From: Acidithiobacillus marinus
Lineage (GTDB): Bacteria; Pseudomonadota; Gammaproteobacteria; Acidithiobacillales; Acidithiobacillaceae
Length of the DNA: 32,456 nt
Reading direction: 5' to 3'
NCBI RefSeq assembly: GCF_002847505.1
Contig: NZ_MXAV01000039.1
Coordinates: forward strand, 1 to 32,456
The notes under the pieces were generated by a model, which was given only the letters and a program-made list of their open reading frames with translations, was not told the origin of the DNA and did not search any database. Within the stretch, counting starts at the first letter, position 1, and every line of letters starts with the position of its first letter. Positions 1 to 32,456 of the stretch are shown one piece after another. The translations under genes and the position numbers were made by a program.

Positions 1-550
1 AAAGGGGCTGCCGAGCACCTGCCCAATGCGGAGATCACTTTCGATCGTTTTCACCTCATGAAGCTCGTCAACGAGGCCGTGGACGACGTGCGCAAGGGGG
101 GAAGTCCTCACTCAGCCAAATCTCAAAAAGACCCGCTGGCTCTGGCTCAAGAACGATTGCAACCTCAAGGTGAAGCAGAAAGAAAAGCTGCAGGCATTAC
201 TCAAAGACCAGAACCTCAAGACGGCGCAGGCCTACCAGTTCCGCCTGACCTTTCAGGACATCTTCACGATCAAGAATCGCCATCAGGGGGCTACCCTCTT
301 GAAAGCCTGGTTGGAAAACGCCAGAACCAGCGATCTGCCGCCTATCGTCAAGGTCGCCTACACCATCATGAATCACTGGGATGGCGTGCTCCGATGGTTC
401 GAGAGCCAGATCACCAATGGAATTCTGGAAGGTTTCAACAGCCTCATTCAATCCGCCAAGGCCAAGGCTCGGGGTTACCGCACGCACAAGAACTTTATCA
501 ACATGGCCTACCTGATCCTGGGCAAGCTGGATCTCAGGCTACCCACTTGA
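1..550 (+). pseudogene. ISL3 transposase, C-terminal part, frameshifted
   Basis: The reading frame corresponds to residues 223-404 of the intact transposase at 31189-32403. Frame 1 is in register from base 1 (KGAAEHLPNAEI) to the G run at 96-101. Here there are six G where the intact copy has five, and the protein then shifts into a nonsense frame (RKGGSPH instead of RKGEVLT). The correct C-terminal sequence resumes in another frame, seen as KQKEKLQALL from about base 173 to the stop at 548-550, and includes the catalytic-Glu region GILEGFNSLIQ. The 5' part lies outside the window. The copy is inactive if the extra G is real; a homopolymer sequencing error is the alternative. Confidence 0.85.
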
Positions 551-564
551 AATGACGAGGAACC
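1..564 (+). mobile_element. ISL3-family insertion sequence (ISAfe1-like), 3' part only
   Basis: This is the 3' portion of an insertion sequence cut by the window start. Apart from one extra G it matches the reverse complement of 31175-31737 in every stretch I compared, so the two are copies of the same element. Identity stops at base 564, which marks the element's right end: the last 24 bases are the complement of those starting at 31175 (GGTTCCTCGTCATTTC...). Beyond 564 the two copies have unrelated flanks. The ISAfe1 name is recalled from the family and the inferred length of about 1.3 kb, not from a search. Confidence 0.9.
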
Positions 565-1219
565 TCCATCTTTCATCTTCCTGCTCTACGGCGTTCTGGG
601 ACAGCCGCATGGGCATGTCAATCTTCATAAGGTTTTTCACGCGTTCTCCGCCATGGTTACCTTTGAGAGCATGAGCATTGGTTTGTTTACGGTAGGGGTG
701 TTCGTAGCAATGGACCGCCAGAATGGGGTATTGCGCTTGAAGCGCCTATACCCAACGCCACCCGGTACCTACATGGTGTCGAAGATCTTGTCAGCCATGG
801 CGCTCCTCTTTTTATCGCTATTTTTACTGAGCATTCTATTATTAATAGCCAATGGCTTACCCTCGGTAGCTGCGTGGGTAGAAACTATATTTTATGCTGT
901 CATTGGCGTCGCTCCGTTCGCGGCTATTGGTTTGACCATTGGACTTTATGCTGGGGCGCGGGCAGCCGGAGGTATTGCAAATGTAGTGATGCTCTTCTTG
1001 GGTTTTGTCTCGGGTGTGTTCATTTCGATGCATTCCCTCCCCGGATTTATGCAAGAAATCAGCATGATCTGGCCATCACACCAGCTATATGAGCTTTGCT
1101 ACGGAGTCATCAGCCGTGCTGCTCAAGGGTGTCTTCTGGTTCACTGGGCCATACTTTCTTCTGAAACGTTAATTTTCGCAATGATCGCACTGTATAAATG
1201 GCAGCGGATGGTATTATAG
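565..1219 (+). pseudogene. ABC-2 type transporter permease, 5'-truncated by the IS
   Basis: This is the C-terminal part of an integral membrane permease of the ABC-2 type (drug, polysaccharide or heme exporter family). The frame is open from base 566, immediately after the IS end, and reads FIFLLYGVLGQ before the first ATG at 653. The ATG is therefore probably internal and the true N-terminus was lost to the insertion. The remaining part has the family-typical motif RQNGVLRLKRLYPTPPGTY followed by about five hydrophobic segments (LSAMALLFLSLFLLSILLL, FYAVIGVAPFAAIGLTIGL, NVVMLFLGFVSGVFI and others) and ends near the usual IWPSHQLYEL region. No ATPase partner gene is visible; it may lie beyond the IS. 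Function as a transporter half is established for the family, while the substrate is unknown. Expression from within the IS is possible but unsupported. Confidence 0.8.
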
Positions 1220-1343
1220 CCAGGGCAGTCGAGCCGCCATTTTTGTCAGTAACGCTTACTCATGTAGTGAGCTTCTGCTCTGATCCCCAGGATTTGGGGT
1301 ACCCAAGCCAGCTACGGCGTAATCAATAGATATCTTGCAACGC

Positions 1344-2645
1344 TTATTCTGAATAGTTATTCCTCAGAACATCAAAAAAAGACACAAAATTTTTATTCAT
1401 TAGCATGATTACTGGAAATGCTGTCATCAATAATGCGCATACAGAAAAAAGAATTCGTGTATTATTATCTAACATAGCAAGGGTAAACCCACTGAAAAGA
1501 GATGCTATTGGCGTAAGACCGCCAGACATTAATCCGAAGAGAGAGTAAATTCTTCCAAGAGATTCTTTGGGCATAATCAATTGAACTGATGTTTCAAAAA
1601 TGATGCTCCAGAAGCCATTGGAAACACCGGCAAAAAATAGTGATAAATATGATAAATATATATTTTCAGATAACGCAAATAAAATAAAAAATGCACACAT
1701 AATTACAATGGCATATATGATTATATAAGGGTTTTTAAATTTGATTAAATGTCTTCCGGATAGGATGTATCCGACAACAATTCCGACTGAAAAACTTGCC
1801 ATTAATAATCCATATGTTGCTGCACCGGAACCAAATATTCTAGCGACCTGAAATGGCATTAACACAAATATTGGTGTTGCCAGAAAGTTGACAACCAATG
1901 CCATAATAAAAAATTCTGTAGCTCCATTTATATTTGTAATAGCGTGAAGTCCATCTCTAAATTCATTTATAAGCTTGGGTAATGAAAATCTGTTGCCTGA
2001 TATTGTAGTTTTCTGTGGGATAATATTTATATTTGACAATCTTGATATGAGCAAGGCTGACAAGAAAAATGTTAACGAGTTAAAAGCAAATAACTTCGAT
2101 GCTCCAAAGGCATTATATATGAAACCAGAGGTTGTTTCGCCAATTATGTTTCCAATTCTTATGGCGGATTTATATAGCGAATTGGCTGATGACAAGTCTT
2201 TGCGTTCTACAATATCCGGAATTATTGCTCCGAATGCCGGCCAAAGAAATGTCGAAATAATGGATAGTAATATGCTGCATATAACAATAATATAAGGAAT
2301 TAGATGGAAAAATTTATTTTGCATAAAAAAGAAAGATAAGACTAATATTAAAACCACAAATCCGCTAAGTGTATCGCAAATTATCATAATGTTCTTTCTG
2401 CTGTATCGATCGGCAAATATCCCGGATAAAGGGTAACTGAGCAGGGATGCGAAACCGGATAAAAAGGCAGCAATTCCAACAAAAGGCGCTGAATTGGTGG
2501 TGTGAGCCAGATAGAAATAAACACCTATATGCTGAGCGGAATCACCCAAATTGCTGACCACTCGCCCCGTCCATAGGTATTTATAATTATTATTTGATAA
2601 CAAACCGCCTTTTGTTGTATGGCTATTGGTATTTTTGACGGTCAT
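1344..2645 (-). CDS. MFS transporter, DHA3/macrolide-efflux-like
   Basis: A 433-residue polytopic inner-membrane protein of the major facilitator superfamily, predicted to export a drug or metabolite by proton antiport. The N-terminus YLWTGRVVSNLGDSAQHIGVYFYL and the loop 2-3 motif SGIFADRYSRKN are typical of the DHA3 branch that contains macrolide exporters. About twelve hydrophobic segments run along the chain. The ATG at 2645 is preceded by a good ribosome site (GAGGA, 7 nt spacing). It lies about 105 bp downstream of a GNAT gene in the same direction. The gene is markedly AT-rich compared with the genes after 12800, which suggests horizontal acquisition. The substrate cannot be read from the sequence. 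Confidence 0.85.
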   Translation of the reverse strand: MTVKNTNSHTTKGGLLSNNNYKYLWTGRVVSNLGDSAQHIGVYFYLAHTTNSAPFVGIAAFLSGFASLLSYPLSGIFADRYSRKNIMIICDTLSGFVVLILVLSFFFMQNKFFHLIPYIIVICSILLSIISTFLWPAFGAIIPDIVERKDLSSANSLYKSAIRIGNIIGETTSGFIYNAFGASKLFAFNSLTFFLSALLISRLSNINIIPQKTTISGNRFSLPKLINEFRDGLHAITNINGATEFFIMALVVNFLATPIFVLMPFQVARIFGSGAATYGLLMASFSVGIVVGYILSGRHLIKFKNPYIIIYAIVIMCAFFILFALSENIYLSYLSLFFAGVSNGFWSIIFETSVQLIMPKESLGRIYSLFGLMSGGLTPIASLFSGFTLAMLDNNTRILFSVCALLMTAFPVIMLMNKNFVSFFDVLRNNYSE

Positions 2646-2749
2646 TGTTGGTTCCTCGCTGTTTTAATCGATAGCACGAGATAGGCTTATTCAGAATAAT
2701 GTATATATCTATATTGATGCAGTTTTTACGGATCCAATAGCTCCGAGCG

Positions 2750-3262
2750 TTAGGTGTTAATTCTGCAAACGTAGCGCAGTTCTTGAAGCTGCCGACCATC
2801 GAGCTCGAATTCTTCCGGCGGCAGGGTGTCTGCCTCGAACCCGTTAGCCTTGTAGAAGCGGATAGCTGGCTCGTTTTCCGCAAACACCCACAAACTACAT
2901 GTGCTGTAGCCCTGCTGAGATAAGAGTTCGCGCGCCCTTAGCCACAACTGACGCCCAACCCCTTTGAACCAATTATTCGGTGCCACGTAGATGGCCCACA
3001 GCTCTGCTTGAGAGGGTGGTGCATCCTTATCTCGGCAAGCCCCGAATGATACCCAGCCAAGAATGGTCCCGCCATCCTTAGCAACGAGAAGCTCCGTTTG
3101 CCCGGCTTCGATAATGTTCTTCCACATCTCTTCCCGTTTTTCGACGGACAAGGAAGCGAGATAATCCGCAGGTAGGATTCGTGAGTAAGCCGAGCGCCAT
3201 GCATCGACATGAATCTCGGCGACAGCACGGGCATCTTCTGGGGCAGCGTGGGCTATTTGCAT
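2750..3262 (-). CDS. GNAT family N-acetyltransferase
   Basis: A 170-residue acetyl-CoA-dependent acetyltransferase of the GNAT fold. The N-terminal RxAxxxDARAVAEIHVDAWRSAY-type region (substrate side), the motif A strand-loop-helix AIYVAPNNWFKGVGRQLWLRARELL (pyrophosphate-binding KGVGRQL) and the C-terminal ENEPAIRFYKANGFEAD (motif B) are all present. An upstream extension to 3319 is open, but the ATG at 3262 (MQIAHAAPEDARAV) begins exactly where GNAT domains normally begin, so I prefer it; no clear Shine-Dalgarno is seen. The stop codon is followed within a few bases by ACCTAACGC, which resembles the first half of an integron attC site (see findings). The substrate is unknown. It is the first of four unrelated GNAT genes on this strand. 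Confidence 0.85.
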   Translation of the reverse strand: MQIAHAAPEDARAVAEIHVDAWRSAYSRILPADYLASLSVEKREEMWKNIIEAGQTELLVAKDGGTILGWVSFGACRDKDAPPSQAELWAIYVAPNNWFKGVGRQLWLRARELLSQQGYSTCSLWVFAENEPAIRFYKANGFEADTLPPEEFELDGRQLQELRYVCRINT

Positions 3263-3654
3263 GATGGCTAAGGTTTTATAAGATACCAGAGAAAAATAGG
3301 AGACAGCCAATAATGCCACGACAAAAAATGAAAATCTATAGGTTGATATTATAATGTTCTTTTTATTCTTTTTGCTGGTGTTTTTTATTTATATTTTTTG
3401 CCCATGAGGTATAAAACAGAAAAACCATTATGAACCCCGCTACCATAGAGGCTCTATTGTGTATGCAATAAATGCAAATTCTAAAAAAATAACCAGAAAT
3501 ATACTTGCAGGCAATGTCACGCGGATTATGAGCTGTAACCATTTGAATCACATTGTATTATCCATGTTGAATTTATGGGATTGGCTATGTAAATAAAAAT
3601 ACACGTATGAACTCATTAAATCATCATACCGATTGCGAGTTTGTTAAATTAAGT
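3263..3654. other. AT-rich intergenic stretch without a convincing gene
   Basis: About 390 bp between two minus-strand GNAT genes. It contains long T and A tracts around 3359-3410. A 62-codon minus-strand frame (3363-3551, GTG start) has no ribosome site and no recognisable family, and I do not call it. It presumably holds the promoter of the GNAT gene that starts at 3262. Confidence 0.5.
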
Positions 3655-4128
3655 TTATTCGATATTTTTTAGAATTTTATTAATCGAATTAACATCTGCG
3701 CCCATTACAACTATTTTTTGACTGACTGAGAAACCGAATTTTTCGTAAAAGTCTTGGGCTGGACTCGAACGACTTGTAAGGAGATAAATAGAGCCGACAT
3801 TTTCAGCAACTGTCAACTCAGAAAAAAGTGTTGATAATAATTTTTTTCCGATACCTTGCCTCTGAACTGAAGGCAAGACAAAAAACTCCTGTAGCTGAAA
3901 TTTATTTTTATTGAGCCCACCCTCAATTTGACCGAAAGCGGCACCAACAACTGAATTATTGATAATAGCTACATAACCGCGCCTCGATTGGGCTTGAAGC
4001 TTGAGACAAATGCAGGCGCGGGCGGCTTCGGCAGTCCATGCTTCATTCCAGGGAGGCGCTGAAAAACAAGTCACAAAAACCTGACTGATTTCTTCAACAT
4101 CTGACTCGTCGATAGGGCGAATAATCAT
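3655..4128 (-). CDS. GNAT family N-acetyltransferase, AAC(6')-like N-terminus
   Basis: A 157-residue GNAT protein. The N-terminal segment FSAPPWNEAWTAEAARACI resembles the PPWNExW region found in many aminoglycoside 6'-acetyltransferase-related GNATs. The acetyl-CoA-binding motif A is QEFFVLPSVQRQGIGKKLLSTL (Q-R-Q-G-I-G-K), and motif B is SSPAQDFYEKFGF. The ATG at 4128 has an AAGG ribosome site about 9 nt upstream. It follows the DUF4177-like gene by about 100 bp in the same direction. It is AT-rich like its neighbours. Membership in GNAT is clear; aminoglycoside modification is only a possibility suggested by the N-terminal motif. Confidence 0.85.
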   Translation of the reverse strand: MIIRPIDESDVEEISQVFVTCFSAPPWNEAWTAEAARACICLKLQAQSRRGYVAIINNSVVGAAFGQIEGGLNKNKFQLQEFFVLPSVQRQGIGKKLLSTLFSELTVAENVGSIYLLTSRSSPAQDFYEKFGFSVSQKIVVMGADVNSINKILKNIE

Positions 4129-4228
4129 ATCGTGAACCTTAAGGACTTAACGTAGAACTAAGTGTCTGCTGAAAGCGTACAGCTTAAGTAACTGGGTATA
4201 TAATAAAGCTATCACGCTGTCTCACGCT

Positions 4229-4402
4229 TCATGAAAACCCAACCCCAGACTGACTACCTCCAAGTGCCAATGGACGAATGTCTTGAATATTCCACTCTTT
4301 TTCCCCCAGAGCATTCAGGCGATCCTCTAATTCTTGCCACTTTACTTCGCCTTTGACAAAACCCTTTTCATTGAACTGCTCGATTTTGTATTCGTACCGC
4401 AT
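4229..4402 (-). CDS. Small DUF4177-like protein
   Basis: A 57-residue protein that starts MRYEYKIEQFNEKG and contains WQELEDRLNALGEKEWNI. This is the layout of DUF4177-type small proteins (a beta strand with YEYK, then a helix with LNxLGxxGWEL). I chose the ATG at 4402 because an excellent ribosome site, AAGGAGAG, lies just upstream; the open frame continues to 4486, but that extension (MAAQGKAF...) does not look like part of the family. No catalytic residues are known and the function is unknown. It sits between two GNAT genes on the same strand, with about 130 bp to the upstream GNAT stop. Confidence 0.65.
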   Translation of the reverse strand: MRYEYKIEQFNEKGFVKGEVKWQELEDRLNALGEKEWNIQDIRPLALGGSQSGVGFS

Positions 4403-4529
4403 ATTTCTCTCCTTCGAGTCTGAGCCTCTCAGCGCTTGGGGATAACTAACAACGGACAGCAAGAAAGCTTTGCCTTGTGCCGCCACGACGGCACTTCATA
4501 CTCGGAACAAAATAGTCGTTCAGAATATT

Positions 4530-5465
4530 CTATTGCAACGATATGAATTCGTATTTTAGGATCTCGGGCCTACCAGCGCCAATTGCTGTTTTGCGAGAGG
4601 CAATGTTATGGGCATGGATAGTTCCAATCATGGTCTTTTCACCTTCACCTGCTTTATTGAGCAGTGCCGCAGCTTCACGCTGCACATATTTTGCGAGCCC
4701 TCGTCCCTGAAAGGCTGGATGAATAATTTCTTCAACCACAACATAATCCTGAATAAATTCAATGGCCCTCCATGCTGTAGCAAATAAACCAATCCGCTCA
4801 TTATTCAGGGTAACAAAATGTAATGTTCCCGTTTCCAGGCATTCCGCCAGATCTTCCGCATCGGCGGGCCGAACCTCAAGAGCAAGACTAGGGTTCAAAC
4901 TGGCAAATGCCTGATGACATTCCGCTACATAATCTGCCGCTTCTCGAGAATCCTCACAGTCTATCAATTGTAAAGAAGGTAAAGGTGGATATTGGGCCAA
5001 CGTATTGATTCGACCAGAATGGATCGATTGGTCAACACATCCTTCGGGTAACGTCATCCCGTCATGAGGGTTTCCCCGCAACGACCTAACATGCAATGGC
5101 CTAAATATTGCCCACTCCCGGCGAATGACAGCCATCCACAAATCCCAATCTGGCACTCCAGACCAGGCCAGAAGATCAACAAAAGGACGGTTCAGGTTTC
5201 GGTTATAAAAACGAATACCACCCAGCAATAAACCATCACCCACAGGAATGATGCGTTGCAGATAATCTTCAGATTTAACTCCCGGCAAGTCAATATGATC
5301 GCTGAAAAGTGCTGAATATGCAGAATCGCTGCAACAACCTATCTGCATTTCAAGCCAACTTGATATTCTTTCGTTAAGCCAGCTTGCGGAATAAATGTCC
5401 CTCAAATCATAAAATCGTTGACGGGTTGACTGATACAACTGCTCAAATTCAGAGTTTAACTTCAT
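4530..5465 (-). CDS. GNAT acetyltransferase with N-terminal extension
   Basis: A 311-residue protein. Roughly the C-terminal half is a GNAT domain: the motif-A-like VVEEIIHPAFQGRGLAKYVQREAAALL (Q-G-R-G-L-A) near residues 240-270 and HAHNIASRKTAIGAGRPEI as the motif B equivalent. The N-terminal 160 residues (SASWLNERISSWLEMQIGC, then GGIRFYNRNLNRPFVDLLAWSG) have no fold that I recognise and could be a degenerate second GNAT domain or a substrate domain. The ATG at 5465 has an AAGG about 9 nt upstream. It lies about 100 bp downstream of another GNAT gene. The enzyme class is well supported; the substrate is unknown. Confidence 0.8.
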   Translation of the reverse strand: MKLNSEFEQLYQSTRQRFYDLRDIYSASWLNERISSWLEMQIGCCSDSAYSALFSDHIDLPGVKSEDYLQRIIPVGDGLLLGGIRFYNRNLNRPFVDLLAWSGVPDWDLWMAVIRREWAIFRPLHVRSLRGNPHDGMTLPEGCVDQSIHSGRINTLAQYPPLPSLQLIDCEDSREAADYVAECHQAFASLNPSLALEVRPADAEDLAECLETGTLHFVTLNNERIGLFATAWRAIEFIQDYVVVEEIIHPAFQGRGLAKYVQREAAALLNKAGEGEKTMIGTIHAHNIASRKTAIGAGRPEILKYEFISLQ

Positions 5466-5564
5466 GGTTATTAACCTTGATAAATAGCTTATGAATGTTA
5501 ATGCTTGAACTTTTTAAGGTTTGTGGAATACATATTCTGATAGACAATAAAATAAACCCAAGGA

Positions 5565-6164
5565 TCAAAGGATAACGTAGTTCTCACAGGAGGTAACCCA
5601 CCAATCACATTCCGCAAAGTACACGGCATGGTCAACGTATTGCCCTCGCAGGCATTCGGCCTCCTTACGAAAACCATGAAAACGATAGCCAAGCCGTTCA
5701 GGGATTCGCCGACTTTGGTTATTTTCGACTGCGCATCGAATTTCCACACGACGAATACCTTGGCGGCATAATGCCTCTTCTGTTAAATAATTACAGACTC
5801 GTGACATGATTCCCCGTCCTTGGCTTTTCTCGTTCAACCAGTATCCCAGTCGACCAGCGCTCGAAAACGGTTCAAAGTAATGAAAACCTACACGCCCCAC
5901 AATTTTATGATTGCATTTAATGACGTAATTAACATCCGTTCCCTGCTGAAGCTGAACAGGAGCTTTCAGAATATGATTCCTTGTATCATCAACACAACGG
6001 GTTTCATCAACCCACGGGAGCCAACGAGCTAGATATTCCCTGTTTTCATCAATCAAAGCAAAAACTTCTTCTGCTTGTTCAACCGACAGAATAGCAATGA
6101 TTAGCGATTGGTTGATTTTTATCTCTGGAGGCCATAAAAGTTTTTTTGTTGTTTCTTTTTCCAT
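5565..6164 (-). CDS. RimJ/RimL-type GNAT acetyltransferase
   Basis: A 199-residue GNAT of the ribosomal-protein-serine/alanine acetyltransferase branch (RimL/YdaF-like). Diagnostic segments are FALIDENREYLARWLPWVD near residues 36-54, VGRVGFHYFEPFSSAGRLGYWLNEKSQGRGIMSRV (motif A Q-G-R-G-I-M) and RVEIRCAVENNQSRRIPERLGYRFHG (motif B NxxSxxIPERLGF; here R replaces the usual second small residue). Family members acetylate N-terminal amines of ribosomal proteins or small molecules. The C-terminal end (WWVTSCENYVIL) is a little longer than usual. It starts 47 bp after the GrpB-like gene in the same direction, so the two may be co-transcribed. Confidence 0.85.
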   Translation of the reverse strand: MEKETTKKLLWPPEIKINQSLIIAILSVEQAEEVFALIDENREYLARWLPWVDETRCVDDTRNHILKAPVQLQQGTDVNYVIKCNHKIVGRVGFHYFEPFSSAGRLGYWLNEKSQGRGIMSRVCNYLTEEALCRQGIRRVEIRCAVENNQSRRIPERLGYRFHGFRKEAECLRGQYVDHAVYFAECDWWVTSCENYVIL

Positions 6165-6210
6165 ACAATTTATCTCGATTAGTAAATAAATGTTTCATTG
6201 CTACTAAATT

Positions 6211-6690
6211 TTACTGACCTCTTTCAAGAACCGACAAAATAAATTTTGCTTTTTCATTGCGATAGCAATCTGGGCTAGAGGAAGCAAATTTGCGCTTGAT
6301 CTCGTTATATTGATGTACAAGGCACGCATTGGCTAGCAAAGCATCTCGAAAATGCATGAAGAACTCGAACTCTGAACCCGCCGCAACAATTTGCAAGGCA
6401 ATGTCCAAGTCCCGGCGAGGAGACACCAACATGCAGAGTTCCGGAGTGCGCAGCGTCCCAGTCTTAACTACATAGCCCAACGCCTCTAGAGCTTCAACGG
6501 TATCTCGGTGCTTGAGTGCGTCAACTACGATACAGATATCCAGATCACCTTTGGAAATAGCACCAGGAATAGCCGATGCACCGATATGTTCAAACCTTGC
6601 ATCTGTTAGCAAGGGGGAGAGTTCATCGACCACCGACTCATAAGCAGCGCTGGCGAGAGATTGGTAGCAAGATGGTTCGAGTAGCTTCAC
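6211..6690 (-). CDS. GrpB-like nucleotidyltransferase family protein
   Basis: A 159-residue protein of the GrpB/UPF0157 branch of the nucleotidyltransferase superfamily. The signature FEHIGASAIPGAISKGDLDICIVV (residues about 34-57) corresponds to the H-[IV]-G-S-T-[AS]-[VI]-P-G...K-x-[IV]-D-[IV] motif, and RDLDIALQIV supplies a further acidic strand. The C-terminal HFRDALLANACLVHQYNEIKRKFA matches the usual FRDYLRxHPxxxxxYxxLK helix. The substrate is not established for the family. The start is GTG at 6690 with GAGGGA about 8 nt upstream. It is probably the first gene of a minus-strand run with the RimL-like GNAT. Confidence 0.8.
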   Translation of the reverse strand: MKLLEPSCYQSLASAAYESVVDELSPLLTDARFEHIGASAIPGAISKGDLDICIVVDALKHRDTVEALEALGYVVKTGTLRTPELCMLVSPRRDLDIALQIVAAGSEFEFFMHFRDALLANACLVHQYNEIKRKFASSSPDCYRNEKAKFILSVLERGQ

Positions 6691-7493
6691 TGGGGCAATC
6701 CCTCAAAAGTAATAAATTTATGACGCATTAAATATACAAAAAATGAGTAAATAAGGCAATAAGGTAGAAAAAATTCATCAAGATGATTACATCATCCCTG
6801 TTGTGGAGCATATGGTTCGTTATTTTTTTATCATTGAGTGTGCTGGATGCATACTGTCACCACTTTATATCCAGGTTTCGATCCATCGCGGAAAAAGGTA
6901 CTTGGTGGATGCACAGTGGATTCACTTGCTGCTCAGTCCGGAGCCTCATTGTCACCAGTGCTATGACTGGTGCCAATAAGGATGTTAAGTGTCTCCAGTT
7001 TGTCACCATTCAGTACGCGATCAATTGACACCAAGTTCACAAGTGATTTGCAGTGATCCATTCATTTTCGTTCGAGAAGGGTAAAGAAAAATTCAGCTGT
7101 TATTGAGTGGGTAATGATCTATCAAATGAGGAAATATGGATTGCTCTGGTCGGAGATCTCTGTAGGCTTCTTTCGATTCATGCCGTTGCTGAATTCTGGC
7201 CAGTGAATCTCAAATGATAATTTCATCTCATTGAATATATTATGTTTAAATAATATATTTTGAAACGATATAAGGTGAATATGCAGTTCAAGTTAACCCG
7301 GATAAACCAGATGTTCGGTTTCCATGTGTGGTTCCAGTGCAGGGCTTGCTGGATCAACCTGCTATTATTGAATACCTAGGTAATCCAATAAATGATCTCT
7401 TCCTCTCTGTCTCGATATCTGATAAGTTTCATCTGGTATAGATTTTTAATAGCGTATATTATTGCTGTTGATGAGATTGTGAAGGAACAAAAG
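6691..7493. other. AT-rich gene-poor stretch
   Basis: About 800 bp in which I find no convincing gene. An 81-codon plus-strand frame at 6783-7028 starts with a hydrophobic stretch but lacks a ribosome site and a recognisable family. Around 7240-7260 there is a short TTTAAATAATATATTT palindrome-like AT tract. The region probably includes the promoter of the minus-strand GrpB-like gene and, at its right end, the start of the chimeric frame 7494-8264. Confidence 0.45.
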
Positions 7494-8264
7494 ATGAAAA
7501 CTCATAGACCCACGATCCGAAGCCTTTATATCACGGGAAGCATTTATCTGGCTGGAATGCTTTTTGTGATTGTGATGGGCGCCCATTGCTTCCATTTGCA
7601 CCTCCCGCTATCGTTTGGCTGGTTGGGTTTAGGTATTTTGGGTAATTTTGTCATCGCTTATCCGGCTGGCATGATCTGGCATGCATTTAGATCCAAGCAG
7701 TTTGATTGGGAAATTGGTCATGCCACCCAGGCTTATTGGGTTTGTGCGACAAAGATCGCCAAAGCAGCGGTGACAATACCTGGATCGATGCGAACGCTGC
7801 ATCAACAAACCTTCCCCAAAAGCCTGCTCCAAAAAGGTTCGGTAGGTGTTCGACTCAACGGTACCCATGCGCGGGGCCGCCAGTCCGGCAAAAAATGCCG
7901 GGGTGGTGGACAATCGGCCAAAAAAGCCAGCTCCGATGATCCTGGAGGGGATGCGGGCGGAGAGCCGCCTCGCACCGTTCCTCCATGCTTTCTCAGCTTT
8001 GCCGATCTCGCGCACCGATGGGCCTGCTCGGAAAAAACGCTCCGCAATCAGGTATGCCTGGGTAAACTTCCCGCTCCGCATAAACTCCCAATCGGTCCCC
8101 GATTCCCCATTGGCGTGATCGAACAGATTGAACAAAGCGCCCTCTCTGCAAAACGCTTGTCCCCAAACCTCCTTCCGTCGTATCCGCAAGTCCCCGTTGT
8201 ACCCAGTCCACGCCGGCGTGGCCGTCCGCGCATCATTTCCCGAAAAAAGGGAGGTGACCTATGA
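7494..8264 (+). CDS. Chimeric ORF: membrane N-terminus plus HTH DNA-binding C-terminus
   Basis: One open frame carries two unlike halves. From the ATG at 7494 (ribosome site GAAGGA, 7-8 nt spacing) about 90 residues are AT-rich coding with two membrane segments (SLYITGSIYLAGMLFVIVMG and LGLGILGNFVIAYPAGMIW). From about 7780 the DNA becomes GC-rich and the protein basic. Residues about 163-210 (FLSFADLAHRWACSEKTLRN, then GKLPAPHKLPIGPRFPIGVIEQIEQ) look like an AlpA/MerR-type helix-turn-helix of the kind that controls excision in mobile elements, followed by an AT-hook-like RRRGRPRI tail. The HTH gene may really start at the ATG at 7788, although that ATG has no ribosome site. The frame may be a fusion created at the left edge of the mobilizable element. 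Domain call moderate, gene structure uncertain. Confidence 0.5.
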   Translation: MKTHRPTIRSLYITGSIYLAGMLFVIVMGAHCFHLHLPLSFGWLGLGILGNFVIAYPAGMIWHAFRSKQFDWEIGHATQAYWVCATKIAKAAVTIPGSMRTLHQQTFPKSLLQKGSVGVRLNGTHARGRQSGKKCRGGGQSAKKASSDDPGGDAGGEPPRTVPPCFLSFADLAHRWACSEKTLRNQVCLGKLPAPHKLPIGPRFPIGVIEQIEQSALSAKRLSPNLLPSYPQVPVVPSPRRRGRPRIISRKKGGDL

Positions 8265-8702
8265 GGATGCGTAACATCATTGTTTCAGGCGCAATGCTCC
8301 GTCCAACCATGGGCAACAGACGAGGGAGCGCTACTTTCCCCATATTGGCTGCGCAGTTCTTAAATGGTGTTCATACCCCGCTCAGCTTTTACGATATTCC
8401 TGGAGATCTTTCCTGGTCGGACCTGATGGTGCGGTCATCCGGTGGCTTTCCCCCCGGCGCCGATGGCGCCGACCCCCAAGGGTATTACCGGCGGGGAAAA
8501 CGAGCGATCGGGCAACAGCGCGGCATGGCCAATCCCCATGGCGATTCCAAAGCACCGAAAGACAGACGGCCAGACTCGGTGATTCGCATGCGGAAGGGAT
8601 GTCTCCCCAGGGACGGCAGAAAACATCTTTTGCAAGGAATCGGCCTGTTCGCATTGGGGGAATCGGTGAGGAGGCGGGGCTGTTGGGTGGGGAGCGAGCC
8701 AT

Positions 8703-8739
8703 GTTATCCCCCCGCGCACTACGTTTGCCGGGTGATAAC
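8703..8739. repeat. Inverted repeat GTTATC/GATAAC, candidate oriT stem
   Basis: GTTATC at 8703-8708 pairs with GATAAC at 8734-8739. The stem extends, after one mismatch, by CCC/GGG. It lies about 100 bp upstream of the MobC-like gene. The position and size fit an oriT stem bound by a relaxosome protein, but there is no direct evidence of nicking. Confidence 0.4.
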
Positions 8740-8771
8740 GTCTCGCAATGGGGTGAACCCCCTTGACCCCC

Positions 8772-8820
8772 GCCATCATCGTCACCTGCGCCCTCCGGTT
8801 GCAGGCTCGGCGATGATGGC
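8772..8820. repeat. Ten-base perfect inverted repeat just upstream of mobC
   Basis: GCCATCATCG at 8772-8781 is the exact reverse complement of CGATGATGGC at 8811-8820. Inside it a second pair, CCTGC at 8785-8789 and GCAGG at 8801-8805, would continue the stem after a small internal loop. The apical loop contains TGCGCCCTCC, which from memory resembles the IncQ-type nic region (TGCGCCCT). The repeat ends 15 bp before the mobC start and just before its ribosome site, so it could also act as an operator or leader hairpin. Confidence 0.55.
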
Positions 8821-8835
8821 CACGGAGGTTTTGCC

Positions 8836-9225
8836 ATGACGGATGAGGTTCGGAACCCCATCAAAAAGCGGGGTGGTCGTCCCCGATTGCCGGATGATGT
8901 GCATCGGACGATCAGGCGAGAGGTTTGGCTTTCTCCGGTCGAGCTGGCCGACCTGAAAGCCAAGGCCGCTGTGCAGGGATTGCGGGTTGGGGAATATATG
9001 CGATTGGTCATTACGGAGGCCAAGTTACCCACACCGCCAGTGCCGCCGATCAATCTTCAGGCATGGCAAGAACTGGCACGGTTGGCGGCCAATGCCAACC
9101 AATGTCAATGGGCTATCAATGGAGGCAAGGCCCATGCGTGGGACCGTGATTTGATTCCGCAGCTGATAGAGGCAATTCGTGCAGTCCGTTTGGCTTTGCT
9201 GGGCGTGGAGGCAGACGATGATTGA
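8836..9225 (+). CDS. MobC/TraJ-like relaxosome accessory protein
   Basis: A 129-residue protein predicted to bind oriT DNA and help the relaxase melt and nick it. After a basic N-terminus (KKRGGRPRLPDD) comes a ribbon-helix-helix-like stretch, IRREVWLSPVELADLKAKAA, then GLRVGEYMRLVITEAKLP. A bacterial mobilization-protein tail follows, with INLQAWQELARLAANANQCQWAIN (usual form INRxxWxELARxGxNLNQIA). The ATG at 8836 has GGAGG 7 nt upstream. Its stop overlaps the relaxase start by 8 nt (ATGATTGA), which indicates translational coupling. Its place directly between the oriT-like repeats and the relaxase supports the call. Confidence 0.8.
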   Translation: MTDEVRNPIKKRGGRPRLPDDVHRTIRREVWLSPVELADLKAKAAVQGLRVGEYMRLVITEAKLPTPPVPPINLQAWQELARLAANANQCQWAINGGKAHAWDRDLIPQLIEAIRAVRLALLGVEADDD

Positions 9226-11590
9226 AAAAATCATCAAAGGCACCGGTGCACGCGGATTGGCGAACTATCTGCTGGCCGAAAAAGACCATAACGGCGCGGC
9301 GCGGCCAAGGCATGATCTGATCGGCGGCACGCTTTCGGGACGTAGTGCCCGAGAACTGGCGGCAGAAATAGGGGTTTTGCGCCGGATGCGCCCGAATCTA
9401 CAGAAAGCTGTTGGTCATGTTTCCCTACGGGTTCCTGAAGGGGATCGGGTTTTGTCTGACCGGGAATGGGCCATGATCGGTGATCAATGGGCTTCAGATA
9501 TGGGCATGGATGCCTACGCCACCGTCTGTCATGGCGACCATATCCATATCCTTTTTTCCCGCATCAACAGCGATGGTTCCGTGGTTTCCGATGCTCACGA
9601 TTACCGAAGAGGGGAGGCCGCTGTCCGGAAAATAGAGCAGGATTTCGATCTGGTGAAAGTAGAACCTTCCTCTTTACTGGAGCCAGAAAATGCCCTCAAT
9701 CACAAGAAGGCCCCGACCAAAGGGGATTTCATGGCGATAGAAAAAGGCGAGATACCTGCACGCCTGTTCATGCAGCAGGCTCTGGATGCGCTCCTGGAGA
9801 AAAAGCCGACCGTGACGCAGTTCATCGAGGATCTTGAGACGCTGGGCGTCATCGTTAAGCCGAACCTGGCCACTACCGGAAAACTGTCCGGCTTTGCCTA
9901 TCACTACGGTGATTATCGCTTCACCTCAAATAGCCTGGGTCGTGGTTATACGTTTGGAAACATGCAAAAAAAGGGGCTTTCCTATGAGCAAGACAGAGAT
10001 ATTGAAAGAATACGCGCAGCAAAAGACCGAACAGCAAGTTTCCTTGCTGACGAACGCGCCGGAGATGATCCGGCAAATCCAGCAGATGCGGCAGGAGTTA
10101 TTACGGTTGCCGGAAGCGTTGGCAGTGCAGATAGCCGAGAACTTGGGGCCGATGGAGGAAATGGCTCAAGCCCTGGACCAGGGACTGGATACCCAGAGGG
10201 CGATCATGCAGCCTCTGATACAGGCCGCCGTGGACGCCATCCAGAAAGAGATGCAGATGCTTTCGCAGGACAAAGTGAAGCGGACCGTGAAAATGGCCAG
10301 GGAATCTCACAAGAAAGCGATGCAATCAAATCGGGAATTGAAGCACTGGAGGCAGGAAGCAAAGGCTTCACGGGAGGAGATTCAAAAGATACGGCAACAG
10401 TTCTGGATAGCGGCAGGATCAGCGGCGACACTGGCAGCGGTCGTGATAGGGATGATTCTGGGATTGTTACGGTAACGAACTGGAATGATCGCTTCAAAAA
10501 GGCCTCTGCGGCAAAGCGTCGGGCTAAAGAACAGCCTGACCCTGATAAGCAGAATTATTCGAGTTTGCGCGATGCTGCACACATGGCTGATCTGGTGGCG
10601 TACCTGCAGTCTATTGGCTTGCCCGTCAAAAAATCCGGGGTGAAGGATTGGGTGGTGGTTGACCGTTACCACGTAACGCAAGAAAAGGATGGGTATTTTG
10701 TCTGGTGTGACTGGGAAGGGGCTGATGGTGGTGATCCCATCGATTTTTGCGTGAAAGAAATGGGATTGAGTTTTCAGCAGGCCTTGGCCAATCTTTCAGG
10801 TTCAACGATCACGAAAAAAGCGGAAAAAAGAACGGTCCTATCTCATCAACTGCCTGTTGCTCCACCCGTCTGTCGGAATTCTGATCCGGTTATGCAATAT
10901 TTGCAGGATCGCGGTATCAGCCAAAAAACCATCCGGAGTGCCCAAGGGGCAGGGTTCTTGCGTTTTGTGGATTACAAAGGGATTCCCTCTGTGGCCTTTT
11001 GTGGCAGGGGGGATGGTCAATTGCGATCCATGACTCTCAGGCTGATCCAATCTATCCAGTCATGGGACGGGAAAAAACCACTGACAAAGTTGGAGGTAAA
11101 GCATTCCGATAAATCCTATCCAGCCATCTGGCGTGGGGATGATCCAAGTTCTGTCTGGGTTGTGGAAGGCGGCATAGACGCGTTGGCTGTTATCGATTGG
11201 TACAAGACCCATCGGAAGCCTATCCCTTCCGTCATCGTATCTGGTGGGGCAGGTGTCCGCTCGTTCTTAGACCAGACGCATGTGCAGAAGATACTGAAAG
11301 AGGCCGATACGGTTTATGTGGCTATGGAACGCGAGAAAAATACCAAAATACAGGCCAAAACTGATGCCGCGCACGAACAGCAGATCGATACAATCTGGAA
11401 GCTCGGTTGCGAAAAGGTGTTTGCCTGGATGCCGCCAGTCGACACCAAAGACATCGCCGACGCATGGAAAGCGGGGGCTTTGCCGGAACCGCATGATCCG
11501 TTGGCTCATATGCGGAAGAAAATTGGGGATGAATCCGCATCAATTTCGCCACAAGCGCCTGCAATTGTATCAACGTTTGATTGGGAGTAG
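9218..11590 (+). CDS. MobA-like relaxase fused to a Toprim/primase domain
   Basis: A 790-residue bifunctional mobilization protein. The N-terminal domain is a relaxase that would nick oriT and stay bound to the transferred strand: a candidate catalytic Tyr17 in GLANYLLAEKD, and the metal-binding His motif HGDHIH at residues 105-110 followed by ILFSRIN. Residues about 255-419 are a low-complexity G/S/D-rich linker, exactly the part that is overprinted by another gene. The C-terminal part carries a primase-type region with a CDWEGADGGDPIDFCVKE segment and a Toprim motif VVEGGIDALAV (Glu650, Asp654). I prefer the ATG at 9218 (GGAGG upstream, 8-nt overlap with mobC) over an open extension to 9179. 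The layout recalls RSF1010 MobA-RepB, but the primase type is different. The relaxase looks MOBP-like; the class needs an HMM check. Confidence 0.85.
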   Translation: MIEKIIKGTGARGLANYLLAEKDHNGAARPRHDLIGGTLSGRSARELAAEIGVLRRMRPNLQKAVGHVSLRVPEGDRVLSDREWAMIGDQWASDMGMDAYATVCHGDHIHILFSRINSDGSVVSDAHDYRRGEAAVRKIEQDFDLVKVEPSSLLEPENALNHKKAPTKGDFMAIEKGEIPARLFMQQALDALLEKKPTVTQFIEDLETLGVIVKPNLATTGKLSGFAYHYGDYRFTSNSLGRGYTFGNMQKKGLSYEQDRDIERIRAAKDRTASFLADERAGDDPANPADAAGVITVAGSVGSADSRELGADGGNGSSPGPGTGYPEGDHAASDTGRRGRHPERDADAFAGQSEADRENGQGISQESDAIKSGIEALEAGSKGFTGGDSKDTATVLDSGRISGDTGSGRDRDDSGIVTVTNWNDRFKKASAAKRRAKEQPDPDKQNYSSLRDAAHMADLVAYLQSIGLPVKKSGVKDWVVVDRYHVTQEKDGYFVWCDWEGADGGDPIDFCVKEMGLSFQQALANLSGSTITKKAEKRTVLSHQLPVAPPVCRNSDPVMQYLQDRGISQKTIRSAQGAGFLRFVDYKGIPSVAFCGRGDGQLRSMTLRLIQSIQSWDGKKPLTKLEVKHSDKSYPAIWRGDDPSSVWVVEGGIDALAVIDWYKTHRKPIPSVIVSGGAGVRSFLDQTHVQKILKEADTVYVAMEREKNTKIQAKTDAAHEQQIDTIWKLGCEKVFAWMPPVDTKDIADAWKAGALPEPHDPLAHMRKKIGDESASISPQAPAIVSTFDWE
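9984..10475 (+). CDS. MobB-like membrane protein overprinted inside the relaxase gene
   Basis: A 163-residue frame lying entirely within the relaxase gene in another reading frame. It begins at the ATG at 9984, preceded by AAGGGG at about 8 nt. The protein looks real: a helical, Gln/Glu/Lys-rich chain (AQQKTEQQVSLLTNAPEMIR, then QIQQMRQELLRLPEALAVQI and a basic KAMQSNRELKHWRQEAKASR coiled-coil) ending in one membrane helix, FWIAAGSAATLAAVVIGMIL. In contrast, the relaxase frame over the same bases is a low-complexity linker. RSF1010 has the same arrangement: mobB lies within mobA, and MobB has a membrane segment and assists transfer. Homology to MobB is inferred from layout and topology, not from sequence similarity. 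Confidence 0.7.
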   Translation: MSKTEILKEYAQQKTEQQVSLLTNAPEMIRQIQQMRQELLRLPEALAVQIAENLGPMEEMAQALDQGLDTQRAIMQPLIQAAVDAIQKEMQMLSQDKVKRTVKMARESHKKAMQSNRELKHWRQEAKASREEIQKIRQQFWIAAGSAATLAAVVIGMILGLLR

Positions 11591-11636
11591 GGAAAAATCA
11601 TCCGGCGACCATACAGAAGTTGAGCGCGATATTGAA

Positions 11637-12620
11637 TCACTCTAGCAACTTCGCCAGATCTTCTGCCCTCAAGTGCGTATAGCGTTTCAGCATCTGCAAG
11701 GTCTTGTGTCCAGTGATGGCGGCAACCTGCACAGGATTAAGTCTTTTCTCAAAGAAGCGACTGGTGGCTTCGTGACGGAGGTCGTGGAAACGCAGATCTT
11801 TTATTTCAGCGCGTTTGCAGGCTGCGGCAAATGAATGGGAAATATCTGTGCCTGGAAAAACCTTGACGTTGATGTTAGGCGGTAACTTTTTCAGGACGGC
11901 AATGGCGCGACTGGACAGTGGAATGAACCGATCTTCCCCATTTTTAGTGTCAAGTAATTGGGCAGTACATTTGGTAAAGTCAACATCTTTCCAGAGTAAC
12001 TTCTGTATCTCCCCCCGCCGCATCCCGGTTTCCAGGGCGAACAGGATGATTGCCTTTAATGATGGAGTACATTCGCCCAACAGCTTCTTTTCTTCAATCG
12101 GTGACAACCGTCGGTCCCGTGCCTTACCTGGCGATGGTTTCCGCACTGACAATACCGGATTGCGTAACCCTTCCATACGCCACTCCTTCATGGCGACCGT
12201 GTACAGATTGGAGATGATGGCGAGTTCCAGGCGGACGGAGCTATCAGAAAGTCCCGCCTTCAATCGCCGATCCCGATATTCTGCGAGGTCAGCGCCGCGA
12301 ATTCGTGATAAGTGCAGTTTGGCGATTTTGTCCATCTTGAGGTTGCCGATACGGTAGAGTTCAATCTTGCCCGATTTCTTCAGGCTAGAGACTTCTCTTC
12401 CGTAACGATCCAGAGCATCAGCCAGCGTTGTGCAGTCCGCGTCGCTCTGATTCTGCCACAATCCGCGCTCCATGGCGGATTCTGTGAGTCGTGCCCACGC
12501 TTCCGCATCCCGTTTGGTCCGAAAGGTTTTCGACTGGCTCGGATACCCCTTTTTGCGCACGATGGCTTGCCATCCGATCGTGACGCCATCCTGGTCTTCC
12601 CGTGAATTTATAGTCGCCAT
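11637..12620 (-). CDS. int: Tyrosine recombinase/integrase of the mobilizable element
   Basis: A 327-residue site-specific tyrosine recombinase. The N-terminus resembles an arm-binding domain (AIVRKKGYPSQSKTFRTKRD), residues about 60-150 the core-binding SAM-like domain, and the C-terminal catalytic domain holds the full active-site set: Arg201 in TGMRRGEI, Lys226 in DTKNGEDRFIPL, His279 and Arg282 in FHDLRHEATS, His305 in GHKTLQ and the nucleophile Tyr314 in LKRYTHL. I chose the ATG at 12620 (GGGAG 6 nt upstream) rather than a TTG at 12638. The gene starts about 90 bp from the 3' end of tRNA-Leu and reads away from it, the usual layout for integrases that use the tRNA 3' end as attB. It is convergent with the relaxase gene. 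Confidence 0.9.
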   Translation of the reverse strand: MATINSREDQDGVTIGWQAIVRKKGYPSQSKTFRTKRDAEAWARLTESAMERGLWQNQSDADCTTLADALDRYGREVSSLKKSGKIELYRIGNLKMDKIAKLHLSRIRGADLAEYRDRRLKAGLSDSSVRLELAIISNLYTVAMKEWRMEGLRNPVLSVRKPSPGKARDRRLSPIEEKKLLGECTPSLKAIILFALETGMRRGEIQKLLWKDVDFTKCTAQLLDTKNGEDRFIPLSSRAIAVLKKLPPNINVKVFPGTDISHSFAAACKRAEIKDLRFHDLRHEATSRFFEKRLNPVQVAAITGHKTLQMLKRYTHLRAEDLAKLLE

Positions 12621-12711
12621 GCTGCACTCCCGCTGCAATCAATCCGGAAGCTTAGTGCAGCATATGTGCAGCGTAAAATCAATTTGAATTTGCGAATTGA
12701 CTCTAAGTATT

Positions 12712-12796
12712 TGGTGCGAAAGGGGAGACTCGAACTCCCACGCCGTGCGGCGCTGGAACCTAAATCCAGTGCGTCTACCAATTCCGCCACTCTCGC
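12712..12796 (-). tRNA. tRNA-Leu (anticodon UAG)
   Basis: An 85-nt tRNA with a long variable arm. The acceptor strand GCGAGAG pairs with CTTTCGC (one G-U pair) and is followed by discriminator A and an encoded CCA. The D arm reads TGGCGGAATTGGTAGACGCA, and the anticodon stem-loop is CTGGA-TTTAGGT-TCCAG, giving anticodon UAG. The T arm is GGGAG-TTCGAGT-CTCCC. The gene is intact. The integrase lies directly at its 3' side, so the tRNA 3' end is the likely attachment site of the mobilizable element. Confidence 0.97.
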
Positions 12797-12851
12797 ATAC
12801 GCGCTATCTTATGCGTTATAGATCCTGAGGACAATCACAGGAGTGCCGAGC

Positions 12852-13478
12852 ATGAGCAAGATACAGCAATCCCAGCGCTTACGTCGTTTGTTGGCAGTAG
12901 AATCGGCGCGGATCATGGCAGAGGAAGGGGTCGTTGATTTTCGGGTGGCCAAGGAAAAAGCGGCGCGACGTTTGGGGACGGGCGGGGATGCCCAGCACCA
13001 TTGGCCGAATAATAGTGAAGTGGAAGCAGAATTGCAGGCTAGACTCACCCTTTTTCATGGTCCGGACCATGCCACAGATCTGCGCCAACTGCGTGAACAG
13101 GCGCTGCAAGCCATGTTATGGCTGGAAGACTTTCAACCGCGCCTGACGGGACCAGTGCTGAGTGGCACCGCGACCCGGCATGGGGTTATTACCTTGCATC
13201 TGTTTGTGGATACGCCGGAGAGCGTGATTTTCTTTTTGATGGACCAGAAAACGCCCTACGAAGAAAGCTGGCAACGTCTGCATTTCGGTGATGCTCCGGC
13301 AGAAGATTATCCCTGCCTGAAAGTAGAGCATGGCGGCGCGGAAATCCGTCTGGTCATTTTTGGTCTGGACGAAGATCGCCGAAGTCCGGCTTCACCGGTG
13401 GACGGCAAGCCCCTCAAACGATTCGGAGTCCCGCAATTACGGAAGCTGCTGGAAAAAACGCAATGCAGTGCGGTCTAA
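12852..13478 (+). CDS. Conserved hypothetical protein
   Basis: A 208-residue soluble protein that I do not recognise as a named family. It opens MSKIQQSQRLRRLLAVESARIMAEEGVVDFRVAKEKAARRLG, a basic helical N-terminus often seen in uncharacterised proteobacterial proteins, followed by an alpha/beta region with PVLSGTATRHGVITLHLFVD and HGGAEIRLVIFGLDEDRRSP. The latter resembles a nucleotidyltransferase-like scaffold, but no catalytic motif is clear. The ATG at 12852 has AGGAG 8 nt upstream; a GTG at 12843 overlaps that site and is less likely. It lies 55 bp past the tRNA-Leu gene on the other strand and marks the return to chromosomal base composition. Confidence 0.75.
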   Translation: MSKIQQSQRLRRLLAVESARIMAEEGVVDFRVAKEKAARRLGTGGDAQHHWPNNSEVEAELQARLTLFHGPDHATDLRQLREQALQAMLWLEDFQPRLTGPVLSGTATRHGVITLHLFVDTPESVIFFLMDQKTPYEESWQRLHFGDAPAEDYPCLKVEHGGAEIRLVIFGLDEDRRSPASPVDGKPLKRFGVPQLRKLLEKTQCSAV

Positions 13479-13552
13479 GGGTATCTGTGCTGCTTTTCCC
13501 CTGACCAGTGTTTGCCAGTTTATTCTTGGCCTGTAGGCAGAATGGCGGATTT

Positions 13553-14443
13553 TTATTCCTGGGGACGCAAATGCTGCCAACTGACCAGAGCTAGAGCGAT
13601 GAAAATACAGACCATGCCCACCGCTTCCCAGCCCCCGGGGGTTTCGCCCAATTGCAGCCAGGCAGTGACCACGCCAATGAGAGGGGCGGCCAGCGTGCCC
13701 ATTCCGGCAATGCCGGAAGGCAGTTTTTGCAGGGCGTAAGCCCAGAGAAAGTAGGCCAGAGCAGTTCCAGGAATGGCGTTATAGAGCAGGGCACCGACAA
13801 AAACCGGGGTCCAGTGAATAGTCAGCGGGTCAATCAACAGGGTCATGACGATCAGTCCAAGGCCGCCAAAAATGGTCTGCCAGAGGGTGCTGTTGAATAA
13901 ATCCATGCCGGGGGGCGCATAACGCTTTTGCCAGAGGGCCGAGGCCGCCCATAAAATGCCGGCAATCAGGGCAATCAGGCTGCCTGTCCACTCTCCACCA
14001 AAACTCCAGGGCTTGAGAATGGCGATCAGACCCAAAAGCGCCAGTACCACCGCCGGCCACTGCCAGCCGTGGAGTTTTTCGCCCAGCAAGGGCCAGGCAA
14101 AGACAATCAGCCAAAGCGGCATCATGTAGACGAGAATAGCGGTTTTCCCCGCCCCGCCATATTCCAGCGCCCACAGAGCCAGACCGATAAATCCGGTGGT
14201 CTGGAGCAGGCCAAAGGGAATGATGTAGCGGGCAGAGGGCATGGATAATGGTCGTTTCATCCAGAGCATCAGGGGAATGAGGACGAGCACGCTCAGCCAG
14301 ATACGGAGAGTGGCAAAAAGCAGGGGCGGGCAGTCAGTAATGGCGACTTTCATGACTACCCAGTTATATCCCCAGATCATGGAGAGCAGGGCCAGGGCGC
14401 TTAAAGGCAAAAGGGCGGCTGGCGATTTTTGATCAGAGGACAT
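13553..14443 (-). CDS. EamA/DMT-family transporter
   Basis: A 296-residue inner-membrane protein with about ten transmembrane helices in two repeats, typical of EamA (drug/metabolite transporter) exporters such as RhaT/YdcZ-type permeases. The N-terminal repeat starts ALALLSMIWGYNWVVMKVAI, and the second repeat begins about residue 150 (GSLIALIAGILWAASALWQK). The conserved PLWLIVFAWPLLGEKLHGWQ and LGETPGGWEAVGMVCIFIAL segments (the Glu of the LGE motif) are in the expected helix 4 and helix 9 positions. The substrate is unknown; relatives export amino acids or metabolites. It is separated from the upstream ene-reductase gene by 90 bp that contain a terminator hairpin, so it is probably its own unit. 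Confidence 0.85.
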   Translation of the reverse strand: MSSDQKSPAALLPLSALALLSMIWGYNWVVMKVAITDCPPLLFATLRIWLSVLVLIPLMLWMKRPLSMPSARYIIPFGLLQTTGFIGLALWALEYGGAGKTAILVYMMPLWLIVFAWPLLGEKLHGWQWPAVVLALLGLIAILKPWSFGGEWTGSLIALIAGILWAASALWQKRYAPPGMDLFNSTLWQTIFGGLGLIVMTLLIDPLTIHWTPVFVGALLYNAIPGTALAYFLWAYALQKLPSGIAGMGTLAAPLIGVVTAWLQLGETPGGWEAVGMVCIFIALALVSWQHLRPQE

Positions 14444-14470
14444 CAGTCAGAGGCTCCGAATATAGAGAAA

Positions 14471-14493
14471 GCCGGGATAGTAACTGTCCCGGC
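14471..14493 (-). terminator. Rho-independent terminator after the ene-reductase gene
   Basis: On the minus strand, GCCGGGA pairs with TCCCGGC around a 9-nt loop and is followed by TTTCTCTAT. The hairpin lies between the stop of the oxidoreductase gene and the start of the EamA gene, so it would end the tetR-hydrolase-reductase operon. The T tract is short. Confidence 0.6.
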
Positions 14494-14532
14494 AACATTC
14501 ATGTTTACTTCTGAATGGGGTTGGAAAATGCG

Positions 14533-15606
14533 TCAGCGCAATTTTGCCCGATCATATTGCTCCGGCCACTGCAAGTCTACTCCCAGTTCCCGGGCGGCAT
14601 GCAGGGGCCAGTAGGGATTGCGCAGTAATTCCCGGGCGAGAGCAATGCCGTCTGCCTGCTCGTTCACCAGAATATGCTCAGCTTGCATGGCCTGGGTAAT
14701 TAGCCCGACGGCCACCGTAGGAATGCCGACTTTTTCGCGAACATGTTGGGCGAAAGGGGTTTGAAAGCCGGGTCCGGCAGGGATGACAGCATCAGGAGTC
14801 ATCCCGCCGCTGCTGCAGTCGATGACGTCTACGCCTTTATCCTTCAGGTGTTCGGCAAGAACCGTGGATTGTTCCAGGTCCCAGCCGCCGGGTACCCAGT
14901 CGGTGGCGGAAATGCGTACCCACAGCGGCAGATGCTCAGGCCAGACAGCGCGCACGGCATCAGTAATTTCCAAAGGCAGGCGCATCCGGTTTTCGAGGCT
15001 GCCGCCATAGGCATCTTCCCGTTGATTACTGATGGGTGACAGAAAACTGTGGAGGAGATAGCCGTGGGCCATGTGCAATTCCAACACTTCGAACCCGGCC
15101 TCCAGAGCCCGGCGGGCTGCGGCCACAAAGTCCTTGCGGACTTTTTCCAGATCCTGAACACCCATGGCTTCAGGAACGCTGTGACTGGCACTGAAGGGCA
15201 GGGGGCTGGGACCTACTGGTAGCCAGCCGTGTTCTGCGTTTGCGGCAATAGGGGCGCCACCATCGAAAGGTGCCTGAGTGGAGGCTTTGCGTCCGGCGTG
15301 GGCAATTTGTATGGCCGGCACTGCGCCCTGCTTTTTCATAAACTGGACGATAGGTGCTAGCGCTGTAGCCTGTTGATCATTCCAGATACCCAGGTCCTGG
15401 GGTGAAATGCGACCTTCAGGGCTGACCGCGCTGGCTTCGGCCATGACCATTCCAGCGCCGCCCACTGCCCGGCTGCCGAGATGGACCATATGCCAGTCAC
15501 TGGCCACACCATCGGGTGTGGAGTACTGACACATGGGGGCGACGATTATCCGGTTACGCAGGGTGATGCTGCGCTGGACCCAGGGTGTAAACAGTTTATG
15601 CGTCAT
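14533..15606 (-). CDS. NADH:flavin oxidoreductase, YqjM/NamA-type ene-reductase
   Basis: A 357-residue Old Yellow Enzyme of the YqjM (thermophilic-like) class. It is an FMN-dependent TIM-barrel enzyme that reduces activated C=C bonds in enones, quinones or nitro compounds with NAD(P)H. Cys26 in APMCQYST is the redox-tuning cysteine typical of this class, and His178/His181 in HMAHGYLLHSFLSP bind the substrate carbonyl. SNQREDAYGGSLENRMRLPLE is the family signature. The ATG at 15606 has GGGAGA upstream and overlaps the hydrolase stop by 4 nt (ATGA), so the two are translationally coupled. It is the last gene of a tetR-controlled operon, like nemR-nemA in enteric bacteria. Confidence 0.93.
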   Translation of the reverse strand: MTHKLFTPWVQRSITLRNRIIVAPMCQYSTPDGVASDWHMVHLGSRAVGGAGMVMAEASAVSPEGRISPQDLGIWNDQQATALAPIVQFMKKQGAVPAIQIAHAGRKASTQAPFDGGAPIAANAEHGWLPVGPSPLPFSASHSVPEAMGVQDLEKVRKDFVAAARRALEAGFEVLELHMAHGYLLHSFLSPISNQREDAYGGSLENRMRLPLEITDAVRAVWPEHLPLWVRISATDWVPGGWDLEQSTVLAEHLKDKGVDVIDCSSGGMTPDAVIPAGPGFQTPFAQHVREKVGIPTVAVGLITQAMQAEHILVNEQADGIALARELLRNPYWPLHAARELGVDLQWPEQYDRAKLR

Positions 15607-16331
15607 GCAGATCTCCCGAGATACTGGTGAAAATGATCCAGGGTCAGGCGCCAGCCTTCTGCAGCCGCTTCCGGGCGGTAACTATCACGGGGGTCGGCAA
15701 AAAATCCATGGGGGGCACCAGGAAACAGGGTCAAGGTATAGCGTTTTTGGGCGGTGCTCAGGGCAGTAGCAATACGCCCATGTTCTTCCGGGGTGATGGA
15801 GGTATCATCAGCGCCATACAGCAGCAGGAGCGGTGCCCGCATCTGGTCGACCAGGTGGAGTAACGGCTGACGTCCGGCGGGATCCTGATCCGGGGCGATA
15901 CCGCCACCGTAGAAAGCCACGGATGCCCCGAGCTTGTCGGCATGCACCGCATTCGCCATAAAGGCAAAACGCCCTCCCATACAGAAACCCACGGCACCGA
16001 TGGCATCGCTGCGGACTTCTGGACGTTTGTGCAGTTCAGCAATAGCCAATCCAGCCTCCTGCATGGCGAGATCGTCCTTCAGGGTTTTGAGATGCCCGAT
16101 GGCATTTTCGAAATCGCTATATTCATAGACCTTGCCGTGATAGAGATCAGGAACAATGGCACAGTACCCGGCTTTTGCAAATCTTTCGGCAACATCCTGA
16201 AAATGACTGTTTACTCCGAAAGCTTCGATAAAAATCACGACTCCGGGATGGGGACCCGGGCTGCCGGGACGGGCGTACCAGGCACGCAGACTTTGATCCA
16301 GTTGCAACCATTCGGAATGGATTTCAGACAT
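15603..16331 (-). CDS. Dienelactone hydrolase family protein
   Basis: A 242-residue alpha/beta hydrolase of the dienelactone hydrolase family, which opens lactones from aromatic ring cleavage or related esters. The catalytic set is visible: Glu36 in FIEAFGVN, nucleophile Cys117 in GFCMGG, Asp175 in YGADDTSI and His208 in GAPHGFF. There is no signal peptide, so it is cytoplasmic. The ATG at 16331 has a near-perfect ribosome site (AAGGAGGT). It starts about 50 bp after the tetR stop and overlaps the ene-reductase gene by 4 nt, so the three genes form one transcription unit. The true substrate is unknown. Confidence 0.92.
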   Translation of the reverse strand: MSEIHSEWLQLDQSLRAWYARPGSPGPHPGVVIFIEAFGVNSHFQDVAERFAKAGYCAIVPDLYHGKVYEYSDFENAIGHLKTLKDDLAMQEAGLAIAELHKRPEVRSDAIGAVGFCMGGRFAFMANAVHADKLGASVAFYGGGIAPDQDPAGRQPLLHLVDQMRAPLLLLYGADDTSITPEEHGRIATALSTAQKRYTLTLFPGAPHGFFADPRDSYRPEAAAEGWRLTLDHFHQYLGRSA

Positions 16332-16379
16332 GACACTACCTCCTTGTGCGGATGTGAAAAGAGGATGCTTATACCGCGC

Positions 16380-16997
16380 TCAGGCGGCTAATGATTGAAT
16401 ATAAACTTTCAGTTGTTCGAGGCAGCGTTGATAGGCCGCTACAGACTGGGCATTTTTCCCGAGGCCGACACAGCCTTCAATGGAGGCGACAATGAAAAGG
16501 GCGATATCCTGGGGCGCGGTATCTGCGCGCACTTTTCCTGAGGCCTGACCTTCCTTGAGCGCCTCGGCGACCACTTCCACCCAGCTCTCGATAATTTTTT
16601 GCAAACTTTGACGAAAGGATTCATCCAGAGGGCTCATCTCTTGAATGAGATTATTCAGGGGGCAGCCGTAGCGAATGACCGATTCATCAGCAGAAGCAAT
16701 TTTTTCTTCGATGAGTTTGAGCAGACCACTGATGGGATCACTATGCTGGGCGAGCATGTTGAACCAGCGACCTTCGAGTTGAGGGCCAATCACTTCTTCA
16801 ATCACCGCAAGACCGAGATCCCGCTTGGTGCCGAAGTGGTGATAAAGGGCGCCTTTACTCACCGAAGTGTTGGCAAGAATGCGCTCCAAACTGGCTGCCT
16901 GAAAGCCGGATTCCAGAATTTCAGAGTAGGCAGCATCCAGCAAGTCACTACGGGTTTGCTCTGGATTACGGATTTTACGTTGAATCATCGTCGTCAT
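16380..16997 (-). CDS. TetR-family transcriptional repressor
   Basis: A 205-residue TetR/AcrR-type regulator. The N-terminal HTH (residues about 38-57, SLERILANTSVSKGALYHHF, followed by GTKRDLG) is canonical. The C-terminal ligand domain contains YGCPLNNLIQEMSPLDESFR and a conserved Cys at the CPLNNL motif, as in TetR proteins that sense reactive or electrophilic compounds. The promoter just upstream overlaps a perfect 9-bp inverted repeat (17006-17029), consistent with self-repression. The predicted transcription start nearly coincides with the ATG at 16997, so the mRNA may be leaderless; a second ATG (16988) is an alternative. It probably also controls the hydrolase and ene-reductase downstream, and perhaps the divergent VOC gene. 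Confidence 0.9.
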   Translation of the reverse strand: MTTMIQRKIRNPEQTRSDLLDAAYSEILESGFQAASLERILANTSVSKGALYHHFGTKRDLGLAVIEEVIGPQLEGRWFNMLAQHSDPISGLLKLIEEKIASADESVIRYGCPLNNLIQEMSPLDESFRQSLQKIIESWVEVVAEALKEGQASGKVRADTAPQDIALFIVASIEGCVGLGKNAQSVAAYQRCLEQLKVYIQSLAA

Positions 16998-17005
16998 GAA
17001 AGTTG

Positions 17006-17034
17006 AAGATACCGACTAAGCGGTATCTTGTCAA
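17006..17034 (-). promoter_or_regulatory. tetR promoter with overlapping operator palindrome
   Basis: On the minus strand a consensus -35 TTGACA (17034-17029) is followed after exactly 17 nt by TATCTT (17011-17006) as -10. The perfect palindrome AAGATACCG-N6-CGGTATCTT occupies 17006-17029, covering the spacer and -10. A bound TetR dimer would block RNA polymerase. Confidence 0.8.
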
Positions 17035-17071
17035 TTATGGTTGCGCCATTCTGCTGTCATCGTTGCAGTGC

Positions 17072-17100
17072 TTGGGCAGAAATCTGCCCCGCGTTACACT
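17072..17100 (+). promoter_or_regulatory. Putative promoter of the VOC gene with a palindrome in the spacer
   Basis: TTGGGC (17072-17077) and TACACT (17095-17100) are separated by 17 nt and could be the -35 and -10 boxes of the plus-strand gene that starts at 17134. Between them lies the perfect palindrome GGGCAGA-AA-TCTGCCC at 17074-17089, which differs from the tetR operator. Its placement between the boxes is typical of an operator for a second regulator. Confidence 0.5.
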
Positions 17101-17133
17101 GAAGCGGTCTGACGGAGATGATGGAGAAAATCA

Positions 17134-18369
17134 ATGAAAGCGTCGATGGATTTCCAGCGGCAGGGCGACAAGCAAAATTCGGCATTTTTTGAGGAATGGT
17201 TGGGACGACTGCTGGAAGATCGGGATCGTCAGGGGCTTACCGAGAATATCGGCCGGATTGATGCTCTGATGATTACCGTGGAACCGGGCCATTCTGCCGC
17301 CTATGTCCATGAGCTTTGTCTGATGACACCGTATAATTATCTGGTTACCCTCGAAACCGATCAGCATTCCACCCATATTCTCCGCATTGACATGAACGCC
17401 CCCGATGTACTGGTGCGCGAAGTCAAGGATCCTGGTTTGCATGGTATCTTCCGCAGCCTGAATGAAGTGTATCCGGTGGGTGCCAAACGCCCCAATTCCC
17501 GCTATATGGGTGAAGTCTTTCAGGTCAAAAATCTCCATGAGGTACTGGAAGTCCAAAAAAGCCGGGAAATCCGCTTTTTCAACCAGGAGCAGGTGCGGCA
17601 GCTGGAGTTGCCGGGCAATATGGCCATCGTCAAGCCCTCTCCCTACACCCACAATATTGTCGGTTACTGGGAACGCCCTGATAATGACATCCGGGTGTAT
17701 TCTCTGGGCCTGTCTTCTATTCGCGATGATATGCAAGTGGCCTTTGAACAGGCCAAGCTGATGCGGGAGAAGCTTGGTCTGGATCAGTTGCTGCTGCCCA
17801 TTGATCATCTGGCCACCCGGGTATATAGCCAGAACCGGGAGGTGGCGATTCTCGAATATCTGACCTTGTCCAGTTATTATTATTGGGGTTCTTACGATAT
17901 TCCAGATCAAAACTCTTCCACCAATGTCACCAAGAGCGTCCATTACGAGAATGTGCTGAACAGCCCTGCCAAGGTGTTTACAGCGGCGAACCATCCCTAC
18001 TTCTGCAATCATCTGATCGGGCAACCTTCTCCCACGGAAGCCTTTGTACGCAATTTTGGACCACGTCTGCATCATCTGGCAGTAGGGGTCCAGGATGGTC
18101 ATACCAATAATCAGATCAACATTGATTACGTGGTGGAAGCCCTGCAAAACTGCGGACAGAAGTTTCTCCTGCAGGTGATTGGGTCAGAGCAGGAAGGCTT
18201 GAAGCAGATTTTTTCCAGCGCTTCGGAACACTCCTCCCTGATTGTTGAATATGTGCAACGCTTTGGCGGTTTTCAGGGCTTTTTCACCAAGGAAAATGTA
18301 GCGGACCTGACCGCCGCAGCCGGGGCGGACGAAACTCTGCGCAGTCTGGATGCTGAAGCCCGGGCCTGA
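17134..18369 (+). CDS. VOC-superfamily protein, 4-hydroxyphenylpyruvate-dioxygenase-like
   Basis: A 411-residue protein of the vicinal oxygen chelate fold. The C-terminal half resembles 4-hydroxyphenylpyruvate dioxygenase and related Fe(II) enzymes. Possible metal ligands are His225 in PIDHLATRV, His313 or His314 in LHHLAVGV, and Glu372 in IVEYVQRFGG. The closing segment GFFTKENVADLT parallels the HPPD C-terminal helix (GNFKALFE). The N-terminal half (PYNYLVTLETDQHSTHILRI, NEVYPVGAKRPNSRYMGEVF) is not recognisable to me. The ATG at 17134 has GGAG 7 nt upstream. It is divergent from tetR and shares its control region, so co-regulation with the hydrolase and ene-reductase is plausible. HPPD activity itself is not proven. 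Confidence 0.7.
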   Translation: MKASMDFQRQGDKQNSAFFEEWLGRLLEDRDRQGLTENIGRIDALMITVEPGHSAAYVHELCLMTPYNYLVTLETDQHSTHILRIDMNAPDVLVREVKDPGLHGIFRSLNEVYPVGAKRPNSRYMGEVFQVKNLHEVLEVQKSREIRFFNQEQVRQLELPGNMAIVKPSPYTHNIVGYWERPDNDIRVYSLGLSSIRDDMQVAFEQAKLMREKLGLDQLLLPIDHLATRVYSQNREVAILEYLTLSSYYYWGSYDIPDQNSSTNVTKSVHYENVLNSPAKVFTAANHPYFCNHLIGQPSPTEAFVRNFGPRLHHLAVGVQDGHTNNQINIDYVVEALQNCGQKFLLQVIGSEQEGLKQIFSSASEHSSLIVEYVQRFGGFQGFFTKENVADLTAAAGADETLRSLDAEARA

Positions 18370-18384
18370 AAGTCTCCTGGCCTG

Positions 18385-19212
18385 TCAAAAATAGCGCAGG
18401 GACAAATCCAGACTCTGCAGGTTGCGGGTCAGACTGCCGACGGAGATGAAATCGACACCGGTGGCCGCCACCGCAGCCAAGTTATGCAAGCCCATGTTAC
18501 CTGACGCCTCCAGCGGAATTTTGCCATTCACCCGCTGGACAGCCTTGTGGAGGTTTTCCAATGTGAAGTTGTCGAGCAGGATCATATCGGCACCAGCGGC
18601 CAGAGCTTCTTCCAGTTGCTCCAGATTTTCCACCTCAATTTCGATGCGGGTCAGGGCCGGGGCAAGAGCCTGAGCGGCGTGGAGTGCGGCCGTAATGCTG
18701 CCACAGGCGGCAATATGATTTTCCTTGATGAGGATGCCGTCAAAGAGTCCGAGCCGGTGATTATGACCGCCGCCTATCCGTACCGCATATTTTTGTGCCT
18801 GACGTAATCCGGGAATGGTTTTACGGGTATCCAGCAGACGGGTGCGAGTGCCTTGCAGTAATGCCACACAATCCTGTACCGCTGTGGCCGTACCCGATAA
18901 AGTCTGCAGGAAATTGAGGGCACAGCGCTCGCCGCTGAGCAGCGCCCGGGCTGGACCTTCAACGACGCAGAGCTCCTGATCGGCTATAACGGCGGACCCT
19001 TCGGCAACCTGCCAATGCACATGTAATTGTGCTGACAGGGCGGCAAAAGTGGCGGTCGCATAAGGTTGTCCGCAGACAATGCCGGGCTCCCGGCTGATAA
19101 TGTGCGCCCTAAGCCTTTTTCCCTCAGGAATCAGGGCAGCAGTCAGATCGCCGCTACCGATATCTTCGCGCAGTGCCTGGCGGACAACATCCGATAGATC
19201 TTCAGGAATCAT
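18385..19212 (-). CDS. nadC: Nicotinate-nucleotide diphosphorylase (carboxylating)
   Basis: A 275-residue quinolinate phosphoribosyltransferase, the step of de novo NAD synthesis that converts quinolinate and PRPP to nicotinate mononucleotide, CO2 and PPi. It has the expected length and the conserved segments REDIGSGDLTAALI, LNFLQTLSGTAT, the signature TRKTIPGLRQAQKYAVRIGG followed by GHNHRLGLFDGILIKENHI, and IEIEVENLEQLEEALAAGAD then MILLDNF. The ATG at 19212 has AAGGAG 5 nt upstream and overlaps the nhaA stop by 4 nt. It is the last gene of the pepA-nadC minus-strand run and is convergent with the VOC gene, 15 bp away. Confidence 0.96.
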   Translation of the reverse strand: MIPEDLSDVVRQALREDIGSGDLTAALIPEGKRLRAHIISREPGIVCGQPYATATFAALSAQLHVHWQVAEGSAVIADQELCVVEGPARALLSGERCALNFLQTLSGTATAVQDCVALLQGTRTRLLDTRKTIPGLRQAQKYAVRIGGGHNHRLGLFDGILIKENHIAACGSITAALHAAQALAPALTRIEIEVENLEQLEEALAAGADMILLDNFTLENLHKAVQRVNGKIPLEASGNMGLHNLAAVAATGVDFISVGSLTRNLQSLDLSLRYF

Positions 19213-20582
19213 TCCAACTCCTTGATTTTATTGCCGACCCAAAAAAGCCAGAGCAGTCCTATACAGGCAGCCGTCAGGGAGGCCAGCAAAATCCCCAGCT
19301 TGGCTTCTTCCACCATGAGCGCATCCTTGAAGGCCAGATCACTGATAAACAGGGACATGGTAAACCCTATTCCCGCCAGCCAGGCTGCCCCCAGTAGATG
19401 CGGCCAGCGCACTCCACTAGGCAGACGGGCGAGCTTGATTTTAATGGCCAACCAACTCAACAGGGAAATTCCCGCAAATTTTCCCAGTACCAGACCCAGA
19501 TAAATGCCTAGGGTGACGTGGCTGAGTAACATGCCACTGTTGACGTGCGCGAAGTTGATGCCAGCGTTAGCCAGGGCAAAAATGGGAATCACCAGAAAAG
19601 TCACCCAGGGTTGGATACGATGTTCCAGATGCTGCTGGGGCGCAATGGCTTCGGCACTGCTGTGTTCAATACTCTGAATGATCCCCGCCAGTTTGCCATT
19701 GACCAGAGGATCGAGACGCTTGCTGTGAATGATGGTGTCACGCAGGTTTTCGCTGCGCGCACTGAGGCTATCGGCCAGTTGATCAGGACGGATACGACCT
19801 CTTGCCGGAATGGTAAAGGCCAGCAGGATCCCGGCGACGGTGGCATGGATACCGGACAGCATGACAAAGTACCAGAAGGGTAGCCCCAGAATCAGGTAGG
19901 GCAGTACTTTACGCACCCCGCTTTGATTGAGCAGTACCAGACCCAGCAGGAGCAGACCGGCAATGAGTAACGCGATCAAGTTCAGAGAGGGTGTATAAAA
20001 AATAGCAATAACCAGCACCGCGCCCAGATCGTCGGCAATAGCCAGCGCGGTCAGAAAAACAATCAGATTGCGGGGAATACGCCAGGCCAACAGCACCAGA
20101 ATGCCGATAGCAAAAGCGATGTCCGTCGCCATGGGGATGCCCCAGCCCTCGGCCGCCGGTCCACTGGGATTGATCTGGTGATAGATCAGGGCTGGCACCA
20201 GCATACCGCCCCCGGCGGCAATAATGGGCAGAGCAGCATCCCGGAGCGAAGATAATTCGCCAACCAGAAATTCCCGCTTCAGCTCCAACCCTACTACAAA
20301 AAAGAAGACCACCATCAACCCGTCATTGATCCAGTGATGCAGGCTCTGGTCCAGGATCCAATGACCCCAGTGGATACCAAAATGGTTTTCCCAGAAGAGA
20401 TGATACTGGCTATGCCAGGGTGAATTACTGAGAAAGAGGGTCAGGACAGTCGCGAAAATCAGGATGATGCCGCCCGCTGTTGCCCGCCGTAGAAACTGTT
20501 CGAAAGGCGAAAAAACCTTGCCGAAAAGGATCTCCAGCGGGTAGTAATGATTCTGCCGGGATGGTTTATCCGACATTGTCAC
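19209..20582 (-). CDS. nhaA: Na+/H+ antiporter NhaA
   Basis: A 457-residue inner-membrane antiporter that exchanges internal Na+ or Li+ for protons and contributes to pH and sodium homeostasis. About eleven to twelve helices are evident. The key motif [18 protein letters not shown] carries the paired aspartates essential for ion exchange, and the helix IV region [12 protein letters not shown] and helix XI region [16 protein letters not shown] are typical. It is longer than the E. coli protein (388 residues) because of a larger loop near residue 260 ([20 protein letters not shown]). The start is either GTG at 20582 (4-nt overlap with valS) or ATG at 20576; neither has a strong ribosome site. 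It lies between valS and nadC in an operon. Confidence 0.95.
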
Positions 20583-23407
20583 AGTTGTTGCAGGCGGGCA
20601 GCCTGTTCGGCCAGTTGCTGCAGGGCAGCTTCGATTTCCCGTAGGCGCTCTTCCTCCTTGGCGACGACCTCCGCCGGGGCGCGACTGCGAAAACTTTCCT
20701 GCCCTAACTTGGCTAAAGTTTTGCTGCGATCAGATTCCAGGCGTTGCTGCTCTTTGTTTAGTCGCGCCTGCTCTGCGCCCACATCAATCACTCCAGCCAG
20801 GGGCACAAGAATTTTAAGATCACCCAATAACTGCAAAGCAGCTGGTGGTGCTTCCACGCCGTCCGTCAACCACTCCAGGCTACTCAAGCGGGCCATGGCA
20901 AATAGCCAGGGAGCGGTGTCTTCAGCACGCCGACGATCTTCGGCATCTCCACCTTGGAGCAGGACCGGCAATAATTTGCTCGGAGGAATGTCCATTTCAC
21001 CACGGACTGAGCGCACAGCACGGATGAACTGGAGCAGCCATTCCGTATCGGCATCCGCTTCAGGGTCTACGCGCTGCAGGTCGGCTACCGGGTAGGGCGC
21101 CAGGGCAATGCTGCTCCCGCTTTTGTCGAGCATGGGGGCAACGCGTTGCCAGAGTTCTTCAGTAATGAAAGGCATCACCGGATGGAGCAGACGCAATCCT
21201 GCTTCCAGTACCCGCAGCAGGGTGTTGCGGGTGCCGCATTGCTGGGCGGCCGTGAAAGTACTTTCTGCCCGCAACACGGGTTTACACAGTTCGATGTACC
21301 AGTCGCAGTAGTCGTTCCAGAAAAACTGATAGAGCGCATGGGCGGCATCGGCAAAGCGATATTGGTCAATGGCATGGTTCACAGCGGCCTCGCAATGCTG
21401 CAGGCGGCCGATGATCCAGCGTTCCGGGGCCATCAGGGTCTGATCGCCCTGTAACAATCCTGTTTCTGGTACCTGCATCATGGCAAAACGGGAGGCATTC
21501 CAGAGCTTGTTACAGAAATTACGATTGCCTTCGACGCGTTTCAGGTCAAATTTGATATCCCGGCCCTGGGTCGCCAGTGCGGTAAAGGTAAAGCGCAAGG
21601 CGTCGGTCCCAAAAGCGGGAATGCCCTCGGCGAACTCCTTGCGGGTGGATTTTTCGATTTTGGCGGCCATTTGCGGCTGCATCAGTCCCTGGGTGCGCTT
21701 GCTGACAAGGTCCTCCAGGTTGATGCCGTCGATAAGGTCTATGGGGTCCAACACATTGCCCTTGGACTTGCTCATTTTCTGACCTTCGGCATCGCGCACC
21801 AGACCATGGATATACACTTCCTGGAAAGGCACTTCATCCATGAAGCGCAGACCCATCATGATCATGCGCGCTACCCAGAAAAAAATGATATCGAAGCCGG
21901 TAACCAGGACGCTGCCCGGATAAAAACGCGCCAGATCCGGGGTTTTCTCCGGCCATCCCAACGTGGTGAATGGCCATAGCGCCGAGCTGAACCAGGTATC
22001 CAGCACATCCGGATCGCGCTCCAGCACCACCGGCACACCATAATGACGATTCGCCTGGCTCTGCGCCTCGTCTTCATGACGGGCCACAAAAATTTTCCCG
22101 TCCGGACCATACCAGGCCGGAATCTGATGACCCCACCAGAGCTGTCGGGAAATACACCAGTCTTCAATGCGATGCATCCAGTCAAAATAGGTTTTGTTCC
22201 AGTTTTCGGGGACAAAACGAATGCGGCCTTCTTCCACGGCCTTGATGGCGGGCTCGGCCAATGGCGCCACCCGCACATACCACTGATCCGTCAGGTAGGG
22301 TTCGATAACCGCCTGAGAACGATCACCACGGGGTACCATCAGTTTGTGGGCGTCGGTTTTAACCAGCAGACCTTCGGCTTCCAGCTGGGCAATGATCTGT
22401 TTGCGGGCAGCATAGCGGTCCAGACCCTGCAAGGATTCGGGAATGGCTTCGGCAGTGGTTTCGGTAATGTCGGAGCCGGTAAACACTTCCATCTGCGCGC
22501 GAATGCGGGCTTCAGGTGTGAATACATTGAGCAGCGGCAAATGATGACGTTGACCCACCTGATAGTCATTGAAATCATGGGCCGGGGTGATTTTGACGCA
22601 GCCCGAGCCAAATTCGGGATCCACATAATCGTCGGCAATAATGGGAATCTCGCGGCCCATGATGGGCAGGCGCAGGGTTTTGCCGATCAGGGATGCATAA
22701 CGCGGATCGTCGGGATGGACGGCCACGGCGGCATCGCCCAGCAGGGTTTCCGGGCGGGTAGTGGCGACCACCAGAGAACCGCTGTCATCACTGAGTGGAT
22801 AGCGGATATGCCAGAGAAATCCATCTTCTTCTTCACTCAGGACTTCCAGGTCAGAGACCGCAGTGCGCAGGACCGGGTCCCAGTTGACCAGACGTTTGCC
22901 GCGATAGATCAATCCCTCATCATGGAGCTGAACAAACACTTCGGTAACCGCCCGGGAAAGACCGCTGTCGAGGGTGAAGCGTTCCCGGCTCCAATCACAG
23001 GAAGCACCCAGGCGTCGCATCTGCCGGGTAATATTTCCTCCGGAATGATGTCGCCATTCCCAGACTTTATCCAGAAAAGCACTGCGGCCCATCTGATGCC
23101 GGTCGCCACCGGCACTGACAATCTGGCGTTCCACCAGCATTTGCGTGGCAATGCCGGCGTGATCTGTGCCGGGCTGCCAGAGGGTTTCTTCACCACGCAT
23201 CCGGTGAACCCGAACCAGAATATCCATGAGGGTATCCTGAAATGCATGGCCCATGTGCAGGGTGCCGGTGACATTGGGCGGTGGCAACATGATGCAATAA
23301 GGCTTTGCGCCAGAATGCGGTTGAAAGACACCAAGTTCTTCCCAGCGTAGGTAGCAGGCGGCTTCAATCTCGGCGGGGGCAAAGGGGCGGTCTAAATGGT
23401 CAGTCAT
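20579..23407 (-). CDS. valS: Valyl-tRNA synthetase
   Basis: A 942-residue class I aminoacyl-tRNA synthetase that charges tRNA-Val in the cytoplasm. The HIGH motif is HMGH at residues 51-54 ([15 protein letters not shown]) and the KMSKS motif is at residues 544-548 ([14 protein letters not shown]). The editing (CP1) domain lies between them, with [19 protein letters not shown]. The C-terminal 70 residues form the coiled-coil arm typical of ValRS ([20 protein letters not shown] and following), which clamps the tRNA. The length matches bacterial ValRS. It starts 9 bp after the preceding acidic ORF and overlaps nhaA by 4 nt. The surrounding order pepA-holC-valS is conserved in many proteobacteria. 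Confidence 0.98.
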
Positions 23408-23416
23408 GAGCCTTCA

Positions 23417-24466
23417 TCAGTCAGCTTCGGTGGGAATGATTTGTTCCAGGCCATTATGCAGCACGCGCTGGAGGATTTCTGGAAGAGATTTGCGCATCTC
23501 CTGGGCGAGACTTTCCCGCAGTTTGATCCCTTCCAAGGCTAGAGTACGCATCATGGTCAGACTTAATTGTTCTTTCCAGACCTTCTGCAGATGTTCGATC
23601 ATCTGCTCTTCCATTTCGTTCATGACCCGTCTTTCTATTTCTTGAAATAATAACTGCTCAAACTCCTTCAGGAAGTCGAGATCAAAAGCAGTTTTTTCGA
23701 GAGCCGGATCATGGGCGCTATGGGCCGTAATCCGAGCAGTTTCTTCAGACGCTTCAACAGGGTTTTCTGGCTCTGGAGAAACTGATTCTACCGGCGTTTT
23801 TTCTGCTGTGGGGGCAACCGATACTGGGTCGGGATCTTCTTGTTTGGCCGCTGATAAGGTCGTCGTTTCGACCGCTTCATCCGGGTCGGCATGATCAGTG
23901 GGTAAGGGCTCCGGCTCCTGATCTTCAGGACTGGTCAGAGAGCTTGTTGATTCACTGTCTTCCAGGGCAGGCTTCAGCCTATCGCTCACTATACCGAAAA
24001 CAGGAGGCTCAACAGCAGCACTCATGTTTTCGTCTGCAGCTGTTTCACTTTTCGATGCGGTAAACTGACTGAGTCCTTCACGCATCCGTGCAAGCGCGGC
24101 TTCCAGGTCGTTGTCTTCAAAATCTTTCGGGGTTTTGGAGGGTTGCGTAATTTCTGAATCCTGGAGGTATGCAGTGCTTTGGGTATGGTGAGGAGCCGCC
24201 GCAGGATGTGTGACAGCCCCAGCAGGCGATTGTGCCTCTTCCCATTGCATCGCGAAGGTATTTTCAGTGGGCGCCGCTTTATTACCCGGATTTTCTGCGA
24301 ATTGCTGGCTTTGGGATTTAGCCGGTTCTACGGGTTCTGCGGGTTCTTCATGTCGCCAAAGCGGCGGCGGCAATCCTTCCCTGACCATCTTGGTGAGCAG
24401 CAGGGGAGCATCTTCGTTTTCTTCCAGAGCTTCTTCGAGCACGGGTTCCTTACGGTTATGGTTCAT
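23417..24466 (-). CDS. Acidic, Pro-rich hypothetical protein between holC and valS
   Basis: A 349-residue protein with no family that I recognise. The N-terminal two thirds is acidic and rich in Pro, Ala, Ser and Glu (EEPAEPVEPAKSQ, SLTSPEDQEPEPLPTDHADP) and is probably disordered. The last 85 residues are helical and amphipathic: DLDFLKEFEQLLFQEIERRV, then NEMEEQMIEHLQKVWKEQLS and further to EILQRVLHNGLEQI. They may be an oligomerisation or partner-binding module. I chose the ATG at 24466 (CGGAG upstream); the frame extends to 24520 but overlaps holC. It lies 16 bp after holC and 9 bp before valS, so co-expression with them is near certain. No signal peptide or membrane segment is seen. Confidence 0.8.
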   Translation of the reverse strand: MNHNRKEPVLEEALEENEDAPLLLTKMVREGLPPPLWRHEEPAEPVEPAKSQSQQFAENPGNKAAPTENTFAMQWEEAQSPAGAVTHPAAAPHHTQSTAYLQDSEITQPSKTPKDFEDNDLEAALARMREGLSQFTASKSETAADENMSAAVEPPVFGIVSDRLKPALEDSESTSSLTSPEDQEPEPLPTDHADPDEAVETTTLSAAKQEDPDPVSVAPTAEKTPVESVSPEPENPVEASEETARITAHSAHDPALEKTAFDLDFLKEFEQLLFQEIERRVMNEMEEQMIEHLQKVWKEQLSLTMMRTLALEGIKLRESLAQEMRKSLPEILQRVLHNGLEQIIPTEAD

Positions 24467-24482
24467 GGCGATTTTTCTCCGC

Positions 24483-24923
24483 TCAGGCTTCCAGGGCATG
24501 TACTTGCAAAGTGTATCCAAGACTTTTCAACTGCTTATAACGTTCTCTGGCCTGGTCTCTGGCAACGGGTGAGACCGGAATAAAATCTACCAGCCTTTCT
24601 GATTCGGGTAACGTTACAGGCAGCTTTTGCAGGTTACAAAATACTGCAACTTTACAAAAATCCGGCCAGGGGTCTTGGTAATGTATCCGCACAGCATTGC
24701 CAGCACCCAATCCATGCGGAATGAAAGCATTTGCCTGAAAAATCCAGAGCATGTTATCCACACTCTGGGCGGCTTCCAGATTGTCACAAAGAATATCTGC
24801 TTCCCCGACAACTTGCCAGACCTTGTTAATCACGCGACAAATGGCGCGTAACTGCTCTTGTGGCGTCAGCAGAGTTGCTGGTAAATCATAGAAGGAAGCT
24901 GTCTTGTGGGCAATCTGCACCAC
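24483..24923 (-). CDS. holC: DNA polymerase III chi subunit
   Basis: A 146-residue protein corresponding to HolC, the clamp-loader accessory subunit that links the Pol III clamp loader to SSB. Diagnostic features: an N-terminal ASFYDLP, the middle RAICRVINKVWQVVGEADIL followed by CDNLEAAQSVDNMLWIFQANAFIPH (the family LDxxLWxFxxxxFIPH core), and the C-terminal ARERYKQLKSLGYTLQVHAL. The family start region is reached by GTG at 24923 (MVQIAHKTASFYDLP), directly after the pepA stop at 24925-24927, which suggests translational coupling; no ribosome site is visible. The open frame extends upstream inside pepA, but that part is not HolC. Confidence 0.88.
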   Translation of the reverse strand: MVQIAHKTASFYDLPATLLTPQEQLRAICRVINKVWQVVGEADILCDNLEAAQSVDNMLWIFQANAFIPHGLGAGNAVRIHYQDPWPDFCKVAVFCNLQKLPVTLPESERLVDFIPVSPVARDQARERYKQLKSLGYTLQVHALEA

Positions 24924-24924
24924 T

Positions 24925-26424
24925 TCAGGCGCTTTGACGGACCCGGTGAAGCAGATACTCCACCAGCAAGGAAACCGGACGCCCGGTAGCCCCCTTGTTT
25001 TCACCGCTTTTCCAGGCAACTCCGGCAATATCCAGATGCGCCCAATGATAATTCTCGGTGAAACGCGAGAGGAAACAGGCTGCCGTGATCGTACCCGCCG
25101 GCCGGCCACCAACATTGGAAAGATCGGCAAAAGCACTTTTCAGTTGATCCTGGTATTCATCATACAGGGGCAACTCCCAGGCGCGATCCATGCTTTCCTT
25201 ACCGGCGTGGATCAGGTCATGAACCAGACCTTCGTTATTGCCCAGAACGGCGGCAGTTTGATGGCCCAGGGCAACGATACAGGCGCCGGTCAGGGTGGCC
25301 ATGTCAATGACGACATCAGGTTCAAAGCGTTCTACATAGGTGAGGGCATCAGCGAGGATCAGACGACCTTCGGCGTCAGTATTGATGATCTCTACTGTCA
25401 ATCCCTTCATACTCTTGTGGATATCGCCGGGTTTGGTGGCCTGACCGTCGGGCAGGTTTTCTGACGCGGGAACGACCGAAATGATGTTCAGAGGCAGTTT
25501 CAGCTCGGCGGCAGCCTGAATAACGGCCAGAGCAGAAGCGCCGCCACACATGTCATATTTCATCTCATCCATTTTATCAGCGGGTTTCAAGGAGATGCCG
25601 CCAGCGTCAAAAGTCAGGCCTTTACCCACAAAGACAATGGGTGCCTGATCTTCCGAACCACCCCAGTATTCCAGAATGATCAGACGGGGTTCCTGCCGGG
25701 ATCCCTGGGCCACACCCAGTAACAGCCGCATACCCAAGGCCTCCATGGCATCGGGCCCCAGAATGGTACTTTTAATGCCGGTGCGTTCAGCCATGTTTTG
25801 GGCCTGGTCAGCCAGCCAGGTGGGCGTGCAGACATTGCCGGGTTCATTGGCCAAATCCTTGGCCCAAGCTACGGCTCGGGAAGTAGCCTGGGCTTCAGCG
25901 CAGGCTTGTTTGACAGCTGCTTCCTCTTCAGCACTGCCCGCTAAATGGAGATGGAGCTGGCTCAGGCTGCGGCGAGGCTTTTCTGAAGGCTCCTTGTGAT
26001 GGTCAAACTGGTAATCACTGTCCATCACTGTTTGTACCAGGATTTTACTGAGAGCAGCGGGAGAGCGACGGGCTACAGGGGTGTCCAGCAGATAAAAGCT
26101 GGCCTGGACTATTTGTGCCTGACGCAGAGCTTTACTGGCACCCTGAATAGCCTTACAAAATTTGCTGTCACTCATCTTGCCGTGGGTGCCCAGGCCGAGC
26201 ACCATCACCCGTGGAGCAGCCAGACCAGAAAGTTTATAGAGTATTTGGGTTTCTCCGCATTGGCCTGTGAAATCTCCGGTCGCCAGAAATGATTGGATGG
26301 CTCCTGCACTGGCCACATCGACCAGGGTGGCTGCCGGACTGAGGATGCCTTGTTCATAAACACCGACAATAATGCAATCCTGTTTGTCGGCACTTGGGTT
26401 ATGGTTGTGAATGGCTATCTCCAC
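24925..26424 (-). CDS. pepA: Leucyl aminopeptidase (M17)
   Basis: A 499-residue cytoplasmic metallo-aminopeptidase that removes N-terminal residues (preferring Leu) from peptides; the E. coli homologue also binds DNA at cer sites. The catalytic domain shows the metal-binding segments GKGLTFDAGGISLKPADKMD and then KYDMCGGASAL, and the M17 signature NTDAEGRL at residues about 348-355. I place the start at GTG 26424 (MEIAIHNHNP) because AGGAGA lies 6 nt upstream; the open frame to 26502 has no such site. It heads the operon pepA-holC-ORF-valS-nhaA-nadC and is divergent from lptF, the same arrangement as in E. coli. Confidence 0.96.
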   Translation of the reverse strand: MEIAIHNHNPSADKQDCIIVGVYEQGILSPAATLVDVASAGAIQSFLATGDFTGQCGETQILYKLSGLAAPRVMVLGLGTHGKMSDSKFCKAIQGASKALRQAQIVQASFYLLDTPVARRSPAALSKILVQTVMDSDYQFDHHKEPSEKPRRSLSQLHLHLAGSAEEEAAVKQACAEAQATSRAVAWAKDLANEPGNVCTPTWLADQAQNMAERTGIKSTILGPDAMEALGMRLLLGVAQGSRQEPRLIILEYWGGSEDQAPIVFVGKGLTFDAGGISLKPADKMDEMKYDMCGGASALAVIQAAAELKLPLNIISVVPASENLPDGQATKPGDIHKSMKGLTVEIINTDAEGRLILADALTYVERFEPDVVIDMATLTGACIVALGHQTAAVLGNNEGLVHDLIHAGKESMDRAWELPLYDEYQDQLKSAFADLSNVGGRPAGTITAACFLSRFTENYHWAHLDIAGVAWKSGENKGATGRPVSLLVEYLLHRVRQSA

Positions 26425-26532
26425 GGCAAATCTCCTGATAATCTGTGTATGAGGAACATATATGAACGATGGTGTACAAAGTAAGCCCCAAGGCCGTCCC
26501 AAATCAAGACGTGTTCGGCAAGAGAATCTCTC

Positions 26533-27654
26533 ATGACCCGCATTCGCTGGCAGATTATTCGTAATGTGACGGTCACTTTTCTGCTGACCTGTCTGGTCAT
26601 ACTGGCCATTTTAGCCATTGGTCAGCTGACCCAGCTCCTGAAACAGGTGGCTTCCGGGCAGTTGCCCCTGCCCATTGTGCTACAACTTCTGGGTTTGGCC
26701 GTGCCTACCTTGCTGGTCACTGTTTTGCCTCTTGCTTTCTTTTTTGCGGTCTATCTGGTTTTTAATAATCTCTATCGATCCAACGAAATGGTCGCTATTC
26801 GCAGTACGGGTACGGGGCTAGCTGGCTTGTTACCGGGAGTGGCTCTCGTGGTGGGTGTGGTGTTTTGCCTGGAACTGATACTTTCCTTATCCTGGGCGCC
26901 CGCAGCCCAGCGGACGCTTCAGGCAGAATCCGAGCGGCTCGCCAATGCTGCCGCCGAAGCCATGCTTCAGCCGGGCAGTTTTACCTCTTTGCCGGGGGGG
27001 AGGGTGATATACGTAGGTTCAGCTATGGGCAAAAATACCCACCGCTATCATGAAATCTTTTTGTCCATTGCTGATGGCAAGCATTCGGATATGGCTTCGG
27101 CAGCCTACGGTGAAATCATTCCGGATGATCACGGCGGGCTCAGTCTGGTGCTGATTGATGGTCAGCGTTATCTGGGGCAGCCGGGACAGGATGGTTTCAA
27201 GGTGCTGTCTTTTACCCGTTATCGGGTGATGCTAGACAATGCCGCCACACATAACAATCAGGCCGGTGGTATCAATTGGGATAGTGCTTCTCTGTCAACC
27301 TTAATGCACCACTTTCATGACGCTGACCGGCGGTATGCGGTTACCGAACTGCAATGGCGGCTGATTTGGCCGATAGCCCTGCCATTATTGGCGTTGCTGG
27401 CCATACCGCTGGCTTACAGTGACCCGCGCGGAGGTGGCAGGGCGGGGGGTATGTTGCTGGGAGTTCTTTTTTTGCTGGCGATCAACAATATCCTGATTTA
27501 TTTCAAGGAGCACATGATGGCGGGAAAAATGCCTCTGTATCCGGGGTTTTTCTGGGTGGTATTCGTTATCGGGGCATTGTCGTTTTACACCTTCTGGCGC
27601 AGGAATCGGGATCTTGGCCTGCTTCCCATATGGTTTCGACAGGGGTTTTCATGA
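26533..27654 (+). CDS. lptF: LPS export ABC transporter permease LptF
   Basis: A 373-residue inner-membrane protein of the LptB2FG exporter that extracts lipopolysaccharide from the inner membrane. The typical layout is seen: an N-terminal helix block (TFLLTCLVILAILAIGQLTQ and following, TLLVTVLPLAFFFAVYLVFN), the cytoplasmic coupling helix YRSNEMVAIRSTGTGL, a periplasmic beta-jellyroll (LQPGSFTSLPGGRVIYVGSA and following), and C-terminal helices after WRLIWPIALPLLALLAIPLA with the DPRGGGR loop. The ATG at 26533 lies 108 bp from the divergent pepA start. The gene overlaps lptG by 4 nt. Confidence 0.95.
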   Translation: MTRIRWQIIRNVTVTFLLTCLVILAILAIGQLTQLLKQVASGQLPLPIVLQLLGLAVPTLLVTVLPLAFFFAVYLVFNNLYRSNEMVAIRSTGTGLAGLLPGVALVVGVVFCLELILSLSWAPAAQRTLQAESERLANAAAEAMLQPGSFTSLPGGRVIYVGSAMGKNTHRYHEIFLSIADGKHSDMASAAYGEIIPDDHGGLSLVLIDGQRYLGQPGQDGFKVLSFTRYRVMLDNAATHNNQAGGINWDSASLSTLMHHFHDADRRYAVTELQWRLIWPIALPLLALLAIPLAYSDPRGGGRAGGMLLGVLFLLAINNILIYFKEHMMAGKMPLYPGFFWVVFVIGALSFYTFWRRNRDLGLLPIWFRQGFS

Positions 27655-28724
27655 AGCGCGCCGATCAACTGCTGTTTAAGGGCTTACTGGCGTACAGCAG
27701 CATTGTGTTGCTGCTGCTGCTGGGCTTGGTCTATGTCGCCCAGTTGATTGCCAAATCATCGGGACCCGGGCATGGGACCTGGAGCATGGCAAGGCTCATG
27801 GAATATGCGGCATTGCAACTACCGGATGTGGCTTATGATGTCATCCCCCTGGCGTTATTGCTCGGCACCCTGATATGGATAAGTATTCTCAGTGGGCATT
27901 CGGAAGTCATCGCCCTGCGGATGTCCGGCTGGTCATTGTGGCGTCTGGAACAACCCCTGCTTCTGGTGGGTTTGATAGGCACCCTGTGCATGTTTGTACT
28001 GGGGGAGTGGGTGATTCCGGTGACGGCACCCGCTGCCGAAGCCATGTGGGCCAATGCCAGTCAGCCTGGTGTCGGCTTTCATAATATGGGAGAGCAAGGG
28101 CTCTGGTTGCGCAGCAATCATCAATTGATCCAGATCGGCGCTGTGGGGAATGATGGCAAATCTTTACAGGGCCTACATATGGTTTCGCTGAGTCCGGGCA
28201 TGGTACAACTGAAGACTCTGACCAGCGCCAGCGCCGCCCACTTTGTAGGTGATCAATGGGTTCTGCAAAATGTGGTCATTGCCAGTATCACCCCGGATCA
28301 GATACGCATGCACCATCTGCAAAGCCAGCTTTGGAACATGGCGCTCACGCCTTCCACGCTGAGCAGCTTTGCGCATCCGACACGCACCATGACTCTGCCG
28401 ACGCTTTGGCATAACTATCAGAATCTCCAGACGGGAGCACTTAAAATGAACCGCTTCGCTTTAGCCTTTTGGCAACGGCTGAGTTATCCGTGGGTAGGGC
28501 TCATCATGATTTTACTTGCGGTTCCCTTTGTTACGAGAAACCCTCGGGGAGGTGGTCTGGCCGCGCGGATTATGGCTGGTCTGATACTTGGGCTGGGTTT
28601 CCATTTTCTGACGGAGATGTCAGGTTATATCAGTGTGTCAGGAGGTATTAGTCCCTCCATTGCTACTATCATGCCGATTGCACTGTTTGCTTTTATTGCC
28701 TTTTTTTTGCACCGCATGGCCTAG
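27651..28724 (+). CDS. lptG: LPS export ABC transporter permease LptG
   Basis: A 357-residue partner of LptF in the LptB2FG complex. It starts MKRADQLLFKGLLAYSSIVL and has the same architecture: N-terminal helices, a coupling helix with SGHSEVIALRMSGWSLWRL, a periplasmic jellyroll (GVGFHNMGEQGLWLRSNHQL and following), and C-terminal helices with NPRGGGLAARIMAGLILGLG. The ATG at 27651 overlaps the lptF stop (ATGA), showing translational coupling; an open extension to 27630 lies inside lptF and is not needed. The ATPase LptB is not in this window. Confidence 0.95.
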   Translation: MKRADQLLFKGLLAYSSIVLLLLLGLVYVAQLIAKSSGPGHGTWSMARLMEYAALQLPDVAYDVIPLALLLGTLIWISILSGHSEVIALRMSGWSLWRLEQPLLLVGLIGTLCMFVLGEWVIPVTAPAAEAMWANASQPGVGFHNMGEQGLWLRSNHQLIQIGAVGNDGKSLQGLHMVSLSPGMVQLKTLTSASAAHFVGDQWVLQNVVIASITPDQIRMHHLQSQLWNMALTPSTLSSFAHPTRTMTLPTLWHNYQNLQTGALKMNRFALAFWQRLSYPWVGLIMILLAVPFVTRNPRGGGLAARIMAGLILGLGFHFLTEMSGYISVSGGISPSIATIMPIALFAFIAFFLHRMA

Positions 28725-28748
28725 CTAAAAAATTTAAGCCTATTTTGA

Positions 28749-28776
28749 TTGTGGCACGAGAACTTTACATTATAAT
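28749..28776 (+). promoter_or_regulatory. Putative promoter of the dynamin-like GTPase gene
   Basis: TATAAT at 28771-28776 is a perfect -10 box. TTGTGG at 28749-28754, 16 nt before it, is a weak -35. It lies in the gap between lptG and the GTPase gene, about 65 bp before the latter's start. Confidence 0.5.
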
Positions 28777-28843
28777 GGTATAGTTTCACCGGAATCAGCT
28801 AAGCCAGTATCAGTAGATTTATGGCTTGTATGGAGAGATGAAC

Positions 28844-30835
28844 ATGTCCCTGCCTTTGCTTGTTGAGCGTTTGCGTGATTATCATCAATGGCGCTTGCAA
28901 ATCGCAAATGCTGTACATCAAATTGCCAAGCTCTCCGTAGACCTGGAAATTCTTCCCAGCGGCACCATGCTGCGTATGGATAATCTTTCTCGGGAGATTG
29001 CCAGCGATCAACTGCGTATCTCGTTTTTTGGCGAGTTTGCCCGGGGGAAATCAGAACTGATCAACGCCCTGTTTTTTTCAGATTTGGGCGCGCGGTTAAT
29101 GCCTTCCGGCCCTGGTCAAACGACCATGTGCCCGGTCGAAATCACCTACAGCCACGAGACTCCTTCGTTGCAGCTGTTGCCTATTCGTAGTCGGACGCTC
29201 CACGATTCTGTCGAAAAGCTTAAGAAAATTCGTGATCTTTGGACGTTTTCTTTGCTGGACCCTGAAGACCGAAAGGACTGTACAGAAAAAATGGCGCAAC
29301 TGACAGAAACCCTTTGCGTGCCTCTGGAAGAAGCCCGCAGGTATGGCTTGTGTGCGCAAGTCAAGGCATTTGGTGAGCAAAACGAGACTACGCATTGCAG
29401 CTCTTGTGGTGACGGCAAGGTGAAAATTTCCCGATGGCGCTATGCGTTATTGCAATGGGAACATCCAGTTCTGGAAGCGGGGTTGGTTATCCTGGATACC
29501 CCAGGTCTGAATTCTCTTGGCAGTGAGGCTGATTTGGGGCTGGAAGCTGCCAAAGGCGCTGACGCTTTAGTATTTGTGCTGAGCGCTGATTCTGGCGTGA
29601 CCCAGAGCGATATGGCTATATGGGAACAGTCTTTGGGGCGCAGCACAATGCACAATCAATTGGTTGTGCTTAATAAGGTGGATACCCTCTGGGATGATTT
29701 GCGTTCACCTGAAGAAGAAGCCGAGGCTATTCGAAAGCAGCGGGAAAGAACCGCGAAGCATTTGGGCTTGAATCTGGAGCAGGTCATTGCTGCTTCAGCA
29801 CAAAAGGGTTTGTTGGGGCGAATTCGCCATGAGCAGGATTTGTGTACGCGTAGTGGGTTGGCTGATTTGGAAAGTGCTATCGCAGAAATTTTGATCCCTG
29901 GGAAGCGAGCCGCCATTCTAGCCAGTGCACAAAGGTTGATCAATCGGGTGGTCATTGATCAGCGGGTGCTCCTGGAAGAGCAGGTTAAAAATCTCTGTAG
30001 TGAAATTGAAAGCATGGAGCGTCTGCAGGCGCAAACGGGAGAGCAATTGCCCCGTCTGCTGGAAAGACAGCAGAAACTGATGCGCACTTTCGCTGGGGAT
30101 CGTGATACCTTCATTATGAAAGAAAAAGAATTTCTGGAATCTGCCAATACCTGGTTGTTGCAGGCGCTTTCTCTGGAAAAACTCGATCAGATTGTCGCTT
30201 CTGCCCGCGCGGAATTGCTGGCAGCCTGGACTACCGTGGGCATCTACGAACGATTCTCGAAGTTTTTTGAGGAAACCATCGCTCAGTTTGATAATGCCTT
30301 GGAACGTGCCAATCGCCTGTCGGCGTTGATGCTGGACGCTTATCGAATACTGGAACAGCAATATGGCTTACCCAAGCTGGATACCATGCCCTATGCCATT
30401 TTACCCCGCCGGGCAGAGCTGCTGGCGATGGCGGATCGTTATGAACGTTTTGGCAAACGCCTGGAAATAGCGGCCTCCACCCAGGGATCCGTAGTGCGCA
30501 AGGCTTTTTTCTCTTTGGCCCAACAAGTAGAAGCTTTTGTCGGGGAAACCCGGAAGGATTTACAGCAGTGGGTCAATGAATCTCTTGACCTGATGAACCG
30601 GCAGCTCGAGCTTTTTGCCACCCAGTCCCGGGAAAAATTGACAGCCCTGGAATCTATCGTCGACTCATCGGCCAATATCCAGCCGCGTATTCAGTCCCTG
30701 AGCCTGCAGCGCAAAGTTAAAGAGGATAATTTGTCTGCACTCAATGAAACTTATGCCTCGCTCTGTACCCTGCTGCAGATAGATAGTAGAGATGCAGTTC
30801 CGCAGAAAAATCATGCTGAAGTTTTTTCGTCTTAA
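28844..30835 (+). CDS. Dynamin-family GTPase
   Basis: A 663-residue large GTPase of the bacterial dynamin-like type, predicted to act at membranes. The GTPase motifs are intact: the P-loop GEFARGKS at residues 63-70, the switch region SGPGQTTMCPVEI, DTPG at 218-221 and NKVD at 277-280. An insert before DTPG carries a Cys pair, HCSSCGDG (Cys185, Cys188), which could bind metal or form a disulfide. After residue 330 the chain is almost all helical with long coiled-coil segments (LLEEQVKNLCSEIESMERLQ and following; LQQWVNESLDLMNRQLELFA), as in the dynamin stalk. I favour the ATG at 28844 because GGAGAG sits 6-8 nt upstream; ATGs at 28826 and 28838 are alternatives. A truncated membrane/GAF-like gene follows 33 bp later. 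Its cellular role is unknown. Confidence 0.88.
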   Translation: MSLPLLVERLRDYHQWRLQIANAVHQIAKLSVDLEILPSGTMLRMDNLSREIASDQLRISFFGEFARGKSELINALFFSDLGARLMPSGPGQTTMCPVEITYSHETPSLQLLPIRSRTLHDSVEKLKKIRDLWTFSLLDPEDRKDCTEKMAQLTETLCVPLEEARRYGLCAQVKAFGEQNETTHCSSCGDGKVKISRWRYALLQWEHPVLEAGLVILDTPGLNSLGSEADLGLEAAKGADALVFVLSADSGVTQSDMAIWEQSLGRSTMHNQLVVLNKVDTLWDDLRSPEEEAEAIRKQRERTAKHLGLNLEQVIAASAQKGLLGRIRHEQDLCTRSGLADLESAIAEILIPGKRAAILASAQRLINRVVIDQRVLLEEQVKNLCSEIESMERLQAQTGEQLPRLLERQQKLMRTFAGDRDTFIMKEKEFLESANTWLLQALSLEKLDQIVASARAELLAAWTTVGIYERFSKFFEETIAQFDNALERANRLSALMLDAYRILEQQYGLPKLDTMPYAILPRRAELLAMADRYERFGKRLEIAASTQGSVVRKAFFSLAQQVEAFVGETRKDLQQWVNESLDLMNRQLELFATQSREKLTALESIVDSSANIQPRIQSLSLQRKVKEDNLSALNETYASLCTLLQIDSRDAVPQKNHAEVFSS

Positions 30836-30868
30836 AAAAATCTGCGTAAAACAAGCGGAAACTTTTTT

Positions 30869-31174
30869 ATGCTGAAGATACTTCTGCTTCTGTTGCTGCT
30901 TTTCGGTTTGTTTTTTACCTATCATGCGCTTGTTAAAAATCGTAAGGCTAACAAGCAACTGAAAGCACAATTGGCTTTGCAGACGGCTTTGCAGGAAGTG
31001 AATCGATTATTGGGCGATTCTTTGACCCTTGAGCTCTCTTCAACGATGCGGCAGATGACAGACGTTTTGGCTAATCGTCTAAAAGCTTCGCTGGTATGGG
31101 TGGGTGTTCAAAAGAACGCGGAGGATTACGTCCGCATTCTGTCAGTTGGCGGACCCCGTCAGGATGTGATTGAG
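30869..31174 (+). pseudogene. Membrane-anchored GAF-like protein gene interrupted by the IS
   Basis: The first 102 codons of a gene cut by the ISL3 element. Residues 3-21 form a membrane anchor (LKILLLLLLLFGLFFTYHA), then a basic, helical linker KNRKANKQLKAQLALQTALQ. From about residue 45 it resembles the start of a GAF domain: EVNRLLGDSLTLELSSTMRQ, then KASLVWVGVQKNAEDYVRIL and SVGGPRQDVIEG. Proteins with this start often continue into a GGDEF diguanylate cyclase, but that part is not in the window. The frame runs on into the IS until 31231. It follows the dynamin-like gene by 33 bp and was probably co-transcribed with it. Confidence 0.65.
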
Positions 31175-32456
31175 GGTTCCTCGTCATTTCAAGTGGGTAG
31201 CCTGAGATCCAGCTTGCCCAGGATCAGGTAGGCCATGTTGATAAAGTTCTTGTGCGTGCGGTAACCCCGAGCCTTGGCCTTGGCGGATTGAATGAGGCTG
31301 TTGAAACCTTCCAGAATTCCATTGGTGATCTGGCTCTCGAACCATCGGAGCACGCCATCCCAGTGATTCATGATGGTGTAGGCGACCTTGACGATAGGCG
31401 GCAGATCGCTGGTTCTGGCGTTTTCCAACCAGGCTTTCAAGAGGGTAGCCCCCTGATGGCGATTCTTGATCGTGAAGATGTCCTGAAAGGTCAGGCGGAA
31501 CTGGTAGGCCTGCGCCGTCTTGAGGTTCTGGTCTTTGAGTAATGCCTGCAGCTTTTCTTTCTGCTTCACCTTGAGGTTGCAATCGTTCTTGAGCCAGAGC
31601 CAGCGGGTCTTTTTGAGATTTGGCTGAGTGAGGACTTCCCCCTTGCGCACGTCGTCCACGGCCTCGTTGACGAGCTTCATGAGGTGAAAACGATCGAAAG
31701 TGATCTCCGCATTGGGCAGGTGCTCGGCAGCCCCTTTCTGGAAGGCCGGCGAGAGGTCCATGCTCACATCGGTGATCGCTTCCGCGCTACCACCATGGGC
31801 CTGTAGATCTGCGGAGAATCTCTCAAAGGTCTTGGCATCCTTGCCGGGAGTAGCGAACAAGAGTCGCCGGGCATCCAGATCCACGAAGAGCGTGATGTAG
31901 TCGTGGCCGCGCCGACTGCTGGTTTCATCGACGCCGACGGCATGGACATGGGCCATATCCACTCTGGTACGGGCTTCTGGCACATAGTGGTCAATCACCC
32001 GCCACAGGAGCGTGTCGGTCTCGCCGACTAGGCGGGCTACGGTCAATACCGGCATCTCCCGCACCAGGGTCATGATCAGCGCTTCGAAGAGCAGGGTGAA
32101 ATGCGAGCCTTCCCGTGCCCAGGGAACAGATATCTGATGCACTCCATGCTCCTGGCACTTCACACGAGGTACGCGGGCATGGAGATAGGCTTCATGCTGG
32201 AAGAAATCCATGTGCCGCCAAGTATGGTCACGGGTATCATGTACCGGACACTCCTCACCACAGACGGAGCAAGCAAAGCGACTACCCTTGGGAAAGTTGA
32301 TGTGCAGATCCAGGCGTTTCTCCTCCACCGTGAAAGTCACATGATCCACCAACCACGGCGGAACCAATCCTAACGCGAGAGAAAACAGCTCTTCAGGGAC
32401 CATCAGCTAACTCCAATTCAGGGCACGACCGCTCCACAGCATTCTACCCCCTACCC
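31175..32456 (-). mobile_element. ISL3-family insertion sequence (ISAfe1-like), nearly complete
   Basis: The second copy of the element, in opposite orientation to the one at 1-564 and carrying an intact transposase. Its right terminal repeat starts at 31175 (GGTTCCTCGTCATTTC...). The window's last six bases, read on the minus strand, are GGGTAG, which equals bases 21-26 of that terminal repeat. The left end is therefore cut only about 20 bp short and the full length would be about 1.30 kb, as in ISAfe1. The left flank adjoining the element is TGATTGAG (31167-31174), a candidate 8-bp target duplication whose partner lies outside the window. Confidence 0.92.
31189..32403 (-). CDS. tnp: ISL3-family transposase, intact
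   Basis: A 404-residue DDE transposase that mobilises the surrounding element. The N-terminus has the ISL3 zinc-finger-like region (FACSVCGEECPVHDTRDHTW and then VKCQEHGV), followed by an HTH. The catalytic domain shows Asp159 in AVGVDETSSRRGHDY, Asp216 in ITDVSMDLSPAFQ and Glu365 in GILEGFNSLIQSAKAKARGY. The length is typical for the family and the frame has no interruption: the G run that is frameshifted in the left copy has five residues here (31638-31642). The ATG at 32403 lies about 70 bp from the inferred left end, and the stop lies within the right terminal repeat. Confidence 0.96.
   Translation of the reverse strand: MVPEELFSLALGLVPPWLVDHVTFTVEEKRLDLHINFPKGSRFACSVCGEECPVHDTRDHTWRHMDFFQHEAYLHARVPRVKCQEHGVHQISVPWAREGSHFTLLFEALIMTLVREMPVLTVARLVGETDTLLWRVIDHYVPEARTRVDMAHVHAVGVDETSSRRGHDYITLFVDLDARRLLFATPGKDAKTFERFSADLQAHGGSAEAITDVSMDLSPAFQKGAAEHLPNAEITFDRFHLMKLVNEAVDDVRKGEVLTQPNLKKTRWLWLKNDCNLKVKQKEKLQALLKDQNLKTAQAYQFRLTFQDIFTIKNRHQGATLLKAWLENARTSDLPPIVKVAYTIMNHWDGVLRWFESQITNGILEGFNSLIQSAKAKARGYRTHKNFINMAYLILGKLDLRLPT

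Follow-up and report, generated by a model that had tools for sequence, protein, structure and literature searches.

Gene organization of the mobilization region

The window, the whole analyzed stretch of 32,456 nucleotides from Acidithiobacillus marinus (contig NZ_MXAV01000039.1), contains a mobilization region with the following features.

8692 to 8739, forward strand: candidate oriT, placed by inference from the alignment of GAGCGAGCCATGTTATC with the published IncQ-3 oriT core
8836 to 9225, forward strand: mobC/nikA-like relaxosome accessory gene (PF21983 NikA-like, E 3e-8)
9218 to 11590, forward strand: host gene, an N-terminal MOBP-type relaxase fused to a C-terminal Toprim-type primase region (PF03432, primase-like fold, alignment of relatives)
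9971 to 9976, forward strand: AAGGGG purine run, putative ribosome site of the nested gene
9984 to 10475, forward strand: mobB-like gene in the nested frame (ATG start, 163 aa, all-helical prediction, predicted C-terminal membrane helix at about residues 144 to 162)
10490 to 11587, forward strand: Toprim-type primase-like C-terminal region of the host gene (sequence and fold matches)
11637 to 12638, reverse strand: tyrosine integrase (PF00589, E 3e-25)
12712 to 12796, reverse strand: tRNA-Leu, a candidate attachment site of the element

The mobC/nikA-like gene and the beginning of the relaxase gene share 8 nt. In the candidate oriT, GAGCGAGCCATGTTATC is followed by an imperfect inverted repeat (8703-8715/8727-8739); the IncQ-3 core upstream of mobC is an aligned variant, its literal sequence not being found there. 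A search for direct repeats of at least 12 bases matching the tRNA end found none, and therefore no att site is claimed.

The ORF listing starts the host gene at GTG 9179, but relatives align at ATG 9218, which is most likely the relaxase start. The original prediction described the host protein as a MOBP-looking relaxase with a Toprim-type primase. Its relaxase part is supported: the protein matches PF03432 (MobA/VirD2 type) above the Pfam cut-off (E 1.2e-14), and H105, H108, and H110 are invariant across 15 relatives. A PDB search with the relaxase gave no match, and the MOBP class of the window gene is taken from its relatives pGNB2, pWES-1, and p5MO13m20, which are typed MOBP. The primase part holds on weaker evidence. 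The top Foldseek matches are a T4 primosome chain, presumably gp61 (E 1e-5), and the T7 primase-helicase (E 1.6e-4), both with low TM-scores (0.37 and 0.34); Pfam Toprim_3 gives weak, sub-threshold matches in five of seven members of the region, the window itself having none, and a PHROG DNA primase is matched at E 0.0023.

The 163-codon frame runs from ATG to stop in the +1 frame of the relaxase-primase gene (9218-11590), which encloses it completely, as had been predicted. The putative ribosome site, also part of the original prediction, is separated from ATG 9984 by 7 nt; a similar purine run occurs in close relatives, and the same bases code for relaxase residues too. The encoded protein is all-helical by prediction, and its residues 144 to 162, where the chain ends, are hydrophobic (mean Kyte-Doolittle hydropathy, 2.15), in agreement with the C-terminal membrane helix first proposed.

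The open length of this frame alone is weak evidence for a gene. In 5,000 synonymous codon shuffles of the relaxase, a run of at least 163 codons from the nested site survives in 4.5%, and a +1 run of that length appears somewhere in the relaxase gene in 20%. Such long +1 frames speak for a frame open by chance, or as a by-product of the G/S/D-rich composition of the relaxase linker. The nested frame nevertheless stands above chance, because the frame, its start, and its end are conserved and constraint switches between the frames.

Selection acting on the overlap

Between the window and its relative L004, differences at relaxase codon positions 1/2/3 number 49/26/140 before the overlap, 74/48/38 inside it, and 133/91/209 after it. 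The original prediction had proposed a comparison of dN/dS in both frames, expecting selection on the nested frame and a mere linker in the relaxase frame, and the comparison agrees: within the overlap it is the nested frame that is constrained. For three genus pairs, which overlap one another, the nested dNN/dNS is 0.25, 0.21, and 0.17 (upper limits 0.54, 0.34, and 0.30), and the host dNN/dSN is 0.64, 0.90, and 0.87, with intervals that include 1. In the flanks of the same pairs, used as control, the host ratio is 0.08 to 0.29 and the pseudo-nested ratio 0.67 to 1.31; some of the latter lie below 1 (0.67 to 0.76), which points to a downward bias of the method for distant pairs. Stop codons in the nested frame of homologues, named beforehand as evidence against the gene, were looked for and found in 0 of 13 sequences; the third frame has 5 to 15 stops in each. 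Judged from these substitution patterns, selection inside the overlap falls on the nested frame, not on the relaxase frame, which appears to be a nearly unconstrained linker.

Nested ratios of 0.18 to 0.43 were obtained in the groups L018/L032, L024/L112/L113, and L097/L100 and in the RSF1010-type control L026/L034, and IncQ-3 plasmids compared with L102 gave 0.32 (0.19 to 0.50). Close IncQ-3 pairs show no nested-frame constraint (2.16, 2.16, and 0.86, besides one of 0.45 [0.16 to 1.35]) and thus disagree with the more distant IncQ-3/L102 pairs. A small number of differences does not fully explain this, since the informative pair of the window and L003 has no more of them. The close pairs count in favor of a chance frame; against it stand the constraint ratios with their flank control, the stop-free frame in 13 of 13 sequences, and the conserved start and membrane helix. 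Profile comparison adds that between the window family and either the L018/L032 or the IncQ-3 group the nested frame is similar, whereas the host frame is dissimilar (probability 0.1). We regard a chance origin as having next to no likelihood.

Distribution and age of the nested frame

A tblastn search of plasmids with the nested protein gave no match at E up to 0.01, and relatives were therefore gathered through the relaxase; scans of genome contigs with the window relaxase and of viral contigs with query A2 confirmed nothing. The nested frame is kept in all five genus relatives having both the relaxase domain and the linker and also in IncQ-3-type plasmids. A +1 ORF of at least 100 aa with a membrane helix is present in 23 of the 81 survey loci kept, in which the longest +2 ORF at the nested site has 31 aa. 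Seven loci were left out before the tree was built: L101 and L103 are cut off by contig ends; in L037, on the contig of L008, the relaxase is lost ahead of the motif, at a distance of 70 nt from the contig end; and L080, L120, L121, and L122 have a stop within the matched relaxase domain or soon after. L120 and L122 contain +2 runs of 180 and 537 aa, presumed to be the shifted relaxase frame.

The nested start is ATG in all 29 loci checked, and in 25 of them, on plasmids and chromosomes of many Proteobacteria, the +1 frame begins at the same relaxase motif. A strong hydrophobic helix (hydropathy of at least 1.6) is found in 27 of 28 nested proteins. These locus counts overstate the number of independent cases, because L036 lies on the contig of L006, L097 and L098 share a contig, and L102, L105, and L106 are near-copies. 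Of 97 relaxases placed on a tree, 37 contain the nested frame, and its distribution requires 5 changes compared to 29.6 with shuffled labels. This is a quick tree, to be read with caution because the clades of the window and of L018 join as long branches; labels of 16 further rows were assigned by hand. L030 could not be placed. The shared start motif and the few changes do not support the earlier suggestion that the overlap may have arisen independently. At the sequence level, the reading frame is conserved together with its ATG and the membrane helix at its end. The overlap, as read from the tree, is inherited and old within the MOBP branch rather than new in the window lineage.

The nested frame might instead be produced by frameshifting, as the end of the relaxase chain, giving a relaxase domain with a membrane helix and no start of its own, since it is open upstream of the ATG for 168 nt in the window and 348 nt in L004. 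We consider this very improbable: 13 of 28 loci (some of them near-copies) have an in-frame stop 3 to 6 nt ahead of the ATG, so that a frameshift could hardly fit in between, and the universally kept ATG favors a separate start.

Relationship to MobB proteins

The nested protein of the window has no match above the curated cut-offs of Pfam or NCBIfam, and none at all in PHROGs. Its best weak match, TIGR04211 (E 0.0011, 18.6 of 65 bits), was rejected with the others as coiled-coil-like, many weak coiled-coil matches of the relatives' proteins were rejected as composition, and VAMP2, the sole PDB match (0.019 and 0.072), was set aside because it shares no more than a helix ending in a membrane segment. 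PF17511 (Mobilization_B) is absent among the window protein's matches at E up to 1. The HMM search proposed for this protein thus failed on the protein itself but succeeded on a relative: PF17511 matches 7 of 28 nested proteins at E up to 0.1, that of L018 at 4e-13.

Profile comparison links the window family to the MobB of L018/L032 (probability 95) and the latter to RSF1010/DN1 MobB (probability 98); the direct comparison of the window family with the RSF1010 type gives a probability of 7. The first 14 nested residues are dual-coded, the same bases encoding a conserved relaxase motif, and without them the match of the window family to L018/L032 drops to a probability of 24 (E 9e-4); for the nested protein of IncQ-3 the probability drops to 73. 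The match between L018/L032 and RSF1010/DN1 is partly at the DNA level, as the host and third frames also score 94 and 92. The nested protein may well be homologous to RSF1010 MobB via intermediates. ColE1 MbeB was rejected as a homologue on sequence (hhalign probability 0.5 versus 2.2 for a reversed control); PF04837 (MbeB_N), which ColE1 MbeB itself matches at 3.6e-22, is absent among the window protein's matches.

A real nested gene could also have another function; its product might be a membrane protein acting in entry exclusion, as an inhibitor, or in regulation. The lack of a family above cut-off for the window protein leaves space for this, as does ColE1 MbeD, which is +1-nested and named a mobilization/exclusion protein. 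The position, start motif, and membrane end, however, agree with those of the L018 nested protein, with its Mobilization_B match, and of IncQ-type MobB, and we judge a different function unlikely. Long helices that end in a membrane segment are common, which counts against the MobB reading.

Proposed role and implications

We favor, with good confidence, the reading that 9984 to 10475 is an expressed and selected MobB-like relaxosome accessory gene, overprinted in the linker of the relaxase-primase gene on the same transcript and old in the MOBP branch. Translation of the protein would begin at its own ATG within the mobA message, its long helical part may contact the relaxase and/or MobC at oriT, and its C-terminal helix would sit in the inner membrane. 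The relaxosome might thereby be stabilized and made accessible to the coupling protein of a helper type IV secretion system. MobB of RSF1010/R1162 stabilizes the relaxosome. For the R1162 relaxase/primase, Parker and Meyer in 2007 reportedly found that its transport signals depend on MobB. By analogy, we infer that the nested protein holds the relaxosome at the membrane or the coupling protein.

A broader scheme, which we put forward tentatively and hold at somewhat below even chances, is that one overprinted mobB is common to MOBP and MOBQ relaxases. The front relaxase and the rear primase (RepB or Toprim) would have been exchanged around the nested gene, with selection on mobB keeping the linker, and mobB would have been overlooked in IncQ-3 and several other relaxase genes, unannotated or called "hypothetical." In that case, the nested gene would be the trace of an old recombination joint.

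The nested gene would be a missing component, a predicted membrane protein inside mobA, for a large group of mobilizable plasmids and elements. Deleting or trimming the mobA linker, or scoring mobility by mobA and mobC alone, overlooks it. Overprinting with constraint on the inner rather than the outer frame in several lineages also offers a useful test case for overlapping-gene finders.

Comparison with known systems

A nested mobB is not unusual in a MOBP relaxase: according to one account (PMC8953408), ColE mobB and mobD lie wholly within mobA. On the ColE1 sequence (MOBP5), where we checked the nested frames, MbeB and MbeD are small and lie in the +1 frame wholly within the relaxase gene, as in the window, and MbeB, which has the MbeB_N domain, shows by eye a hydrophobic stretch like that of the window protein. 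ColE1 differs in having two nested genes instead of one, in an mbeA frame of 537 codons for which we know of no primase fusion.

The IncQ-1 RSF1010/R1162-type MobB (pQ1, L026) and that of DN1 (L034) share with the window a +1 position downstream of the relaxase domain of a relaxase-primase fusion, an ATG start, a membrane helix, and a constrained nested frame, and at the nested start their host frame has HERxRQ in the place of the YxxxRD of MOBP members; proteins of this PF17511 type are named "IncQ-type mobilization protein MobB" by NCBI. Unlike in the window, the host is a MOBQ relaxase with a RepB-type primase, and 20 to 23 more residues, rather than one, follow the membrane helix. The plasmids p31A16004_B_KPC (L018) and pPS-MS-17-188-3 (L032), both typed non-mobilizable by MOB-suite, have a nested MobB inside MOBP relaxase-RepB fusions. 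On the tree of 97, no relaxases from other genera lie nearer than theirs (42 to 44% identity in the domain), and their nested protein, named IncQ-type MobB by NCBI, has the same +1 frame and MSKTE start as that of the window; the primase is of RepB type instead of Toprim type.

Among IncQ-3 plasmids, pGNB2 and the closely related pWES-1 and p5MO13m20 (MOB-suite: IncQ2, rep_cluster_995, and IncQ2) have the plan of the window, with mobC, a MOBP relaxase, a homologous primase region, and a +1 nested frame with a membrane helix. The mobilization module of IncQ-3 plasmids is described in one report (PMC7557826) as mobA and mobC only; the nested gene is a "hypothetical protein" in the pWES-1 and p5MO13m20 tables and absent from that of pGNB2. 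They differ from the integrated element in the window in being plasmids and in a nested protein of 227 aa with 40 residues beyond the helix.

Constraint in the overlap belongs to the nested frame

The nested frame lies wholly within a relaxase gene of a mobilization region, with the following features in window coordinates.

8836-9225, mobC/nikA-like gene (PF21983)
9218 (ATG)-11590, relaxase gene (PF03432)
9984 (ATG)-10475 (stop), nested frame, 163 aa, +1 frame of the relaxase
Beyond the relaxase gene, opposite strand to it, tyrosine integrase (PF00589)
Beyond the integrase, opposite strand to the relaxase, tRNA-Leu

One sequence alone is no proof of a nested gene, since among 5,000 synonymous shuffles of the host gene a run of at least 163 codons was kept from the nested site in 4.5% and appeared anywhere in the +1 frame in 20%. 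Between the window and the genus relative L004 (61% relaxase identity), differences at relaxase codon positions 1/2/3 number 49/26/140 before the overlap (261 codons), 74/48/38 inside it (162 codons), and 133/91/209 after it (371 codons); the fast position moves from the third base of the relaxase to that of the nested frame within the overlap only. Substitutions were then counted in four classes by their effect on the two frames (NN, NS, SN, and SS), with dNN/dNS as the nested and dNN/dSN as the host ratio, omitting changes to stops in both frames for the overlap and in the host frame only for the flank control. Within the overlap, the nested ratio is 0.25 (0.10-0.54) for window/L003, 0.21 (0.10-0.34) for window/L004, and 0.17 (0.08-0.30) for L003/L004, three pairs that share members and are not independent, compared to host ratios of 0.64, 0.90, and 0.87, whose intervals include 1. 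The flanks of the same pairs show the opposite, with host ratios of 0.08-0.29 and ratios of 0.67-1.31 for the same +1 frame (pseudo-nested); the values for distant pairs, 0.67-0.76, mean that the method leans somewhat low, though far less than the overlap values. Given the position switch and the overlap ratios against the flank control, the host linker is roughly unconstrained, with strong constraint on the nested frame, bearing out the original prediction that selection acts on the nested rather than the relaxase frame and would show as lower dN/dS there. Low nested ratios also occur in L018/L032 (plasmids p31A16004_B_KPC and pPS-MS-17-188-3; 0.32), L024/L112 (0.18), L024/L113 (0.31), L112/L113 (0.33), and L097/L100 (0.28), and the RSF1010-type control pair pQ1/DN1 gives 0.43.

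The IncQ-3-type loci are mixed. Nested ratios are 2.16 for L014/L015 and L014/L099 (L015, which is pWES-1, and L099 are identical over the nested stretch), 0.86 for L014/L016, and 0.45 (0.16-1.35) for L015/L016, compared to 0.32 for L014/L102 (0.19-0.50) and L016/L102 (0.20-0.50), each with >220 differences. The close pairs have 24-45 differences, and since window/L003 was informative with only 35, selection on the nested frame may be relaxed among close IncQ-3 plasmids. In the pWES-1 gene table (1501-3942), hypothetical proteins stand for both the primase part and the nested frame, and the relaxase itself is missing, which may be a gap of the table, as PLSDB tables are incomplete. The contigs with the IncQ-3-like mob genes L096 and L099 were assigned to Gracilibacteria and Chloroflexota bins, most likely by mistake.

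Distribution and origin of the nested frame

A relaxase match occurs in 8 of 17 genomes of the genus. Five loci besides that of the window (L003-L007) have relaxase domain and linker, and relatives with stop codons in the nested frame, which would have weakened the case, did not appear among them: all five keep it open, including L007, whose C-terminal part differs from the others. In genome G001 the relaxase frame stops before the nested site, 70 nt from the contig end, and G011 holds fragments. The relaxase is matched by 295 plasmid records. In pGNB2 (an IncQ-3 plasmid according to the available text of PMC7557826) and its close relatives pWES-1 and p5MO13m20, the nested +1 frame encodes 227 aa, listed as a "hypothetical protein" in the latter two; among eight more records taken as a spread sample, five have the frame (L018, L020, L021, L023, and L024), which is missing from the other three (L019, L022, and L025). 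The L018 product is named "IncQ-type mobilization protein MobB" in NCBI. Among 369 genomes of the class, the one match besides the window's own (L017) has a nested +1 frame with a hydrophobic C-terminal stretch and a somewhat different start. None of the five matches in 398 genomes of the phylum has a nested frame that begins with the conserved start: the relaxases of L027-L029 are short, L030 could not be placed, and L031 has a 260-aa +1 frame that extends beyond the relaxase end without that start.

A wider survey took the best 80 of 230 relatives in genome_contigs and 8 from viral_contigs (88 in total, 81 kept). A +1 ORF of at least 100 aa with a membrane helix, starting ≤120 nt from the end of the relaxase match, is present in 23 of these 81 loci; the longest +2 ORF at the same site is 31 aa. 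Fifty of the 58 loci without a nested ORF group together in a single clade, with short relaxases of 365-487 aa, nearly all labeled as enterobacterial genomes, with five viral contigs. In the Gallionellales relaxase L095 (3300-3503), the conserved MSKIE start heads a nested frame that spans just 68 aa and lacks a membrane helix, possibly a decayed mobB.

The original prediction had allowed for an independent origin of the overlap. In a quickly built tree of 97 relaxase domains, of which 37 carry the nested frame (16 rows were labeled by hand), 5 changes of the label are needed, compared to a mean of 29.6 for shuffled labels (0 of 500 shuffles as low), and three changes are forced by starred branches. 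One old gain with a few losses fits this pattern, and an independent origin is not supported, with a change count that is blind to gain versus loss and several long branches unsure. Formation by frameshift fusion with the relaxase is a further, unlikely explanation, and the in-frame stop 3-6 nt upstream of the ATG in 13 of 28 loci speaks against it.

Features and probable role of the nested protein

The start is ATG in 29 of 29 loci, where the host frame reads YxxxRD in 25, YDQDRE in L051, YEQDKD in L107, and HERNRQ and HERDRQ in two MOBQ genes. In an alignment of 28 nested proteins (A7), 27 have a hydrophobic stretch of at least 1.6 and the remaining one reaches 1.58. The AlphaFold model has two helices with a pTM of 0.28, so a fold claim is withheld.

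MobB of R1162 is integral to the membrane and also stabilizes the relaxosome. Going by the title of Parker and Meyer 2007, transport signals of the R1162 relaxase/primase reportedly require MobB. An analogous role is predicted for the nested protein, holding the relaxosome at the membrane or the coupling protein.

The host gene and its element

Structure prediction for the C-terminal region of the relaxase gene product is of moderate confidence (mean pLDDT 76, pTM 0.62). Its only two PDB matches at E values up to 0.001 are a T4 primosome chain and the T7 primase-helicase, with TM-scores that are low (0.37 and 0.34), which together with weak Toprim and primase profile matches support the predicted relaxase with a Toprim-type primase.

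The mob region with integrase and tRNA-Leu is, at a fair guess, an integrative mobilizable element; a search for an att repeat in the window found none. The window spans the entire contig and shares 6886-17035 (87%) and 17134-21701 (80%; right end set by the limit of the stretch compared) with genome G016, extending beyond the tRNA-Leu. Outside this shared stretch, to the left of the mob region, lies a cargo-like run (1344-6690, minus strand) of an MFS transporter, three GNAT acetyltransferases, and a GrpB-family protein. Inverted copies of one sequence at the contig ends (1-564 and 31175-31737; arms of 468 and 100 nt, 100% complementary) are perhaps an IS element where the assembly broke. Upstream of mobC, a conserved block (8692-8739) can be aligned to the oriT core published for IncQ-3, which in pGNB2 is the reverse complement AGCAAGGTGTAA; an inverted repeat comes after the block.

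Relation to known MobB and MbeB proteins

According to the available text of the sources, mobB and mobD lie entirely within mobA in ColE and mobA overlaps mobB and repB in IncQ (PMC8953408), as in RSF1010 (PMC5572225), and IncQ-3 plasmids are described with mobA and mobC only, the word mobB being absent from the main text (PMC7557826). A literature search, which covered subscription papers little and so leaves absence unproven, turned up no account of a mobB nested within a MOBP relaxase that has a Toprim-type primase.

The L018/L032 nested proteins match RSF1010/DN1 MobB with an hhalign probability of 98 (E = 7e-14), and that of L018 matches PF17511 (4e-13); the former match is partly at the DNA level, because the host frame and the third frame over these bases also reach 94 and 92. 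The window family scores 95 against L018/L032 and 81 against IncQ-3 proteins (reversed controls, ≤1). Removing the 14 N-terminal residues, where a conserved relaxase motif is encoded in the host frame, lowers these values to 24 and 73, with host and third frames at ≤1 in both comparisons. Directly against RSF1010 MobB, the window family scores 7. By the tested cut-off, the window protein is not a member of PF17511. Position, +1 frame, ATG start, and membrane end agree with the designation "mobB-like" and, together with the intermediates, make homology to RSF1010 MobB probable, short of sequence proof. IncQ-2 MobB (e.g., pTC-F14) is a different thing, encoded outside mobA and described in the available text among oriT-binding accessory proteins (PMC6856555, PMC12375680). 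ColE1 MbeB, although without detectable sequence similarity to the window family, follows the same plan in the +1 frame.
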